DNA of 64,000 nucleotides, taken from contig JAQGGZ010000005.1 in assembly GCA_028289125.1 (NCBI GenBank), positions 1 through 64,000 on the forward strand, read 5' to 3'. Position 1 is the first letter of the stretch, and every line of letters begins with the position of its first letter. The notes below the pieces were generated by a model. That model made no database searches. It was not told where the DNA came from and saw only the letters and a program-made list of their open reading frames with translations. This DNA is from Candidatus Saccharimonadota bacterium. GTDB lineage: Bacteria; Patescibacteriota; Saccharimonadia; Saccharimonadales; UBA4665. Below are positions 1 through 64,000 of this stretch, piece by piece. Made by a program: the position numbers and the translations under genes.

Positions 1-138
<138 letters not shown>

Positions 139-1611
139 TTACTGATCAGCCGGCGTCAACAAAGAGGTCGTGTGCAGCGTGGTCTTGCCATCGCCGGCGA
201 CAGTCAGGGTATACATATTATTGTAGTTGTCATCAAAGAACGGCTGATAGCGACTGTCGGCCGTTACCAGTGTCTGCGGATTGCTGTTGTCGAAGTCCAC
301 GATCTGGACCTTGCCGCCGCTCACATATATTAGACGGTTGCCGTCCATCCAACGGGCATGCGACTGAGGAGCGTCCAACCCGCCTGCCGCCGTGAAGTGG
401 TACGACTTGTCGGTCAGAGCGTCGTATACACCGAAGCTGACCCCGCTGCTGGTCATGATGAACCGGGTGTTGGCCGAGAATGCCAGGTAGTTCGGGTCGC
501 TTGCCTTAAGGACACTGACGGGCACGAGAATCTGTCGAGGATTATTCTTCAAGGCATCGAGAGGATTGCGATAGACATATACCTTGTCTTCGTTAGCGGC
601 GCCAGCAGCGACGATCCAGTCACCATCGTAGCGTGTCAGGTCTAGTAAATACTGGCTGCCCGCCGGAACGCTACGGATGTAGTGGGTGCTGCCATCCTGA
701 AGCAGGACGATATTCGATTTGCCTTCGACCGCTCCGGCACTGGTCGCGTAGAGGACGACGTCGGCACCATACGTGTTGAAAGCAAGTACGCTCTGAGCCA
801 GGCTCTTCGGGGTCGGGTCGTTCAAGGTTGCCGACGAGACCGTCTGCGCTGCGGCGTCATAGAGGAAGTAGGCATCAAATTTCTTGTCCTGCAGCCGGAT
901 ATCGCCGACAGTTGTGCCGAGGCGAGCGGTCAGGTCAAAGGATTGGCTCGGGTCGTTACGGTCAAGCATGATGAAGCGGTCATTGTATTTCAGTAATAGG
1001 TGGCGGTTATCATTGGACCAGTCGACGATCGAGAAACCGCTACTCTCGGAGGTGACGTTGGCGACGTTGTTCGGCAAGACGAACGTCGTGGCCGGATCTT
1101 TAGGGTTCTGGAGATCGTACTGGGTAAATCGCAGGCCGGTGGCGGTACCGTCCGGCAAGTTTGCCACCAACAACCAGCGTCGGCTCGGACTTTCAGTGGC
1201 AAGCAGCGGTGTCTTTGCGAACGTGTGCTTGCTTGTCGTCTGTAGCGTGGTCGGCACGAGTAGCGGATAGTCGTACCGTGCCACCTGGCCGCCTTCAATC
1301 GTGATGTTACGGTTCCAGTCGCGGTACCCGTCGCGTTTTAAGGAGATTTGATAGTTACCGGCCGGCAGGTTCAGACGGCTGTTTGTAGCCCCGTCCTTCT
1401 TACCGTTGATGATGATGTCCGCCCCGCCCGGTTGCGACGAGAAGTATACGAGGCCGTTCTGAATCAGCTGGCCATTCCTGTCGAGGCCAAAGCCGTAAGC
1501 TTGGTATAGCAGGATGATGGTCGCCACGATGATTGCGAGCGCCACCAGCGCGTAACCGACATATAACTGTACGGTTCGGGCACGTTGTTTTTTAGGGTCG
1601 AGAAAATCCAT
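139..1611 (-). CDS. PEGA-domain membrane-anchored protein
   Basis: 490 aa. A short basic cytoplasmic N-terminus is followed by one membrane helix (about residues 17-38), so the bulk should lie outside the membrane. Residues about 55-120 form a PEGA domain: the segment SQPGGADIIINGKKDG, then LPAGNYQISLKRDGY and a conserved hydrophobic tail. PEGA domains are short beta modules of surface proteins. The remaining ~370 residues look like beta-propeller-type repeats (strings such as WSNDNRHLLLKYND and ARWMDGNRLIYVSGGKVQIVD), probably a WD40/TolB-like fold. Ligand and function are unknown. A TATAAT box ends 8 nt before the ATG, so the message may be leaderless; a second, stronger promoter lies about 60 nt further upstream. 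Confidence 0.85.
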   Translation of the reverse strand: MDFLDPKKQRARTVQLYVGYALVALAIIVATIILLYQAYGFGLDRNGQLIQNGLVYFSSQPGGADIIINGKKDGATNSRLNLPAGNYQISLKRDGYRDWNRNITIEGGQVARYDYPLLVPTTLQTTSKHTFAKTPLLATESPSRRWLLVANLPDGTATGLRFTQYDLQNPKDPATTFVLPNNVANVTSESSGFSIVDWSNDNRHLLLKYNDRFIMLDRNDPSQSFDLTARLGTTVGDIRLQDKKFDAYFLYDAAAQTVSSATLNDPTPKSLAQSVLAFNTYGADVVLYATSAGAVEGKSNIVLLQDGSTHYIRSVPAGSQYLLDLTRYDGDWIVAAGAANEDKVYVYRNPLDALKNNPRQILVPVSVLKASDPNYLAFSANTRFIMTSSGVSFGVYDALTDKSYHFTAAGGLDAPQSHARWMDGNRLIYVSGGKVQIVDFDNSNPQTLVTADSRYQPFFDDNYNNMYTLTVAGDGKTTLHTTSLLTPADQ

Positions 1612-1619
1612 GTTTATTT

Positions 1620-1625
1620 ATTATA
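1620..1625 (-). promoter_or_regulatory. -10 box 8 nt before the PEGA gene start
   Basis: A perfect TATAAT on the minus strand, followed by 8 nt and the ATG at 1611. No ribosome binding site is present, so transcription from this box would give a leaderless mRNA. Confidence 0.5.
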
Positions 1626-1665
1626 CGCTTGGTTTTTATTTTTGCCTGAAGCCGCTTGTGCTGGC

Positions 1666-1695
1666 TTGACATAAGCGCTATTATAACAGTATGTC
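1666..1695 (+). promoter_or_regulatory. Promoter of the divergent surface-protein gene
   Basis: TTGACA (1666-1671), an 18-nt spacer and TATGTC (1690-1695). RNA would start near 1702, either exactly at an ATG (leaderless) or about 39 nt before a GTG at 1741 that has an AAAGGA ribosome site. Confidence 0.45.
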
Positions 1696-1708
1696 ACGCT
1701 TATGGTAA
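1680..1708 (-). promoter_or_regulatory. Upstream promoter of the PEGA gene
   Basis: TTACCA (1703-1708), a 17-nt spacer and a perfect TATAAT (1680-1685) on the minus strand. It would start RNA near 1673. It overlaps the promoter and possible start codon of the divergent gene at 1702, so the two may interfere with each other. Confidence 0.55.
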
Positions 1709-2901
1709 GCGTTAGTATGAGGACAAAAAAGGAAAAACCGGTGCCAAAAAGAAGCAATATCATCCAAATGAACGGTCGGAGCTATGATGCGACGAGTGGT
1801 ACGCTCGTGCATGACGTCGGTCAGCCGACTGAAGCGGTTACGAATCTCGCCCCGCCGAAACCACCGTTGAAGGCGATTGTCAAAAAGCCGGCCGTCGACG
1901 GTGTGGTCCGTGTCGCCGTGTCTGCTCGCCAGGTACATGCGGCCCCTCATCGATCCAAGACATTAAAGAGGGCTGCGACTCATAACAAGGCCGTCAAGGC
2001 CGCCGTCGTGGTCGCCAACGCTGCGCGCCCCGCTATTACGGCACCGAAACCGCAGTCTGCTCATGCCCCGCTGAAGTCCCAGACCTTGATGCGTCACGCC
2101 GTCGCGAAGCCCGCCATTCCTCGTAAACCGGCCCTGAAAGCCCAGACGCACAGTGCTGCCGTAGCAATTGTCCCGCCGAAAGGAATCGTGCATAAGAAGA
2201 TGTCAAATGTCGTCGATCCTCACCGCCTCGTGCGGGCCAGTGGCACGCCGGCCCATCCTAAGGTTGCCCGTTTCACTAAAGAGACCCGCCTGCTCCCAGC
2301 TGTCACTCCGGTGCATGTCCCAGTAACGCCTGCGCCGGTCGCTCCGCTTCTTCATGCGGTAGCTTCACCGCATCAAGATATGTTCATGCAAGCCATCAAT
2401 GCTGCCCAGAGCCATGAACAGACATATCACGCGCCCAAAAAACGCGTTCCCCGCCGCCTGATGGCCTCGGTCGGTGCCAGCCTGGCAGTTCTGATAGTAG
2501 CCGGCGTCATAGTGGGCGCCAGCAAATCGTCAATCGAAATGCAGATGGCTTCTGCCCAAGCCGGCTTCACCGCCAGCAAGCCATCGTACGTCCCTGCCGG
2601 TTACGCTTTCCAATCGATCGAACGCAACCCAGGCCAAGTCACCGTCGCATACAGTGCCGTCGCTATCGAATCGAAGTATAAAGTAATCGAACAGCCATCA
2701 GCCTGGGACAGCCAGACGCTCGTCGAAGCCTTTTTAAGCACCACTAAGGACACCTACGATGTCTATCAGCGTAACGGTCGCACGATTTACGTCTATGGTG
2801 ACAACGCGACCTGGGTCAGTGGAGGCGTCTGGTACCGTATCCTTTCGTCAGGCCACGCTTTGCCGACCGAGCAATTGCTCGCTGTCGCTACTAGTCTCTA
2901 A
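1702..2901 (+). CDS. Single-pass protein with long basic Pro/Ala-rich N-terminus
   Basis: 399 aa from the first ATG. Residues 1-250 are low-complexity, rich in Lys, Ala, Pro, His and Val, and positively charged, so probably disordered and cytoplasmic. A membrane helix follows (about 255-274). The C-terminal ~120 residues are extracytoplasmic and resemble a DUF4367-type module: PSYVPAGYAFQSI, a Y-V-Y-G core and a W-V-SGGVWYRI segment. The start is uncertain: ATG 1702 would be leaderless, ATG 1717 has no ribosome site, and GTG 1741 has AAAGGA 7 nt upstream. The gene ends 7 nt from the stop of the convergent sortase gene, with no terminator between. Function unknown; an envelope role is inferred. 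Confidence 0.7.
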   Translation: MVSVSMRTKKEKPVPKRSNIIQMNGRSYDATSGTLVHDVGQPTEAVTNLAPPKPPLKAIVKKPAVDGVVRVAVSARQVHAAPHRSKTLKRAATHNKAVKAAVVVANAARPAITAPKPQSAHAPLKSQTLMRHAVAKPAIPRKPALKAQTHSAAVAIVPPKGIVHKKMSNVVDPHRLVRASGTPAHPKVARFTKETRLLPAVTPVHVPVTPAPVAPLLHAVASPHQDMFMQAINAAQSHEQTYHAPKKRVPRRLMASVGASLAVLIVAGVIVGASKSSIEMQMASAQAGFTASKPSYVPAGYAFQSIERNPGQVTVAYSAVAIESKYKVIEQPSAWDSQTLVEAFLSTTKDTYDVYQRNGRTIYVYGDNATWVSGGVWYRILSSGHALPTEQLLAVATSL

Positions 2902-2908
2902 TTGAGCA

Positions 2909-4156
2909 TTAATTTCCGCCGGTAATGGTGCGCCACATCCGGGTCCATAAAGTCGGGCCGTTGCCGGGTAGGTTTTCGGCGGGCGCTGCTGCCTGCGCAG
3001 TCGGTTGCGTCGAGGCAGTGTTATCGGTTGGGCTTGGAGAAATTTGTTCACCGACGACGATGAGGCGGTTGATCGTGGTGCCTGGCGGGTCGCAGGTGAT
3101 CAAAGTCGCGGTCGCACCCTTGCCTGCGACCGGGCCGAGCACGCCTACTTCGTTCGGCTTGACGATGTATTTGCTGAAAACGCGGTAGGCATAGACTTTA
3201 CCACCATAAGTTATATAGAAGACATCTTCATTTTCCAGATTACTCAGCATCACGAAGGCAAACTTATATTTACCCTTGTTGAAGATGTTGTTACTCGAGT
3301 GACCGAAGATCGCGAGGTTACCCTGCTGTCCCGGATTGACCGTAGTCGGGTAATGGACGACCCCGTCGTTCAGGGCGTTCTGGATGTCTGCCTCATTGGT
3401 GGAAGACTGGTTAAAGTCGATCGGAATCTCGACGTTGATCTTGGGGATGATGATTTTAGCTTGCCCGTCAGCCGCAATCGTGTCCGGGTCGATAATTATA
3501 GGCGTTGAACTGACGCTACGGCCCGGCTGGATGAGTGGCGCGATGATGACTTCATTGAAAAAACTGAATAGGAAAATAAAGATAACGAGCGCACCTGTCA
3601 CGAGGCCGAACAGTAGCGAGTGGAAATGACCCTTATTGACCTTCTTGGCCTGTTTCGTGACGTTCTGACGGATGGCATGTTTGATTTCCTTCGGTGAACG
3701 ATGCTCCGGCTCGTGCACGGGTACCATCTGTCCGCTGACGACCTTGTTCGGGCTCGCAATCGGCTTGGCGGGCGTATCATGGGCGGCAGGCTTGGCAGGT
3801 TCTTTGTCTTTTTCTTTAGGCGCTAACTGTTGGTATGTGGCGTTCTGTTCCTGGCTGGAGTAAAACTCCTGCCATACCTCATGTTTTTCATCATCCGGCA
3901 GCTTGGCATAATATTCGTGCCAAGCTGCCTGGATGTCGGCCAGACTCTTGCCACTACTGCTCAAATCGAGCATGAACTGTTGATGTTTGCTCCGCGGGCG
4001 GACGATTTCAGCTTCCTGAAGCTCCTCTTTGGCGTCTGGTTCAGTGCCGTACAACTCGTCTAATTTTTTACGAATGATAGCAGCTGCTTGGTCGGCGCCG
4101 CTGGGTCGTTTTGGTTTGGCGTCGTTGTTGAAAGGTGAAAGTGGGTTTTGGCTCAT
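2909..4156 (-). CDS. Sortase-family transpeptidase with cytoplasmic extension
   Basis: 415 aa. A charged cytoplasmic region of about 175 residues precedes one membrane helix (about 180-202) and an extracellular sortase domain (230-372). The catalytic triad is visible: His286 in IFGHSS, Cys355 in LITCDPP and Arg364 in TINRLIVVGE. Sortases cut a C-terminal sorting signal and attach the protein to the cell envelope. The long N-terminal region is well beyond usual sortase length and may be a regulatory or docking segment. A likely substrate with an LADTG signal is encoded at 42418-43455. The sub-class is not certain; recognition of LAxTG is a property known for class E sortases. Confidence 0.9.
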   Translation of the reverse strand: MSQNPLSPFNNDAKPKRPSGADQAAAIIRKKLDELYGTEPDAKEELQEAEIVRPRSKHQQFMLDLSSSGKSLADIQAAWHEYYAKLPDDEKHEVWQEFYSSQEQNATYQQLAPKEKDKEPAKPAAHDTPAKPIASPNKVVSGQMVPVHEPEHRSPKEIKHAIRQNVTKQAKKVNKGHFHSLLFGLVTGALVIFIFLFSFFNEVIIAPLIQPGRSVSSTPIIIDPDTIAADGQAKIIIPKINVEIPIDFNQSSTNEADIQNALNDGVVHYPTTVNPGQQGNLAIFGHSSNNIFNKGKYKFAFVMLSNLENEDVFYITYGGKVYAYRVFSKYIVKPNEVGVLGPVAGKGATATLITCDPPGTTINRLIVVGEQISPSPTDNTASTQPTAQAAAPAENLPGNGPTLWTRMWRTITGGN

Positions 4157-4213
4157 GGTGTTTGCGGTACTACCTCTTAGTATAGTACAATTACGCGGTT
4201 CCTCACATGCTAC

Positions 4214-4300
4214 GCCGCGGTGGTGGAATTGGTAGACACGCTAGACTCAAAATCTGGTGTCCATTAGGACGTGCCGGTTCAAGTCCGGCCCGCGGCACCA
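4214..4300 (+). tRNA. tRNA-Leu (anticodon CAA)
   Basis: A complete cloverleaf can be drawn. The acceptor arm GCCGCGG (4214-4220) pairs with CCGCGGC (4290-4296). The anticodon stem is CTAGA/TCTGG with anticodon CAA at 4248-4250. It has a long variable arm as expected of class II tRNAs, a T arm with GGTTCAAGTCC, discriminator A and an encoded CCA (4298-4300). It reads TTG codons. Confidence 0.96.
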
Positions 4301-4337
4301 AATAAAAAGGCCCAGCTTGCTGGGCCTTTTTATTTGG
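4298..4337 (+). terminator. Palindromic terminator starting at the tRNA-Leu CCA
   Basis: A perfect 40-nt palindrome with a 2-nt centre. The left arm runs from the encoded CCA through an A tract to GGCCCAGC; the right arm mirrors it as GCTGGGCC, TTTTTATTTGG. The GC core plus T tract (about 4304-4332) is a textbook intrinsic terminator usable on both strands. The extension back to CCA is unusual. Confidence 0.85.
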
Positions 4338-4344
4338 TAGCTGC

Positions 4345-4350
4345 TATGAT
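4345..4350 (+). promoter_or_regulatory. Extended -10 box of the Nudix gene, leaderless geometry
   Basis: TG-C-TATGAT ends 6 nt before the ATG at 4357. There is no room for a ribosome site because the tRNA-Leu terminator lies immediately upstream. Confidence 0.5.
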
Positions 4351-4356
4351 GCTTGC

Positions 4357-4788
4357 ATGAAACATACGGTCATCCCGTCGGTCAACGTATTTGTCGTACG
4401 AGACGACAAAATCCTACTCGGTCGCCGCGCTGACACCGGCTGGATGGACGGTTATCTTTGTCCGCCCGGAGGTCATGTCGAACCCTATGAGACACCTCGC
4501 CTAGCTATGTTGCGAGAAATCAGAGAAGAGCTAGGGGTCGATATTGATCCGGCCGACCTCGAATTCGTCTGTGTGGCCGTTCGTAATACGACGCCGACCG
4601 AGTATGTCGGTTATGAGTTTGCCATTAACGATAAAGGATATGAATTTTACAATGCGGAACCGGACAAATGTAGCGAGCTGGTCTGGGCTGACGTAAAGGA
4701 GCTGCCTGATGACATCGTCGCGCACTTTAATGAAATCATTACCGAAGGCTTGCTGGGCGGTACGCCCTACCTTGAAATAGGCTACTGA
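4357..4788 (+). CDS. Nudix hydrolase
   Basis: 143 aa, a typical single-domain Nudix size. The Nudix box starts at GGHVEP and continues to REIREELGV, giving the GX5EX7REUXEEXGU pattern with the metal-binding glutamates. Such enzymes hydrolyse a nucleoside diphosphate linked to another moiety. The N-terminus (VIPSVNVFVVRDDKILLGRR) is like MutT and ADP-ribose pyrophosphatase relatives, so the substrate cannot be fixed. The gene stands alone between the tRNA-Leu terminator and the convergent dehydratase-like gene, whose 3' end it overlaps by 7 nt. Confidence 0.9.
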   Translation: MKHTVIPSVNVFVVRDDKILLGRRADTGWMDGYLCPPGGHVEPYETPRLAMLREIREELGVDIDPADLEFVCVAVRNTTPTEYVGYEFAINDKGYEFYNAEPDKCSELVWADVKELPDDIVAHFNEIITEGLLGGTPYLEIGY

Positions 4789-5579
4789 GCGGCTGGAATC
4801 AGGCTGGTCGTCAGAGCTTTGAACGTCTGGCTCGGGTTCTGTAACCACCAGACACTGGCAGCTGCGGCCGTTGTTACCCGCCAAACCGGTTTGTCGCCAA
4901 GGCAGTCGGTGCTGCTGATTGAGCCGTCGACTGCGATGACGCAGTGTTCGTTCGTGCGGACGATTATATTGGTTGGATAAGCTTGCGTGAAGTCGTGCAG
5001 AGCTGCCGTCAGTCGGCTGAGCCCCATATCAAACGTGATGGCCACCGGTTGCTTGCTAGTCATGAACAATTTCTGCAATTGAGCCATGCTAAGGACGAGC
5101 GTAGTATCGGCGCGATTCAGAATCATGCCCGGGGTTACGACGAAATAATCGAGCGCGTCACGAGTTATCGTCAGTTGCCCATGATGTTTGCTGACGAAAC
5201 TCTCCAGTAGGATGGCCGTTTCGCTATTACGGCCGAATTCGCCAGCTAAGAGGACTCCGTCAGCCCAGGCGGCGCAGTCCATGAAGACGGCCAACGCCTG
5301 ACGGCTGAAGCTGCCGCTCGGCGTACTGGGGGCGTATTCACCCGCTTCGAATAAGAGGCCGACCGGTTTCTGCAAGGCATCAGGCAACAGGACACGGGCG
5401 GTGCCGACACCGGCTTTGCTCGCTGCCGCGTAGGCCTCGGCTGGCACCGCAAACCCATGAAGACTGCCGCCGGCGATCATCAGGCGGCCCGCCTGGCTAC
5501 GGTTCTCCGGCCGGCTCCATAGCATCTCGGAAAAAAGTGGCTGATCGAGAGTCTGGCGGTACCAATAATCAGCCGGCAT
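4782..5579 (-). CDS. Ribokinase-fold protein related to ADP-dependent NAD(P)H-hydrate dehydratase
   Basis: 265 aa. The N-terminal third (RLMIAGGSLHGFAVPAEAYAAASKAGVGTARVLLP, described in part) matches the GGS-x-x-Y/F-GAP...A-x-RAGAG pattern of the NnrD/YjeF C-terminal domain, which repairs damaged NAD(P)H hydrates using ADP or ATP. The typical GNPG-type catalytic loop is not obvious and overall similarity looks weak, so this could be a divergent family member with another substrate. Its ATG overlaps the stop of the upstream Nudix gene as TAATG, giving translational coupling. The pairing with a MutT/MTH1-type Nudix protein suggests a metabolite-repair operon. Confidence 0.65.
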   Translation of the reverse strand: MPADYWYRQTLDQPLFSEMLWSRPENRSQAGRLMIAGGSLHGFAVPAEAYAAASKAGVGTARVLLPDALQKPVGLLFEAGEYAPSTPSGSFSRQALAVFMDCAAWADGVLLAGEFGRNSETAILLESFVSKHHGQLTITRDALDYFVVTPGMILNRADTTLVLSMAQLQKLFMTSKQPVAITFDMGLSRLTAALHDFTQAYPTNIIVRTNEHCVIAVDGSISSTDCLGDKPVWRVTTAAAASVWWLQNPSQTFKALTTSLIPAAQ

Positions 5580-6043
5580 TATAGGGCCTCGACGAAATTG
5601 AGTTCGGCCGACAACATGCGCTCGTCGCCATTGAAAATGAACCGGCCAAGAAGCTTGCTACCGGCGATAACACTTGGAAACCAGACGATATCGTCGTGCC
5701 ACATCTTATCGTAGGGTATCTCTTTTATATTGAACCATTCAGGTGCCATCTCTTCACTCTCGGCTGGCTCCCCTTCCCACTGGCGGCAGACGAAGACGTG
5801 TAATTGCATGTTCTGTTCGTGGTCGGGAAATTCAAAATCGCAGATAGCTACTTTTTCCCAGTTTTTCGGAGTAAGGCTTATCTCTTCCTGGCATTCACGC
5901 ACCATGGCTTGTTCTAGGGTCTCGCCGCTCTCGAGCTTCCCGCCGGGGCCGTTGTAATACCCCGCCCCAAAGCCACGTTTCTTCATCGCCAAGAGGATTT
6001 CATCGTCCCTTAGGAATAACGTCAGGGTGCGGAGATTTATCAT
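5579..6043 (-). CDS. MTH1-like Nudix hydrolase (oxidised purine nucleotide sanitation)
   Basis: 154 aa, about the length of animal MTH1/NUDT1 (156 aa). The Nudix box is GGKLESGETLEQAMVRECQEE. Several MTH1-specific stretches are present: MKKRGFGAG at the N-terminus and a KMWHDDIVWFP segment that aligns with the MTH1 nucleobase-binding Trp-x-Asp-Asp region. The expected reaction is hydrolysis of 8-oxo-dGTP, 2-OH-dATP or similar to the monophosphate. The start overlaps the upstream hydrolase stop by 4 nt (ATGA) and the stop overlaps the next ATG, so it is in the middle of a coupled operon. Confidence 0.85.
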   Translation of the reverse strand: MINLRTLTLFLRDDEILLAMKKRGFGAGYYNGPGGKLESGETLEQAMVRECQEEISLTPKNWEKVAICDFEFPDHEQNMQLHVFVCRQWEGEPAESEEMAPEWFNIKEIPYDKMWHDDIVWFPSVIAGSKLLGRFIFNGDERMLSAELNFVEAL

Positions 6044-6621
6044 GGTCTCAGTGTAGCGACTTCTTGAATGATTGCAACGTAGGGGGCAGGCATTTCCCAG
6101 AGGTCGTCATGCAACCCGGGCACATGGTAGTAGAGGAATGACTTACCTTTGGTCGGTAATTTTTCGATTTCGGGCGTACACCAGACGTCACGGTCGTTAC
6201 GGATCAGGACGATATCATGGTCTTCTAGCGCCTCATGAAAGTTATGGAGTGGATGCAGCCGGGCTATCGTCAAGGTCCTGGTGAGGGACCGCAGACTATA
6301 GGTGATGTTCCAAGCGGTCTTACGAAGCCAGAAGCCGAGGGCGCGGCGCTGGCGGGCGTCAATGAATTCGGTGCGCACTTTTTCAATGAAGCTGTTCCAC
6401 GACGAGCGGCCGGGCCAGTACGGCGGGTCGATCAGGAAAAGTATCTGTTTATCAGTCATCTCGGGCAGAAAATAACAGCCGGCCGAATGGGAGATGATGA
6501 TGTCGGCGGCCGGTATGTCGCGTATGACATCGAATCCGGCCCGTTCCAGCTTGGCCTCAAACTTCTGGCGGCTATGCCAGGGCCCTTCCCCGAACCCGTA
6601 CGAAAAGGCGGCGGTCGGCAT
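6040..6621 (-). CDS. Small alpha/beta hydrolase-like protein
   Basis: 193 aa. A nucleophile-elbow motif S-H-S-A-G (IISHSAGCYFLP) follows the first beta-alpha units, and later segments offer plausible acid and base residues (IRNDRDVW and VPGLHDDLWEMP). The size is like RBBP9/YdeN-type serine hydrolases. No substrate can be assigned. It begins directly after the xth stop and overlaps the next Nudix gene by 4 nt (ATGA), so it is co-expressed with DNA and nucleotide repair genes. Confidence 0.65.
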   Translation of the reverse strand: MPTAAFSYGFGEGPWHSRQKFEAKLERAGFDVIRDIPAADIIISHSAGCYFLPEMTDKQILFLIDPPYWPGRSSWNSFIEKVRTEFIDARQRRALGFWLRKTAWNITYSLRSLTRTLTIARLHPLHNFHEALEDHDIVLIRNDRDVWCTPEIEKLPTKGKSFLYYHVPGLHDDLWEMPAPYVAIIQEVATLRP

Positions 6622-7419
6622 CTATACGTCGACCGTCACGCTGACCGGGCAGTGATCGGAACCGAATACCTGAGCATGGATATCGGCGGATTTGATTTTG
6701 TCCTTCAGTGATGCGCTGGCTAAGAAATAGTCGATCCGCCAGCCGACGTTGCGTTCCCGGGCCTTGGCGAAGTGGCTCCACCAGGTGTAATGGCCGTTGC
6801 CCTGTCTGAATAATCGTAAGGTATCGATGAAGCCGGCATCGACGAAGGCTTGGAAGCCGCTGCGCTCTTCTTCGGTGAAGCCTTTCTTGCCCCGGTTCGG
6901 CTTCGGATTGGCCAGGTCATCCTCGGTGTGAGCGACATTCAGGTCGCCGCAGAACAGCACGGGCTTGGACTGCTCAAGCTGTTTGCAGTACGCCAAAAAG
7001 GCCGGATCCCAGTGCTTGTGACGGAGCGGAATGCGACTTAGGTCATCCTTGGCATTCGGCGTATAGACGGTCACCACCCAGAACTTTTCAAACTCTGCAG
7101 CCATGACGCGGCCCTCGTCGTTCGGGTCGCCGTAGACATCGCCGCTGACTTCGTATGTGTCGATGATGTCCTGTGGCAAGCCATTGATGACCTGCAGCGG
7201 TTCGACTTTACTGAAGATGGCCGTGCCGGAGTAGCCCGGCTTGACCGCTGAGTACCAGAACTGGTGGTAGCCGGGTAGTTCAAGTTCGACCTGCTCCTGC
7301 TTTGCTTTGGTCTCCTGCAGGCAAAGGATATCGGGTTTTTCCTGGTCGATGAATGATAAGAAAAGTTCTTTCTTGAGGACGGCACGGATACCGTTGACGT
7401 TCCAGGAGTAAATTTTCAT
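6622..7419 (-). CDS. xth: Exodeoxyribonuclease III / AP endonuclease
   Basis: 265 aa from MKIYSWNVNGIRAV, the conserved start of the family. Motifs in order: W-N-V-N-G-I-R, the metal-binding glutamate in LCLQETKAKQ, CGDLNVAHTEDDL, RIDYFLAS and the catalytic SDHCPVSV. It cuts DNA 5' of abasic sites and removes 3' blocks in base-excision repair. The open frame extends 64 codons upstream, but that part overlaps the divergent pyrH gene and is not conserved. A TATACT box 6 nt before 7419 supports this start and a leaderless message. It heads an operon with a hydrolase, an MTH1-like Nudix protein and a dehydratase-like gene. Confidence 0.95.
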   Translation of the reverse strand: MKIYSWNVNGIRAVLKKELFLSFIDQEKPDILCLQETKAKQEQVELELPGYHQFWYSAVKPGYSGTAIFSKVEPLQVINGLPQDIIDTYEVSGDVYGDPNDEGRVMAAEFEKFWVVTVYTPNAKDDLSRIPLRHKHWDPAFLAYCKQLEQSKPVLFCGDLNVAHTEDDLANPKPNRGKKGFTEEERSGFQAFVDAGFIDTLRLFRQGNGHYTWWSHFAKARERNVGWRIDYFLASASLKDKIKSADIHAQVFGSDHCPVSVTVDV

Positions 7420-7425
7420 ATAGCC

Positions 7426-7448
7426 AGTATACCAGCCTGTGGTAAACT
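7426..7448. promoter_or_regulatory. Back-to-back leaderless -10 boxes between xth and pyrH
   Basis: Only 37 bp separate the two start codons. TATACT on the minus strand (7426-7431) ends 6 nt before xth. TAAACT on the plus strand (7443-7448) ends 8 nt before pyrH. Neither side has a Shine-Dalgarno sequence. Confidence 0.5.
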
Positions 7449-7456
7449 GAAATCTA

Positions 7457-8161
7457 ATGTATACCCGAATACTTCTCAAACTTTCCGGTGAACAATTAGC
7501 TGGTAAATTTGAGAGCGGTATCGATGCCGAGTTGGCCGCCTGGCTTGCCCGGGAAGTCAAAAAAGTCGCTGATACCGGCACCCAAGTCGTCATCATGGTC
7601 GGTGGCGGCAATTACGCACGCGGCGCCCAGTTGGCGGGTCATGGTATCCACCGTGTCACGGCTGACCACATCGGCATGCTTGCGACGATGATGAATGCCC
7701 TGGCCTTGACCGATATCTTCGAGACCCAGGGCGTGCCTACCCGCTGCCTCAGCAATATCTTTGCCGAGCAGGTCGCCGAACCGTTCGTCCATCGCCTTGC
7801 TATCAAACACCTCGAAAAAGGCCGTGTTGTCATCGCCGGCGGCGGTATCGGCCGCCCATATCTGACTACGGACACGGCGGCAGTGTCGCTGGCTCTCGAG
7901 CTTGATTGTCAGGCGGTGCTTAAGGCTACCAAGGTTGATGGCGTCTACGACGAGGATCCGTCCAAGTCCAATAATGCCAAGCTGTTGTCCACCCTGACCT
8001 ATCAAGAAGCCGTCGCCAATGACGCTATCAAGGTGATGGACAAAGCCGCCATGGGACTGGCCATGGAACAGCATATGCCACTAGTCGTCTTCAATGCCAT
8101 GACCGAAGACAGCATTCTTAAAGTGGCCGAGGGTCAGCCAGTCGGAACTTCGATCAGTTAA
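7457..8161 (+). CDS. pyrH: UMP kinase
   Basis: 234 aa, typical of bacterial hexameric UMP kinases. Recognisable stretches: ILLKLSGEQLAG at the N-terminus, VVIMVGGGNYARG, the UMP-binding H-I-G-M-L-A-T-M-M-NALAL segment, a GGGIGRPYLTTDTAA loop and KATKVDGVYDEDPSKS. It phosphorylates UMP to UDP in pyrimidine nucleotide synthesis. The usual neighbours tsf and frr are absent; it is transcribed alone, divergently from xth and converging on clp. Confidence 0.96.
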   Translation: MYTRILLKLSGEQLAGKFESGIDAELAAWLAREVKKVADTGTQVVIMVGGGNYARGAQLAGHGIHRVTADHIGMLATMMNALALTDIFETQGVPTRCLSNIFAEQVAEPFVHRLAIKHLEKGRVVIAGGGIGRPYLTTDTAAVSLALELDCQAVLKATKVDGVYDEDPSKSNNAKLLSTLTYQEAVANDAIKVMDKAAMGLAMEQHMPLVVFNAMTEDSILKVAEGQPVGTSIS

Positions 8162-8213
8162 AAGTTTCGGTAATTTCAACGTTATGGACGCTGCCGAATA
8201 ATTACGGCAAAAA

Positions 8214-10568
8214 TCAGAGTTTTAGATCAGCCACATCAAGTGTCAGATTGGTGCCGGCGGTAGCTTCACCGCGCAGGATCTTGTCGGCTATGGTATCTTC
8301 GACCGCTCTCTGAAGGACACGCCGCAGCGGGCGGGCACCCAGTCGGATGTCGTATCCCTTCTCGACAATTTTCTCAGCTGCCGGTCGCGTCAGCTGAACG
8401 GTGATATGTTGGTTTGCCAGGTTCTGGTTGATCTCTTTCATCATCAGATCGACTATCTGCAGTAATTCCGCAGCTTCGAGTGGTCTGAAGAGAACAACCT
8501 CGTCGAAACGGTTCAGCAGCTCGGGCTTATATTGCCCGGCGTTGATGAGTTCATCGGTCAGTTCCCGTTCGAAGGCTTCATCGAGGGGTTGGTTGGCGCT
8601 GACGGCGTCACGGATACGGTTGGCGCCGGCATTGCTGGTAGCGATGATGACGCAGTCCTTGAACGATGCGGCCCGGCCCTCCATGTCAGTCAACTGGCCT
8701 TCGTCAAGCAGCTGAAGCAAGAGGTTGAGGATGTTCGGATGTGCCTTTTCGAGCTCGTCCAGTAATACGACGGCGTACGGTCGTTGGCGCACCGCCAGGA
8801 TCAGGCTCTTGGATTCGTTCGCTCCATTACTGAGTAGGCGCTGCACATCGTCAGGCTGTTGGTATTCACTCATGTCGAGCCGGATGATATTGTCTTCGCT
8901 GCCAAAGAACGTGGCAGCGACAGCTTTGGCCAGCTCGGTCTTACCGACACCGGTCGGACCGAGGAACAGGAAACTACCGATCGGCCGGCGAGGATTGGCG
9001 ATGCCTGCCCTCGCGCGACGGAGGGCGCTGGCAACGACGCTGACGGCCTGGCTTTGGTTTATCATCCGCTCGTGGATAGCGTCTTCAAGGTTCAGTAACT
9101 GGTCGGTCTCGGCCACGCTGGCGGTACTGACTTTGACGCCCCGGGTCTGTTCGATCGCCGCCTGTACTGACGCTGCATTCACGAGCTGGTGATCGGCGTG
9201 AGCCATAGCCTGCTCAAGGACTTTCAGAGCTTTGCCCGGGTAAGCCGTATCCTGGTCGTAACGGCCGCTCAGTCGATATACCTCCGCGAGGGCTTCGTAT
9301 GTAATCAATACGTCGTGCCGGCGTTCTAAGCGGATGGCAGCATCCTCCAGGACGCGCATAACTTGGTCGACAGGTGGCTCCTGCAGACTTATCGGCGTCA
9401 AAAGGTTTGCCAAAGTCCCGTTGGTCGTCTTCAGCTGCTGAAGGTCGCGTGGCGTCATGGCAAAAATCATCTGCACCTGGTGGCTCTGGACGACCGGTAG
9501 TAAGATCTGAGACAGGTCAACAGCGCCATGGCCGTCCTGGAAGAACAGATGGGCATCATCAAAGAACAGTATGATGTGGCCGGCATGGGCAGCTTCGTTC
9601 AGTAATAATAAGAGTAGATGTTCCAGGTCGCCTGGGTGCGAGGCGTGTGACAAAATGACCGATGGATTGAGCGCGATGATCTGGCGGTGCTCGAGGTTAC
9701 GGTCGGTCTGTTCCTGCAGGAGCACCTGAGCCAAGGCATCGACATGGCTGGTCTTGCCCACCCCATCATCACCGATCAGGGCCACGGCAGCTGTTCCCTG
9801 GCTGAAGGCGGTCTTGATGGCCTGAACGCCTGGCGAAGTCGTCAGCCAGCCGAAGTGAGCGCCGTGTGCTTCGATATCGAGCGAGATGTTGTGTCCGAAT
9901 TGATTTAATCGCGGAGTAAAGCCATTGGCCCAGTCCCGGCCGACGCCGCCGAAATATGGTCGGGAGACATGGCGGGATTCAAGCAAACGGTCAAGCCACC
10001 CGGTGACGGCTTTGATAGTGTCGGTGTCTACCTTGATGGATTGTAAGTATGGTTGCAGCGACGGTGTCGTCAGCAGTAGGGCGGCCGATACGTGCCCGGC
10101 TTGGATCGGCTGACTGCCGGCCAGCTCGGCGGCCGTCGACCAGACCGCTGCCGTATCGGCTGGTTCCTGCGATAAATGATCATCCAGGGCGTCACCGTGA
10201 ATGAACAGGTGGTCGATTACGAAGAAATTCTGCCAGTAGCCCTTGATGTCCTGCCAGATGGTGAGTGGTGTCATGTCACGACCCGGCTCCAGACGCGCCA
10301 GCAGATGCCGGTCAAGACGACCAGTCAGGCTCTCGCTGTTCGTCGGCAATTCGTGAAGCTCCAGCCGGTACCAGGCGGCCGGTACCAGACATAACAGGCT
10401 GAAAAAGATTGCCACGCATGCGAGGTTCGGCAGGCTCAGTATGAATAATATAATCGTGGCGATAGTGCCGGCCGCCATGCCGCCGCGTAGCATATCGTAG
10501 CCGATCGGCCCGATCCGTTTACCAAGACGGGCCTTTTTTGCCCGTATGTTGCCGAGGTCAGGAGTCAT
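8214..10568 (-). CDS. Membrane-anchored Clp-family double AAA+ ATPase
   Basis: 784 aa. One or two hydrophobic helices (about 29-66) tether the protein. A Clp N-like helical domain follows (about 140-200). AAA+ module 1 has Walker A GDDGVGKTS (about 266-274) and Walker B ILFFDDAH. Module 2 has GPTGVGKTE (about 537-545), VVLLDELEKAHP and sensor TSNAGA, then a ClpB-D2-small-like C-terminus (GARPLRRVLQR). ClpC-type proteins thread substrates into ClpP. Here the loop after TSNAGA has no IGF/LGF tripeptide, so ClpP docking is doubtful, and there is no long ClpB coiled-coil. The start at 10568 is chosen because it forms an ATGA overlap with the upstream membrane-protein gene. Confidence 0.85.
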   Translation of the reverse strand: MTPDLGNIRAKKARLGKRIGPIGYDMLRGGMAAGTIATIILFILSLPNLACVAIFFSLLCLVPAAWYRLELHELPTNSESLTGRLDRHLLARLEPGRDMTPLTIWQDIKGYWQNFFVIDHLFIHGDALDDHLSQEPADTAAVWSTAAELAGSQPIQAGHVSAALLLTTPSLQPYLQSIKVDTDTIKAVTGWLDRLLESRHVSRPYFGGVGRDWANGFTPRLNQFGHNISLDIEAHGAHFGWLTTSPGVQAIKTAFSQGTAAVALIGDDGVGKTSHVDALAQVLLQEQTDRNLEHRQIIALNPSVILSHASHPGDLEHLLLLLLNEAAHAGHIILFFDDAHLFFQDGHGAVDLSQILLPVVQSHQVQMIFAMTPRDLQQLKTTNGTLANLLTPISLQEPPVDQVMRVLEDAAIRLERRHDVLITYEALAEVYRLSGRYDQDTAYPGKALKVLEQAMAHADHQLVNAASVQAAIEQTRGVKVSTASVAETDQLLNLEDAIHERMINQSQAVSVVASALRRARAGIANPRRPIGSFLFLGPTGVGKTELAKAVAATFFGSEDNIIRLDMSEYQQPDDVQRLLSNGANESKSLILAVRQRPYAVVLLDELEKAHPNILNLLLQLLDEGQLTDMEGRAASFKDCVIIATSNAGANRIRDAVSANQPLDEAFERELTDELINAGQYKPELLNRFDEVVLFRPLEAAELLQIVDLMMKEINQNLANQHITVQLTRPAAEKIVEKGYDIRLGARPLRRVLQRAVEDTIADKILRGEATAGTNLTLDVADLKL

Positions 10569-10927
10569 AGGAGCAGCCCCAGTATAGGACTTGCCAGCAG
10601 TGCGACTGGAATAAGGGGCCACGCCAATAGTACGACCAAAGTATAGACACCCAAGACGATACCGGATACAAATGCGCTTAATAAGACGCAGATACGCACG
10701 ACAAAGCCGACCATTCGACTGAAGAAATTATCACTGATGGCCCGCATCTTGGCATCAAGGCCCGCCCCGGGATAGGTGATGATCTTACGCCAAGGTGCGA
10801 TCAGTGTGCGCAGTAATAAGCTAACGGAAAACAGGTCGATGACATGTCGGAGACGGCGTTGACCATTCCTGGCGACCTGAAGCCAGCCACGGCCATACCA
10901 CCAGGTGAGAAGATCGGCTAAAAGCAT
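10565..10927 (-). CDS. Small membrane protein co-encoded with the Clp ATPase
   Basis: 120 aa. An amphipathic/basic N-terminal half (WWYGRGW, RNGQRRLRH, LLRTLIAPWRKI) precedes two strongly hydrophobic helices (about 73-92 and 94-118). I do not recognise a named family. The stop overlaps the Clp start by 4 nt (ATGA), so the two are coupled. Given that the Clp ATPase is itself membrane-anchored, this protein may be its partner or adaptor; that is inference. A TGATACAAT box ends 6 nt before the ATG, so the operon mRNA is probably leaderless. Confidence 0.7.
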   Translation of the reverse strand: MLLADLLTWWYGRGWLQVARNGQRRLRHVIDLFSVSLLLRTLIAPWRKIITYPGAGLDAKMRAISDNFFSRMVGFVVRICVLLSAFVSGIVLGVYTLVVLLAWPLIPVALLASPILGLLL

Positions 10928-10933
10928 AACGGT

Positions 10934-10939
10934 ATTGTA
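10934..10939 (-). promoter_or_regulatory. Extended -10 box of the membrane protein-clp operon
   Basis: TG-A-TACAAT on the minus strand, ending 6 nt before the ATG at 10927. No Shine-Dalgarno sequence. Confidence 0.5.
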
Positions 10940-10945
10940 TCATCA

Positions 10946-10974
10946 TTGACAGCCATAAGCATGACGCGTATGCT
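10946..10974 (+). promoter_or_regulatory. Promoter of the DUF4352 gene
   Basis: A perfect TTGACA (10946-10951), a 17-nt spacer and TATGCT (10969-10974). RNA would start near 10981 and carry a leader of about 32 nt with an AGGA ribosome site before the ATG pair at 11013/11016. Confidence 0.6.
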
Positions 10975-11012
10975 TCACCCAAAAGGTACACTTCGAAACA
11001 AAGATAGGAAAA

Positions 11013-11963
11013 ATGATGAACCCGATGGACCCGTACAATCAGCAAACTCCTTCCGGCCCGCCTCAGCCGCAAATGCCACCTTCCCCGCAATATCAGCCGG
11101 CGCCGAATCAAATGCCGATGTCACCGCAGCCGGGGGTGGTGCCTACGTCTCAACCTTCCCCGTATGCAACTCAGCCGATGCAACCGCAGCCCCAGGTCGT
11201 ACAGCCCATGTACGGGCCTCCTCAGCCAGCTACAGTGCCTCAGCCTCTGATGCCGCCTTACGGGCAAACTCCCCAGTCTCCGTATGTGACCAATTATTCG
11301 GCTTCATCTGACGACGGCTCCAATACCAAGAAAATCATACTCATCGTCGTTGCCATGCTGGTAGTCTTGGGCATCGCGATCGCTGCCGTGCTTTTACTGA
11401 CTAAAAAAGGCGGCTCGAGTAACCCGGTCAGCAATGCGGTCAGTTCTGTGACCGGTGGAACGAAAGATATCGTAAGTCGGCCCGACGGCACGCTTGACCT
11501 TTCAACACTGATTGATGAACAGACGAGCATTAAAGAACAGACGCTGAAAGCTAAACCTAACCAGCAGATCAACCAGGTTGATGGTCTCAGCTACATGGTG
11601 ACCGGTGTGCACCGCAACTTCACATCCAACAGCACCTATGTGAAGGCTGGTCCGGGCAAAGAGCTCGTAAAAATTGATCTGGTAGTCGGTAACCGTCAGA
11701 AATCAGGTGATCAGTACATCAGCAGCAGCAACTTCCAGGCCCGTAACAGTGCCGGCGGGCTGCAGGATAGCGAATACGTGACTACTGAAGACGAGTCGGA
11801 TGCGCTTGACTCACAAAACGTCGCTCCCGGTAAGCAGATCAAAGGTTCAATAATCTTCGAAGTGGACCCAAACGAAGAAGTCACTCTGGTGAGCATCAAC
11901 AAGTATAAGAATTACACGGACAACAAAGAAGTCACGGTACAGTCCGAGGTAGCACTGAAGTAA
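11013..11963 (+). CDS. DUF4352-type surface protein with Pro/Gln-rich N-terminus
   Basis: 316 aa. Residues 1-95 are Pro, Gln and Met rich (PQPQMPPSPQ-like runs), probably disordered and cytoplasmic. One membrane helix follows (about 107-130: ILIVVAMLVVLGIAIAAVLLL). Residues about 190-300 form a beta-rich domain like DUF4352/telokin-like modules: LVKIDLVVGNR, SSNFQARNSAG, VAPGKQIKGSIIFEV. Such domains are exported and their ligands are mostly unknown. ATG 11016 is an alternative start. The gene has a canonical promoter and ends before a bidirectional terminator shared with tRNA-Ser. Confidence 0.8.
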   Translation: MMNPMDPYNQQTPSGPPQPQMPPSPQYQPAPNQMPMSPQPGVVPTSQPSPYATQPMQPQPQVVQPMYGPPQPATVPQPLMPPYGQTPQSPYVTNYSASSDDGSNTKKIILIVVAMLVVLGIAIAAVLLLTKKGGSSNPVSNAVSSVTGGTKDIVSRPDGTLDLSTLIDEQTSIKEQTLKAKPNQQINQVDGLSYMVTGVHRNFTSNSTYVKAGPGKELVKIDLVVGNRQKSGDQYISSSNFQARNSAGGLQDSEYVTTEDESDALDSQNVAPGKQIKGSIIFEVDPNEEVTLVSINKYKNYTDNKEVTVQSEVALK

Positions 11964-11990
11964 TTTACTGACCCGAATGGGCAGTCATCA

Positions 11991-12033
11991 CCAAACTAAA
12001 AACACCAGGTTGAACCTGGCGTTTTTAGTTTGG
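11991..12033. terminator. Bidirectional palindromic terminator abutting the tRNA-Ser CCA
   Basis: The arms CCAAACTAAAAAC-x-CCAGGTT and AACCTGG-x-GTTTTTAGTTTGG pair over 21 bp with one G-U type mismatch and a 1-nt loop. It ends the DUF4352 gene on the plus strand and tRNA-Ser on the minus strand. On the minus strand its first three bases are the tRNA's own CCA (12031-12033). Confidence 0.8.
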
Positions 12034-12118
12034 CGGAGGGAGAGGGATTCGAACCCTCGAGGGCTTGCACCCAACACGCTTTCCAAGCGTGCGCCATAGG
12101 CCACTAGGCGACCCCTCC
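12031..12118 (-). tRNA. tRNA-Ser (anticodon GGA)
   Basis: The cloverleaf reads on the minus strand. Acceptor GGAGGGG pairs with TCCCTCC (one G-U pair), the anticodon stem is CACGC/GCGTG, and the 7-nt loop has anticodon GGA (12082-12084). A long variable arm (class II) and T arm GAGGGTTCGAATCCCTC are present, with discriminator G and encoded CCA (12031-12033). It reads TCC and TCT codons. Confidence 0.95.
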
Positions 12119-12193
12119 AACATGAACAGTATACTTCAGGATAGCCTGTGGACGGCGTCTCGTGCTCGGTGCAAGCACCTGCGCGCGTTCCTT

Positions 12194-12217
12194 GTCATAG
12201 GCCACTAGGCGACCCCT
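12194..12217 (-). repeat. Exact 24-nt duplicate of the tRNA-Ser 5' end
   Basis: Positions 12194-12217 are identical to 12095-12118, the acceptor 5' strand and D-arm of tRNA-Ser (GGAGGGGTCGCC then TAGTGGCC). The rest of this upstream copy cannot fold as a tRNA: no anticodon stem, T arm or matching acceptor strand follows. It looks like the remnant of a partial duplication with a 99-bp offset. Confidence 0.8.
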
Positions 12218-12323
12218 CCTGAACGTAGGAATTATACACGAATCCTACCGGCGGTCACACTCCTTCGGGGGAAAGGCTTGTGTTAATAATGGAAATGTTA
12301 CATATAACACATCAATTCCCCTG

Positions 12324-12353
12324 TTGCGCCAGTTATGACAACAGCGGTACACT
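12324..12353 (+). promoter_or_regulatory. Promoter of the MacB-type ABC operon
   Basis: TTGCGC (12324-12329), an 18-nt spacer and TACACT (12348-12353). The ATG at 12362 follows after 8 nt without a ribosome site, so the mRNA is predicted to be leaderless. Confidence 0.5.
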
Positions 12354-12361
12354 AGGTAACA

Positions 12362-13218
<857 letters not shown>

Positions 13219-13219
<1 letters not shown>

Positions 13220-14418
13220 TGTCTATGGGCAGTAAAGGCCATTTCAAGCTGGCCGTGAGTAACCTGCGCCATAACCGTATGCGCAGCTTGTTGACCATCC
13301 TGGGAATAACTATCGGTATCACGTCTATCATCCTCGTGATTGCCATCGGTGAAGGTATTAAGCGCCAGGTTCAGACGAACAACGCGTTTTTGGGTAACGA
13401 CATTATCACTGTACAACCGAGCCAGTCAGGCAATCCTTTGCAGCCGAGCCTGACCGCCCTCACCCAGACCGACGCCCAGGCTATCGCGAAACTGGGCCAG
13501 GTATCGACCGTCGTCCCTTTGGCGGCCGTGTCGGGAACAGTTTCGGCACCTGACAGCAAGCCGATGGAAACGATGGTGATCGCTGCTGGTGATGATGTTG
13601 GTGATATCTTTGGACCGCTGGTCGAATACGGTGACTTTTCGGGAGCTGATACCGGCGAAAGCTCAGTAGCCGTCATCGGCACAACCGTAGCGGCACGTAT
13701 CTTCGGTGAGCAGGTCCCACTCGGACGGGAATTCCGGCTGCGCGGCCAGCACTTCATCGTCCAGGGAGTGCTGAAAGATGTCGGTGCGTCGACTTTATCC
13801 CCGGCGGCTAATCTTAATAATGCCATCATCATACCGTTCAAGACGGGCCAGAAGATTACTAACGCCAACTTGCCCGTCTATCAGATTCTGGTCCGAATCA
13901 AGGATCGGGAGCAGATGGCGAACGCTGTTGCGGCAATCAATGATACCGTGCTGGCAAAACACGGTAATCAAGCTGATTTCACCGTCCTCGGACCCGGCGA
14001 CAGCGCTTCTGGTAATGACAAGACCATTACTACCATCACGTATGCTATTGCCGCTATTGCCGCGATCTCATTACTCGTCGGCGGAATCGGTGTCATGAAC
14101 GTCATGTGGGTGTCGGTCACTGAACGTATGCAAGAAATCGGCATCCGCAAAGCGGTCGGCGCTACTAACCGCCAGATACTGACGCAGTTCATCGTCGAAG
14201 CCACAGTGGTCAGTGTAGCCGGTGGTGTAGCCGGGGTTGCGGTCGCGTATGCCATCGAAGGTATCGTACTTCTGTTCAGTGATTTTAAGATGCCGATCAG
14301 TTGGCCGGTGCCGCTCATCGCTTTCTTCGTCACGCTTGTACTTGGCCTCCTGTTCGGGACAGCTCCGGCACTGAAGGCGTCACGCAAAGATCCGATCGAA
14401 GCGCTACGCAACGCTTGA
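13219..14418 (+). CDS. ABC transporter permease, MacB/FtsX type
   Basis: 399 aa. The first helix (about 18-38, after MRSLLTILGITIG) is followed by a ~230-residue extracytoplasmic MacB core domain (GNDIITVQPSQSGNP, TVSAPDSKP), then three helices in an FtsX domain (about 275-395) including VGGIGVMNVMWVSVTERMQEIGIRKAVGA, a hallmark stretch of the family. It ends with APALKASRKDPIEALR. An AGGAG ribosome site lies 10 nt before the ATG. No periplasmic adaptor gene (MacA/HlyD type) is adjacent; the system probably acts as a stand-alone exporter or sensor. Confidence 0.93.
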
Positions 14419-14447
14419 TTGACAGATACAGACAATAATTATAAAAT
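14419..14447 (+). promoter_or_regulatory. Promoter of the Ser/Thr/Pro-rich protein gene
   Basis: A perfect TTGACA (14419-14424) begins right after the permease stop codon, followed by a 17-nt spacer and TAAAAT (14442-14447). RNA would start near 14454, giving a leader of about 130 nt. Confidence 0.6.
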
Positions 14448-14507
14448 ATCTATACTTCGTTGAGCGCCGATACGGCAGCTTCGAAGCCCTTTGACAAGCA
14501 GACAGAT

Positions 14508-14560
14508 ACCGTGTGGGCCAATCATTTATGCATGATTCGTCAGTGGCTGGACCACACGGT
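14508..14560 (+). promoter_or_regulatory. Long hairpin in the 5' leader of the 14585 gene
   Basis: ACCGTGTGG (14508-14516) pairs with CCACACGGT (14552-14560). Inside, GCCA/TGGC and AATCAT/ATGATT can pair as well. It ends about 14 nt before the AAGGAG ribosome site. It lacks a T tract, so it is more likely a leader structure than a simple terminator. Confidence 0.5.
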
Positions 14561-14584
14561 CCCCCTCCCCCATGAAGGAGATAT

Positions 14585-15238
14585 ATGAGCGTCCGCGATT
14601 GGTACGCCCATGAAAACGACAATCGCCGAGTCAACATCTTCATCACAGTCGTGGTGATCGGGCTCTTCGTTGTCGTTTTCTGGCTTGCCCTGATGTTCAG
14701 TGGAGCACTGAGCTCTTCTGTCAGGAACGCGACCGGCTCAACCGGCGCCTCTTTCCCGACTCAGACCTCGAGTGCACCCGCTACGACCCCGACTACGACG
14801 GCAAGCTCGTCACCGACAACTGTCACTACCACCCAGGAGTCCACCACCAGTGCCAGCGCATCTGCTACCGCGTCCTCGGCACCCCCGGCGACCACCCAAC
14901 CGGCCGCCACGACAACAGCCGCACCGGCTCCGGTAACCACCAGCTCCGCCCCTCCGCCGGCCGCACCACGCACGATCAGCACCTTCCAGGCGGTCTACTG
15001 CGGTTGGACCGACGGCGCCGGCGAACGGACGGTCTACGTCAGCGGGCCTCCGTACAGCATGAACCTCGCCCAGGCCATGGCCAGCGATAGCTTGCGACCC
15101 GGAAGCGGACAGATGTCCATCGGTGCGGCCTACCAGTACGAGACGGTGGCCAACGGCTACAACTCCGGTGAGGTCATCCACCGAATCACTCCGGGTTCCG
15201 GCTCCGGCAGCTGTGACTACCCACAGAACGACGGCTGA
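14585..15238 (+). CDS. One-pass surface protein with Ser/Thr/Pro/Ala-rich stalk
   Basis: 217 aa. A short cytoplasmic N-terminus with an RR pair precedes a membrane helix (about 17-41: NIFITVVVIGLFVVVFWLALMFSG). Residues about 45-130 are nearly all Thr, Ser, Ala and Pro, a probable stalk and glycosylation target. The C-terminal ~85 residues (AVYCGWTDGAGERTVYVSGP ... GSGSCDYPQNDG) form a small domain with two cysteines. I recognise no family. A near-perfect AAGGAG ribosome site precedes the ATG. Codon usage is rich in ACC/GCC, more so than its neighbours, which may reflect composition bias or transfer. Confidence 0.75.
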   Translation: MSVRDWYAHENDNRRVNIFITVVVIGLFVVVFWLALMFSGALSSSVRNATGSTGASFPTQTSSAPATTPTTTASSSPTTVTTTQESTTSASASATASSAPPATTQPAATTTAAPAPVTTSSAPPPAAPRTISTFQAVYCGWTDGAGERTVYVSGPPYSMNLAQAMASDSLRPGSGQMSIGAAYQYETVANGYNSGEVIHRITPGSGSGSCDYPQNDG

Positions 15239-15350
15239 TTCCAGCCAGCGGTCACGGCAGGTGCATATGACGGGCCGGGAGGGTTTAAGCGCATACGCCA
15301 ACGCGTATCTTTAAATCTTGTCTGCTTGTCATATTCACCACCCTTTAGAT

Positions 15351-16733
15351 TTAGATAATGAGCGATACGATGGCGGCTATGCCGCTGACAGTCATGACAG
15401 CGACCGTCGCCCAGCCGATGAAATTCGTGTGAGGACGGTTTGCCCAGTGGCCCATGATCTTACGATTACGTGCCATCAGGACGATAAGCAAGAGGATGAT
15501 CGGTGCGACCAGTCCATTGGCTACGGCAGCGTAGATCAGTGCTTTGATCGGATCGATCTGTAAGAAGTTGATGCCGAAACCGATCAGCATCGATATAATG
15601 ATTACCCCATAAAATGCATAGGCCTGTGGCAGTTTGCGGTTGAGGCCTTCCTTCCACTTGAAACTTTCAGCCAGGGCGTATGAGCTCGAACCGGCCAGCA
15701 CCGGAATAGCCAGTAAGCCGGTACCGATAACACCTATGGCAAATAAGTAATAACTTGCATCACCGGCGAACGGACGTAAGGCTTCCGCCGCCTGCGCAGC
15801 GCTGGTGATATTGGTGATACCGTTCGGATACAGGATGCCGCCGCATGCGGCAATGATGAAGAACATGACGAGGTTACTTAGGAACATGCCTGACCAGACA
15901 TCGATCCGCATGGAGCGCATATCATATTTTGATACACCCGTCCGGCGCTGCCGTACCGTGGTCTTGCCTTGAGAAATCTTTTCTTCGACTTCGCTCGACG
16001 TCTGCCAGAAAAACAGGTAGGGCGATATCGTAGTGCCCAGTACGGCACAGATGATAAGGAGAGCGTCCTTACTGAAGTTGAACGAAGGATGGACGACCGC
16101 GTACGCGATGGTGTGCCAGTCGAGGTGGGCGAGGATCGCTGAAACGACATACGAAAGTAATATCAGTGCCAGCCACTTCAGATATCGTGCGTACCGCACA
16201 TAGGGCGTAAAAATCTGTAGTCCCAAACTGACCGCGGCAAAACCCGCCACCAGCCAACCGAAACTTAGCTGCGGCATAAGCAGCTGGGCCGCTTTTGCCA
16301 TAGCTCCCAAGTCGGCACCAATGTTGATGACGTTCGCAGCGAATAGCAGCAATGTACAAGCGTACAGAACCTTTTTGGAGAAGAATATGCGGATATTGCC
16401 TGCCAACCCCCGCCCTGTTACCAGACCGATGCGGGCGCACATTTCCTGGACGACTCCCATAAGCGGCAGCGTCCAGACGGACAACCAGATGAACTGATAG
16501 CCGAACTGCGCGCCCGTCTGCGAGTACGTTGCGATGCCCGATGGATCGTCGTCGCTGGCACCTGTGGTCAGACCGGGCCCAAGCATGAGCCAATAATTGC
16601 GCCCTTTAGTTATGACCTGACCGCCGGGTAACACGCGCGCGATCTGCTGTGAAGCGATGACGCTTCGGTCAAGAATGATGGCCGGAGCTTCGGCGCTCAT
16701 TGTTAACAGATCTTTTTTCTTTTTGTGTGCCAT
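15351..16733 (-). CDS. Nramp-related divalent metal transporter with altered metal-site motifs
   Basis: 460 aa with about 11 hydrophobic helices after a basic N-terminus. Helix 1 has GPGLTTGASDDDPSG where classical Nramp has DPGN, and helix 6 has GTTISPYLFFWQTS where classical Nramp has the M-P-H motif that binds Mn/Fe through methionine. The fold is PF01566/Nramp, normally a proton-coupled importer of transition metals. The altered residues match the Nramp-related branch, so the ion (Mg, Mn or other) is open. A TGATATAAT box lies 26 nt upstream; no Shine-Dalgarno sequence was found. MSAEAP, 11 codons later, is an alternative start. Confidence 0.85.
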   Translation of the reverse strand: MAHKKKKDLLTMSAEAPAIILDRSVIASQQIARVLPGGQVITKGRNYWLMLGPGLTTGASDDDPSGIATYSQTGAQFGYQFIWLSVWTLPLMGVVQEMCARIGLVTGRGLAGNIRIFFSKKVLYACTLLLFAANVINIGADLGAMAKAAQLLMPQLSFGWLVAGFAAVSLGLQIFTPYVRYARYLKWLALILLSYVVSAILAHLDWHTIAYAVVHPSFNFSKDALLIICAVLGTTISPYLFFWQTSSEVEEKISQGKTTVRQRRTGVSKYDMRSMRIDVWSGMFLSNLVMFFIIAACGGILYPNGITNITSAAQAAEALRPFAGDASYYLFAIGVIGTGLLAIPVLAGSSSYALAESFKWKEGLNRKLPQAYAFYGVIIISMLIGFGINFLQIDPIKALIYAAVANGLVAPIILLLIVLMARNRKIMGHWANRPHTNFIGWATVAVMTVSGIAAIVSLII

Positions 16734-16770
16734 GTTTGTTTTTATGTAAGTTCTGTTGAATTATATCATG

Positions 16771-17367
16771 CTACAGATTACGGCCGAAGTAGTACCAGAA
16801 GTGCTTGAAGATAAAGAACGCCAGCAGCAGGAACCACAGCAACAGCAAATCAAGATGATGCTTGCGAACCCATATACCCAGCCCGATCAGTTGCCGGGGC
16901 AATTGGATATGACCTTTGTCGATGTTATACAGCGTCACGTACCAGAACGTGATGATACTGACGATCCAGGTCGCGACGCACATCAGGCAGATGGCGTGAA
17001 TGCGATAGACGGTCTGGAAAAACAACCAGTGACAGAACAGTACCGCAAAGATAGTGCCGGCTTCCAATCCGAGCCAGTACCAGCGTTTCAACCGGCCACG
17101 TTGCAACAGAAAGACACCGGTCGTGATGACCACGGGCCAAGCGGCCAGCCCGATCAATGGGTTAGGAAAACCGAAGACGTGTGACTGGGCAGACTGCATG
17201 ACAGAACCGCAGCTGATGATCGGATTTAAGTCGCAGACGAACTGTGTTTCCGGATGTTGCAGCAAGTTGATCTTATCGATGGTAATGATGGCGGCCATAG
17301 CCAGCCCGATCGTACCGCAGACAATCAGTAACCACGGTAAGACCTTGTCAAGAGTGAGTTTTTTCAT
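16771..17367 (-). CDS. VKOR-family disulfide-generating membrane protein
   Basis: 198 aa with four or five membrane helices. The two cysteine pairs of the family are visible: Cys45 and Cys53 (VCDLNPIISCG) in the first loop and the quinone-side CXXC Cys127-Cys130 (AICLMCVATW). It reoxidises an extracytoplasmic thioredoxin-like partner and passes electrons to a quinone or substitute. There is no fused thioredoxin domain and no DsbA-like gene next to it. A TGATATACT box ends 7 nt before the ATG, suggesting a leaderless message separate from the zwf operon upstream. Confidence 0.92.
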   Translation of the reverse strand: MKKLTLDKVLPWLLIVCGTIGLAMAAIITIDKINLLQHPETQFVCDLNPIISCGSVMQSAQSHVFGFPNPLIGLAAWPVVITTGVFLLQRGRLKRWYWLGLEAGTIFAVLFCHWLFFQTVYRIHAICLMCVATWIVSIITFWYVTLYNIDKGHIQLPRQLIGLGIWVRKHHLDLLLLWFLLLAFFIFKHFWYYFGRNL

Positions 17368-17374
17368 TGATTCC

Positions 17375-17380
17375 AGTATA
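17375..17380 (-). promoter_or_regulatory. Extended -10 box of the VKOR gene
   Basis: TG-A-TATACT on the minus strand, 7 nt before the ATG at 17367. It lies between the zwf stop and VKOR, so VKOR can be expressed independently. Confidence 0.5.
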
Positions 17381-17402
17381 TCACTATCAGCTTATGCTTC
17401 GC

Positions 17403-18695
17403 TTACGCGAGGTTGGTCAGCGAGGGTCCCCTGCTGCCCTTGGCGTATGATTGCAAACCATCTTCGCCGGCGGCTGCCCAAGCGTCCATTATCGGCTGCA
17501 CGACCCGCCAGCAAGCCAAAGCCTCATCTGCGGTTACGAACAGTTGTTGTTTGCCGCTGAGGGCGTCATAGAAGACGCGCTGATAGGCATCCGGCATTTC
17601 ACCATTAATCGGGAGCTCGAGGGCTTGTTCCTCGACGGCATCCTCGTCCAGGCCGGGTTTTTTCGTGATGGTCGTAATGCTTATCTTGTGTTCAGGTTCG
17701 ATATCGAACACCAGCTGAGCTGCTTTCTGAGTCAGATCGGTCGCTTTGAACGTGACGGTGACGTCCGTAATCTTGTGCGGCAAAGCCTTGCCGGTCTCTA
17801 GTACGAAAGTCACGCCCTGCCAATTCGGATCGGAACTTGTCAGCTCAATCGCGGCAAACGTTTCAAGTGTCGAATCGGGTTGCCCGGCCTCGTCGCGGTA
17901 GCCTTCATACTGTCCGCGGGCGGTCCGGTTGGTAATGTCTTCCGGTACGATCAGGCTTTCAAGAAAATCCTTCTTGGACGAGGTGCTGGCGGTGACGGCC
18001 AAAATCTGCAACAAATGGCTTTGGATCAGATCACGCAGTGCGCCGGTCTGTTCATAGAAGTCCCCCCGCCCCTGAATATCCAGTGTCTCATGGCCACGGA
18101 CATAAATGCTTGAAACGTATTCATTACTGAGCAGGTGGTTGAACAAGCCGTTGCGCTCGCGGAACGTGGTAATGCCTTGTACCATGTCTTTCGCCAAGAA
18201 GTGGTCGATGCGGTAAATCTGCTCTTCGGAAAAGACCTCGGCGAGATCTTTGGTCAGCTGCTCGGCCGATGCGAGGTCGTGGCCGTACGGTTTTTCAATT
18301 AACAGACGGGTCCGCTGATCGTTCAGACCGGCTGTCGCCATGTTACGGACGACATCGCTTAGTGTTTCCGGTGGAATCGACAGGTAAAAAAGGCGTTGCA
18401 TCGGTACGCCTTGCCGCTGTTCGATCTCATCGAGTTTACTTTTGAGGACCGTACCGCCGCTGTCTTCCGACGGGTCATACTGAATCATCTCTAACCTACT
18501 GGCAAATTCGTCGTTGAAATCGTCGCGGGATATGATGTCGCCTGGCGATACCTCTCGGCGCGAGGACCCAAGTAGGACGGTCTTATCATGGAGTAGGCCC
18601 TGGTTGTGCAGGCTGAATATGGCCGGTAATAATTTTCTTTTGGACAGATCGCCGGTAATGCCGAATAGGACGATGATTGCTGGCTCGGTTTGCAT
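17403..18695 (-). CDS. zwf: Glucose-6-phosphate 1-dehydrogenase
   Basis: 430 aa, somewhat shorter than the usual ~480. The N-terminal NADP site FGITGDLSKRKLLPAIF and the active-site stretch RIDHFLAKDMVQGI (family consensus RIDHYLGKE) are clear, as are RNGLFNHLLSNEY and ALRDLIQSHLLQ. It oxidises glucose-6-phosphate to 6-phosphogluconolactone with NADP reduction, the first step of the oxidative pentose phosphate pathway. An AAAGGAGGG ribosome site precedes the ATG, and it is the last of the three pathway genes pgl-gnd-zwf. Confidence 0.96.
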   Translation of the reverse strand: MQTEPAIIVLFGITGDLSKRKLLPAIFSLHNQGLLHDKTVLLGSSRREVSPGDIISRDDFNDEFASRLEMIQYDPSEDSGGTVLKSKLDEIEQRQGVPMQRLFYLSIPPETLSDVVRNMATAGLNDQRTRLLIEKPYGHDLASAEQLTKDLAEVFSEEQIYRIDHFLAKDMVQGITTFRERNGLFNHLLSNEYVSSIYVRGHETLDIQGRGDFYEQTGALRDLIQSHLLQILAVTASTSSKKDFLESLIVPEDITNRTARGQYEGYRDEAGQPDSTLETFAAIELTSSDPNWQGVTFVLETGKALPHKITDVTVTFKATDLTQKAAQLVFDIEPEHKISITTITKKPGLDEDAVEEQALELPINGEMPDAYQRVFYDALSGKQQLFVTADEALACWRVVQPIMDAWAAAGEDGLQSYAKGSRGPSLTNLA

Positions 18696-18708
18696 GAAGG
18701 GCCCTCCT

Positions 18709-19611
18709 TTAGCGTTGGTTGATGCTGTGACCGCCGAAGGCGTTACGTAAGGCGGCTAGTACTTTTGTAGCATAATTCGTCCGGCCCTGCTGTGAAGCCA
18801 GCCGGATTTTTAGTGATTCCTCGATGACTGGCAATGTCATACCACTGGTGTGGGCCGCTTCGACGGCCCAACGGGCTTCGCCACTTTCCGCTACGACGCC
18901 GTCGATGCCTTCGAGCTCAGGATTGGCACGGAGCGCCTGGGCCGTCAGTCCGTTGAGATTGGAGTCGATGATGCTGCCTTGCTGCCATAGGTCACCGATG
19001 TCGGCCAGGTCCAGGTGGTCATACGGACCTTCTTTCAGCAGTTGATAGCCTTCGGCCAGACTCTGCATCATGCCGTACTCGATGGCGTTATGGACCATCT
19101 TGACGTAATGCCCTGCGCCGGCCGGCCCGACGTGGCGCCAGCCGCCGTTAGGGGCAACGAGGGTGTCAAGGATCGGCTTCAGTGTCTGAACTACTTCACC
19201 GCCACCGACCATCAAAGAGAAACCGTTCTCAAAGCCGTGCACGCCGCCGCTCGTGCCGATATCGACGAAGTTGATGCCGTGACTGGCGGCGGCTTCGGCG
19301 CGCGGTCCGGAAAGGCGAAAATCAGAATTACCCCCATCAATAAGGATGGTGTCGGCCGGTAATAGGCTGAACCATTCTGTCAGTTCTGTTTCTACGAAGT
19401 CAGCAGGAATCATTAACCAGATAACCGGAGGCTCATCCGTGAATGCAGCGATAACCTCGGCTTTATTATGGGCAGCGATGACACCTTTTGCGGCAAGATT
19501 TTCGAGTGTTTCGGCGTTCTGGTCATAACCGACGACCGCATGGCCGTCATTCATAAGTTTTTCGGCGATCTGTTGGCCCATTTTACCGAGCCCGATTAAT
19601 GCGATTTTCAT
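18709..19611 (-). CDS. gnd: 6-phosphogluconate dehydrogenase, decarboxylating, short type
   Basis: 300 aa, the short GntZ/YqeC-like class rather than the ~470-aa enzyme. A Rossmann motif GLGKMGQQIAEKL begins at residue 7. The substrate-binding stretches are DGGNSDFR, DIGTSGGVHGFENGFSLMVGG and the catalytic lysine region GAGHYVKMVHNAIEYGMMQ. It converts 6-phosphogluconate to ribulose-5-phosphate and CO2. NAD or NADP preference cannot be read safely, although the residues after the Rossmann glycines (GYDQN) include an acidic Asp, which often favours NAD. Its start overlaps the pgl stop by 4 nt (ATGA). Confidence 0.95.
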   Translation of the reverse strand: MKIALIGLGKMGQQIAEKLMNDGHAVVGYDQNAETLENLAAKGVIAAHNKAEVIAAFTDEPPVIWLMIPADFVETELTEWFSLLPADTILIDGGNSDFRLSGPRAEAAASHGINFVDIGTSGGVHGFENGFSLMVGGGEVVQTLKPILDTLVAPNGGWRHVGPAGAGHYVKMVHNAIEYGMMQSLAEGYQLLKEGPYDHLDLADIGDLWQQGSIIDSNLNGLTAQALRANPELEGIDGVVAESGEARWAVEAAHTSGMTLPVIEESLKIRLASQQGRTNYATKVLAALRNAFGGHSINQR

Positions 19612-20285
19612 TCTTTTTCTCCTATCTGGTCACTGATAACGACCGCCTCGGTTAATTCTTTCAGTATTTGCACCGGTTGCTCTGCGAGCGGCGTGTCATT
19701 GGCATGTAACTGCTCCAGCTGTGTTTTCTTGTTGTCGCCAAAGGCGTATAAGTAGCCGACGTCGATCTGGCGTAGCCCCTCAAAGGTCATAGTCAGGCGA
19801 TCATACTGATCGGTATGGTAGTGGGTCGTAAGATATGGCAGCTCCTCGGCAGCAGGTGTCCCGGGAAGAATGCCTGCGGTATGGCCATCAGGACCCATGC
19901 CGAACAGACCGATGACCACATCAGCCTTGGCCAATTCTTCTTCGATGAGCCCCTCAAACCGCTCGGCAGCTGCCTCAAATGATGCTTCTGTCTCTGGCAA
20001 GGACGCAACTATCGTAGCCGAACGGGCATCAAATCCGGCTTCAATGAGTTGCCGAAAATTAGAATCGGCATGTCCGAACTCGCCGTAACGCTCATCCATA
20101 AGTGTGATCGTCAGGTTCGCCAGCCGGGTTTCAGGCAAGCGGTTCATGATGGCGGTTTCGAGTTCGATGTTCGAGCCCCCGGAAATCAACCAGAGTACCT
20201 GGCGGTTGGCGTGTAACTCTTCGGTCAGCCGTTGCACGATTGGTTCGATGCTGGCCATGCGGTCGGTGTAGAGGTGGTAATGCAT
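19608..20285 (-). CDS. pgl: 6-phosphogluconolactonase
   Basis: 225 aa from MHYHLYTDRMASIEP. The glucosamine-6-phosphate isomerase-like fold shows LWLISGGSNIELE (phosphate loop), LMDERYGEFGHADSNFR and GLFGMGPDGHTAGILPG, the signature of DevB-type lactonases. It hydrolyses 6-phosphogluconolactone between Zwf and Gnd. The open frame runs 57 codons further upstream into typA, but that part is unlike the family and overlaps typA, so 20285 is chosen. It sits 25 nt behind typA and is coupled to gnd. Confidence 0.94.
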   Translation of the reverse strand: MHYHLYTDRMASIEPIVQRLTEELHANRQVLWLISGGSNIELETAIMNRLPETRLANLTITLMDERYGEFGHADSNFRQLIEAGFDARSATIVASLPETEASFEAAAERFEGLIEEELAKADVVIGLFGMGPDGHTAGILPGTPAAEELPYLTTHYHTDQYDRLTMTFEGLRQIDVGYLYAFGDNKKTQLEQLHANDTPLAEQPVQILKELTEAVVISDQIGEKE

Positions 20286-20310
20286 GCCTACCACTATACT
20301 ACAGCCGGAC

Positions 20311-22137
20311 TTATGAACGCTTGCGCTTCTTGGGATCAAGCTCGCGCTTGCGCAGGCGGAGTGACTTTGGTGTGACTTCGAGTAATTCGTCGTTTTCGAT
20401 GAAGTCGAGGCACTGTTCCAGGCTGAAGATGGTCGGCGGGGTAAGCTGGACGACACCGTCAGAACTGGAAGAGCGCATGTTAGTCAGGTGCTTCGCCTTA
20501 CAGACGTTGATTTCCATGTCTTCCTGGCGGCTGTTAAGGCCGATGATCTGGCCGGCGTAGACTTTTTCAGCCGGACCGATGTATGTCGTGCCGCGGGCTT
20601 CAGCGTTCTGCAGAGCGTAGGCGGTGGTGACACCGGCTTCGAAGGAGATCAGTACGCCGTTACGGAGTTGCTGGAGTGCACTACCCTGTTCCTGGTAACC
20701 GGTGACGACACTGTTCATTACGATGGTGCCTTTGGTGTTGGTCAGGAGGACGTTGCGCAGACCGATCAGGGCGCGGGTCGGCATTTCGTAAACGAGCTTC
20801 GTGACGCCTTTCGGACTGGCAAACTGTTCTTTGAGGGTGGCGCGGCGTTGACCAAGTTCCATCTGGACGGTACCGACGTGTTCGGCCGGGACTTCGATCT
20901 GGACCTCTTCGACCGGCTCCATAGTCTTGCCGTCTTCCTGCTTGGTCACGACCTGCGGGCGGCCGACTTCGAATTCGAAGCCTTCGCGCCGCATCGTTTC
21001 GATCAGGACGGACAGGTGAAGTTCACCACGACCGGAGACTTTGAAGCCGATACCTTCGTCTTCGACACGGAGGCCGACATTGGTTTCGAGTTCTTTCTGC
21101 AAGCGGTCACCGATTTGACGGCTGGTGTTGAACTCGGCTTCCTGACCCTTGAATGGGCTGGTGTTCGGGCCTAAGAAAATCTGCAGGGTCGGAGCTTCCA
21201 CTTCCATGACTGGGAGTGCTTCCGGGTTGGTAGCGTCAGCGATAGTTTCGCCGATCTGCGCGTCAGCGATGCCAGTCAGCTGGACGATGTCACCAGCGGT
21301 ACCGCCGGCCACTTCAAAGCGGCTGACACCGTGGCTCATGAATACAAGCTCAACTTTGGCTTTCGAGAAGGTACCGTCTTTTTTGCAAAGAGCGACTTGA
21401 TCACCACCCTTAATGCTGCCGCGGGTAATGCGGCCGATGGCGTACTTGCCCTTGAAGGTGTCAAAAGCCAGAGCGGTGACTAACATCTGGAACGGCTTGT
21501 CGACTTCGACTTTCGGAGCCGGAATGTCGCTGATGATAGCGTCAAAGACGACTTCGAGGCTGCCGTCAGCTTCGGTGTCATCAGGAATGCTCTTCCAGGC
21601 CTTGCCGGCGCGGCCGATGGCGTAATAGACAGGATAATGGAGTTGATCTTCATGGATGGCCATCTCGAGAAACAAGTCAGCGAGTTCGTCTTCGACCTCA
21701 GAAATGCGGCGGCCGTCTTTATCAATCTTGTTGATGATGACAATCGGCTTAAGGCCGGCTTCAAGCGCCTTACCGAGGACGAATTTGGTCTGTGGCATCG
21801 GGCCTTCCTGGGCGTCGACGATCAGCAGGCAGCCGTCGGCCATATTCAAGGTGCGTTCGACCTCGCCTGAGAAGTCGGCGTGTCCGGGCGTGTCAATAAT
21901 GTTGATACGGTAGTCACCGTGCTGGACGGCCGTAATCTTGGCAGTGATGGTGATTCCGCGTTCGCGTTCCTGGTCACCGCTGTCCATGATGAGGCTCTGG
22001 CCCATCTCGGCCTGGTTGTCGCGGAAGGTCTGCGACTGCTTTAATAATCCATCAACGAGGGTGGTCTTACCGTGGTCGACGTGAGCAATGATGGCAATGT
22101 TCCGGATCTTAGCCGGATCTTGAGTGGCTGCGGGCAT
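20311..22137 (-). CDS. typA: Ribosome-associated GTPase TypA/BipA
   Basis: 608 aa, family length. GTPase motifs: G1 AHVDHGKTTLVDGLL, G2 RGITITAK, G3 DTPGHADF, G4 NKIDKDGRR. EF-G-like domains and the BipA-specific C-terminus follow (SGRGELHLSVLIETMRREGFE, PTRALIGLRNVLLTNTKGT, KHLTNMRSS). It aids 50S subunit assembly and stress or cold adaptation. The open frame is longer, but MPAATQDPAKIRNIAII at 22137 matches the family start. The message has a 42-nt leader from a TTTTCA-N17-TACAAT promoter and probably continues into pgl-gnd-zwf. Confidence 0.97.
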   Translation of the reverse strand: MPAATQDPAKIRNIAIIAHVDHGKTTLVDGLLKQSQTFRDNQAEMGQSLIMDSGDQERERGITITAKITAVQHGDYRINIIDTPGHADFSGEVERTLNMADGCLLIVDAQEGPMPQTKFVLGKALEAGLKPIVIINKIDKDGRRISEVEDELADLFLEMAIHEDQLHYPVYYAIGRAGKAWKSIPDDTEADGSLEVVFDAIISDIPAPKVEVDKPFQMLVTALAFDTFKGKYAIGRITRGSIKGGDQVALCKKDGTFSKAKVELVFMSHGVSRFEVAGGTAGDIVQLTGIADAQIGETIADATNPEALPVMEVEAPTLQIFLGPNTSPFKGQEAEFNTSRQIGDRLQKELETNVGLRVEDEGIGFKVSGRGELHLSVLIETMRREGFEFEVGRPQVVTKQEDGKTMEPVEEVQIEVPAEHVGTVQMELGQRRATLKEQFASPKGVTKLVYEMPTRALIGLRNVLLTNTKGTIVMNSVVTGYQEQGSALQQLRNGVLISFEAGVTTAYALQNAEARGTTYIGPAEKVYAGQIIGLNSRQEDMEINVCKAKHLTNMRSSSSDGVVQLTPPTIFSLEQCLDFIENDELLEVTPKSLRLRKRELDPKKRKRS

Positions 22138-22179
22138 ACTAAAAAACTTTCTTGTATTGATTAATGAAACTTTAAAGCT

Positions 22180-22208
22180 ATTGTAGCATAAATACCTCTG
22201 TTTGAAAA
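22180..22208 (-). promoter_or_regulatory. Promoter of typA-pgl-gnd-zwf
   Basis: TTTTCA (22203-22208), a 17-nt spacer and TACAAT (22180-22185) on the minus strand. RNA would start near 22173. Confidence 0.5.
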
Positions 22209-22221
22209 TGCTTGCTGTACG

Positions 22222-22250
22222 TTCACACATAAACATAATCAGGGTATACT
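22222..22250 (+). promoter_or_regulatory. Leaderless promoter of the beta-lactamase-fold gene
   Basis: TTCACA (22222-22227), a 17-nt spacer and TATACT (22245-22250). The ATG at 22258 follows after 7 nt, so the RNA start would coincide with the start codon. Confidence 0.6.
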
Positions 22251-22257
22251 GGAAGCA

Positions 22258-23538
22258 ATGGATCCGAGACGATACCGGAGTGGGGGGCAACCTCCAGAAT
22301 TGCCGGCACCAAAAACATTTATCGATGGCTTTATTCCACCAAGTCGATCGCTGCCTAAGACGCCGATGGCGGTACCGCAGTCCAAGCCGGTGTTTACGGC
22401 CCCGGTTGCTAAGTCCATACCGACAATTGAACCTGTTCGCCGCGGCTTGCCTGTCCAGCGACCGATACGCCTTGAGCCTCAGGCTCCTACGCCGCCACCC
22501 TTACCGAAACCAGTGATGCAGCCGACCTCGAATCCGGCGCCCGGCCCGGCTTATGCGCCGAGGCGAGTAGCTTATTCTATCCAGCCCCAGTATCAGCCGC
22601 CAGAACCGCAATCGCGTCCAAGCGGCTTGCAACCAGCCGTTACCCGCTTGAAGCGGCCGCGTGACCTGCCTCGCTGGCTGGTCGCGATTCCGGCCGGCAT
22701 ACTGATTGTCTGGTTGGGCATAAGCCTGTTCCGGCACCCAGCCGTACCCCTGGAAGCCAGCCGGTCACTGACCCAGAAGTCAGCCCTGCAGACCCAGGCG
22801 AAAGTACCGGTTGTCCCGACGTACCCGACCGTTCAGCAGCAGACGACGTTTGAAGCCGCGGTTCAGAAAATCATGGCCGACAACCCTGGTGTGCGCACGA
22901 CGGTCGTCGCTCGCAACCTGAAAACAGGTAAAGAAGTCACGATCGGGAGCAATGATCCATACATTGCCGCCAGCACCGGCAAGCTCCTGACCGCGGCCAC
23001 GGTATTCAAAGAAGTGGAAGCTGGTCGCTTAAGCCTGAACCGTAAGATGTCTAACGGATTGACCGCCCAGGCTACACTTCAGAAGATGATCGTCAACAGT
23101 GATAACGATTGTTGGGCCGTTCTGAATACATATGTGGGGCGACCGAAGCTGACCGCCCGGGCCGTCGAAATCGGCATGGTCAAGTACAAAAACAGCAACA
23201 ACAGCCTGCTCACTAGTGACACCGCGCTCCTAGTACGGAAATTATACGACGGGTCACTGATGAACGCTTCTAACCGAAATTTATTGCTCGGCTGGATGAA
23301 GACAGCAAATTATCGCGGATACATAGTCGCAGCCGTACCGGCGGAGTATACGATTTATCATAAGGTAGGCATCTACGCCAACGTACTACACGATGCTGCT
23401 ATCATTACCAAAGGGGATGAAGCGCTCGAGCTGGTAGTGTATACCGAAGGTACGGCACCGGCCGACCCGGCCCGGACGGTGCTCATCAAGGCCGTCACGA
23501 CAGAGGCGCTGGCGGCGTTTTTCAAGCCTGCTTCTTAG
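22258..23538 (+). CDS. Membrane-anchored class A beta-lactamase-fold serine hydrolase
   Basis: 426 aa. A Pro-rich cytoplasmic N-terminus (1-135) and one helix (about 140-158) place the C-terminal domain outside. That domain has the serine-transpeptidase motifs: S-x-x-K as AASTGKLL, SDN as VNSDNDCWA and a KTG-like YHKVGIY. The last motif is KVG, and the class A Glu166 omega-loop is not evident, so true beta-lactamase activity is unlikely. It is more probably a D-alanyl-D-alanine carboxypeptidase-like or PBP-related wall enzyme. Its 3' end overlaps the convergent DUF6496 gene by 17 nt. Confidence 0.85.
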   Translation: MDPRRYRSGGQPPELPAPKTFIDGFIPPSRSLPKTPMAVPQSKPVFTAPVAKSIPTIEPVRRGLPVQRPIRLEPQAPTPPPLPKPVMQPTSNPAPGPAYAPRRVAYSIQPQYQPPEPQSRPSGLQPAVTRLKRPRDLPRWLVAIPAGILIVWLGISLFRHPAVPLEASRSLTQKSALQTQAKVPVVPTYPTVQQQTTFEAAVQKIMADNPGVRTTVVARNLKTGKEVTIGSNDPYIAASTGKLLTAATVFKEVEAGRLSLNRKMSNGLTAQATLQKMIVNSDNDCWAVLNTYVGRPKLTARAVEIGMVKYKNSNNSLLTSDTALLVRKLYDGSLMNASNRNLLLGWMKTANYRGYIVAAVPAEYTIYHKVGIYANVLHDAAIITKGDEALELVVYTEGTAPADPARTVLIKAVTTEALAAFFKPAS

Positions 23539-23710
23539 GCTCTTTCGGTACCTTGTCCCCTTCTTTGCGGGCTTCGGAAATGCCGATGGCGACCGCCTGC
23601 TTCTGACTGGTAACTTTTTTGCCGGTACTGCCTGATTTCAGGGTTCCTTTCTTGTACTCATCCATGACTTTTTTGATTTTTTTCTGTGCCCGAGGGCCGT
23701 ACTGAGCCAT
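23522..23710 (-). CDS. Small basic DUF6496-type protein
   Basis: 62 aa, very Lys-rich. It follows the pattern of a common small bacterial family: YGPRAQKKIKKVMDEYKKGTLKSG, then GKKVTSQKQAVAIGISEARK and a charged tail. These proteins have no established role; the composition suggests nucleic-acid binding or stress protection. The ATG overlaps the stop of the DJ-1/PfpI gene (TAATG), so it is translated with a stress protein. Confidence 0.8.
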   Translation of the reverse strand: MAQYGPRAQKKIKKVMDEYKKGTLKSGSTGKKVTSQKQAVAIGISEARKEGDKVPKEPKKQA

Positions 23711-24258
23711 TACCGGTCCCCCTTGCCAAGCATGTCGATGATAGCCGCACTGAACACCGGAACGTCATCGGGGTTTCGGCTGGTGATAAGTGATCCGTCG
23801 GTGACGACGGACTCGTCGGTCCAGGTCGCACCGGCATTGCGTAAATCGTCCTGAATCGTAAAGAAACTTGTCAGCTGACGTCCATTGATAACATCGGCTG
23901 ATGCCAGCAGCCAAGGGGCGTGACAGACGGCTGCTACCGGCTTATCTTCATCCAGGAATGTCTTCACCCATTCGCGGGCTTTCGGCGTCATCCGTAAGTT
24001 GTCGGCGTTGATCGCGCCGCCCGGCAAGACGAGCGCGTCATAATCAGTGAACTGAGCGCTATCCAGCTGCAGGTCAACTGGAAACGTGTCAGCTTTCTCG
24101 ACGTGGTTCAAGCCATGGACCTCTGTCTGGTCGGTGGCGGTGATGGTGTGCACGGTGGCGCCGGCGGCCTCTAATTTTTCTTTGGGTCCGACATATTCGG
24201 CCTGTTCAAAAAAATCATGTACCAGCATCGCGATATGTTTGCCTGATAAATCTGCCAT
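23710..24258 (-). CDS. DJ-1/PfpI-family stress protein
   Basis: 182 aa from MADLSGKHIAMLVHD. The family core is present: FFEQAEYVGPKEKLEAAG, DALVLPGGAINAD and the nucleophile elbow AAVCHAPWLL with reactive Cys followed by His. PfpI-like members act as deglycases, chaperones or proteases in general stress. A GGAGGA ribosome site 8 nt before 24258 supports that start over an ATG 11 codons upstream. It is coupled to the DUF6496 gene. Confidence 0.92.
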   Translation of the reverse strand: MADLSGKHIAMLVHDFFEQAEYVGPKEKLEAAGATVHTITATDQTEVHGLNHVEKADTFPVDLQLDSAQFTDYDALVLPGGAINADNLRMTPKAREWVKTFLDEDKPVAAVCHAPWLLASADVINGRQLTSFFTIQDDLRNAGATWTDESVVTDGSLITSRNPDDVPVFSAAIIDMLGKGDR

Positions 24259-24425
24259 GAGTGGATTCCTCCGGTTAGTTGATACCGGCAATTATCATCA
24301 CCTCGACGTGTTCCGGCAGTAAGAATTTTTATGCCCATGCTGGACAAAGCGCTATGACCTCATATTTTAAGGATTTTGCAAGGATGACGGTGTACTATAT
24401 ACTCTGAGATAGGAATTATCGCCTC

Positions 24426-25565
24426 ATGGCATATAAGAAAAAAATCGTCACAGCCACTCCGGCGAACCCGACCTTCGACCTGCACCGTACGCTGCCCAAC
24501 CCGACGTATGGTTCTACCGCCGTAGCCGGCGCACCCGTCAAGAGGCGTGACCGTAAGTTGATTTTCAAGCGTATTATGGCTACGCTCCTGATTTTGCTGC
24601 TTTTCGTAGGTGGTTTTCTGGGATGGAAGCTGTATAGCAACTCCTCTAAGGTGTTCGATGGTAATATCTTCGGTCTGTTGCAAAGCACGAAGCTCGATGG
24701 TGAAGACGTAGGCCGCGTCAACTTGCTGCTCATCGGTAATTCAGCTGATGACCCCAATCACGGTGGCGCTCAGCTGACTGACTCGATCATGATAGTCAGT
24801 ATCAATACCGCGACGAACAAAGCTTTTTTGATCAGCGTTCCGCGTGACCTCTACGTTGAAATACCTGATAACGGCTACGCCAAGATAAATGAGACGTATC
24901 AGGATGGGGAGCGTGACGGATACGAGGGTGGCGGCGCTGCTTTGCTGGAATCGTTGCTTGAAGAACGCCTGGGCATCAATATCAACTATTATGCCCTGGT
25001 CAACTACACCGCTTTCCGTGACACGGTGAACGCGCTCGGCGGCATCCAGGTCACGATCAACAGCACTAGCAAATACGGAATCTATGATCCCAACATCTCC
25101 AAAGTTGACGGCGGCCCGTTGAAACTGGCGAACGGAACTCAGACACTCAACGGGCAAACCGCCCTTAATCTGGCTCGAGCCCGTGGGGCTGCAGGTGGCT
25201 ACGGTCTGTCAAAGGGTGACTTTGACCGCACGGCCAACCAACGCATGATGTTGGTTGCGCTGAAGGACAAGGCTGCGAGTGCCAGTACGCTCTCGAACCC
25301 GATCAAGGTCGCTGCCCTGCTCGACGCTCTCGGCAACAACGTCAAGACAGATATGAACACCAGCGAGGCCCGCCGGTTGTATGACATTAGTAAAAAAATC
25401 GCCAGCAGTGACATCGCCTCGGCGTCGCTCAACGGTACCGACACCGACCGCTTACTGACGGGCTATACGACCAGGACCGGCCAATCGGCGCTTATTCCAG
25501 TCGCCGGTGTAGATGATTACTCTGATATTCAGAGCTACATCGACCAGCTGTTGAGCACTAATTAG
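24426..25565 (+). CDS. LytR-CpsA-Psr (LCP) family cell-wall polymer ligase
   Basis: 379 aa. A cytoplasmic N-terminus with basic residues precedes one helix (about 44-64) and an extracellular LCP domain (about 95-260). Conserved parts are NLLLIGNSADD, LTDSIMIVSIN, the phosphate-binding arginine in SVPRDLYVEIP, KINETYQDG, and ALNLARARG. A C-terminal helical part follows (260-379). LCP enzymes transfer undecaprenyl-linked glycopolymers to peptidoglycan or proteins, which fits the nearby envelope genes. A TTTGCA-N17-TATACT promoter (24375-24403) gives a short leader. Confidence 0.93.
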   Translation: MAYKKKIVTATPANPTFDLHRTLPNPTYGSTAVAGAPVKRRDRKLIFKRIMATLLILLLFVGGFLGWKLYSNSSKVFDGNIFGLLQSTKLDGEDVGRVNLLLIGNSADDPNHGGAQLTDSIMIVSINTATNKAFLISVPRDLYVEIPDNGYAKINETYQDGERDGYEGGGAALLESLLEERLGININYYALVNYTAFRDTVNALGGIQVTINSTSKYGIYDPNISKVDGGPLKLANGTQTLNGQTALNLARARGAAGGYGLSKGDFDRTANQRMMLVALKDKAASASTLSNPIKVAALLDALGNNVKTDMNTSEARRLYDISKKIASSDIASASLNGTDTDRLLTGYTTRTGQSALIPVAGVDDYSDIQSYIDQLLSTN

Positions 25566-25566
25566 T

Positions 25567-25574
25567 GATATAAT
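25567..25574 (+). promoter_or_regulatory. Extended -10 box of the Crp-type regulator gene
   Basis: TG-A-TATAAT (TATAAT at 25569-25574) ends 8 nt before the ATG at 25583. No -35 and no ribosome site are visible. It begins in the last bases after the LCP stop codon. Confidence 0.55.
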
Positions 25575-25582
25575 ATTGACAC

Positions 25583-26263
25583 ATGACGACGGCCCAGTTC
25601 CAGAAATGGCACAAATTTTTAATAGACTTCCAGAAGAAGTCTTTTAAAAAGGGCGACATCCTACTTTTTCAAGGTGAAGCCCCTCGTTTCGCCTACGTGG
25701 TCAGCCACGGTATCGTCAAAGCGTATAACATCAACAGCCAGGGTGATGAGCAGCTTGTCCATTTCAGTACCGCACTTGAGGTATTGCCACTGCCGTGGGT
25801 GTTCAATAAGGCAGCGAACGCCTTGTATTATTACGAGGCCCTGACTGATGGCAGCTATTTCTGCGTCGACAAGGATAAGTACCTGGAATTCATCAAAGGC
25901 GACCCCGATATCCTGTATAGCGAATTAGAACGAACCGTCGTCAACTACGTCGGTAAGACTATGAGCTTCAATGCCCTTCTCTACTCAAAGGCCGGTGAAA
26001 AACTCATCAATACCCTACGCTACCTTATCCTCAGTTATGGCAATAAGCGTGAAGACAGCATTGAGATCCGTTTGCGCCTTACACAACAGGACTTTGCGAA
26101 CCTGACCGGGCTAACGCGTGAAACGGTCTCCATCGAGCTCATGAAGCTCAAGAAAGCCGGAATCATCGCTTACTCAAAGCAGACTAACTACACGATTAAT
26201 GTTTCAAAGATGAATGATCTGCTCAAGGAGCAGTTCGTCGCTGAGGTATCGATGCAGGTGTAG
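25583..26263 (+). CDS. Crp/Fnr-family transcriptional regulator
   Basis: 226 aa. The N-terminal cyclic-nucleotide-binding-like beta roll (about 15-125: KKSFKKGDILLFQGEAPRFAYVVSHGIVKAY) is followed by a dimer helix and a winged helix (about 150-215) with LTQQDFANLTGLTRETVSIELMKLKKAG, the Crp recognition helix. No Fe-S cysteine cluster like that of FNR is visible, and the cAMP-binding Arg/Glu pattern is not clear, so the ligand is unknown. It is the only protein in the window with a clear DNA-binding domain. A HAD gene follows 18 nt downstream. Confidence 0.93.
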   Translation: MTTAQFQKWHKFLIDFQKKSFKKGDILLFQGEAPRFAYVVSHGIVKAYNINSQGDEQLVHFSTALEVLPLPWVFNKAANALYYYEALTDGSYFCVDKDKYLEFIKGDPDILYSELERTVVNYVGKTMSFNALLYSKAGEKLINTLRYLILSYGNKREDSIEIRLRLTQQDFANLTGLTRETVSIELMKLKKAGIIAYSKQTNYTINVSKMNDLLKEQFVAEVSMQV

Positions 26264-26281
26264 GCCTGCGTAATCCCACCG

Positions 26282-26881
26282 ATGGTCAAAGCAATCCTGT
26301 TCGACTACGGTGGCGTCATGACAGAAGGTGGCCGTGGTGGCGAGCTTGTCCAAAAACTCGGCGAGGTCCTGCAAGTCGATGATGCAGCCGCTACCCATTT
26401 GTTCGAATCGGTCTGGTCAAGATTCACCCACGGCACAATTAGCGAGAGTGCATTATGGGAAATCATTGAATCAGCGACCGGCTTATCAGTGCCACAGTCA
26501 AAGCGCGCCATTTGGAATACTTGGCCGCACATGCGCCCCTATCCGCAGATGGTCGGCCTCATCGCGGATCTGAAAAAACGAGGTTACATGGTCGGGCTGT
26601 TGTCCAATACGGTAGCGGTGACTTCAAAGGCCATTCAAGAGCATGGTGGGTATGATGGTTTTGAACCGTTGATCCTATCGTATCAAGTCGGTCTGGCCAA
26701 ACCGGAGCCGGAGATTTACGAGTATGCCGAGAACCAGCTCCATGGTATTAAACCTGAAGAGATATTGTTCATCGATGATCAGGAACGTTGCCTTGAACCG
26801 GCTAAACGGCGTGGCTGGCAGACGATCATGGCGCTATCGCCTGAACAAATAACTACGGACATCGAAAAAATTATTTCTTAG
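26282..26881 (+). CDS. HAD-superfamily hydrolase
   Basis: 199 aa. Motif I lies in KAILFDYGGVMTEG; the first catalytic Asp is present but the second is replaced by Gly (DYGGV), as in many sub-family members of the haloacid dehalogenase/epoxide hydrolase type. Motif II is LLSNT, motif III the lysine in GLAKPEPEIYEYA, and motif IV ILFIDDQERCLEPA. Phosphatase activity on a small metabolite is likely, but the substrate is unknown. It follows the Crp gene closely, and its 3' end overlaps the convergent response regulator by 11 nt. Confidence 0.87.
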   Translation: MVKAILFDYGGVMTEGGRGGELVQKLGEVLQVDDAAATHLFESVWSRFTHGTISESALWEIIESATGLSVPQSKRAIWNTWPHMRPYPQMVGLIADLKKRGYMVGLLSNTVAVTSKAIQEHGGYDGFEPLILSYQVGLAKPEPEIYEYAENQLHGIKPEEILFIDDQERCLEPAKRRGWQTIMALSPEQITTDIEKIIS

Positions 26882-27251
26882 CGGTCGCAGGTGTGCCAAG
26901 GATATTGTTAACGACCTTCAGCAGGCCTTGCGGACCGGTCCAAGCCTTGACGACGCATTTGTCGGCGCCAAGACGAAAAGCTTCGTTAATTTCTTTTGAA
27001 TTTTCCAGGTTGGTGAATACCAATACCTTGGCGTGCGAGGTCATGTTGCGGAATTCGTTGAGGAAATCGATCCCGGACATTACCGGCATCAGCAGGTCGA
27101 GAACAATCAGGTCGGGTGTAAAATCTTTAAGCTTCTTCAGCCCCTCTTCACCGTTGTACGCGGTCTCGACGACATGCTTTTCATGTTCGAGGATAATGCG
27201 ATAGGCGGTGTTGAGGTCGTGATCGTCTTCTACTACCAGAATTTGTGCCAT
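26871..27251 (-). CDS. Single-domain response regulator (receiver only)
   Basis: 126 aa. The acidic pair is in VVEDDHD, the phosphoacceptor is Asp52 in LIVLDLLMPVMSG, Thr is in LVFTN and Lys in CVVKAW. There is no output domain, so it acts as a phosphate carrier or through protein contacts. It lies 84 nt downstream of a histidine kinase gene on the same strand, its likely partner. An AGGGAAG-like ribosome site precedes the ATG. Confidence 0.93.
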   Translation of the reverse strand: MAQILVVEDDHDLNTAYRIILEHEKHVVETAYNGEEGLKKLKDFTPDLIVLDLLMPVMSGIDFLNEFRNMTSHAKVLVFTNLENSKEINEAFRLGADKCVVKAWTGPQGLLKVVNNILGTPATAKK

Positions 27252-27335
27252 GTATGTTTCTTCCCTAATTCAATGGGTTCATTCTATCTTATAAATTGTA
27301 TTTTGGACAGTGAAAATTCTAATTGTTGCTTCTGG

Positions 27336-28505
27336 CTATATTGAAATTTTGGCTGGGACTACTGTGTCGTAAGACGGCAAGGTAAACGTAAAGGTTGTGC
27401 CCTGATTCTCGAAGCTGGTAAACATAAGGTCTCCACCGAGTCTTTCGGCGATATTCTTTACGAGATATAAGCCGAGGCCGGTGCCGGTAGTGTCTCGTTT
27501 CAGGATGTTCGTGGCCCGGTAAAACTTAGTAAATATCCTGTCTTGCTCGCCTAGGGGAATACCGAACCCGCTATCGATCACTTCTACGACCGCAGTGTGG
27601 CCCTCTTTCGTTAATCGGATGGTGACGTCACCTCCTTCAGGTGTGTATTTGACGGCATTTGTCAGGAGATTGATCACGACTTCTCGTATGAGCGACGGGT
27701 CGCTATCGACTATCAAAGGGTCATCGGTTGGTTGATACGTCATCTTGATATTTTTTTCCTTGGCAAGGCTATCGAGTTCACTCATGACATTACGGGCCAA
27801 CATGTTTAGATCGGTCTCCTCGGTGTTTATGAGCAAGTTCCCAGCTTCGATGCGAGTAATGTTGAGCAGCGTACTGATAAGGTCGTTCATGCGTTCGCTG
27901 GCATCGAGTATCGTGTTCAGGAAGGACGCCTGCACCTCGGTCACTTCGCCGATGTAACCTTGCAGGAACATATTAGTGTAGGTCTGGACTGCAGCGAGCG
28001 GTGTACGCAGCTGGTGTGAGGCCAGTGAGATGAAGTCAGCCTTCAGTTTGTCCATCTCATTTTCTAGAGTGATATCGCGGAATATCTCAATCGCACCGAT
28101 CGGCTTATTGCGCAACATGATCGGCGAGATAGTCACATGTACCGGCATATGGCTGCCGTCCTTGCGGACGTAGTACATCTTTTCTTTGATAGTCTCCCCG
28201 TTGACGAAGGAGCGGCTGATCGGGCGGTCGATATTACGGATTGGTTTGCCACTTTCGGTCACTGCTCGTATTTTCTTAGGGAACCATTTTCCAATCATTT
28301 CGCGTCGCGGGTAGCCGAGCAAATCGATTGCCCGCTGATTGACCCGAATGATCTTACCGTTCTCATCGGTGGCAATGACACCTTCACCGATACTCAGGAA
28401 CAAGGCATCCGTCTTAGCCCGCTCTTCACGGGCGATGGCAGCCTGGACCTTGAAGGACTTTATCAGCTCCTGCGGTGTGGGGACGTTTGCGTCATTAGAG
28501 GTCAA
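27336..28505 (-). CDS. Cytosolic PAS-containing sensor histidine kinase
   Basis: 389 aa and no membrane helix. The PAS domain (about 30-150) contains GEGVIATDENGKIIRVNQRA and a PAC-like end. HisKA has His164 in SLASHQLRTPLAAVQ. The HATPase domain has NLLTNAVKYT (N box), VIDSGFGIPL (G1) and TGTGLGLYLVKNIAERLGG (G2). It senses an intracellular cue and phosphorylates a receiver such as the one encoded at 26871. Its start overlaps the preceding small gene by 4 nt (ATGA), making a three-gene unit with a membrane protein. Confidence 0.93.
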   Translation of the reverse strand: MTSNDANVPTPQELIKSFKVQAAIAREERAKTDALFLSIGEGVIATDENGKIIRVNQRAIDLLGYPRREMIGKWFPKKIRAVTESGKPIRNIDRPISRSFVNGETIKEKMYYVRKDGSHMPVHVTISPIMLRNKPIGAIEIFRDITLENEMDKLKADFISLASHQLRTPLAAVQTYTNMFLQGYIGEVTEVQASFLNTILDASERMNDLISTLLNITRIEAGNLLINTEETDLNMLARNVMSELDSLAKEKNIKMTYQPTDDPLIVDSDPSLIREVVINLLTNAVKYTPEGGDVTIRLTKEGHTAVVEVIDSGFGIPLGEQDRIFTKFYRATNILKRDTTGTGLGLYLVKNIAERLGGDLMFTSFENQGTTFTFTLPSYDTVVPAKISI

Positions 28506-28768
28506 GTCGTTCTTCCTTTCAACTTCGTAAGTTCAGTCAGATCAGCGATATAACTATTGGCTATTTCGGCGTCCTCGGTAAGGACAGAAATCGTAGCCTT
28601 GATCCAGCGTATGAGTTGTGCCAAATCCTTTCTCGTCAGATCAGCCGGATCCTTGTTGAGGTGATTGCGGATTTGCCGGCTGACGAACCGTTCGGACGCC
28701 GGGCCAAGGTAATCACTGGTCACGGTGATGACTTGTTCGTAGAGGGTGGGAGACTGTGGCGTCGCCAT
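28502..28768 (-). CDS. Small helical protein coupled to a histidine kinase
   Basis: 88 aa from MATPQSPTLYEQVIT. Predicted mostly alpha-helical, with no membrane segment (DYLGPASERFVSRQIRNHL, then LAQLIRWIKATISVLTEDAEIANSY). I do not recognise a family. It begins 2 nt after the membrane-protein stop and ends in a 4-nt overlap with the kinase start. Tight coupling suggests a regulator or scaffold of that kinase. The reading frame extends 22 codons upstream, but the shorter start avoids overlap. Confidence 0.7.
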   Translation of the reverse strand: MATPQSPTLYEQVITVTSDYLGPASERFVSRQIRNHLNKDPADLTRKDLAQLIRWIKATISVLTEDAEIANSYIADLTELTKLKGRTT

Positions 28769-28770
28769 CG

Positions 28771-29718
28771 CTATACCTCTTCGATTTTTTGCAGATGACC
28801 TGCCCCGGTTGCTATCAGTATGTATCCAAGACACATGATGGCGTAGATTATGTAGGCGATACAGAAAAGCGTCAGACGTGAGAGGTTCAGGGATTGGCGC
28901 GACAGCGTGGTTATGAACTGCAATGCGATGTTCAGAAAAATTACCGTTGCGAACCCGGCTGTCAGGTTGCGCAGCGCCCGTCGGTAGACGTTGCCTTTGA
29001 CGAAGTGCTGGTAGCGGATAAATTCATAGATGCTCCGTACGCCCAACGTCCAGAGGAAGAGGTATGGTACGACGAGCGTGTATATGACTGCCCAGGCCGG
29101 CAGGTAATGCCATACGTTGTTGATGCTCGGTGCAGCGCTAGGGTCGGACACATTGTTGGCTACCAGAAAACAGAAACTCGCCCCGACGGCAATGCCGACA
29201 AAAAGCAGTACTCCGGTCAGCTTGTTCAGTGGGTAGCCTTTAGCGAGACGGTTGATGCCATTGGTACCGCGGGCGATCAACAGGATGGCTATGGCGGTTA
29301 CGATCAGCTGGCTGTATGTCGTGGCTATCCCGGCAAAGCTGACCGATATGACATCATGTTGCAGAAGTAAGACCCATAAGTTGTTAAGCACGTATAGTGC
29401 CGGCATACCGATAGACAGGGCCAGTAAGCCGTTCTTTATGTATGCGAAGTGACGCCCGTCCTTGTTGTCTCCAAGGTGATTGACGTAGCCGTCCAAACGG
29501 AGATAGCTCAACAGAACGACCAGCCAGATGAGCTCAAGGGGCAATCTTAAAAGGAGACTCACCAGCCGGTCGTTGTCCGCTCCCAGGTGCGTAGACAGTA
29601 ACGCACTGGCAGGGTTTGTCAGGTAAATGAGGATAAAGTAGAGAGCCGCAAGAAACCCGAATAGCATGTAAAGACGATAACGGTGTGTTGAATGGCTGTG
29701 ATGTTTCACCTGATCCAT
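28771..29718 (-). CDS. Multi-pass membrane protein of the kinase cluster
   Basis: 315 aa with about eight hydrophobic helices after a His-rich N-terminus (MDQVKHHSHSTHRYR). No family is recognised. The helices contain few charges (EFIRYQHFVKG loop). It may be the sensory membrane component feeding the following small protein and PAS kinase, as these three genes are fused head to tail. A TATAAT box 7 nt before 29718 supports this start; an ATG at 29727 overlaps the -10 box itself. Confidence 0.75.
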   Translation of the reverse strand: MDQVKHHSHSTHRYRLYMLFGFLAALYFILIYLTNPASALLSTHLGADNDRLVSLLLRLPLELIWLVVLLSYLRLDGYVNHLGDNKDGRHFAYIKNGLLALSIGMPALYVLNNLWVLLLQHDVISVSFAGIATTYSQLIVTAIAILLIARGTNGINRLAKGYPLNKLTGVLLFVGIAVGASFCFLVANNVSDPSAAPSINNVWHYLPAWAVIYTLVVPYLFLWTLGVRSIYEFIRYQHFVKGNVYRRALRNLTAGFATVIFLNIALQFITTLSRQSLNLSRLTLFCIAYIIYAIMCLGYILIATGAGHLQKIEEV

Positions 29719-29725
29719 TACTTCC

Positions 29726-29731
29726 ATTATA
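29726..29731 (-). promoter_or_regulatory. -10 box of the membrane protein-kinase operon
   Basis: A perfect TATAAT on the minus strand, 7 nt before the ATG at 29718. No ribosome site. Confidence 0.5.
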
Positions 29732-29876
29732 CGTAACCTTATTCGTAAGTAAAATCGGTGTATCCGATTCTGAACCAAACCAAAATCGAATCCTACTAGC
29801 CCGTCCACGCCTACTCCTTATGTTATAGATGGACTATACGTAATGAGCAGATTTCTGACAGTAATAAATATAACTA

Positions 29877-30599
29877 TTAAGGCATCAGGTCAAGGCGTAC
29901 GAACTGCTCTGCCAAGTCATAGGGCTGCCCTGCTGCTGCCCGGCCACCTATCCGCTCGACGAGTTCTGTCAAGGCGGCATCATCGGCTGGCACCTGACTG
30001 GCGTGGGCTCTCAGCACGTCTAATTTTTTTGATCGCCATGATGAAAGATCGGTCCAGTAATTACCCGTCGTCATATTTATCAGTAGCGCCTGTTTGACTT
30101 TATGAGGTTCCAGATGCTCGTCGGTGTATAGTTCCGGAAATGACAGATGGTCGCGGGCCAGGGGGAAAACCGCATCGAGTGTCGCCTGCCCGGCCGCGCG
30201 GTGATCGGGGTGATTGACGAAACCGGTCTCGACGTCGTAGAGGACAGAAGGATCCATCGTCACTACGACATCCGGCCGGATTCGCCGGATGTAACGGACA
30301 ATTTCACGCTTGAGCTCCATCGTGACCTCCAGTCCGCCGTCGGGGTAATCAAGAAAAAAGACATCTTTAAGGCCGAGAACCTTGCCGGCGGCTACCTGTT
30401 CGGCGCGCCGTGTCTGAGTAAGCTCTTCAGGGCTAACCTCGTAGTCGGTCGAACCTTTGCTGCCGTCGGTCAGAATCAGATAGTACGCTTCCGTACCCTG
30501 TGCTATCCATTTTGCGAATGTGCCGCTGGCGCCGAAGTCAAGATCGTCCGGATGAGCTACGATGCCGAGGGCGATGGCTGGTTGCAAAGAATCATTCAT
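29877..30599 (-). CDS. PIG-L family N-deacetylase
   Basis: 240 aa. The zinc site motif AHPDDLDFG starts near residue 15 and the second site VNHPDHRAAGQ lies near 140, as in MshB/BshB and LmbE proteins. These enzymes remove acetyl groups from N-acetylglucosamine conjugates, including in the synthesis of the thiols mycothiol and bacillithiol. It is divergent from, and shares a 35-bp promoter with, a gene resembling the mycothiol cysteine ligase MshC. A TGTTAAACT box ends 6 nt before the ATG. Confidence 0.92.
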   Translation of the reverse strand: MNDSLQPAIALGIVAHPDDLDFGASGTFAKWIAQGTEAYYLILTDGSKGSTDYEVSPEELTQTRRAEQVAAGKVLGLKDVFFLDYPDGGLEVTMELKREIVRYIRRIRPDVVVTMDPSVLYDVETGFVNHPDHRAAGQATLDAVFPLARDHLSFPELYTDEHLEPHKVKQALLINMTTGNYWTDLSSWRSKKLDVLRAHASQVPADDAALTELVERIGGRAAAGQPYDLAEQFVRLDLMP

Positions 30600-30605
30600 A
30601 TTTCC

Positions 30606-30627
30606 AGTTTAACAAATCATATATAAT
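30606..30627. promoter_or_regulatory. Back-to-back leaderless -10 boxes, PIG-L and cysteine ligase
   Basis: TG-T-TAAACT on the minus strand (box 30606-30611) ends 6 nt before the PIG-L ATG. TATAAT on the plus strand (30622-30627) ends 7 nt before a TTG start at 30635. The start codons are 35 bp apart, the same arrangement as xth/pyrH. Confidence 0.55.
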
Positions 30628-30634
30628 TGATAGC

Positions 30635-31798
30635 TTGAAACTCTACGATACCCGTACCAAATCTTATCGCCAGTACGTGCCGCAAGCCACGGTTGGAATG
30701 TATGTCTGCGGTATCACGCCGTATGCGGCCGCCCATCTCGGACATGCCTTTACGTTCCTGACGTACGATCTCCTACAACGTCGTCTTGAAGATATGGGAA
30801 GCGCAGTACATATGGTGCGTAACATCACGGATGTTGACGAACCGTTGTATGCCAAAGCCGATGAGCTCGAGCTGCACTACACCGATTTGGCAGAGAATGA
30901 AATCGCGCTTTTCCATAAGGCGATGTGCGCCCTGAATATGCGAGTCGACACGTCTCAGCCCCGGGCAAGCGAATTCATCGCCGAAATGGCTGAAGCGGTA
31001 CAACGATTACTGGACTCGGGCGTGGGCTACCGCTTGGACAAGGATGTCTACTTCGATACTACCAAGGTTGACGAGTACGGTTCATTCTTCGGATACAAAC
31101 TGGACTTGGCAATCGCGATAGATCGTCTGCGGGGCGGCAATCCTGACTTGAAAGCCAAGCGCAACAAACAGGATTTTCTTTTATGGAAAAGCGTTGATGA
31201 TTCAGATGACCCTGCTCAGTGGGACAGCCCGGTCGGTCGAGGGCGTCCCGGCTGGCACATCGAGTGCAGTGTCATGTCACGCCACCTGCTCGGCGATACG
31301 TTTGATATACACGGCGGCGGGACGGATCTCGTCTACCCTCACCATGAAGCGGAAATCGCTCAGAGCAAAGCGCTTCACGGCCACAACCCGGCAGATTTCT
31401 GGGTGCACACTTCCCCTATCCTGCTCGCCGGAGAAAAGATGAGCAAATCACTGGGCAATCTGATATTCGTGTCCGATTTATTACGTGAGCATCCGATGCC
31501 CGTCGTGCGCCTGGCGCTGATGCATTATCACCACCGCATCGGCGGAGAATGGGCTGAACAACTGCTGCACGAAGCCACTGAACTCTGGAAAAAACTGTCG
31601 GCAGCAAGTGGCCGGCGGTCGGTAGCCGCTGTTGAGACTCTTCTGCGTGAAACCCGGGCTGCTCTAGACGATGATATAAATACACTGGAGGTAATCGACG
31701 CCTTGCATCGGTTCGCTGACGCTCCGGCAGTCGTAGCCACAGACAGCTCGGCACAGTTAGACAAAGTATGGCGATTACTCGGCCTTAAAGCTATTTAG
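30635..31798 (+). CDS. MshC/CysRS-family cysteine-activating ligase
   Basis: 387 aa from a TTG start; no in-frame ATG fits, and the protein begins (M)KLYDTRTKSY like the family. The HIGH-type motif is HLGH after MYVCGITPYAAA, and the KMSKS motif is exact in GEKMSKSLGN. The zinc-binding Cys and His are present (CGITPY; WHIECSV; GGGTDLVYPHHE). CGITPY, HLGHA, NITDVDEPL and the short length (MshC about 410, CysRS about 460 aa) resemble mycothiol ligase MshC more than typical CysRS (CGPTVY, HIGNAR). It either charges tRNA-Cys or joins cysteine to an amino sugar. The divergent PIG-L gene fits the second idea. Confidence 0.85.
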   Translation: MKLYDTRTKSYRQYVPQATVGMYVCGITPYAAAHLGHAFTFLTYDLLQRRLEDMGSAVHMVRNITDVDEPLYAKADELELHYTDLAENEIALFHKAMCALNMRVDTSQPRASEFIAEMAEAVQRLLDSGVGYRLDKDVYFDTTKVDEYGSFFGYKLDLAIAIDRLRGGNPDLKAKRNKQDFLLWKSVDDSDDPAQWDSPVGRGRPGWHIECSVMSRHLLGDTFDIHGGGTDLVYPHHEAEIAQSKALHGHNPADFWVHTSPILLAGEKMSKSLGNLIFVSDLLREHPMPVVRLALMHYHHRIGGEWAEQLLHEATELWKKLSAASGRRSVAAVETLLRETRAALDDDINTLEVIDALHRFADAPAVVATDSSAQLDKVWRLLGLKAI

Positions 31799-32171
31799 TA
31801 GACTGGCCGACCAGCGTCCACCAATAAGCCGAGCCTATAGACGGCGATAATTGGAGCTGATCGTATATCATGCCGTAGCGTACGGGTACGTCAGCCATGA
31901 TAAGTTCGTACTGACGCTTAAGCAATGGTGTCGAAGGGATGCTGCTGCCCTCAAGGCCTCCAGCCGAAAACGACGGGCTGACTGACGCATCGGAATTACT
32001 GAATATCTGCTGGATGACGCCCCTGTCACTGACGGCCACGCTTATTCGGCTTCCGACCCTGGCTTGCACGGTTATGACCTGGCTGCTGCTGAGCGTATCA
32101 GCTTTGGCAAGCGACGGTACTGCCGCCACGACCGCCACGATTGCCAGCAGAACCGATGGGATTCTGTTCAT
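31791..32171 (-). CDS. Small secreted protein
   Basis: 126 aa with a signal peptide (1-24, ending in SLAKA-D). The mature ~100 residues are beta-rich (VITVQARVGSRISVAVSDRGVI) and contain no cysteine. No family was recognised. An AGGGGG ribosome site lies 7 nt before the ATG. Its stop overlaps the end of the convergent cysteine-ligase gene by 8 nt. Confidence 0.72.
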   Translation of the reverse strand: MNRIPSVLLAIVAVVAAVPSLAKADTLSSSQVITVQARVGSRISVAVSDRGVIQQIFSNSDASVSPSFSAGGLEGSSIPSTPLLKRQYELIMADVPVRYGMIYDQLQLSPSIGSAYWWTLVGQSTK

Positions 32172-32260
32172 TTATAAGCCCCCTGTCATCTCATAATTGA
32201 TATGGTAATAGTACGGTCTTTATGAACCGACAGCAGTAACATAACCGACAGCGACACGGG

Positions 32261-32971
32261 TCATTTCTGCTCCTCCCGAGCATGATCAATCAAAGTCTGG
32301 CCGCCCCGCTCAAGCCAACGATTATATGTCAGACTTTGACTGCCGCCCCGCTCAAGCCACATATTGCGGGCGTCGCGCGAATAAATCAGGCTTTCGTCAG
32401 GGCCGACGCCGTGTCCTTTCAGGAACTCATTGGTAACGCCTGGCCCGCCGTTGTATCCCATGGCGATCTGTTCCACCGTATCTTCCCAGCCCGGCCCTTG
32501 ATCGGGGTCCCCGAACTCATCACGTAAGTGCGCCAGATAGGCTACGCCGAACTCGATGTTGGTCCGTGGGTCCCAGATATCATAATGATCGACCGGCTCC
32601 TTCAGGTACATCTTGGCGATGTCACCAGCCGTCGGAGGAGTGACCTGCATCAGCCCCTGTGCACCGGCTTCACTCCCGGCTTTAGACCAACCGCCTGATT
32701 CCAGCGTCATGATGATGGCTGTCAGGTTCGGATCGATGTCATACTTGGCGGACATCTCCTCGATGTCTTTTTTCCAATGCAGGACGGTCGGCGATACCCA
32801 CGGTATGGTGACTGACTCTGATGCGGGGGCTAAAGGCTCGTGCGAATTGTGTATGATGGCGTTCCCTCCGATACCGATTGCTGCCCCGGAAATCAACAAG
32901 GCTACCCCTGCTGCCAAGACCGAACGGCGAGTAAGCTTTACTTCTTTGTTCAGGTCAAGGCGTTCCGCCAT
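32261..32971 (-). CDS. Lytic transglycosylase-like (SLT) protein
   Basis: 236 aa. A TRRSVLAAG twin-arginine-like stretch begins a hydrophobic signal or anchor (about 14-40). The goose-type/SLT core has the catalytic glutamate in IIMTLESGGW, then GAQGLMQVTPPTA and AMGYNGGPG. It cleaves peptidoglycan glycan strands. The last 30 residues hold a duplicated WLERGG motif (MWLERGGSQSL then RWLERGGQTL), visible in the DNA as a direct repeat near 32300-32360. The gene starts 1 nt after the hybrid kinase stop and probably belongs to that operon. Confidence 0.9.
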   Translation of the reverse strand: MAERLDLNKEVKLTRRSVLAAGVALLISGAAIGIGGNAIIHNSHEPLAPASESVTIPWVSPTVLHWKKDIEEMSAKYDIDPNLTAIIMTLESGGWSKAGSEAGAQGLMQVTPPTAGDIAKMYLKEPVDHYDIWDPRTNIEFGVAYLAHLRDEFGDPDQGPGWEDTVEQIAMGYNGGPGVTNEFLKGHGVGPDESLIYSRDARNMWLERGGSQSLTYNRWLERGGQTLIDHAREEQK

Positions 32972-32972
32972 A

Positions 32973-34091
32973 TTACCTCGGTACCCTCACTGTAAAAGTT
33001 GAACCGGCGCCGGGTTTGGAAGCGACCGATAAATCTCCGCCATGCAGGCGGATAACTTTATCGGTCCAGTACAGCCCGAGCCCGGATCCGCCGACTTCAG
33101 CTGACAGTGTGTTATAGATGCGTGAAAACTTCTGGAATAACTTGTCCATGTCGTCCTTGGCTATACCGACTCCCTGGTCCCGTACTGCGACGCTTATATA
33201 GTCGTCGTCGTGACTGACATTGACCTCAATCGGTTTGCCTGGCTCGGAATATTTGCTGGCATTATCGATCAGGTTATCGAGGGCCATCTGCAGGTGAAGA
33301 CTGTCGCCGATGATGGGTGACGTATCGATGGACTCGTCGGCACTAAGTAAGATGGTCTGTTTGCGCTGGCTCAGTTTCGGTGCCTGTTCTTTGATAGACG
33401 AGCGAAGCAGCTTGTTGATGTTCACACGTTCTTTTTTCAAGCTTAGCTTACCGGCATCTACCAGGGCGACGTAGAGGAGTTCGTTGACGATGTTAATCTG
33501 GCGCTCATTACTGTCGTAGGCGGCCCGCACGATTTGCTTCTGGGCATCAGTGACATCACCGACGAAGCCTTCAAGTATCATGCCTAAGTATTGCTTGACA
33601 GCTGTCGCAGGGGTGCGGAGTTGGTGCGATGCCAGGGATATGAACTCATCCTTTGTGCGGTTGATGGTCATAAGTTCCTCGACACGGCGAGCTTCGAACT
33701 GTTTACGTTGAATCGCATAGCGGAGGGTACGTGAAAGAAGCTCGCCGGTGAAGCTACCCTTGACCAGATAGTCGGCTGCTCCCAACTGCATGGCGTCCCG
33801 TTCGATCTCTTCGTCGCCCGCCCCGGTCATGATGACAAATGGTTCCGAGCGGTCGACGGGCCTGGCCCACTCGAGTAATTCCAAGCCGTTATTTCCGCCC
33901 AGGCGGTAATCTATCAGATAGACATCATGTTTCTGGGCATCTATCGCGGCTTTTGCGCTGGAAATTGACGGCGACCAGTCGACCGTAAAAGTGTGATGGG
34001 GAATCTTACTCAGAAGATTGCGGACGATAAGGTAATCGTCTTCATCGTCATCAAGCATGAATACGCGGATTGGCCGGCTATCAGCTGTCAT
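32973..34091 (-). CDS. Receiver-histidine kinase hybrid (REC-HisKA-HATPase)
   Basis: 372 aa. An N-terminal receiver domain (1-125) has acidic residues in MLDDDEDD, phosphoacceptor Asp61 in YLIDYRLGG and Lys111. HisKA has His155 in SLASHQLRTPATAVKQ. The HATPase domain has DNLIDNASKY, VRDQGVGIAKDD and GGSGLGLYWTDK. Because the receiver comes first, the kinase output is probably controlled by phosphorylation from another kinase, likely the one at 34536. The start at 34091 overlaps the upstream response regulator by 11 nt. Confidence 0.92.
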   Translation of the reverse strand: MTADSRPIRVFMLDDDEDDYLIVRNLLSKIPHHTFTVDWSPSISSAKAAIDAQKHDVYLIDYRLGGNNGLELLEWARPVDRSEPFVIMTGAGDEEIERDAMQLGAADYLVKGSFTGELLSRTLRYAIQRKQFEARRVEELMTINRTKDEFISLASHQLRTPATAVKQYLGMILEGFVGDVTDAQKQIVRAAYDSNERQINIVNELLYVALVDAGKLSLKKERVNINKLLRSSIKEQAPKLSQRKQTILLSADESIDTSPIIGDSLHLQMALDNLIDNASKYSEPGKPIEVNVSHDDDYISVAVRDQGVGIAKDDMDKLFQKFSRIYNTLSAEVGGSGLGLYWTDKVIRLHGGDLSVASKPGAGSTFTVRVPR

Positions 34092-34539
34092 GACCACCTT
34101 TCGGCAGTTCGACGATTTCGAACCAGTATTTTCCAAGCGCTTGCATTACCTCGATAAGGTTGTCAAAAGTCACCGGCTTGGTTATGAAGGAATTGACGCC
34201 GAGCTGGTATGTCTTATACACGTCTTCTTCGGCCTTGGAAGTCGTGAACACGACGACGGGAATGTCTTTCAAGTCGGGATCGGATTTGATCTCTTTCAAA
34301 GCTTCGCGCCCGTCCTTGCGAGGCATATTCAAATCAAGCAGAATGACGCCAGGACGCCCACAACTGGTGCCAGCGGCGTAATCACCCCTCTCTTTGAGAT
34401 AATCTAACAATTCTTCACCGTCACGGACCCGGCAGAGCTTGTTGAGCAGTTTGCTTTTCTTCAATGCTTTTTCTGTCAGTAAGAAATCATCATCGTCGTC
34501 ATCCGCCATTAAGATGACTATAGGTTTTTCAGTCTTCAT
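34081..34539 (-). CDS. Rcp1-like response regulator (receiver only)
   Basis: 152 aa. Of the type partnered with phytochrome-like kinases: ILMADDDDDDFLL, a long beta3-alpha3 loop with phosphoacceptor Asp69 in GVILLDLNMPRKDGREAL, VVVFTTSKAEED and the KPVTFDNL end. It lacks an output domain. Located between the PAS/GAF kinase (ATGA overlap) and the receiver-kinase hybrid, it is placed to carry phosphate between them. Confidence 0.93.
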   Translation of the reverse strand: MKTEKPIVILMADDDDDDFLLTEKALKKSKLLNKLCRVRDGEELLDYLKERGDYAAGTSCGRPGVILLDLNMPRKDGREALKEIKSDPDLKDIPVVVFTTSKAEEDVYKTYQLGVNSFITKPVTFDNLIEVMQALGKYWFEIVELPKGGHDS

Positions 34540-36686
34540 GTAGTGTGGTCCCCGGCCGGCTGCGTCGGCAATTTAATGGTGAATGTAGCACCTTGTTCAG
34601 GTTGGCTGGTGGCAGTGATTGAGCCGCCGTGCCGTTCAACGATCTTCCGGCAGACGGCGAGGCCGATGCCGGTACCTTCGTAGTTATCCCTTCCGTGTAA
34701 GCGCTGGAAAACGGCAAATACTTTGCTGGCATACTTGTCGTCAAAGCCGATACCGTTGTCGCTCACAGTCAAAGTGTACGCATCAATCGTATCATTTTTA
34801 TGCTGGGCCACAGCGTGAATTTTTACAATAGGTGCGACGTCTGGTTTATGGAACTTCAGGGCATTTGCCAACAGGTTCTGGAATAACTGACGCATCTGCA
34901 GGGGGTCGGCCACGATCGTGGGCAGGTCGTCACTTTCTATTATTCCGCCCGTGTCTTTGATACGGATTTCGAGATCGTTGATGACGTCGGCGACGATCTG
35001 GTTTAAGTCGACCTGTTCATGGGGCTTGGCCTTAGTCGTTACCCTTGAGAATTCAAGCAGGTCTTCGATCAGGACGCTCATGCGGGAGGCGGCGCTCCGC
35101 ATCCGTTCCAGGTAATCACTACCATCTCCTAAGGTTTCACCATATTCATCGACGAGTAGGTTGCTGAAAGCCTGGATCTTTCTGAGCGGCTCTTGTAGGT
35201 CATGAGACGCTACGTAAGCGAAATCCTGGAGCTCCTGATTACTGCGTTCCAGACTTTGATTCGTATGTTTCAGAGCAGCGGTACGTTCTGCTACTCGCTT
35301 TTCCAGATTTTCGTTGGCTTGACGCAGGTCTTCTTCCAGCTTTCGACGTTGGGCAAGCTCCTTTTCAGCGGTCTCATAGAGTCTTGCGTTCGTGACGGCC
35401 AGTGCGGCCCGGCTCGCGAACTCCCTGACCATCGCCATATCGCCATCATCGTAATGATGCTTTTGCTCCGCCGAGACGAAAGTGACTGCCCCGATGGGAC
35501 CGCTGGCGTCGCTGATCGGCACCATCATCAAGGAAGTGATGCCTAGTTCTTCATAAATATGCAGCTGATGCGGGTCCTTAATGCTGGCCCTGATCATGTC
35601 CATGGTGATCAGCGGATAGAACTGCGGCTCCCCTGTCTTAAGCATCCGTCTCAAACCTTCTTCTGATTGCACCAGTCCCTGACTTAAGGCCATCTTAGCC
35701 TTATCCTTATGGTATATGGCCAGCCGATTAATCGTATCGGTCTCCTTGTCCCAAAGGTCTATCCTGCACCAGTCGGCGACATAATCACACGCCAGTTTTG
35801 AAACGGTCACGAGGGCCTTTTTGTAATCAAGCGAGGACGACAAGACCGTACTGGCACGCGATAGGAACTCGGTGTTGAGTTCGGCGTGACGACGATCTGT
35901 TATATCGACGATGACGCCCGGGAAATGGACAGCTTTACCTTTGTCGTCCGTCTCGATCTTGCCGCGCGCGATTACCCAGCGAATCGTTCCGTCGGTACTT
36001 ACCGTCCGGTACTCTTGCTCAAAACTGCCTTTGGTTTGGACGACTTCGGATATGGCTTTCAATACCTTGTTCTTGTCCAGCGGGTGTATGGAATTCGTGA
36101 AAACATCCAGTGGCAAACCGGTGGCGGCTTCCTCTTGCCCGACGCCGAACATACGAGCCAGATTGCGGTCAGCGATGAGGATGTTCTTGACCACGTCCCA
36201 TGACCAGGTGCCGATTAAGCCTACTGATAGTGCCTGATCAAGTTGACGCTGGGCTTCTGACAATCGTTCATTAGCATCCCTTTCTTCGGTAATATCCCGG
36301 GTACTCTGCACAACGTACTGTGCCTTGCCGTTCTCGTCAAAGATGGCGTAGTGGACAACTTGCCAGTAGCGCACGGCGAGCTTCCCATCCTGATCTTTGA
36401 TGTCATAACGGAGCGCGGACATGGGGTGCGGTTTTTTGGTCCGGATCGCGGTACGGAAAGACTCTATGAGATCGCTTTCACCTGTTTTCAGGTATTTTTC
36501 GCTCGTATCAGGAAAGACATCGAACAGTGGCCGCCCGACTATTTCGCTTGGAACAGTGTGGGCTATTTCACTGTGAGCGATATTCTCCGCCGCTATAGTG
36601 AACGTCGGATCATTTGCCTGAAACACGATGTGTGGTTCAGGTATCACATTAAAAAGATACGATTCAAGGTCTGGGGTCTCTTTCAT
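34536..36686 (-). CDS. PAS-PAS-GAF sensor histidine kinase, phytochrome-like output
   Basis: 716 aa from MKETPDLESY and no membrane helix. PAS1 (about 10-135), PAS2 with PAC (150-265), GAF (280-435), a coiled coil (436-488), HisKA with His495 in YVASHDLQEPLRKIQ, and HATPase with NLLANALKFH, VSDNGIGFDD and GTGIGLAVCRKIVERHGG. ASHDLQEPL is the H box of bacteriophytochrome-type kinases, but no bilin-binding Cys or PHY domain was seen. The frame offers earlier ATGs at 36704 and 36692; a CATACT box 8 nt before 36686 favours the latter start. It forms an overlapping operon with two receiver-containing proteins. Confidence 0.92.
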   Translation of the reverse strand: MKETPDLESYLFNVIPEPHIVFQANDPTFTIAAENIAHSEIAHTVPSEIVGRPLFDVFPDTSEKYLKTGESDLIESFRTAIRTKKPHPMSALRYDIKDQDGKLAVRYWQVVHYAIFDENGKAQYVVQSTRDITEERDANERLSEAQRQLDQALSVGLIGTWSWDVVKNILIADRNLARMFGVGQEEAATGLPLDVFTNSIHPLDKNKVLKAISEVVQTKGSFEQEYRTVSTDGTIRWVIARGKIETDDKGKAVHFPGVIVDITDRRHAELNTEFLSRASTVLSSSLDYKKALVTVSKLACDYVADWCRIDLWDKETDTINRLAIYHKDKAKMALSQGLVQSEEGLRRMLKTGEPQFYPLITMDMIRASIKDPHQLHIYEELGITSLMMVPISDASGPIGAVTFVSAEQKHHYDDGDMAMVREFASRAALAVTNARLYETAEKELAQRRKLEEDLRQANENLEKRVAERTAALKHTNQSLERSNQELQDFAYVASHDLQEPLRKIQAFSNLLVDEYGETLGDGSDYLERMRSAASRMSVLIEDLLEFSRVTTKAKPHEQVDLNQIVADVINDLEIRIKDTGGIIESDDLPTIVADPLQMRQLFQNLLANALKFHKPDVAPIVKIHAVAQHKNDTIDAYTLTVSDNGIGFDDKYASKVFAVFQRLHGRDNYEGTGIGLAVCRKIVERHGGSITATSQPEQGATFTIKLPTQPAGDHTT

Positions 36687-36839
36687 ATCCATCCAGTATG
36701 ACATATTTCATCCCAGCAAAAACACACACGAAAAAGCCAAAACTATATCAACACAACATTGACAAAAGACATAAAAATTGTTAACGTTGTCGTAACTGAC
36801 TGGTTAAGTCGGACTTGTTTTTGAAAGGTGGCTATCCAC

Positions 36840-38084
36840 GTGCGAACACTTGGTGCTGTATCAGTAGTTGTGCCGACGTTTAATGAAGCGGAAAACGTTT
36901 CATTGCTTCTGGACCGTCTCGATGCAACCTTCAAGACGGCTCATCTCACCTACCAGATAATCTTTATTGATGATCACTCGACTGACGGAACGGTGGCACT
37001 ACTGCAAACTTTGCAGAGTAAATACCCACTCGAAGTTCATCTTAAAAAAGGTAAGCGCGGCAAGGCCTTTTCCCTTATGGAAGGGTTCCGCTTTGTTAAA
37101 TATGACGCCGTCTGCATGATCGACGCCGACCTCCAGTATCCACCCGAAGCCATCGTCTCAATGTATGAACTGATGTGTAATAACCAAGCTGACATCATCT
37201 TGTCGCGACGCGTCGATAATGCGACTGGTTGGATGCGCAAACTTGCTACCGCTACCTATAACGCTATCTTTACCCGACTTCTGTTTGGTTTTGACTACGA
37301 CACGCAGTCGGGACTGAAACTGTTCGATCGTAAGATACTGGGTAACATAAAGGTGTCTCCTTCGCCGTGGAGCTTTGACCTTGAATTCATCGTCCGGAGT
37401 ATGGAACGCCACTATTCTATCCTTAGTTATGACATACCGTTCGCTGAGCGACACGCCGGCGAGGCAAAGGTCAGTATCATCAGCACCAGCTTCGAACTGG
37501 CCTGGGCCGCCTTGAAACTACGGGTCGATACTTCTATCAAGGATGTGCGTCGCGCCTATCGTCGTGATACGAAACTGGCCGAAAAAGTGTTCGGCGTATT
37601 CGTAGCGTCACTACTGACTCTTCTGACACTACATGTGCGATCTGCTGACGCCGCGACAGTCGATACCGGCTTGCTCTCGGTCAACGTCAGTGACATATTG
37701 CAGCCACAAGCAAATTCCCAGCAGTCAGCTGATACAATAAATATGCAGCCGGCAACGGCTAGCGCGGCCGACGCATCAGCCGATCCGTCATTACCCCAGG
37801 TAAGCGATCAGACCGGCATCCAACCCGCGTCAGATGCCGCTACTGCCATAACGACCCCGGCATCCCCAGAGGCTGCTCGGTTGGCCGTCAAGCAACAGAA
37901 TTATGGCAAGACCACGCCAACCGCCCTGCCATCAGCTAATGCCTACGTCGCCCTTCCCAAGCCTGACACCAAAGGTGTCAGCAAGGCATCGGTGGTACTG
38001 ATCGGACTAGGCACCGTACTGTTGGCAATTGCTACCGCGTGGTATTTCGCTCGACGTATAAAAACCATAAAGGCTCTCTCATGA
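36840..38084 (+). CDS. GT2 glycosyltransferase with an unusual exported C-terminal stalk
   Basis: 414 aa from GTG 36840, which has AAAGGTGG upstream. The frame is open from GTG 36828. Residues 8-235 are a dolichol-phosphate-mannose-synthase-like GT2 domain: VVVPTFNEAENVSLL, FIDDHSTDGT and the DxD-type MIDADLQYPPEA. In place of the usual paired helices it continues with a helix at about 252-268 (VFGVFVASLLTLLTLHV), a ~110-residue Ser/Thr/Ala/Pro-rich segment and a last helix (about 383-405). The stalk would lie outside the cell. It heads the exopolysaccharide operon and may charge a lipid carrier for the GT-C enzyme. A TTGACA box lies at 36759-36764. Confidence 0.88.
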   Translation: MRTLGAVSVVVPTFNEAENVSLLLDRLDATFKTAHLTYQIIFIDDHSTDGTVALLQTLQSKYPLEVHLKKGKRGKAFSLMEGFRFVKYDAVCMIDADLQYPPEAIVSMYELMCNNQADIILSRRVDNATGWMRKLATATYNAIFTRLLFGFDYDTQSGLKLFDRKILGNIKVSPSPWSFDLEFIVRSMERHYSILSYDIPFAERHAGEAKVSIISTSFELAWAALKLRVDTSIKDVRRAYRRDTKLAEKVFGVFVASLLTLLTLHVRSADAATVDTGLLSVNVSDILQPQANSQQSADTINMQPATASAADASADPSLPQVSDQTGIQPASDAATAITTPASPEAARLAVKQQNYGKTTPTALPSANAYVALPKPDTKGVSKASVVLIGLGTVLLAIATAWYFARRIKTIKALS

Positions 38085-39295
38085 ATGATAAAATCCGCAA
38101 AGCACTTCTTTTCATCGCCGTCCTTCTTATCATCGGAGGCGCCGGGGCTGCTGCGATGGTGAACTACGTCAACAGTGACCGTCGCACGATACCGCTGGTC
38201 TACTCAAATAGCGCCGTACTGCGCGAAACCTGGATTAACTACAAGGTGCAGTACCTGGAAAAGGAATCTCTCCGTACTATCGACCGCCAACAGAATGATA
38301 TAACGACCTCAGAAGGCCAAAGTTATACAATGCTTCGAGCTGTCTACATGGACGATCAAGAGACATTCGATAAGAGCTGGCAATGGACCAAAGATAACCT
38401 GCAACGGGATGACTACCTGATTTCGTGGAAGTTCGGACAGCACCCTGATGGCAGCTACGGTGTCTTGACCGAGCAAGGCGGTGACAATACCGCTACTGAC
38501 GGTGACAGCGACATCGCACTTGCTCTGCTACTCGCCTACTCTCGCTGGAGTAAACCTGACTATCTTTGGGATGCACGGCCGATTATCACCGCTATGTGGG
38601 CTAATGAAGTCGTTACGATCAACGGCAAACCCGTCCTCGTAGCAAACAATATCGAGAAGAACTCCAAGACTCAGGTCGTCGTCAACCCATCATACTTCTC
38701 ACCGTATGCGTACAAGATTTTCGCTCAGGTCGACCCTACGCACGACTGGATTGGCCTGGCCGACAGCAGCTATGCGTTGCTGGATCAGATCAGTGCCGCT
38801 AAACTTGGCGGCGACAGTTCCAGCGGTTTACCCCCGAACTGGGTGCTCATGAACCGTTCGAACGGTGCACTGGTTCCGGCCGAACAACGTGGCGGCCTCG
38901 ACAGTAATTACGGCTACGATGCTATGCGAGTTGTGTTCCGTCTGGGGCTCGATTACAACTGGTACAAGGATCCTCGTGCCAAGACCCAACTCGAAAAGTA
39001 CACGCTACTGAGTCAAAAGTGGCAGAGCGATGGCAGGCTGGTACCGATTTACGCCCATGACGGTAAGAATATGGCCGACTATGAAGCTCCGGCCATGTAC
39101 GGCACGTCGATGGGCTACTTCACGGTGATAAACCCCACCGTCGGCAAGCAGGTCTATCAGAAGAAATTGCAGACCCTTTACAGCCCCGATTTACAGGGTT
39201 GGGCCCGCCCGCTCAGCTATTACGATGATAACTGGGCCTGGTTCGGCATGGCCCTTAGCATGGATGCGTTACCTAACCTGACGGTGGAGCGTTAA
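38081..39295 (+). CDS. Glycoside hydrolase family 8 (BcsZ-like) protein
   Basis: 404 aa from MNDKIRKALLF. A signal anchor helix (about 5-27) is followed by a GH8 (alpha/alpha)6 domain. The catalytic-acid region is TTSEGQSYTMLRAVYMDD, equivalent to S-E-G-x-G-Y-x-M in endoglucanases. Other features are QHPDGSYG, DNTATDGDSDIALALLLAYSRW and NYGYDAMRVVFRLGLDYNWY near the catalytic base. GH8 enzymes next to cellulose synthase trim or release the nascent beta-glucan. It overlaps the GT2 stop by 4 nt (ATGA). Confidence 0.9.
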   Translation: MNDKIRKALLFIAVLLIIGGAGAAAMVNYVNSDRRTIPLVYSNSAVLRETWINYKVQYLEKESLRTIDRQQNDITTSEGQSYTMLRAVYMDDQETFDKSWQWTKDNLQRDDYLISWKFGQHPDGSYGVLTEQGGDNTATDGDSDIALALLLAYSRWSKPDYLWDARPIITAMWANEVVTINGKPVLVANNIEKNSKTQVVVNPSYFSPYAYKIFAQVDPTHDWIGLADSSYALLDQISAAKLGGDSSSGLPPNWVLMNRSNGALVPAEQRGGLDSNYGYDAMRVVFRLGLDYNWYKDPRAKTQLEKYTLLSQKWQSDGRLVPIYAHDGKNMADYEAPAMYGTSMGYFTVINPTVGKQVYQKKLQTLYSPDLQGWARPLSYYDDNWAWFGMALSMDALPNLTVER

Positions 39296-39296
39296 A

Positions 39297-40835
39297 ATGG
39301 CCCTCGATACACGCAGTTTCTTACAGCCTCAGGCCAGCAAGCGGTTGTTGCTCGTCAATGCCGTGATGTCGCTGATCTATTTCTTTACGATCACTTTTTT
39401 CTTTCACCCCGGCAATATGCTGTTATTCAGCCTGCTGATCGCGGGCGAGGTCTTCCACGTATTCCAAATCCTTGGTTTCGTCTACACCGTCTGGGATAAC
39501 CGCGTCCTAAACCCGTTCGACCGCGTCTTCAATAAACCAGTAGACGTATTTATTACCGTATGTGGCGAACCGGTCGAAATCATCCGCGAAACCGCCAAGG
39601 CCGCCCTGGCGATGGATTATGACGGCGACGTCCAGGTGTATTTGTTGAACGATGGCTTCGTCGCGAATAAGGACAACTGGCGTGAAGTCGAAGCGCTTGC
39701 AAAGGAACTCGGGATCCACTGCATCACCCGTAAGACACCAGGCGGCGCCAAGGCCGGCAACATCAATAACGCCGCCCGTATCAGCAAGCATCCGTACATC
39801 GTCGTATTTGATGCAGACCATGTCCCGCACAAAAACTTCCTGAAACAGACGATGGGCTTCTTCACTGACGAAAAGATGGGCTTCGTGCAGACACCGCAGT
39901 TTTATAAGAATATGGCAGAGAATCGTATCACCCAGACCGCATGGGACCAGCAGACGTTATTCTTCGGTCCAATCATGTCAGGTAAGAACCGCTACAACTC
40001 AGCCTTCATGTGCGGGACTAACATGGTTCTCAGCCGGGCTGCCCTGGACGACGCTGGCGGTATGGTGGAATTCAACATTGCTGAGGACTTCCTGACATCA
40101 TTGTTCGTTCACAACAAAGGCTGGAACAGCGTTTACGTACCTCAGGTACTGGCAGAAGGCTTAGCGCCGGAAGACTTCCTCAGCTACTATAAGCAACAGT
40201 TCCGTTGGACCCGCGGCAGCCTCGAGGTAATCTTTAAGTATAACCCGCTGTTCATGCGTGGCCTCACCCGGGCGCAGCGTTGGCAGTATCTGATTTCCGC
40301 CAGCTACTACCTGTCCGGTATCGTCGTCCTCATTGACGCCTGTATCCCGCTGATCTACCTGTTTACCGGCATCACGGCGGTGCAGACTTCGTCCATGTTA
40401 TTGGCACTGGTATTCATGCCGTACATCTTCCTGAATCTATACTCCCTACAGGCGACCAGTAACTTTACATTTACCTTCAACGCTATCTCATTCTCACTCA
40501 GTTCCTTCTATCTGCAGATCAAAGCGGTACTGGCCGTGCTGACAAACCAGAAAACCTCGTTCGCCGTTACTTCCAAAAAGCAGATCCAGGGTAATTTCCT
40601 GTATTTGGCGACACCACAGCTCCTTTATATCGGACTGGCGACTGCCGGTGTCGTCGTCGCGTTCATGCGAGAAGGCCTAAGCGCTTCGCTCATGGCGAAC
40701 TTAGCCTGGGTATTCGTCAATATTGCCGTGTTCCTCCCGTTCATCGTCGCTTCAGCGCCTACCCTTTGGCGATTGAAGCTCCCGTTCAAGTCTAAGACGT
40801 CTCGTCGGTTGGTAAAAAATGAAAACGCCGTTTAG
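39297..40835 (+). CDS. BcsA-like processive GT2 polysaccharide synthase
   Basis: 512 aa. Two N-terminal helices, a cytosolic GT2 domain and about five C-terminal helices. Motifs: VDVFITVCGEP, LLNDGF, the DxD in VVFDADHVPH, FVQTPQFY, AEDFLTS (family TED) and the Q-x-x-RW motif as QQFRWTRG. These define inverting processive synthases such as cellulose synthase. There is no C-terminal PilZ domain, so c-di-GMP control through BcsA is not expected, and no BcsB-like partner was seen. The polymer is probably a beta-linked glucan or mannan. It starts 1 nt after the GH8 stop. Confidence 0.92.
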   Translation: MALDTRSFLQPQASKRLLLVNAVMSLIYFFTITFFFHPGNMLLFSLLIAGEVFHVFQILGFVYTVWDNRVLNPFDRVFNKPVDVFITVCGEPVEIIRETAKAALAMDYDGDVQVYLLNDGFVANKDNWREVEALAKELGIHCITRKTPGGAKAGNINNAARISKHPYIVVFDADHVPHKNFLKQTMGFFTDEKMGFVQTPQFYKNMAENRITQTAWDQQTLFFGPIMSGKNRYNSAFMCGTNMVLSRAALDDAGGMVEFNIAEDFLTSLFVHNKGWNSVYVPQVLAEGLAPEDFLSYYKQQFRWTRGSLEVIFKYNPLFMRGLTRAQRWQYLISASYYLSGIVVLIDACIPLIYLFTGITAVQTSSMLLALVFMPYIFLNLYSLQATSNFTFTFNAISFSLSSFYLQIKAVLAVLTNQKTSFAVTSKKQIQGNFLYLATPQLLYIGLATAGVVVAFMREGLSASLMANLAWVFVNIAVFLPFIVASAPTLWRLKLPFKSKTSRRLVKNENAV

Positions 40836-42336
40836 TCCACGTATCAAGGTCGGCTTTATAATTGGCCTTTGTATGGTAGGCGTCATCGCCATATCGCAGC
40901 TTCTCCTGATACATAACAGCATCCGTTTGGATGAATCACAAAGCCTATGGCAGACCAGCCACAGTACCCACGGCACGCTGCAGGTCGTCGCTAAAGACGT
41001 CCACGTTCCTCTCTACCACATGATATTGCATGTCTGGCAGCAGTACGTCGGCACTTCGGTGGCTGACGCACGGTACCTGTCGCTCATTTTCTTCTTACTG
41101 ACCATCCCGGTCGTGTATCTGCTGGCCCGGGAAATTCTGAGCCGTCGGTGGGCGTTGTTTGCGACTGTCTTGTTCAGCTTTTCGCCCTTCATGAACTGGT
41201 ACGGCAACGAAGCGCGCATGTACACCATGCTTGTACTTACGGCGACGTTGAGCCAGCTCTTCTTTACGCGCATCATCAAAGGTAAATCAGGCTGGATCGG
41301 CTACACCCTGACTACGCTCGTCGGCATTTACAGCCACTATTTCTTCTGGTTCACACTGGCGACGCAGGCGATATATTACGTACTTAATCGCAAGCATTTT
41401 CCGCGGCACAGCTTTAAGAAGCTGATTGCCGTCGCTGTCTTGGCTCTCGTGGCTATCTCGCCATGGATATGGTATTTCCGTTCTCTGGGTTCGGGCAGTA
41501 GCACGCGTCCACATCTGCCTGCCCCGTCGACGGTCGACTTGTTCAACTCGTTCTCGCAATTTGCCTTTGGCTTCCAGAATGACCGTATCAACACTATCTT
41601 GTTGTCTCTCTGGCCCCTGCTGGTCATCGTCGCGTTGTTGAGCGTCAAACTACGGCAACGCTTCAAGCCTGAAACGGCGTATCTTCTGGCGGCCGGCCTG
41701 CTGCCGATCGCGTTGGCTTTCACGCTCAGCCTCGTCATTACGCCGTTCTTCGTCAGTCGGTATCTCATCGCCTGCCTGGCCCCGTTGACCATCCTCACCA
41801 TCTGGTTTGCCAGTCATTATCGAAAACCGCTCGCCACCATGGCTGTCATTTTATTGTCGTCTATCACTATCGGCGGTTCGATCATCCAGTATCGTAGCTT
41901 TGACACCCCCGTCAAAGAAAACTATAAAGAAGTTGCTGCCTACATCAGCGAACGCGCTACCGCGCAGGATCAGGTCGTTCTGTCATCGCCGTTCACGCTC
42001 TATCCGTTCGAGTATTATTACAATGGACCGGCTGAAACGCTGACACTGCCGAGCTGGGATGGACGGGCCACGTCCGGTATTCCGGCCTTCGATGCTCAGA
42101 CTTTGCCTGAACAGGTCAAGAAGCAAAGCCAGAATCACCGCTACGCGTACTTGGTCCTGAGTTACGATCAGGGTTACCTGGAACAGATCCGCCAGTATTA
42201 CGCTTTTAACTATGCGTTGGCTTCCCAGCGTACCTTTTCAAACGGATTGACACTGTATGTCTACCGCGTCGGCTACAACGAAGTCCACCCGCTTTCAGAC
42301 TTGCCAGCGTTCGACAAAGTGCAGCCCACTCGATAA
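40819..42336 (+). CDS. GT-C fold glycosyltransferase, GT39/ArnT-like
   Basis: 505 aa with about 11-12 membrane helices. The first extracellular loop carries the acidic motif typical of lipid-phosphate-sugar-dependent transferases (SIRLDESQSLWQTS), followed by KDVHVPLYHMILHVW and FSPFMNWYGNEARMYTM. The C-terminal ~130 residues form an exported domain. It would use a polyprenyl-phosphate sugar, perhaps made by the GT2 encoded first in this operon, to decorate a polymer or protein outside. It overlaps the synthase gene by 17 nt. Confidence 0.87.
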   Translation: MKTPFSPRIKVGFIIGLCMVGVIAISQLLLIHNSIRLDESQSLWQTSHSTHGTLQVVAKDVHVPLYHMILHVWQQYVGTSVADARYLSLIFFLLTIPVVYLLAREILSRRWALFATVLFSFSPFMNWYGNEARMYTMLVLTATLSQLFFTRIIKGKSGWIGYTLTTLVGIYSHYFFWFTLATQAIYYVLNRKHFPRHSFKKLIAVAVLALVAISPWIWYFRSLGSGSSTRPHLPAPSTVDLFNSFSQFAFGFQNDRINTILLSLWPLLVIVALLSVKLRQRFKPETAYLLAAGLLPIALAFTLSLVITPFFVSRYLIACLAPLTILTIWFASHYRKPLATMAVILLSSITIGGSIIQYRSFDTPVKENYKEVAAYISERATAQDQVVLSSPFTLYPFEYYYNGPAETLTLPSWDGRATSGIPAFDAQTLPEQVKKQSQNHRYAYLVLSYDQGYLEQIRQYYAFNYALASQRTFSNGLTLYVYRVGYNEVHPLSDLPAFDKVQPTR

Positions 42337-42358
42337 GCATTACTAGTAAGCCAGATAA

Positions 42359-42387
42359 TTGACATAAGTCAAAATAAAGTGTATGAT
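42359..42387 (+). promoter_or_regulatory. Strong promoter of the LADTG surface-protein gene
   Basis: A perfect TTGACA (42359-42364), a 17-nt spacer and TATGAT (42382-42387). RNA starts near 42394 and carries AGGGAGA before the ATG at 42418. Confidence 0.75.
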
Positions 42388-42417
42388 GCCCCTATAAAGT
42401 TTTAGGGAGATTTTATA

Positions 42418-43455
42418 ATGGCAAGCTTATCTAAAGCTGGCCGGCTCTTCGCAGTAAGCGCGGTAGCCGTGTTCAGTGCACTCACCGTTTCGACAGGACC
42501 AGTCCTGGCCGACACATTACCAACTAACATGGTTACCGGTCAGGTTCTCGAATACAGCCCGCTGTGTTCGGACGCTTCCGCCGGTCTGTCATTATGGCAG
42601 GTCAACAACAAGAACACCGATGCGGTCTCATTCACATGGGATAACGTCGAGCACGGCGTCAGCGACACGGTCAGCGCTCCGAACGGAGTCAGCCAATTCG
42701 TTACCTATTACGACGCGACCGACCCGAACAACCGGACCGTCTTCACGGCTCCGAGCGATGAAGTCAGCCGCAACGCTCAGACCGCAGCCTGTGACCATGA
42801 TCTGGCCACCTGTGTCGACGGTTCTGTCTACGGCAACCTGATGGTCAGCTTTACTGCTAAGGATCAGGCAGTCGTTAATACGAAGAACAACTTGCCCCTC
42901 TGTGAGGACGTCGTGTTGAACTTCTCTTCATACATCATGCCTGACAACTATGATGGTAACGGCTTTGAAAACAACTCTACGGCTACGCCACAGGACTTGT
43001 TCTACAACAGCCAGACCACGTTAGCAGCCGGCTCGGTCGGTCCGTTCACTCTGACCACCCAGTTGCCTGATAACTGTAAGAACATCCAGGTAGACGTTTA
43101 CTACGGCCCGGAAGTTAAGAATCCGATCGGCCCACAGGGTCACGCCGGTGTCGGCTTGCTCGGTGATATCTACCCAAGCACCGGTGCTTGCCAGCCAACC
43201 GGCGGCATGGGCGGCGGTGAAAGCCAGCCTCCTGTTACGCCCCCGACCGGCGGCATGGGCGGCGGTGAAATCACTGCCCCAGTTGCAAACGCTCCAGCAC
43301 CAGTTGCCACGACTCCTGTAGTCGGCGGCAAAGGCGCCGGCCCAGCTGTCCTGGCTGATACCGGTAGCTCACTGGTAGCTCCTTACCTTACCGCCCTTGC
43401 AATCCTACTTGCCAGCGGCAGCATCGTACTCTTCGATCGCAAAGCTAACCGCTAA
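42418..43455 (+). CDS. Sortase-anchored surface protein with LADTG signal
   Basis: 345 aa. A signal peptide (1-31, ending VLADT) is followed by a ~240-residue domain with paired cysteines (EYSPLCSDASA, AACDHDLATCVDG, LCEDVV, DNCKN, TGACQP). A Pro/Gly linker with two GGMGGGE units (about 262-285) and a C-terminal sorting signal come next: LADTG at 312-316, a hydrophobic span and the tail DRKANR. This is the layout of sortase substrates; LAxTG is the class E recognition motif. The sortase at 2909 is the obvious candidate enzyme. The strong promoter, ribosome site and terminator suggest high expression. Confidence 0.88.
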   Translation: MASLSKAGRLFAVSAVAVFSALTVSTGPVLADTLPTNMVTGQVLEYSPLCSDASAGLSLWQVNNKNTDAVSFTWDNVEHGVSDTVSAPNGVSQFVTYYDATDPNNRTVFTAPSDEVSRNAQTAACDHDLATCVDGSVYGNLMVSFTAKDQAVVNTKNNLPLCEDVVLNFSSYIMPDNYDGNGFENNSTATPQDLFYNSQTTLAAGSVGPFTLTTQLPDNCKNIQVDVYYGPEVKNPIGPQGHAGVGLLGDIYPSTGACQPTGGMGGGESQPPVTPPTGGMGGGEITAPVANAPAPVATTPVVGGKGAGPAVLADTGSSLVAPYLTALAILLASGSIVLFDRKANR

Positions 43456-43464
43456 GCGTTGATA

Positions 43465-43500
43465 TAAAAAAGACCCGGCCATCAAGCCGGGTCTTTTTTT
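43465..43500. terminator. Bidirectional intrinsic terminator
   Basis: AAAAAAGACCCGGC, a 6-nt loop, GCCGGGTCTTTTTTT. It serves the LADTG gene on the plus strand and the convergent glycoside hydrolase gene on the minus strand. Confidence 0.9.
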
Positions 43501-43513
43501 ATGTAGTCAGGTT

Positions 43514-45313
43514 TTAATTAACGGTTATCAGAGTGGACTTGGTAGCGATGGTAGCACCGCTCTTGTCTTTAGCGACGAAGGTGATGGTGTACTGTTTGGA
43601 GGCCTTCCAGGTCCAGTTGGTCAGATCGACCAGGGATTCTTTGTGAGCGCCACCATCGTTGCTGTCACCCATGGCGTTCAAGCGGTCGCCATCCACCTGC
43701 CAGAACATGTCGTACTGAGTCAGATCGAGGCCGTAAATGACAGCTTTGAACGGTTGTGTGCCGGTAACGGCAGCACCGTTGCTTGGCCACCAGATGTCGA
43801 TACTGGCTGTAGCCGGCGTCGTAGGAGTGGTAGCCGGCGGAGGTGTCGTCGTAGGCGGAGTGGTAGCCGGCGGAGGTGTCGTCGTCGTAGGCTGACCAGC
43901 GGTGAATTTCAGCATGCTGTCATTCCAATACGGGTTGCTTTGCCAACCGGCGGTAAAGATACCGAGTTTGACCGTGTAGACTCCAGCGGATGTCGGGGTG
44001 AAACCGATGGTATACGTCAGGCCGGCCGTATCAAGCGCCTGATTCTCGTAAACCTGTTGTTTGACACGCTGGCCGTCCGGGCCGTAAATTTCGACGTCGA
44101 TCAGGGCTTGGGCCAAAGCGCCGTCGTTGCTCTTAGCGTTTACTGTGATGGTATTAGCGGTATTGACGACGGCTGTCTGTGCAATGGTAGCAGTTCCGGT
44201 GTAGCCGGTCGGTGCTGCAGGAGTAGTTGAACCACCACCCATGCCGCCTGGCGCACCGGCAGTCGGGTTGGTGAACCAACTCTTCATGACGGTTTCGGCA
44301 GGCTTGTTCTGCGGAGTGTAGTTGTTGTCGTTGACACCGCCGGCGTTCGGATCACTGCTCCAGTCCCAGAAGAAGGTGCCGATCATGTAACCTTGGTTGT
44401 TCCAGTAGTCGAAGAGAGCCTGGTAGGCGTTGGCCTGCAGGTTCACGTCAAGGCCATAGCCCTGGCCGCTATTGCCTGGATCGTTCAGGTTGCCCATACG
44501 TGACTGATAACCAACTTCGGTGAACAGGACCGGCTTATTGTATTTGGTCGACAGGGCCTGGAGGTTGGCGCTGTAGTTAGCCCACTGGTTCTTGATGGCG
44601 ATCACGCTGCTGTCGTTGCCGAGGCCGTAGTAAGCCGACACGCCGATAGCGTCGAGCGAGCCCCAGAAGCCGATGGTATTTTCCTCACCCATATAACCGG
44701 CGTGCTGAGCACTATAGGTGACCATGCCGGTAAAACGGCTGCGGACGTTCTGGATCATGCCGATCCAGCCGGCGGTATTACCTGCGCTCACACTAGGGTT
44801 GGTCATGTTCGACATTTCGGTGCCGATAACGATCTGGCTGGCACCACTGGCTTGTGCCAGGGTTGCGTAGCGGTTCAGGGCCGCGCCATAGTTTGCAAAC
44901 CAGCCTGCCTTATCACCAGGGTTAATGAAGGCACGCCACTGGCCATCGTAGGTGTCGACGTGAACATTAAAGGCTACTTGCAAGCCTTTTGATTTGGCAT
45001 AGGCGGTACCGTCGCGCAAAGCTTGGTCAGTCGGGGTGTTCCAGCCAGCTTGGATGTCGGTGCTGTAGAGATTGCTTTGGTAAAGCTGGACGACAAGGCA
45101 GACGTAATTAGCGCCGTCACTAGCCAGTTTGTCGATCGATTGCTTGTAGGTGGTGGAGCTGAAGTCGCCATTGCTGCGTGGCCATACGCATGTGCCCTTC
45201 TGCCAGTTACTGACGGCTGCCTGGCTTTGTGCCGGCGCAGCAAATAGTGCCAAGCCGATGCCGATGGTTGCTGTCAAAAGACCGGTTTTCAGTAAATTCT
45301 TGGTACGTATCAT
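43514..45313 (-). CDS. Secreted GH113-like glycoside hydrolase with beta-sandwich modules
   Basis: 599 aa from MIRTKNLLKTG, with a GGGAGG ribosome site. A signal peptide (1-32) is followed by a TIM-barrel-like domain (about 35-330) with candidate catalytic glutamates in IVIGTEMSNM (acid/base) and VLFTEVGYQS (nucleophile), the pattern of GH113 mannanases and related barrels. Next come a GGMGGG linker, an immunoglobulin-like module (ATIAQTAVVNTANTITVNA...), a TTPPPATTPP linker and a last module with WWPSNGAAVTG and MFWQVDGDRLNAM. It probably acts on beta-mannan or a similar glucan, possibly including the cell's own polymer. The open frame starts 15 codons earlier without a ribosome site. Confidence 0.82.
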   Translation of the reverse strand: MIRTKNLLKTGLLTATIGIGLALFAAPAQSQAAVSNWQKGTCVWPRSNGDFSSTTYKQSIDKLASDGANYVCLVVQLYQSNLYSTDIQAGWNTPTDQALRDGTAYAKSKGLQVAFNVHVDTYDGQWRAFINPGDKAGWFANYGAALNRYATLAQASGASQIVIGTEMSNMTNPSVSAGNTAGWIGMIQNVRSRFTGMVTYSAQHAGYMGEENTIGFWGSLDAIGVSAYYGLGNDSSVIAIKNQWANYSANLQALSTKYNKPVLFTEVGYQSRMGNLNDPGNSGQGYGLDVNLQANAYQALFDYWNNQGYMIGTFFWDWSSDPNAGGVNDNNYTPQNKPAETVMKSWFTNPTAGAPGGMGGGSTTPAAPTGYTGTATIAQTAVVNTANTITVNAKSNDGALAQALIDVEIYGPDGQRVKQQVYENQALDTAGLTYTIGFTPTSAGVYTVKLGIFTAGWQSNPYWNDSMLKFTAGQPTTTTPPPATTPPTTTPPPATTPTTPATASIDIWWPSNGAAVTGTQPFKAVIYGLDLTQYDMFWQVDGDRLNAMGDSNDGGAHKESLVDLTNWTWKASKQYTITFVAKDKSGATIATKSTLITVN

Positions 45314-45436
45314 AGGATGGACCTCCCTCGCAGTAAAATTAGATGTCTGTGCTCCCACTCCGTGCAGTGCTCGCAGTATACCGTTAAAATACTTAAAACA
45401 CCAGACTTATATGACTTGTCAAAGTTTCAGTCTAAT

Positions 45437-45470
45437 AAAAATAACCTCGTCATGTGACGAGGTTATTTTT
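45437..45470. terminator. Palindromic intrinsic terminator
   Basis: AAAAATAACCTCGTCA mirrored by TGACGAGGTTATTTTT with a 2-nt centre. It ends transcription of the 920-aa repeat protein gene on the minus strand and is symmetrical. Confidence 0.9.
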
Positions 45471-45488
45471 TACCGTAGCGAAGGGTGA

Positions 45489-48251
45489 TTAGCCCTGGAC
45501 CCAGATGGTAATTGTGCTGTTCGTGAAACTGTTCAGTCCCTTGACGGTCAAGGTCAGCTCACCGCCTGGAGTACCTGCCGGAATCAGCACGGTGCTATCG
45601 TTGAAGCTGCCCTGTGCGGTAGCCTTGAAGCTGCCGATTACGCCGTTCTTGGTGCTGATCTGGACGGTGTCGTTCGACAAGAAGCCGGAACCGATGAAGT
45701 TCAGAGCTTGACCGGCCGGGACTGCGTAGGTGCCAAGTTCAACTGAGTTGTAGACCTGGGCGACGGTGTAGCCAGTCTTGGCGACCGCGCCGCTGTCTGC
45801 ACCGGTTGCGGTGATGGGGAGGTCGCCGGCTGCTGCGTATGGGACCGCGAAGCTCTTCGTGAAGGCGCCCTTGGCCGAAGCAGTGACGGTACTGAGGTCA
45901 GTCGTGCCGGCCGTTAGGGTAATCTGCTCATTCGGAGCGAAGCCTGATCCGCTGGCTGTGACGGCGCTGCCGCCGTTGCCGTAGTAGTTGTCTAGCTGGA
46001 CGCTAGCGTAGAACTGGGCCAGGCCGATATCGAGGCTGGTAGTGGCGTAGCTGGTCTCACCTTGAAAGATGAAGTTGGCCGATTTGCCGAACGGTAAGCT
46101 GAAGGCAGTGGCCGGGACGGCGATGTTACCCTTCTTGTCAGCGATGACTTCAGCGCCGCCCTCGTGGTTGAGGCTGACCATGACCGTTTCACCAGGCAGG
46201 AAGCCCATGCCGTCGAAACTGACGGGTGTGCCAGGGGTAGCGTACCACGTGCTCGGGCTGACCGAGACCGTAAATGGTGCCAATGTCAGGTTCATGCTGG
46301 CGACAGCTTTGCTGCTCTGTCCGGTAGCGGTGACCGGGATGCTGTTCTTGCCGGCTTCGGCAAACGGTAATTCGACAGTCACTGAGAAGGCGCCATCGAG
46401 GTCAGCGGTGACCGTACCGCCCTTTTTGCCGGTACCGACTTCGACATCTTCGCCAGGCGCGAAGCCGGCGCCGCTGAAGGTGACGGTGTCACCCGGCTTG
46501 GCGTAATAGCTGCTAGCGGTCAGGTATGGGTGATACTGGCCGACGGCGATTGATACGCTGGCGGTAGCGTCACTCGTTGTGCTGGTAGCGACGAAGCTGA
46601 CGGATTTAGCGGCTGGATCGGTGACGGCTACGTCGTGGAAGATAGCGGTACCATCTTCATCAGTCGTGGCGGTGGCGACAGTCGCAGCGCCGTTCTTCAG
46701 GTTCAGGGTGTCGCCAGGAGCGAAACCGGTAGCGGTGACGTCGAATTTGGCGAACGGTAAGGCGTACCAGGTGCCTGGGGTCAGCTGCGTGTTGAGCTGT
46801 CCGACACTGATTGTAGCCGTGGTTTCAGCTTGGCTGCTTTCACCGACGAGGCGGAAGCTCTGAGAGGTGCCGGCTGCGCTGAATGGGATGCTGTAAGCCG
46901 ACTGCTTCTTGAAACTACCGGTCATGTCGGCCTGGAAACTGCCGACTTTGGTAGTACCACTGAAGACATCGACCGTTTCGTTCGGCATGAAACCGAAACC
47001 GCTGAAGCTCAGGCTGCCGCCAGGCATCAGGTAGTAGTCGGAAGGACTGACTTGGGCGTTGTACGAGGCGACGCCGATAGTAACGGTACCACTTCCCTTG
47101 CTGGTAGCGCCGACGAGCGTGTAGGACTGGCTCTTGCCGGCGGCGGTAGCGGGAATGGTTACGGTACCGGCCATCGTCAGGTTGCCGTACTGATCAGCCG
47201 TAGTGGTGGCCAGCTTGGTCGTGCCCTGCATGACGTCGACGGTTTCGCCAGGGACGAAACCTGAGCCGTTGAAGCTGAGGTTGCCACCCGGCTGGACGTA
47301 ATAGTCAGATGGGCTGATGCTCGGGAAGTATTTGCCGACTGCGGTGCCGGTGCTGGTGCTGACACCACTGGTCAGGCCTGACAGGACGACTTTGAGATTG
47401 GAACCGGCCAGCGAAGCCGGAACTGTAAATGCACCGGCGTCAGTGAATGCACCTTCGGCGTCTGCCTTGAAGCTGCTGAGCAACGTACCACTGGAAGCGT
47501 CAGTAACGCTGATGGTCTCATTCGGTGCGAAGCCGGATCCATTGAAAGCCAGGTCGGTCAGCGGCATCAGGTAGTATGTGCTCGGTGAGGCGCTTGGAAA
47601 GAAACCGTTGACGTACTTATATGTCGTACCGGTAGCGCCGGATGACTGGCCGACGGCGACGACGGTGTACGAGGCAGCCGGAACGTTCGGGGTGGCGACG
47701 GTGATATCGCTGAAGGCGCCATTAACGTCAGCAGTCGTCATCGTAGTAGAACCGGCGAAGTTGATAGCGACGGCTTCATTGGCTGCGAAACCGGTCGCAC
47801 TGACCTTGATCGAGCCATAAGCGGTCGTGTTGCCTTCGTTGACGGTCACGGTAGGCGTGAACGGAACGACGTAGTAGCTGTTGCTGGCGTTCCAACCGGT
47901 AGATTTACCGGTGGCTTTGATAGCCAGGCCACCCTGCGGCAACTTGGCTGGTAAGGTGATCGATGTGCTGAACTCACCATTGTCAGATGAAGTAGCGGAA
48001 GCGGTCGCGACGGCGACGTTGCCGCTATCGGCTTCGACGTTGACCGTCTCGTCCTTACCGTAGTTACCGCCGGAGACGGTGATCGTTTGGTTCGGTTTGC
48101 CACTGAAGCTGCTCAGTGTGACGTAGACGTCGTTGCTGTCAGCCTTAGCCTGTAATGCGTAACCGGCTGGAGCGAGCAGAATGGTGAAAGCGGCAGCCGT
48201 GTAAGTTAGTTTTTGGGTGTTACTTTTCAGACTGGCGCGGCTTATTTTCAT
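45489..48251 (-). CDS. Large secreted protein of ten beta-sandwich repeats
   Basis: 920 aa. A signal peptide (1-37, ending ALQAKA-D) is followed by ten ~85-90-residue repeats that fill the protein. Each begins with a variant of 'YFPSxSPSDYYxxPGGxLxFxGxGFxPxExVxV', then a short strand pair and an alanine/valine-rich strand. Examples of the core are FNGSGFAPNETISV, FSGFGFMPNETVDV and FSGAGFAPGEDVEV. The repeats resemble IPT/TIG or bacterial Ig-like modules. No cysteines, LPxTG/LAxTG signal or C-terminal anchor are visible, so it may assemble as a surface layer or bind by its repeats. It has a good promoter and AAGGAG site. Confidence 0.85.
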   Translation of the reverse strand: MKISRASLKSNTQKLTYTAAAFTILLAPAGYALQAKADSNDVYVTLSSFSGKPNQTITVSGGNYGKDETVNVEADSGNVAVATASATSSDNGEFSTSITLPAKLPQGGLAIKATGKSTGWNASNSYYVVPFTPTVTVNEGNTTAYGSIKVSATGFAANEAVAINFAGSTTMTTADVNGAFSDITVATPNVPAASYTVVAVGQSSGATGTTYKYVNGFFPSASPSTYYLMPLTDLAFNGSGFAPNETISVTDASSGTLLSSFKADAEGAFTDAGAFTVPASLAGSNLKVVLSGLTSGVSTSTGTAVGKYFPSISPSDYYVQPGGNLSFNGSGFVPGETVDVMQGTTKLATTTADQYGNLTMAGTVTIPATAAGKSQSYTLVGATSKGSGTVTIGVASYNAQVSPSDYYLMPGGSLSFSGFGFMPNETVDVFSGTTKVGSFQADMTGSFKKQSAYSIPFSAAGTSQSFRLVGESSQAETTATISVGQLNTQLTPGTWYALPFAKFDVTATGFAPGDTLNLKNGAATVATATTDEDGTAIFHDVAVTDPAAKSVSFVATSTTSDATASVSIAVGQYHPYLTASSYYAKPGDTVTFSGAGFAPGEDVEVGTGKKGGTVTADLDGAFSVTVELPFAEAGKNSIPVTATGQSSKAVASMNLTLAPFTVSVSPSTWYATPGTPVSFDGMGFLPGETVMVSLNHEGGAEVIADKKGNIAVPATAFSLPFGKSANFIFQGETSYATTSLDIGLAQFYASVQLDNYYGNGGSAVTASGSGFAPNEQITLTAGTTDLSTVTASAKGAFTKSFAVPYAAAGDLPITATGADSGAVAKTGYTVAQVYNSVELGTYAVPAGQALNFIGSGFLSNDTVQISTKNGVIGSFKATAQGSFNDSTVLIPAGTPGGELTLTVKGLNSFTNSTITIWVQG

Positions 48252-48283
48252 CCGACAACTCCTTATAAACGAATAGTTTTGAC

Positions 48284-48312
48284 ATTATGCACAAATTCTT
48301 GTGAAATAGCAA
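48284..48312 (-). promoter_or_regulatory. Promoter of the ten-repeat protein gene
   Basis: TTGCTA (48307-48312), a 17-nt spacer and CATAAT (48284-48289) on the minus strand. The leader is about 26 nt and carries AAGGAG 7 nt before the ATG. Confidence 0.55.
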
Positions 48313-48365
48313 GCATGAGAACTTACGTTTGGCGGCCTCCCCTTGTACTATCCGCAGTATAAAAC

Positions 48366-48386
48366 ACACAATTGTTATGATTGTGT
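48366..48386 (-). terminator. Possible terminator of the Cof phosphatase gene
   Basis: ACACAAT (48366-48372) pairs with ATTGTGT (48380-48386), followed on the minus strand by a short T run. The stem is AT-rich and only 7 bp, so the call is tentative. Confidence 0.35.
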
Positions 48387-48414
48387 CGGAATTATTACAT
48401 GTTGCCCGACGTAT

Positions 48415-49170
48415 TTAAGCCGAACCTAAGATATGGTCGTTGACCATCTCAGCCCAGCCGTCACGCGCGACGTCTGCCACGCTGAAATCAGCCAGAGCGT
48501 GTAAACGGTCATTAGCATTACCCATGGCGAAGGTGATCCCGGCATTCAAGAACAACGGCACATCATTGTTGCCGTCGCCGATCGCCACGATGCTCTCCTT
48601 AGGTACATGCTCCAGCTTGAGCAGTGCCTGGACGCCATGGTATTTATCGGCGTCCTTATGGGTGATCGATATGCCGTCGTGGTGCGGAGAATATAAGGTT
48701 GGTCCGGAATGAGCGTTAAGGTTAGGCAGGGCCATAAGTTCGGCCGTGGCTGCTTCTACCTGGCCTTTTTCTACGGATGCCCAGATACTGAGGAGATCGG
48801 TGGTAGGCAGATTTCGGCGGGCCTCTTCAGCACTCATGTCGCCCTGGCCATAGGCAAACAAGTGGGCGATAGGTAGCAGCTTCTCTATAACAGCGACAGC
48901 TTCAGCGGCCGGAATTCGCCGGGACCATAATTCCTTGCCTGTTTGGCAATCGACGACGACCGCGCCTCCGTCGAATACACCGTAGCCCGTGATACCGACG
49001 CCTTGCAATATGCTGGCCACCTCTCCGAAGCCCCGCCCGGTGACGGCCGCGATGGTTATTCCGGCATCATGTAAATTTCTGATTGCCAGCTGATTTTGAG
49101 GAGATATGGACATGTCGGGCATCAGCAAGGTGCCGTCTAAATCCGTAAGAATGAGTTTTGGTTTCGCCAT
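48415..49170 (-). CDS. Cof-type HAD phosphatase
   Basis: 251 aa. Motif I LILTDLDGTLL, the long cap domain of Cof/sugar phosphatases (type IIB), a conserved AVTGRGFGEV, the lysine in KDADKYHGVQALLK and motif IV IVAIGDGNNDVPLF with AGITFAMGNA. These enzymes dephosphorylate sugar phosphates or cofactors such as FMN. It is divergent from the ABC-F gene with 21 bp between starts. A weak TAGATT box lies 9 nt upstream of the ATG. Confidence 0.92.
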   Translation of the reverse strand: MAKPKLILTDLDGTLLMPDMSISPQNQLAIRNLHDAGITIAAVTGRGFGEVASILQGVGITGYGVFDGGAVVVDCQTGKELWSRRIPAAEAVAVIEKLLPIAHLFAYGQGDMSAEEARRNLPTTDLLSIWASVEKGQVEAATAELMALPNLNAHSGPTLYSPHHDGISITHKDADKYHGVQALLKLEHVPKESIVAIGDGNNDVPLFLNAGITFAMGNANDRLHALADFSVADVARDGWAEMVNDHILGSA

Positions 49171-49176
49171 TACTGG

Positions 49177-49182
49177 TACAAT
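49177..49182 (+). promoter_or_regulatory. -10 box of the ABC-F gene
   Basis: TACAAT ends 9 nt before the ATG at 49192, with no ribosome site. The box lies within the 21 bp between the two divergent start codons. Confidence 0.4.
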
Positions 49183-49191
49183 CTATAGGTT

Positions 49192-50847
49192 ATGCTGCTG
49201 TCAGTCAACGTCACCGAAAAATCATTTGGCAACAAGGTCCTCTATGACGACCTCCGTTTTGACGTGCAAAACGGCGAGAAAGTCGGCCTGATCGGGCGCA
49301 ACGGTACTGGTAAGTCAACGTTGTTCAGTCTGATCACTGGCGCAGACAAAGATTTCCAAGGCGAAATAGAGGTCAACCGCCGGGCGGTCATCATTTCCAG
49401 TCGCCAGGAGCACCATGGCCTCGACGACACGACCGTGCTTGATTACATCCAAGGTGATTTACCTGAGTATAGCGAACTGGCCCACATCATCGAGACCTAC
49501 CCGGCGCATATGGCCGAGGACGAACGTCGCATGCAACGGTTCTCCGAGGCCCTGGAGCGTTTCAGCCAGCTCGGATACTATCAGCTTGAAGATGAGATAA
49601 AGCAGCTTTTCGAGGCATATCAGCTCCCGACCGAACTGATGCACGCGCCGATGAAGTCATTGAGCGGCGGCCAGAAACGGATGGTCGAACTGATAAAGGT
49701 GCAGCGTGCCAAAGCCGACCTGGCCCTTATCGACGAGCCAACCAACCACATGGATTACGTCGCCAAAGATGCTTTTATCAAATGGCTGAGCGCCACTCAG
49801 GAAGGCGTACTGGTTATCACCCACGACCGTGACGTTCTGAGGACAGTCGACCGTATCATCGAAATCCGCGACGGTCGCGCCTTCACATTCCGTGGCAACT
49901 ACGAACATTTCCTGAAAACCAATACCAGTCAGATTACCGGTCAGGTCAATGAGTATGATCTGACGCAGCGCCGCATCGGCAACCTCAGGAATGATGTTAT
50001 ACGATTCCGCCGCCTGAAAGAAAAATCCCGTGACCCAGGTACGATCAAACGATTCAAGGGGCAGGAAGAACGCGCTGTCGCAGAGCTGGCAAAGCTTGAA
50101 AAGGCTGAGCGGCCATCATTCTGGATCGATCAGCAGTCAGTCGGCGATCTGAGCGAGAAGATGACCGACGCGTATCAGAAGTACAAAGCGCGCAATATCC
50201 GTATCACTACACGCAAAGCCGCCAGCCGTTCGTCTCGCCTCCTCGTGCAGGCTACCAACGTTAGTCTCGGCTATGACCATCCTCTGTTCGCAGACGTCAA
50301 CTTCTCCCTACACGAAGGCGAGCACGTTCGTCTGCATGGCCGTAACGGCGCCGGTAAGACGACACTGGTACGCGCTATCATGTCAAAGGTCACGAATACC
50401 CCGTCTGTCTCTACATCATTTGAAGGTCACCTGATTACTGAGAATGATGTCAGTCTCGGTCTGTACGAACAGGAGATCGACGAGTCATATTTATCGATGA
50501 CCTTGCATGAAGCCGTCGAACACGTGTTGGCTGCCAGCAATCAGGCTGTCAGTGACCAAAAGGTCAAACAGTTGCTCGGAGATTATCTCTTCAACCCGTC
50601 GGAAGACGGCGCGATGCAGGTAGAGCGGCTCAGTGGCGGTCAGAAATCGCGCTTCCAGCTGATTAAGATGCTGGCGAACGATCCGGATATCCTGATTCTC
50701 GACGAACCGACCAATCACCTTGACCTGCCAAGTATCGAGGAGCTGGAGAATGCCCTGCAAGCCTATAGCGGCGCTGTCTTGTATATCTCCCACGACAGTT
50801 ACTTCGCGAGTAAGCTGGCTGGAGAAACCGTGCCGATCGGCAGCTAA
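49192..50847 (+). CDS. ABC-F family ribosome-associated ATPase
   Basis: 551 aa with two ABC domains and no membrane part. The first has Walker A GRNGTGKST, signature LSGGQKRMVELIK and Walker B LALIDEPTNHMD. The second has GRNGAGKTT, LSGGQKSRFQLIK and ILILDEPTNHLD. The helical linker between them (about 235-310, with RLKEKSRDPGTIKRFKGQEER) is the ribosome-contacting P-site tip region. ABC-F proteins rescue or tune stalled ribosomes or protect them from antibiotics. The C-terminus is short, without the extended tail of Uup. It may be co-transcribed with uppP 20 nt downstream. Confidence 0.94.
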   Translation: MLLSVNVTEKSFGNKVLYDDLRFDVQNGEKVGLIGRNGTGKSTLFSLITGADKDFQGEIEVNRRAVIISSRQEHHGLDDTTVLDYIQGDLPEYSELAHIIETYPAHMAEDERRMQRFSEALERFSQLGYYQLEDEIKQLFEAYQLPTELMHAPMKSLSGGQKRMVELIKVQRAKADLALIDEPTNHMDYVAKDAFIKWLSATQEGVLVITHDRDVLRTVDRIIEIRDGRAFTFRGNYEHFLKTNTSQITGQVNEYDLTQRRIGNLRNDVIRFRRLKEKSRDPGTIKRFKGQEERAVAELAKLEKAERPSFWIDQQSVGDLSEKMTDAYQKYKARNIRITTRKAASRSSRLLVQATNVSLGYDHPLFADVNFSLHEGEHVRLHGRNGAGKTTLVRAIMSKVTNTPSVSTSFEGHLITENDVSLGLYEQEIDESYLSMTLHEAVEHVLAASNQAVSDQKVKQLLGDYLFNPSEDGAMQVERLSGGQKSRFQLIKMLANDPDILILDEPTNHLDLPSIEELENALQAYSGAVLYISHDSYFASKLAGETVPIGS

Positions 50848-50854
50848 GGTACGC

Positions 50855-50860
50855 TATACT
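50855..50860 (+). promoter_or_regulatory. -10 box of uppP, leaderless geometry
   Basis: TATACT ends 6 nt before the ATG at 50867; the preceding gene stop is only 20 nt upstream of that ATG, so the box sits in the gap. Confidence 0.45.
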
Positions 50861-50866
50861 TAACTG

Positions 50867-51664
50867 ATGATTTACATAACCGCTATCCTCCTCGGTATCG
50901 TCGAAGGAATCACTGAGTTCCTGCCTATCAGCAGTACCGGCCATCTGATCGTTGCCGAAAAATTATTGGACTTTCATGATGTCCAGGATGTCTTCACGGT
51001 AGTCATCCAGCTCGGTGCCATTGCTGCTGTACTCTGGTTTTATCGACATGATTTGCTTGCAAAAGTCCGCGGTTTGTTTAAGAAAGACCCTGTCGCACTT
51101 CATTTCTGGAAGGTACTTGTCATCGCCACGATACCGGCTGGTATCTTCGGACTGATGCTAGATAAGAGCATGGAATCCATCTCAACTCTTACCGTCATCG
51201 GTTGGGCGCTGATCATCGGTGGCATTATCTTATGGTTGGTGGATCGACGGCCGCCCACACGCCGTTCGTTAAGCCCGCAAGTAGAAAAGACGACTATCAG
51301 GCAAGCCCTGCTCGTCGGTCTCGGCCAGTGTGTCGCCATCATACCTGGCGTGTCACGATCTGGCGCCACGATTGTCAGTGGTTTGTCGGTGGGACTTGAT
51401 CGGCCGACCGCAACGGCGTTTTCCTTCTACCTCAGCATCCCGGTGTTAGTACTGGCGAGTGCCTACAAATTAGTGAAGCATCCAGAAGCCGTCGGTCAGG
51501 TATCCGGGGGTGGTGGCGCGATACTCGTCGCCACGATCGTATCCTTCATGGTCGCGTTGGCCAGTATTACCTGGTTGTTACGTTACGTTTCGCGCCATAA
51601 CTTCCGGCCGTTCGCGTATTATCGGATAATCGCCGGACTCATCATACTGCTGTTCATAGCCTAG
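50867..51664 (+). CDS. uppP: Undecaprenyl-diphosphatase UppP (BacA)
   Basis: 265 aa with about eight helices. The two active-site regions are intact: GIVEGITEFLPISSTGHLIV near the N-terminus and IPGVSRSGATIVSGL in the middle. It dephosphorylates undecaprenyl diphosphate on the outer face to recycle the lipid carrier for wall and glycan synthesis, and is known to confer bacitracin resistance. This fits the LCP, GT-C and sortase genes in the window. Its last codons overlap the convergent oxidoreductase gene by 4 nt. Confidence 0.96.
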   Translation: MIYITAILLGIVEGITEFLPISSTGHLIVAEKLLDFHDVQDVFTVVIQLGAIAAVLWFYRHDLLAKVRGLFKKDPVALHFWKVLVIATIPAGIFGLMLDKSMESISTLTVIGWALIIGGIILWLVDRRPPTRRSLSPQVEKTTIRQALLVGLGQCVAIIPGVSRSGATIVSGLSVGLDRPTATAFSFYLSIPVLVLASAYKLVKHPEAVGQVSGGGGAILVATIVSFMVALASITWLLRYVSRHNFRPFAYYRIIAGLIILLFIA

Positions 51665-53112
51665 TAACCATCAAAGTAATCGGTCTTGATATGACGCTTC
51701 GGCACCCCGTAGCGGGTCAGTACCTGACGGGTGCCATCCACCATGAGGGGCGGTCCGGACACATAGTACGTGGTAGCTTGGTCGATAGACATGACATCGC
51801 CAAGGGCCTCGGGAGACTTGTCGATGAGGTAATGGATGTGATGGCCGGCTTTGCTGGCCTGGGCAAGGGTTTCTGCTTCGTAAATGTCCTGTTTTGACCG
51901 GACGAAATAATAGAGCGTCAGGCTCCTGTCATCAGGGTGTAGCAGCGCATGACGGATCATGCTGATGAACGGGGTGACACCGATGCCGCTGGCTATCAGT
52001 ACGACAGGTTCGGCCGCATTCTTCGGTAGAGTGAAATCGCCCGTTATGAACCCGGCTTGCAAGGTGTCACCGGGCTTCATCGATAGTAAGGATCGCTTGT
52101 ATGCACTACCGTTCGGGCTCACCCGTATCCCGAGGGTGACGCAGTCGTCACCCGGTGCGGAGGCTATGCTGAACATGCGTCGGTTGCCTCGCCCGTCAAG
52201 CCGCTTGACTGGCACCGTCCAGTGCATGTATTGTCCTGGCGTGAAACTTAGTGGCTGGCTAGGAGAAAACTGAAAGCGGTACAGGCCGTCCGACTGCCTA
52301 TGGATGTCACGTAACGTCATGGTAAAGCCTTGGCGTTTATTAAGGGCGTACGCAAACAAGTTCGCGAACAACAGTGCCAGGCTCGGGGTGACGAACTGTC
52401 CGAACAGTGTGAGTTGGCCGGTCAGTAAGACACCGACGAGCGCGCCGTATAAGATGTGCCAACGTTTGCTGCCTGGGAGGGTGGCGGGCTCGGTCAGCAT
52501 TATTCCGCCAAGAAACAGAAACGGCGAAGCCAGGATTAGGTCGTTGAACGCCACGGCTGGTGACACATCATTCGAGACGGCTACGAAGACAGCTGTGGTA
52601 ACCGCCGCCACGACGTACCCTGCCGCCAGGCGGTAGAGCCGTAACCGCATGACGACCAACCCGGCAAGCACAGCTACAAGCAGCGCCAGACTTGGCGTGC
52701 CGACCCACCATGTCGCCGCGCTTAGACCGGTCAGCGCTATCGCTGCGGTCGCGAGGGCCGCCGGATTGAAAATATGACGCCCGCGGTAAGCGATGATATA
52801 TTTGCTGGCCATCGCGATGATTCCGACGATGCCGGCGGCAATAATATGACTGACGGATCGGGCCGGTGCCAGAATCAGATAAAGGATCAGTGCGCTGATC
52901 AGCCATGACTCATGTGACGGCGTGACCCGCCATACTTTTGCCATCAGGCGGTTTGCCACGTAGCAAGTGACGAGGAGCACGACTAAAGATATACATAGCT
53001 GACTGAAAGGTATGGTGAGTAGGCCCAGTGCACTGAACAGCAGGCTGACGGCAGCGATGATGCCCAGCCCGTATACGACAAGGCGGTATATGGTGATGCG
53101 GTATAAGTTCAT
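51661..53112 (-). CDS. RnfD/NqrB-like membrane domain fused to an FNR-type reductase
   Basis: 483 aa. The N-terminal half has about 8-9 helices with the NQR2/RnfD pattern (IAYRGRHIFNPAALATAAIAL, LILASPFLFLGGIMLTEPAT). The C-terminal ~225 residues are a ferredoxin-NADP reductase-like module: FAD site RRMFSIASAP, NAD(P)-binding IASGIGVTPFISMIRH and YYVSGPPLMVDGTRQVL, ending in a conserved aromatic tail. No 2Fe-2S domain is present. It should move electrons from cytosolic NAD(P)H through the membrane to an extracytoplasmic flavoprotein. The operon order (FMN-binding protein, ApbE, this gene) supports that. Its start overlaps the apbE stop by 4 nt. Confidence 0.92.
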   Translation of the reverse strand: MNLYRITIYRLVVYGLGIIAAVSLLFSALGLLTIPFSQLCISLVVLLVTCYVANRLMAKVWRVTPSHESWLISALILYLILAPARSVSHIIAAGIVGIIAMASKYIIAYRGRHIFNPAALATAAIALTGLSAATWWVGTPSLALLVAVLAGLVVMRLRLYRLAAGYVVAAVTTAVFVAVSNDVSPAVAFNDLILASPFLFLGGIMLTEPATLPGSKRWHILYGALVGVLLTGQLTLFGQFVTPSLALLFANLFAYALNKRQGFTMTLRDIHRQSDGLYRFQFSPSQPLSFTPGQYMHWTVPVKRLDGRGNRRMFSIASAPGDDCVTLGIRVSPNGSAYKRSLLSMKPGDTLQAGFITGDFTLPKNAAEPVVLIASGIGVTPFISMIRHALLHPDDRSLTLYYFVRSKQDIYEAETLAQASKAGHHIHYLIDKSPEALGDVMSIDQATTYYVSGPPLMVDGTRQVLTRYGVPKRHIKTDYFDGY

Positions 53113-54017
53113 GAATCAGCTCCGAAGAACTGTGCCGGAAAGCCCGGCGATGAGACCAGTGAGTAGTCTTCGTGCATTATCGCGTACTCGAACTCAAAGT
53201 AGCGTCTCAAACTGTCAGCCGGCGCGAAATACAATGCCGTCGCTAGACCATCAGCGACCAACGCGGTCGGGGCTGTCACCCATAATGCTTTGATGTGTTT
53301 CGGCGAAGTCAGGCTGTGCGGATCGATGACATGATGATAGGTCGCCCACCGCCGACGGTTACCCGCTGAACCGCAGATACTCCCTTGGGTTATCTGTGCT
53401 ACTCCGATGACCTGGTTAAGATTATCGGGGTGTTCAAGCCCGACATTAAGAGTCTGGCCGACCGTTACGATATCACCGCCGGCATCGATGCTGTAGTGTC
53501 GGACATCGGCCTGTACCATGATTTGGGCGACCAGGTCGATGAGGTAACCCTTCCCGGCTGCACCGAAATCAAGCAGGACCGGTCGCTTAGCTGTGAGAGT
53601 GGCACCATCGTATGTCATGACCTCCTGCCATGCCGGTACGGACCGTATCGGCATGGGCTGGAGCGAATAACTTGCGTCATAGCCGGCGTCGGATAAGGCC
53701 TGGCCTATCAGCGGCGTCATGGCACCATCCGTCAGATCATACAGCTGTTGGTACAGGTTGAACATCGGAGCGGCGTCATCCGGCAAGCGGTAGTTTCCGG
53801 CCTCTCGGGCGATCTGTGCCACGACAGAATCAGCCCTGAACCGCGAATAGACGTGGTCGAAGGCCGCGATGCGCTGCTGAATGGATTTCTGTAAGTCGCC
53901 TAAACGGTCATAGGCCTCGTAGACTTCAATCGTCCACGATGTCCCGATGGCTTCGAACTTCAATGAGAACGGCTGGCTAAGCCTGAGCCTGGGACTTGAT
54001 GGCATCGACGGCCTCAT
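53109..54017 (-). CDS. apbE: FAD:protein FMN transferase
   Basis: 302 aa at most. Family features: GTSWTIEVYEAYD, FDHVYSRFRADSVVAQI, DFGAAGKGYLIDLVAQIM, IDAGGDIVTVG, WATYHHVIDPHS and the metal-binding VTAPTALVADGLATALYF. It transfers FMN from FAD to a Ser/Thr of partner proteins outside the membrane. A clear lipoprotein or signal sequence is missing. The frame overlaps the upstream FMN-binding gene by 41 nt; ATG 54005 or a TTG at 53963 (LKFEAIGTSW) could be the real start, which would also shorten the overlap. Confidence 0.92.
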   Translation of the reverse strand: MRPSMPSSPRLRLSQPFSLKFEAIGTSWTIEVYEAYDRLGDLQKSIQQRIAAFDHVYSRFRADSVVAQIAREAGNYRLPDDAAPMFNLYQQLYDLTDGAMTPLIGQALSDAGYDASYSLQPMPIRSVPAWQEVMTYDGATLTAKRPVLLDFGAAGKGYLIDLVAQIMVQADVRHYSIDAGGDIVTVGQTLNVGLEHPDNLNQVIGVAQITQGSICGSAGNRRRWATYHHVIDPHSLTSPKHIKALWVTAPTALVADGLATALYFAPADSLRRYFEFEYAIMHEDYSLVSSPGFPAQFFGADS

Positions 54018-54459
54018 TAAAGCCGCGTGGTGTCAGGGAGGAACCTGAAATACGGGAAAGTGTGATGTCGTTGATGTCCTTGCCGACGACGAACGGACTA
54101 TAGTTGGCCTTGAACTGGGCCTGGTACTCGGCGGCTTCCTGGCTAGTCTGGCTAGTCGTGACATCGCTGGTCGTGACGACATTGTTTGCAACCGTGAGTT
54201 TCACAGTGATACTTTCCGTTCCGCCCGGGGTTTGATAATTGCCGGTAGCGCTGTACGTACCGTCCTTATATTCTACGGTTGATCCCGAAGCCTGGCTTTC
54301 TGTGGTCGTGCTGGTTTGGGCCGGGTTCTCGGTAACCGTCCCCACCTCATCCTTATTCTTAGCGTAAAGAGCGATTGCCGTCGCGATCACTATCAGCGCC
54401 AGTATGCCGACGATTACCATGGTTTTTTGACGCGAATTGGATGTTGATTCGGGCGGCAT
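53977..54459 (-). CDS. FMN-binding domain protein, likely ApbE substrate
   Basis: 160 aa from MPPESTSNSRQ, with AAAGGAG 5 nt upstream. One helix (about 13-34) anchors an extracellular part: a Thr/Ser-rich linker, then an FMN_bind-like domain (YKDGTYSATGNYQTPGG ... ISGSSLTPRGFNEAVDAIKSQA). The S-G-S-S-L-T segment corresponds to the S-G-A-T-x-T flavinylation motif that ApbE modifies on the last Thr. As the first gene of a three-gene operon with apbE and the RnfD/NqrB-FNR fusion, it is the likely terminal electron carrier outside the cell. Confidence 0.85.
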   Translation of the reverse strand: MPPESTSNSRQKTMVIVGILALIVIATAIALYAKNKDEVGTVTENPAQTSTTTESQASGSTVEYKDGTYSATGNYQTPGGTESITVKLTVANNVVTTSDVTTSQTSQEAAEYQAQFKANYSPFVVGKDINDITLSRISGSSLTPRGFNEAVDAIKSQAQA

Positions 54460-54512
54460 ACGGGCTCCTTTATATACTAAATATAGTATCACGCCCGCAG
54501 CTTATGAATGGC

Positions 54513-55334
54513 TTAAAAACCGATAGTTACTGAAGGCGTAGTCACTGAGCTAACGGCCGGAACGGTGACGGTTGCTGGCGGAACACTCACGACGGGCGCT
54601 GTCTGGCTGGGAGGAGTGACAACTGGCTCAGCCGGTGTTGTGACAGGTGTAGGATCTACGGCAGGTGTCTGATCAGTTGGTATTATTGCGGGTGTTGACA
54701 CCGGTGAAGTTGCAGGGACAGAGGGGACTGTCGCGGGAGCGGGCGTCGGAACGGTCACTGTCGTTTCGCTGCCACCACCCCTTCCGCCGACAGGGGCGGC
54801 AGCTGGTAAGGGATCCGTTACGGCACCTTGCTGCGGGACCGGGAGCTTGGTGGTATCAATCTGTGTTTCGACCGCAGGGCGCAAGATAGTTACGCGGCTC
54901 CCTACCTGCGCCGGCAGAGTGCGGCCGGACAGTATGGCAATCGCCAGCCCGGATGATTGAGTTTTAATCGGTGCTACCGGCTCGATATTCGTGCCTGGAT
55001 GCGAAGCCGCTAAGGCGACCAGGGCTGCCAAGGCAGCAATCAGTGGCAAGACCTGATAATTCCGCGGAGCTCGAATTCCGCGTGCCAAGGTATAAACCTT
55101 AGTGGAACGGGGTCTCGTCGCATCATGCCAGATCGCTGCCATGGCAGTACCGAGAATGACCGTTCGTTTTTTAGTGAAGCTAATCGCATCGGAAATATGA
55201 TGTCGCTCGGGTGCGGGCCTTTCGAGGCGGCGCATGCTGGTGTTTTCGGGGTTAAGGCGCTTTTTGACTTCTTCTTGGAAGAAAATTCCGTCGAGATGAG
55301 TCCCATTACTGCGGCCTGTGAGGTAGCTGTGCAT
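54513..55334 (-). CDS. One-pass protein with long Pro/Thr/Val-rich exported tail
   Basis: 273 aa. A charged cytoplasmic N-terminus of ~90 residues precedes one helix (about 93-112: QVLPLIAALAALVALAAS). The outside part has ~55 mixed residues (SGLAIAILSGRTLPAQVG), a GGRGGGSE patch and ~95 residues of Pro, Thr and Val repeats (TPVTTPAEPVVTPPSQT-like). No family was recognised. It could be a wall-spanning stalk. The ATG at 55334 is supported by a TTGACT-N17-TATGGT promoter whose -10 ends 6 nt upstream. Confidence 0.7.
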   Translation of the reverse strand: MHSYLTGRSNGTHLDGIFFQEEVKKRLNPENTSMRRLERPAPERHHISDAISFTKKRTVILGTAMAAIWHDATRPRSTKVYTLARGIRAPRNYQVLPLIAALAALVALAASHPGTNIEPVAPIKTQSSGLAIAILSGRTLPAQVGSRVTILRPAVETQIDTTKLPVPQQGAVTDPLPAAAPVGGRGGGSETTVTVPTPAPATVPSVPATSPVSTPAIIPTDQTPAVDPTPVTTPAEPVVTPPSQTAPVVSVPPATVTVPAVSSVTTPSVTIGF

Positions 55335-55340
55335 GCTTCC

Positions 55341-55369
55341 ACCATAAAACGTAACAATTAGAGAGTCAA
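55341..55369 (-). promoter_or_regulatory. Leaderless promoter of the Pro/Thr-rich protein gene
   Basis: TTGACT (55364-55369), a 17-nt spacer and TATGGT (55341-55346) on the minus strand, 6 nt before the ATG at 55334. Confidence 0.55.
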
Positions 55370-55419
55370 CTACTAGAACCTATAATTGTGCGAAAAGGTA
55401 GTATGTTTTGTAAGAAATA

Positions 55420-57333
55420 TTACACGAGAAGCGCTTTGATGCGACGGACACCTGCAGAGCTGGCTTCTTCCTTCGTAATCTTAAAACGCTTACCGTCCTC
55501 ACCGAGCTGTCCGGTGTGGTCGACATGAGGGCCGCCACAGATCTCAAAGCTGAATCGATCGTCGCCCTGCCCCATTTGGTAAATTTTGACCGTTTCCCCG
55601 TAGCGGTCACCGAATGCACCAAGAGCGCCCATCTCAAGCGCTTGGTTGGTCGGATATTCTTTCCAGAAGACCGGCAGATCTTTCTCGATCTGTTCATTTA
55701 CGATGCGTTCAACGGTAGCGATTTCCTCAGGAGTTACTTTGGCATCGTGCGAGAAATCGAAGCGCAACCGCTCCTCGGTGATGTTAGCACCGCGCTGAAT
55801 GACATGGTCACCCAGGGTTATCCGGAGAGCTTGGTACATCAGGTGTGTGGCCGTGTGGTACTTCTTGTGTTGTAAGGTCTGGCCACCGAGGCCACCCTTG
55901 AAAGTGCCTTTCGTGGCCGTCTGTGAACGTTGTCGCTGCTCGGCCATCTTAGCGTCGAACTCTGCCTTCCAGTTATCATGTAACCGTACATCATCCCGTT
56001 TGAAGATTTCTTCTGCGATTAGTTCTGCAGGAAAACCGTAGGTATCGTAAAGCACGAACAGAGAGTCGCCATGAAGATCCTTTTGGGAGCTCTCACTCTC
56101 GATGGGCAGGTCTGCGATAAGTTTATCAAGAACCTGTAGGCCCTTGCGTAAGGTCTGGCGGAAGGCTTTCTCTTCCTTGACGAGGATCTCGATGACTTTA
56201 TCGCGATTACCGGCGACTTCCGGGTAATCGTCTTGGTAGAGGTCGGCGATGACTGGGACGATCTGCTCCAGGAAGTTCTGCTCGATGCCAAGCTCGAAAG
56301 CGTAACGGATAGCCCGTCGCAGCAGACGGCGCATGACGTAACCTTGTGCCTTATTGCTCGGTACGATGCCGTCGACGGCCAGGAATGATGCCGCCCGTAG
56401 GTGGTCGGCGATAACCCGCATGCTCTCGGTGTGGCTGTCATACTTTTTGCCAGAAATCTGTTCAAGTTTCTCGACGATCGGTAGCATCAGGCTGATTTTG
56501 AAAACGTCAGGATTATCGAGTGCGGCGGCGGCGATGCGCTCCAGGCCCGATCCGTGGTCGATATTCGGCTTTTCAAGTGGCACGAATTTGCCTTCGCCTT
56601 CTTTGCGGTAGGCCATGAAGACGTTGTTGCCTATTTCCATGAACCGGCCGCAGTCACAGTTCGGGTGACAGTGTTCGCCATAGGCAGGGTTATGTGGCGT
56701 ACCGAAATCGTAAAACATCTCACTGTCAGGCCCGCATGGGTCGCCGATCGGAGTGGTTTCAGGCCCACCGTTGCGGCTCCACCAGTTCTTGGATCCGTCA
56801 TAGAAGAATATGCGCTCACCGTCTTTAATGCCACGGGTATAGCCGTCCGCCTCTGACCCGATGTCTGCCATTCCAGACGAAATATGCCGGGCGTCGAACA
56901 GTCCTTGCCAGACTTCGGCGGCTTCGGTGTCTTTAGGTATGTCGTATTGCGGTGCACCGATAAAGCATGTGACGTATAATTTGGTGGCATCAAGGCCGAT
57001 GACCTCGGTCAAAAACTCGAACATCCACTCGATCTGCTGCTGCTTGAAATAATCACCGAGGCTCCAGTTGCCGAGCATTTCGAAGAACGTCGTGTGACGG
57101 TTGTCGCCGATGTCCTCGATATCCTGTGCTCGCAGGCAAGTCTGGCTATCAACCAGACGCCGGCCTTCTGGGTGGTCCTCACCAAGTAGGTATGGGATCA
57201 TCGGCTGCATGCCGGAGCCGGTGAACAGCGTCGTCGGGTCATTCTGAGGAACAAGTGGTGCCCGCGGTATGATCGCGTGACCACGCTCCTGGTAATATTT
57301 GAGGTAAGATTGGCGGATTTGTTGGGCATTCAT
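55420..57333 (-). CDS. alaS: Alanyl-tRNA synthetase, short form without C-Ala domain
   Basis: 637 aa versus about 875 in E. coli. The class II catalytic core is complete: FTGSGMQPMIPYLLG, RHTTFFEMLGNWSLGDYF, GLERIAAA. The tRNA-recognition part includes GYVMRRLLRRAIRY. The editing domain has the zinc residues in HTATHLMYQ and CGGPHVDHTGQLG. The protein stops right after editing (ITKEEASSAGVRRIKAL), so the dimerising C-Ala/DHHA1 region is absent. This reduced form is common in Patescibacteria. A TGCTACAAT box ends 8 nt before the ATG, suggesting a leaderless mRNA. Confidence 0.97.
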   Translation of the reverse strand: MNAQQIRQSYLKYYQERGHAIIPRAPLVPQNDPTTLFTGSGMQPMIPYLLGEDHPEGRRLVDSQTCLRAQDIEDIGDNRHTTFFEMLGNWSLGDYFKQQQIEWMFEFLTEVIGLDATKLYVTCFIGAPQYDIPKDTEAAEVWQGLFDARHISSGMADIGSEADGYTRGIKDGERIFFYDGSKNWWSRNGGPETTPIGDPCGPDSEMFYDFGTPHNPAYGEHCHPNCDCGRFMEIGNNVFMAYRKEGEGKFVPLEKPNIDHGSGLERIAAAALDNPDVFKISLMLPIVEKLEQISGKKYDSHTESMRVIADHLRAASFLAVDGIVPSNKAQGYVMRRLLRRAIRYAFELGIEQNFLEQIVPVIADLYQDDYPEVAGNRDKVIEILVKEEKAFRQTLRKGLQVLDKLIADLPIESESSQKDLHGDSLFVLYDTYGFPAELIAEEIFKRDDVRLHDNWKAEFDAKMAEQRQRSQTATKGTFKGGLGGQTLQHKKYHTATHLMYQALRITLGDHVIQRGANITEERLRFDFSHDAKVTPEEIATVERIVNEQIEKDLPVFWKEYPTNQALEMGALGAFGDRYGETVKIYQMGQGDDRFSFEICGGPHVDHTGQLGEDGKRFKITKEEASSAGVRRIKALLV

Positions 57334-57341
57334 ATCCGTTT

Positions 57342-57347
57342 ATTGTA
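57342..57347 (-). promoter_or_regulatory. Extended -10 box of alaS
   Basis: TG-C-TACAAT on the minus strand, 8 nt before the ATG at 57333, in the 29-bp gap after the upstream kinase stop. Confidence 0.55.
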
Positions 57348-57362
57348 GCAGATAGACGTAGC

Positions 57363-58781
57363 CTATTGCTGAGCGATGGGCAGCCGGATCGTGAAGGTTG
57401 AGCCGGAGCCTTCGACGCTGTTGACAGTGATCGTTCCCTGGTGTTCCTCGACGATAAGTTTGGTGATGTACAGGCCGATACCGGTACCCTCGTAATTGTA
57501 CGTCATCGTACTGGTGCCACGGTGGAACTTAGTGAATAGCTTGTCAAACTCGGAGGTTGGTATGCCGATTCCCGTATCCCGGACGGTGATTTGGATAGCA
57601 TCACCGACCCGTTGCAGCCCTAGCTCGATCAGGCCGTCTTCTTTGGTAAACTTAAGGGCATTGTCCAGAAGGTTCCAGACGGCACTCGTCAGGTGGGTCG
57701 CGCTGCCGTACACTTCGGAATCGGTCAGTTCACGCTTTACTTCGAAGTGGAGGTTTTTTTCTTCGGCCAAGTTTTGGAATTCAGGAATGATAGTGTCGAG
57801 CAAGTGATCGACGATGATCGGCTGCTTGTGGAAAATCTCTTGCCCCGACTCTATATTGGAAATGACCAACAGATCTTCGGCGAACACGCCCAGACGTTGG
57901 CTGTTTGCCTCGATGCTGTTCATCATCTTCTGTAATTCAACTGACAGCGCCTGTGACTTAGCCATTTCAACGTAGCCGTTGATGACGCTGAGCGGTGTCC
58001 GCAGGTTGTGCGAGGCGATCATCAGGAATTCTGATTTGATCTGGTCGACCTCTTTTAATTTCTGAATGTCCATCTTCAGATTCTGTGCCATCTGGTTGAC
58101 ACTGTTGGCCAGGTCGCCGATTTCATCTGCCCGGCCGTGTGGAATCGGACTGTCATATTGTCCGGCAGCGATTACCATAGCCTGGTCGCGCAACCTTCGG
58201 ATCGGCCGGAGGAAAAATCGGTCGATGAATATAAAGGTAACGATACCGCTGAGCAGCAGTCCAAGCAGACTGTAACCGATTATCGCGAGGGCCAAAGTGC
58301 CGACGGCCTTATCGATACTGGCACTGGAAATGTCGTACACTACCGCATACTTATGCATTCCACCCTCATCGATATACGGATAAATGATCCGTTTGATCTG
58401 CCCGGAATCGGCATAAATGTTTATCGGATTGAACGACTGAGCCTGCTCGGCCGTGATCGATTGTGACGGCCCATCGTAGCTGTACGTCACCACCCCGTCG
58501 AGCCCGACCACAGCAATATTCGTTATTGATGAGTCAAGACTGGTGAAATCAGCGATCTGCTCGTTGACGAGGATGGTGCCACTGTCTTTATAGGTGACAT
58601 AAGCGCTACCGATCGGCTTTGTCGCGAGAGCCGTGAAGGCTTTAGAACGTTCAAGGAGATCAGATCGGAGGCTTTCGACGTTATGGCGTAGCAGCACGAG
58701 TGCCATCACCCCGAAGATAAGTGTCATCAGGGTGATGATCAGTGCGATGAAGCGCTGCTGGAGGCCAAAACGTAATTTCAT
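57363..58781 (-). CDS. Transmembrane sensor histidine kinase with HAMP domain
   Basis: 472 aa. TM1 (about 11-33), an extracellular Cache-like sensor (34-163, with VVGLDGVVTYSYDG), TM2 (164-187), HAMP (188-240, with DEIGDLANSVNQMAQNL), HisKA with His258 in LMIASHNLRTPLSVING and HATPase with WNLLDNALKFT, VRDTGIGIPTSE and GTGIGLYITKLIVEEHQG. It senses an external signal. No response regulator adjoins; the gene directly upstream encodes a solute-binding protein, which could present the ligand. Confidence 0.93.
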   Translation of the reverse strand: MKLRFGLQQRFIALIITLMTLIFGVMALVLLRHNVESLRSDLLERSKAFTALATKPIGSAYVTYKDSGTILVNEQIADFTSLDSSITNIAVVGLDGVVTYSYDGPSQSITAEQAQSFNPINIYADSGQIKRIIYPYIDEGGMHKYAVVYDISSASIDKAVGTLALAIIGYSLLGLLLSGIVTFIFIDRFFLRPIRRLRDQAMVIAAGQYDSPIPHGRADEIGDLANSVNQMAQNLKMDIQKLKEVDQIKSEFLMIASHNLRTPLSVINGYVEMAKSQALSVELQKMMNSIEANSQRLGVFAEDLLVISNIESGQEIFHKQPIIVDHLLDTIIPEFQNLAEEKNLHFEVKRELTDSEVYGSATHLTSAVWNLLDNALKFTKEDGLIELGLQRVGDAIQITVRDTGIGIPTSEFDKLFTKFHRGTSTMTYNYEGTGIGLYITKLIVEEHQGTITVNSVEGSGSTFTIRLPIAQQ

Positions 58782-58785
58782 TCTG

Positions 58786-60462
58786 CTACTTAGCGTAGAC
58801 GTCTTGGAAGTAGACGCCTAAGGTGTTGTTTTCGACGTCACGGGCAATGACATACGAAGGGTTGTAGATGATCGTGTCGCTATTCGGCACGTACAGTGGG
58901 ACGACGGCGACATCTTCGGCCATGGTGCGAGAAGCCTGCTTCAATAATGAAAGACGTGACGAACTGTCAGACGCCGACTGGGCCTTGTCGAGGAAATCCT
59001 GTGCCGTCTTGTTGGCATAGTTCGGGGTGTTGAGGAAGGCACCTAATACGTCGCTGGCGTCGAGTAAGTCAGAGCTCCAGGTAATCAGGAACGAGTCGGT
59101 CTTGCCGCCAAAAGCTTTGGCGCCAAGGGCCGAAGTGTCGGTCTGAGGATCCAGATTGGCGGTGACGTTTATCTGGGCCAATTGTTGTTTGACACTTTCG
59201 GCAGCCTTCTGCTGGGGTGCGTAATAGGTAAGCGTGAATGCAAAGCCTTTGGCATAGCCGGCTTCCTGTAGCAAAGATTTGGCTTTCGCAAGGTCAAGTG
59301 TCGGTCGTACGACAGCTGGGTCATAGCCCGGAATCCCTTTAGCGACCAGCTGACTAGCTGCTATCGCGTTGTCTATGCCGCGGCTCTTGGCGACGGCCAC
59401 CGGATCGATCGCGTACTCTAGAGCTTGGCGAGCCTTGAGGTTCTGAAGCGGCGAACCAGCCTTCACGCTGTTAAGTGCTATCATGGAAACAGAGAGCTGG
59501 GGGATACTGATGGTGTTGTATTGGCGGCTGCCGACAGCTGTCGGCTTGTCGGCTGTCAGGTATTGCAGGTCGGCTTTGCCGTCACCATAGAGCTTTCCGT
59601 GGTTGAGCTGCCCATCACCAGTGGTAGTGAAGCTGACGCTTCGTACATAGACGTGACCACCGTGGTATTGGTCGAAGGCGGTCATTTCAAGCGAGTTGTC
59701 GGCGGGAGTAGTGCCCGGTTTGACGATGAAGGGACCGGTACCGTTGATCGGATCAGATTGCTTGCCGGACTTAGTGTCGTACACAAAGTAAAAGGCTAAC
59801 TTGTTAAGCAGGGTCGGATCCGGGCCGGTAGTCTTGATTGTTACCTGTAACGGGCCGGTTGCTTCAATCGACTTTAAGGTTGTGGCGTACAATTCGCCCG
59901 ACGGGCTGTCCAGGGCACCTTCAAAGCTAGCCTTCACATCTTGTGCCGTCATCGTCCGCCCGGAGTGGAATTTGACACCTGATTTAAGATTGAAAACCCA
60001 CGTCGAGCTATCGGGATTGGTCCAGCCGGTAGCTAGGGACGGTACAATCTGAGTCTTATTCTTATATCGCACGAGGCTCTCAAAGAACATCACGTTGGCT
60101 TCCCAACTACTACTGGTGTTCTCATTGGTGGGATAAAAATCCGCCCATCCTTGTTCGTTCGTAGCGTAAACCAGGTGCGGAATGTCTTTTTTAACGACTC
60201 CTGAGTTCGCTGACTTCGTGTCACTGTGCTTAAGGAATAAGAACCAAACAACTGCTGCGACGACAATCAAAGCGATAAGGCACAAGATCGCCAGCAATAG
60301 TTTCTTTTTTGATTTAGTCGGCGGCGAAGAGGTCACCGTCGGAGAATATTCAGAGTTACCGGGAGTTTCCGGAGTCGCATTATCGGCTGTTTTTACGACG
60401 ACCTTCGTCGGCTCGCTAGGAGTTACGTTAGTACTGTCCGTTTCTGAAGGCTTTTCGTCCAT
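58786..60462 (-). CDS. Membrane-anchored oligopeptide-type solute-binding protein
   Basis: 558 aa from MDEKPSETDSTN with AGGA 6 nt upstream; the frame opens 10 codons earlier. A charged, disordered cytoplasmic N-terminus (1-60) and one helix (about 63-83) replace the usual lipoprotein signal. The rest is an SBP_bac_5 domain: NLKSGVKFHSGRTMTAQDVKASFEGAL, INGTGPFIVKPG, NLKARQALEYAIDPVAVA and AKSLLQEAGY. No permease or ATPase genes accompany it. It ends 4 nt before a sensor kinase gene, so it may serve as a peptide receptor for signalling rather than import. Confidence 0.9.
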   Translation of the reverse strand: MDEKPSETDSTNVTPSEPTKVVVKTADNATPETPGNSEYSPTVTSSPPTKSKKKLLLAILCLIALIVVAAVVWFLFLKHSDTKSANSGVVKKDIPHLVYATNEQGWADFYPTNENTSSSWEANVMFFESLVRYKNKTQIVPSLATGWTNPDSSTWVFNLKSGVKFHSGRTMTAQDVKASFEGALDSPSGELYATTLKSIEATGPLQVTIKTTGPDPTLLNKLAFYFVYDTKSGKQSDPINGTGPFIVKPGTTPADNSLEMTAFDQYHGGHVYVRSVSFTTTGDGQLNHGKLYGDGKADLQYLTADKPTAVGSRQYNTISIPQLSVSMIALNSVKAGSPLQNLKARQALEYAIDPVAVAKSRGIDNAIAASQLVAKGIPGYDPAVVRPTLDLAKAKSLLQEAGYAKGFAFTLTYYAPQQKAAESVKQQLAQINVTANLDPQTDTSALGAKAFGGKTDSFLITWSSDLLDASDVLGAFLNTPNYANKTAQDFLDKAQSASDSSSRLSLLKQASRTMAEDVAVVPLYVPNSDTIIYNPSYVIARDVENNTLGVYFQDVYAK

Positions 60463-60497
60463 TAGTTTTCCTGACGTTACTATGTTAATCAAGCTTA

Positions 60498-60526
60498 AGC
60501 GTATTAGTTATTAAGACAACAGTCAA
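60498..60526 (-). promoter_or_regulatory. Promoter of the solute-binding protein-kinase pair
   Basis: TTGACT (60521-60526), a 17-nt spacer and TACGCT (60498-60503) on the minus strand, giving a leader of about 30 nt with a ribosome site. Confidence 0.55.
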
Positions 60527-60551
60527 TCGTTTTTTGGATTTACAGCGTATT

Positions 60552-61565
60552 TTAAGCGATAGGGTCGCCGGCCTCATCCTTTGGAGGTTTCACGAGCCGC
60601 TTGCGGATGATCTCGTACTTCTGACCAGTCAGTGCGGATTCGACGTAGTCGTCATTAAGTATATTTACAAATTTGTCGAGGTCTTTGCCGTCCATGATGA
60701 TGATGGCGCCGCTGTCGTCGGTCATCAGACCGAGGTCAAGATCCTCGGCGTGGGCGATGACGTCTTCCTGGGTATGCTGCTCGGGTTCAATGTCCTGCAG
60801 TTTCTTGATAGTGCTGCGTTTGCCGGCAACCAGGCTTTGTAGCGTCAAGCCCTCGGCGAAGCTTAACCTGAAGTTGGCTTCGATGGCAGCGACTTTCTTG
60901 GCAGCGATGCTGGCTTCTTTGGCATCGTATTGGAACAGCTGCTTCAACTTCGTCTGATTAAAGACGTACATATCCTGCTCTAGGACGAGTAACTGGTTGT
61001 CGCCAGGAATACGTAGGGCCGCATCCGCATCAAACGGCACGAATTTGCCTTCCCGTAGCATCCAGCCGGTCTTACCGCGCATGACCTGGGATGGCGGCAG
61101 GACCTTCATGACGTAAAACGGTTGCTTCAGGCCGCTGTGGCTGACGCGGGCCACGAGGCCTTTGATCCGCTTGAAATCGTGCTCCTCATCATTGAAGATT
61201 TCTATCTCATGTTCCTGCGTCTTCAGCCAGTTTAGTGTCTCACGGGCTTTTTCCACTTTGAAGACATGGGTGCGTTGCAGGACGCCCTCCTCCGCTTCAG
61301 CTTCTTCGAAGCCCCGCACCGTCAGTCCGGTTTCCGCGCCGTTCAGGACAAACTCTAGGATGTCGTCGACGAACAACGGCTCCAACTGTTTTTTGAGTTC
61401 CTTGTCGACGACGGTCTTGTACATGACGTAGTTCTTATTAAGCAAAAATAACTCGATTTTCAGCTCATCTTTGTACTGCACGAGATTATTGGCCCATGCG
61501 AACACGTCGGTTTCTTGATAATTGTCGATTTCCGCCTGGTCAGGCGCTAAGATGTCTTGTTCCAT
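60552..61565 (-). CDS. DUF4868/KwaB-like protein
   Basis: 337 aa, soluble. The central and C-terminal parts (ARVSHSGLKQPFYVMKVLPPSQ, then NQLLVLEQDMYVFNQTKLKQLFQY and helices to about 280) follow the pattern of DUF4868, the family of Kiwa defence protein KwaB, which is of similar length (about 315 aa). KwaB with the membrane protein KwaA forms an anti-phage complex in E. coli. No KwaA-like gene adjoins here, so this is an orphan or has another role. A TAGAAT box ends 7 nt before the ATG. I assign the family from remembered pattern only. Confidence 0.6.
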   Translation of the reverse strand: MEQDILAPDQAEIDNYQETDVFAWANNLVQYKDELKIELFLLNKNYVMYKTVVDKELKKQLEPLFVDDILEFVLNGAETGLTVRGFEEAEAEEGVLQRTHVFKVEKARETLNWLKTQEHEIEIFNDEEHDFKRIKGLVARVSHSGLKQPFYVMKVLPPSQVMRGKTGWMLREGKFVPFDADAALRIPGDNQLLVLEQDMYVFNQTKLKQLFQYDAKEASIAAKKVAAIEANFRLSFAEGLTLQSLVAGKRSTIKKLQDIEPEQHTQEDVIAHAEDLDLGLMTDDSGAIIIMDGKDLDKFVNILNDDYVESALTGQKYEIIRKRLVKPPKDEAGDPIA

Positions 61566-61572
61566 TCGGCCT

Positions 61573-61578
61573 ATTCTA
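61573..61578 (-). promoter_or_regulatory. -10 box of the DUF4868 gene
   Basis: TAGAAT on the minus strand, 7 nt before the ATG at 61565, with no ribosome site. Confidence 0.45.
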
Positions 61579-61624
61579 TCGGAACCGGCCGTAGCTGTCT
61601 GCTGTAAAAACTACTTATGGTATT

Positions 61625-61948
61625 TTACTCAGGTTCGCCCGCTTCGGGAACCGGCCGAGATTTTCTGACAACGTAGTAATCTGGGGTGGTATCGACGACG
61701 TTTTCCACCGCCAGGGTTTCATGACCTGGTTTTATAACGAACTGCTGTCTGTCGCGGTGGAGTGCTTCGAATGCTTCGGTTGTCAGAGCGATACGTTCCT
61801 CGCAGTCCAGACGCGTACATTCACAAGCAAAGTAAATCGGCACGTCCGGTGCCAGCATGTCTTTCAAACTGTTCTTAACTGAGCTGTTACGGTCACGGAA
61901 CAGTACTTCGTTCGCAACTTGCCTGTCCAGCGAAAGATCGTCCATCAT
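61625..61948 (-). CDS. Small conserved protein with a CECxxxxC motif
   Basis: 107 aa. The centre reads YFACECTRLDCEERIALTTEAFEAL, a pattern known from small bacterial proteins of unknown role (usually 'FVCECxxxxCxxxIxLT'), followed by QQFVIKPGHE. The three cysteines may bind a metal. The start ATG overlaps the last base of the SDR gene, so the two are coupled; MMDD offers two adjacent start codons. Confidence 0.75.
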   Translation of the reverse strand: MMDDLSLDRQVANEVLFRDRNSSVKNSLKDMLAPDVPIYFACECTRLDCEERIALTTEAFEALHRDRQQFVIKPGHETLAVENVVDTTPDYYVVRKSRPVPEAGEPE

Positions 61949-62847
61949 CAGCCGGTCGGGTTACCGCCCGTTACGCCATACGTCTCGCCGATGACGTAGC
62001 TCGCTTCCTGGCTGGCAAGAAATACGTACACCGGAGCAACTTCGACGGGCTGGCCGGCACGTTTGATCGGTACTTGTTTCCCGAAGTCGGGGATTGATTC
62101 CGGCAACTGGCCGCCGGAGGGCTGTAACGGTGTCCATATCGGACCGGGCGCGACGGCATTGATGCGGATGCCTTTTTCAATCAGCTGAGCACCCAGGGCC
62201 TGTACCATTGCCTTCTCGGCAGCTTTCGTAGCTGCATAGTCGACCAGATGCGGTGATGGCTGGTAGGCTTGAATCGATGAGGTCACGATGATGGCGGCGC
62301 CTGGCGGAAGATGCGGTATGGCCTCACGGATGATCCAAAACGGCGCGTAGACGTTGGTTTTAAAGGTTGCGTCAAACTGATCCGTCGTCAAATCGGTCAG
62401 GTCTTCGACGGCGGTCTGCTTGCCGGCGTTACTGACGATGATATCCAGGCCGCCCATCGCGTCGACGCTCTTATTGACCAAATCTTTACAAAAAGTCTCA
62501 TCCTTCAGGTCGCCGGCGATTGCCGTTACTTTCTTACCCTCCGCCTCCAACAGCCTTATGACCTCACGGGCGTCGGCCGATTCTTCTTCCAGATAGTTCA
62601 TAACAATGTCGGCGCCTTCACGAGCATACGCGATAGCAACTGCCCGCCCGATGCCGGAGTCAGCGCCGGTGATCAATGCTTTCCGACCATCAAGCCTGCC
62701 TAAGCCCCTGTATGTTTCTTCGCCATGATCAGGCTTAGGGGTCATTTCTTTGGCAAGGCCTGGCGCCTCCTGCACTTGCTTGTCGAAGCTAGGCTGCGGA
62801 TACTGCGTCCGCGGATCTTGCATGGTGTACTGTGTCATCTCTGCCAT
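61948..62847 (-). CDS. SDR-family oxidoreductase, general-stress YhdF/GspA-like
   Basis: 299 aa from MAEMTQYTM with a GGGGG ribosome site. A ~45-residue N-terminal arm (DPRTQYPQPSFDKQ, PGLAKEMTPKPDHGEETYRG) is typical of this SDR subgroup. The classical SDR core has the cofactor motif ITGADSGIGRAVA, NAG in IIVSNAGKQ, catalytic Ser in VTSSIQAY and the Y-x-x-x-K in YAATKAAEK, ending YVIGETYGVTGGNPTG. It would reduce or oxidise an alcohol or carbonyl with NAD(P)H; the subgroup is linked to stress in Bacillus. It is co-translated with the small cysteine protein. Confidence 0.92.
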   Translation of the reverse strand: MAEMTQYTMQDPRTQYPQPSFDKQVQEAPGLAKEMTPKPDHGEETYRGLGRLDGRKALITGADSGIGRAVAIAYAREGADIVMNYLEEESADAREVIRLLEAEGKKVTAIAGDLKDETFCKDLVNKSVDAMGGLDIIVSNAGKQTAVEDLTDLTTDQFDATFKTNVYAPFWIIREAIPHLPPGAAIIVTSSIQAYQPSPHLVDYAATKAAEKAMVQALGAQLIEKGIRINAVAPGPIWTPLQPSGGQLPESIPDFGKQVPIKRAGQPVEVAPVYVFLASQEASYVIGETYGVTGGNPTG

Positions 62848-62937
62848 AACTACCCCCATTCTTTTTCGTACAAATACTTTAGGCTAAGTTCTAATTGCTT
62901 GTCGGTAAGATAACTCACCGGCAAAACCGTAACAGTA

Positions 62938-63155
62938 TTGCAAAATCATTAATAATATTTCATAAACGTAGCCAGCATAAGTACACTTAAAAATTAATTA
63001 AAATATCATAAACGGTATAGAAAAAAATATATATTCTCACAGACCTCACTATACCGGTTGATACTATGAGGCCAGATACCCGATATCGGGGCATCAATGG
63101 CATTTCCGCAGGAGGAGGCTGCGGATGGTTAGATAGTAAATAAAGGGGGGTCACT
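62938..63155 (+). promoter_or_regulatory. Gene-free region with structured leader of the Asn-rich protein
   Basis: No gene was seen between 62848 and 63155. A possible promoter is TTGCAA (62938-62943), a 17-nt spacer and CATAAA (62961-62966). Downstream are three hairpins: CGGTATAG/CTATACCG (63013-63020 with 63049-63056), the palindrome CCCGATATCGGG (63079-63090) and TCCGCAG/CTGCGGA (63105-63111 with 63119-63125) whose loop is GAGGAGG. A strong AAAGGGGGG ribosome site ends shortly before the ATG at 63156. Confidence 0.5.
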
Positions 63156-64000
63156 ATGAATAGGAACATCAAACAGTTCGGAGCGTTCGCAACGACGTCT
63201 TTGAGCGTGCTGTCGTTCATGTTTGCTGGATCGGCATTGGCAGAATCGAGCACGGGTGTAACCGGTAACGGTTCAACAAACCAGAACGTCAGTCAGGTAG
63301 TCTCTGACTATATGAATAGAAACAATAACGATGTCGGTGCCCGGAATGACAACTCACAGGGTTCATACAGTGGGTCGTCATCTTCGAACGGCAATACGAT
63401 TGCCGGCGGGCACGGCAATAGCCTAGCAAGTTACTTCGGAGGCGGCCAGTCAGGCGACTGGAACAACCAGAACAACAACCGGAACAATAACAACTACGAC
63501 AACCAGAACTACGACAACAGCAACTACGACAACAACCGGAACAACCAGAAGAACAACTACAGCAATAGCAACCAGAACTACGACAACAACTACGATAAGT
63601 ATGGGAAAAATAGCGGCCATGGTGGCAACACCGGCACCGCTTACAACAGCAACACCACTGATACTAACGTCAGGGTGAATAACAAAGACGGTAAGGGTGG
63701 TAACTGTAGCAGCTCATACGGCGGCGGATCCGGAACGATCGGTATCACCGGCCCCTACTCTATCAATGTCATCCGCAACTTCATGAGTAACTCGTCTAGC
63801 AACGTGAACCGTAACAATCTGTTCTTGCTGAATGCGAGCAACCAAGGTGCTCGTAGCGGCGACACGTCTAACAGCGGCAACACCATCGGTGGTGGTGGCG
63901 GTTCGACTGGGAATGCGTTCAATAGGAACAACACTAACACCAACGTCAATATCACGAACAATGGTGGCGGCGGCTGTGCATACTCGAGCGGTACGGTCAG
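63156..64000 (+). CDS. Secreted Asn/Gly-rich repeat protein, cut by window edge
   Basis: 281 codons are inside the window with no stop. A signal peptide (1-29, ending AGSALA-E) follows AAAGGGGGG. The rest is rich in Asn, Ser, Gly and Tyr. Two modules can be recognised. Each has NV-x(5-7)-Y/F-MN/S plus an Asn-rich start, a SNGNTIxGG centre and an end of type T(D/N)TNVxxxNxxGxGGxC. The first is interrupted by about 60 residues of NNYDNQNYDNSNYDNNRN-like repeats. Each module ends with one cysteine. The layout suggests a beta-helical fibre or matrix protein. No family is recognised. Confidence 0.88.
   Translation, partial: MNRNIKQFGAFATTSLSVLSFMFAGSALAESSTGVTGNGSTNQNVSQVVSDYMNRNNNDVGARNDNSQGSYSGSSSSNGNTIAGGHGNSLASYFGGGQSGDWNNQNNNRNNNNYDNQNYDNSNYDNNRNNQKNNYSNSNQNYDNNYDKYGKNSGHGGNTGTAYNSNTTDTNVRVNNKDGKGGNCSSSYGGGSGTIGITGPYSINVIRNFMSNSSSNVNRNNLFLLNASNQGARSGDTSNSGNTIGGGGGSTGNAFNRNNTNTNVNITNNGGGGCAYSSGTV

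Follow-up and report, generated by a model that had tools for sequence, protein, structure and literature searches.

An NQR/RNF-like gene cluster with a predicted membrane-tethered flavoprotein in a Saccharimonadia genome

Can three overlapping genes of an ultrasmall bacterium pass electrons from cytosolic NAD(P)H to a flavoprotein outside the membrane, and what would take the electrons up there? The question is raised by a locus in the stretch of 64,000 nucleotides from Candidatus Saccharimonadota bacterium that was analyzed as a whole and is called the window below. An earlier note, made from the letters of this DNA, had placed three overlapping genes at positions 51661–54459, and all three open reading frames were found there, on the minus strand. 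They encode a fusion protein of 483 aa (51661..53112), a predicted FAD:protein FMN transferase, ApbE, of 302 aa (53109..54017), and a predicted membrane-anchored protein of the FMN_bind type, of 160 aa (53977..54459). The fusion and ApbE genes overlap by 4 nt, and the ApbE and FMN-protein genes by 41 nt. For the latter, the 160-aa start was preferred over a 171-aa start at GTG, since in the sequence AGGAG precedes the ATG at 54459 by 5 nt. A possible promoter, TTCATA-17-TATATT, followed by this ribosome-binding site, occupies 54464..54508 on the minus strand; the consensus scan gives it 9 matches out of 12, a count that says nothing about function.

Residues ~1–260 of the fusion form an RnfD/NqrB-like membrane domain of about ten helices, and residues ~261–483 form a C-terminal FNR domain of the FAD/NAD(P)-binding type. 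Both parts are above the Pfam cut-off (NQR2_RnfD_RnfE, PF03116, E=1e-7; NAD_binding_1, PF00175, E=4e-8). The NCBIfam and PDB matches of the C-terminal half are FNR-type reductases, with E-values of the fold matches down to 5e-15, and the FNR motifs RRxF(S/T), AGGIG(I/V)TP, and Y-x-SGP are kept among 43 fusion homologues; an FeS motif was not seen in the window fusion. The profile of the membrane domain, built from 12 homologues, matches Azotobacter RnfD (8ahx_D, E=3.7e-6) and aligns to E. coli RsxD (strain MG1655) from residue 65 onward. In this alignment, about 65 residues of RsxD between the NP motif and the next helix have no counterpart in the fusion; the unmatched loop, residues 153–217 of RsxD, includes DGISQATPLD with the flavinylated Thr.

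Loss of the flavin-binding residues of RnfD/NqrB had been named in the earlier note as a result that would speak against its reading, and a part of this loss is indeed observed, namely that of the covalent-FMN loop. Because the loop is missing, the flavin of the membrane step is more probably a non-covalent one. The loss agrees with the published statement on the NQR/RNF-like family, whose membrane subunit has no NqrB/RnfD flavinylation Thr and probably holds its flavin non-covalently (Huang 2024). T134 of the fusion (LSAATWW), near the place of the RsxD loop, was also examined as a site of covalent flavin, but such a site is no feature of the family: among 43 sequences, this column contains T in 13, S in 19, G in 5, and other residues in the rest; the next two positions, WW, are invariant.

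The 160-aa protein has no Pfam match to FMN_bind (PF04205), nothing credible being found in it by this search, and the FMN_bind profile has no match in the whole genome. The absence of a direct PF04205 match in this protein is explained by the divergence of the family of its close homologues. The assignment comes from three other sources. The fusion-associated homologue at locus L019 matches PF04205 over its C-terminal domain, scoring 29.2 bits where the cut-off is 22. The profile–profile alignment (hhalign) of the divergent family with the canonical FMN_bind proteins that accompany the same fusion yields E=3e-13, and SGSSLT falls on SGA[ST]xT in it. Finally, the AlphaFold model consists of a transmembrane helix at ~13–34 and an FMN_bind-like domain at 63–160 with three strands and two helices (beta-beta-beta-alpha..alpha; pLDDT ~85–96 in the domain); the linker between them, ~35–62, is rich in Ser and Thr. 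Comparison of the model with PDB by Foldseek ranks IscU folds first, and FMN_bind and RnfG structures are matched weakly (E ~0.1). When PDB was searched (hmmsearch) with a profile of only the Ser-type family, no FMN_bind chain was retrieved, and a match to 8p2a appeared only when two canonical members were included in the profile. At the transmembrane helix, the charge bias corresponds to the N-in/C-out orientation in 31 homologues versus the opposite one in 11, with 24 tied. An N-terminal hydrophobic segment over 1.6 is present in 57 of the 66 FMN partners; those of the remaining ones that were inspected still have a short hydrophobic N-terminus.

The predicted flavin attachment motif, SRISGSSLT (residues 135–143; 54031..54057, minus strand), was delineated using alignment columns, a motif survey, and the acceptor position in the flavinylation motif (PMC12052999). 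Amino acids G139, S141, and T143 are invariant or nearly so in the homologue alignment, and SGSSLT, lying within this conserved stretch, is hence not a chance string. By its place in the alignment, Ser141 is the predicted FMN acceptor, Ser instead of Thr, with the invariant Thr143 at +2. The motif is degenerate: SGSS has neither Asp nor Ala of D-x-x-[ST]-G-A-[ST]. The ApbE-type motif proposed earlier is thus retained as a conserved predicted site, albeit in a degenerate form and with Ser rather than Thr as the acceptor.

ApbE itself (PF02424, E=3e-42) is the sole ApbE match in the genome. Its PDB relatives are 1vrm and 3pnd (E=6e-12), and D150, K156, G157, D182, H229, D256, and T260 are invariant among 13 homologues; we take these residues to be the counterparts of those that bind metal or act in catalysis in known ApbEs. 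The window ApbE has neither an export signal nor a hydrophobic N-terminal anchor, a point missed in the first reading of this DNA. A hydrophobic N-terminus is likewise absent in 62 of the 63 cluster ApbEs; in the single one with a hydrophobic segment near the N-terminus, the start is probably over-extended. Export is typical of ApbEs, and cytosolic ones, e.g., in Klebsiella, are exceptions (reviewed in PMC12052999); an ApbE with no signal is hard to reconcile with an extracytoplasmic substrate.

The full-length fusion is found in 60 of the 245 genomes of the class (65 loci listed). ApbE is also present in 58 of these 60 genomes and lies at most 1.5 kb from the fusion at 57 of the 65 loci, and the three-gene order recurs in dozens of genomes, also outside the class. 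In the survey of the phylum, the membrane domain is seen in 61 of 333 genomes: about 51 show strong matches along the full length of the domain, in open frames that are almost always as long as the fusion, and short RnfD-like proteins account for the remaining 10. Known relatives include Doudnabacteria (L013) and Giovannonibacteria (L010). The latter locus suggested a cupredoxin as a regular replacement of the FMN protein, a suggestion that fails at the other loci without ApbE, L062 and L063.

The tree divides the cluster ApbEs into two deeply separate clades, long and short. The acceptor residue is Ser in 31 of 31 cases in the long clade and Thr in 25 of 27 in the short one, and clusters of both kinds are co-resident in some genomes, e.g., G077 (L068 and L069). 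On the tree, the acceptor residue requires only two changes and the ApbE length only one; this points to an old split and not to repeated co-evolution, for which the raw counts of acceptor and ApbE length provide no independent support. A tentative reading, which we consider rather doubtful, is that Patescibacteria have two ancient versions of the exporter (short ApbE and mostly Thr; long ApbE and Ser in SGSS or AGSS, mostly invisible to Pfam), sometimes co-resident, and that both would be flavinylated in the cytosol by the signal-less ApbE before membrane insertion. If true, such flavinylation before insertion departs from the periplasmic maturation known for RNF and NQR.

The earlier note had started from the premise that bacteria of this kind have no full respiratory chain. 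This premise fails here: the genome has genes for an aerobic chain (Ndh-2-like, GlcD-like, and cytochrome bo3 CyoABCDE), those for CyoABCD, heme o synthase, and the Ndh-2-like and GlcD-like proteins being situated at 104–112 kb of the same contig. Within the class, a terminal oxidase is present in 52 of 60 fusion genomes versus 40 of 185 others, or, at the genus level, in 35 of 41 versus 23 of 69 genera; these statistics, as well as those that follow, ignore kinship, with no species-tree correction applied. Almost every genome of the family to which the window belongs has the oxidase, and hence the test is uninformative there; with this family removed, the counts are 22 of 28 versus 16 of 62. 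The same tendency is seen outside the class, where 7 of the 10 genomes with COX1 have the fusion (P ~6e-5, outside-class genomes taken as 290–305). At the same time, no heme-copper oxidase is encoded in 35 of the 42 fusion genomes from outside the class or in 10 of the 60 from inside it, and 8 of the 60 have neither a heme-copper nor a bd oxidase. The oxidase is therefore a companion of the fusion, not a requirement, as most carriers outside the class do without the heme-copper enzyme.

Genes around 70 distinct loci were also considered. The commonest neighbor is a two-component system (13–14 loci, mostly on the same strand and just upstream); an MFS transporter is seen at 10 loci and a DedA-like protein at 6, the names being given by sequence inspection only. 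Also recurring are Nramp (4), ZIP (3), FUR (3), DsbA-like (4), and Ndh-2-like (3) genes, and cyo genes at three loci, L019, L064, and L065, a few genes from the cluster. VIT1 is near one locus (L016), and it was reported in six published clusters (Meheust et al., 2021, PMC8238504). Metal-linked neighbors occur at only ~8 of the 70 loci, as counted without a background rate, and none is seen beside the window's operon. No constant dedicated reductase is found near the 70 loci.

The computation shows that all three parts have the expected homology, that the operon and the motifs of FNR and ApbE are conserved, that the FMN domain is tethered and keeps its attachment site, and that the RnfD flavin loop is lost, whereas the flavin content, the direction of flow, the sidedness, and the acceptor are inferred. 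On the whole, the module probably belongs to the published NQR/RNF-like type and acts as a one-way NAD(P)H:extracytoplasmic-flavoprotein oxidoreductase, a reading in which we have considerable confidence. NAD(P)H would reduce FAD in the cytosolic FNR domain of the fusion; the electrons would cross the RnfD/NqrB-like membrane domain, probably through a non-covalently bound flavin, reach the FMN on the outer, membrane-tethered FMN_bind domain, attached by ApbE at the predicted Ser141, and exit to an acceptor outside the cell. The same three-part order, from NAD(P)H through FNR and the RnfD/NqrB-like domain to an exported flavoprotein, had been proposed in the earlier note and matches the published system. 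Its description as a complete minimal path goes further than the sequences show, as ApbE has no export signal; with the covalent RnfD loop missing, the membrane step depends on the proposed non-covalent flavin. As the acceptor, we weakly prefer a metal, for instance Fe(III), or some other oxidant at the surface, used by lineages that live with oxygen, over the quinone/bo3 chain, and regard this as possible rather than probable; the metal-linked neighbors make a metal acceptor thinkable.

The association with oxidases among genomes and genera, the respiratory genes on the same contig, and the cyo genes near three clusters would fit a module that feeds the aerobic chain, NAD(P)H reducing the flavoprotein and the latter quinone or cytochrome bo3, in place of complex I. 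Feeding of the bo3 oxidase was marked down, since the heme-copper oxidase is absent from the majority of carriers outside the class; moreover, some carriers inside the class have neither this oxidase nor bd, an Ndh-2-like enzyme is already present, and NqrD/NqrE-like subunits are not in the three-gene set, so that we consider such a role unlikely. The predominance of carriers with no heme-copper oxidase outside the class, together with the lack of a constant dedicated reductase near the clusters, is in line with a general sink, by which fermentation would be balanced through the discharge of surplus NADH to whatever oxidants the host or the environment offers, none of them a dedicated acceptor. 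In the class, however, the cluster goes with oxidase-bearing genomes, whose need for a sink is lower, and this explanation seems conceivable but somewhat improbable.

Sidedness and flavinylation may also be read differently. Given that ApbE has no export signal in nearly all clusters and that cytosolic ApbEs such as that of Klebsiella are known, the FMN domain might face the cytosol, in which case ApbE would act at its place of synthesis and the module would reduce a flavoprotein inside the cell, at the membrane. The charge bias of the transmembrane helix, the Ser/Thr-rich linker, and the extracytoplasmic location of the related subunits NqrC and RnfG make this quite unlikely. It is very unlikely that the 160-aa protein is not flavinylated at all and that ApbE has a different target or hydrolyzes FAD: although the motif is without the Asp and Ala of the consensus and the domain is unrecognized by Pfam, this protein is the only candidate beside the only ApbE match of the genome, and the site and the gene pair are kept together across the two ApbE clades.

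The window thus contains an ordinary, well-preserved member of a system published in CPR in 2021, so that the main finding was known before; what is added, modestly, is the division into subtypes, an ApbE with no signal, and the association with oxidases. With this locus, a described family of predicted function gains a well-conserved member, and the survey shows how frequent this family is in ultrasmall bacteria, at about a quarter of the genomes of the class. Two matters become testable: the surface acceptor of epibiont-type cells, and the place where a transferase with no export signal flavinylates an exported protein.

The NQR/RNF-like system was described in Actinobacteria and candidate phyla radiation bacteria (Meheust et al., 2021, PMC8238504), and structural models of its clusters have been published (PMC11334425). 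The window shares with it the N-terminal PF03116 and C-terminal PF00175 domains in one protein, the clustering with ApbE and an FMN_bind-type protein, here both linked by overlaps, and the membrane domain without the flavinylation Thr of NqrB/RnfD; it differs in the FMN domain below Pfam detection, the Ser acceptor in SGSS, and ApbE without an export signal. With RNF and Na+-NQR, it has in common the RnfD/NqrB-like membrane fold, the FMN_bind partner of the RnfG/NqrC type, and maturation by ApbE; however, genes for RnfA/E, RnfB, RnfC, NqrA, and NqrD/E are absent from the three-gene set and its nearest neighbors, and the fusion has nothing that corresponds to the covalent-FMN loop of RnfD. Being a single arm, the set is not expected to be an ion pump. 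The Listeria pair FmnB/PplA of Gram-positive extracellular electron transfer likewise combines an ApbE-type transferase with an FMN-carrying surface protein, whereas the window set has no Ndh2, EetA/B, or DMK genes and its membrane carrier is the fused RnfD–FNR protein. Finally, for the fusion of "Ca. Teamsevenus rhizospherense" an FeS domain and a role in ion gradients are mentioned, in contrast to the window fusion with no FeS motif; yet this soil member of Saccharibacteria, too, combines NqrB-like and NqrF-like domains in one protein, and its genome also has Ndh and a bo3 oxidase (Starr et al., 2018, PMC6031116).

Directly upstream of the three-gene operon, on the reverse strand, the window encodes a 273-aa Pro/Thr/Val-rich protein with a likely membrane segment (54513–55334), which has no Pfam or NCBIfam match and no counterpart next to the other loci encoding an RnfD–FNR fusion. 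A secreted repeat protein of 920 aa, in which several Ig-like domains of the PGS type occur, is also encoded on the reverse strand (45489–48251; NF058592, E = 6e-19). Further along the same contig (G000 contig C11, 104075–111745; positions 75–7745 of locus L025), genes for an Ndh-2-like oxidoreductase, a GlcD-like FAD dehydrogenase, CyoABCD, and CyoE lie together, and this stretch is adjoined by a two-component system.

The domain search of the whole genome of the window yields no FAD synthetase domain (PF06574). Similarly, none of the 99 class genomes sampled has a PF06574 match above the cut-off, with only weak partial matches seen (n = 8); FAD may be supplied externally or made by a divergent enzyme.

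On a Giovannonibacteria contig (L010, 4980–6924), the fusion is present without ApbE and without the FMN-binding partner; the small anchored protein that follows it appears cupredoxin-like, judging by its sequence. At two loci of genus g47 (L058 and L059), the FMN-binding partner, the fusion, and an Nramp metal transporter are co-directional, and ApbE is encoded elsewhere in the genome.

At loci L020 and L022, a different membrane reductase (~425 aa), probably ferric-reductase-like, stands beside the FMN-binding partner and ApbE in place of the RnfD–FNR fusion. Stand-alone RnfD-like membrane proteins of ~254–295 aa, without the FNR domain, are found in ten genomes of the phylum sample (G430, G511, G315, G325, G554, G338, G270, G448, G298, and G290).
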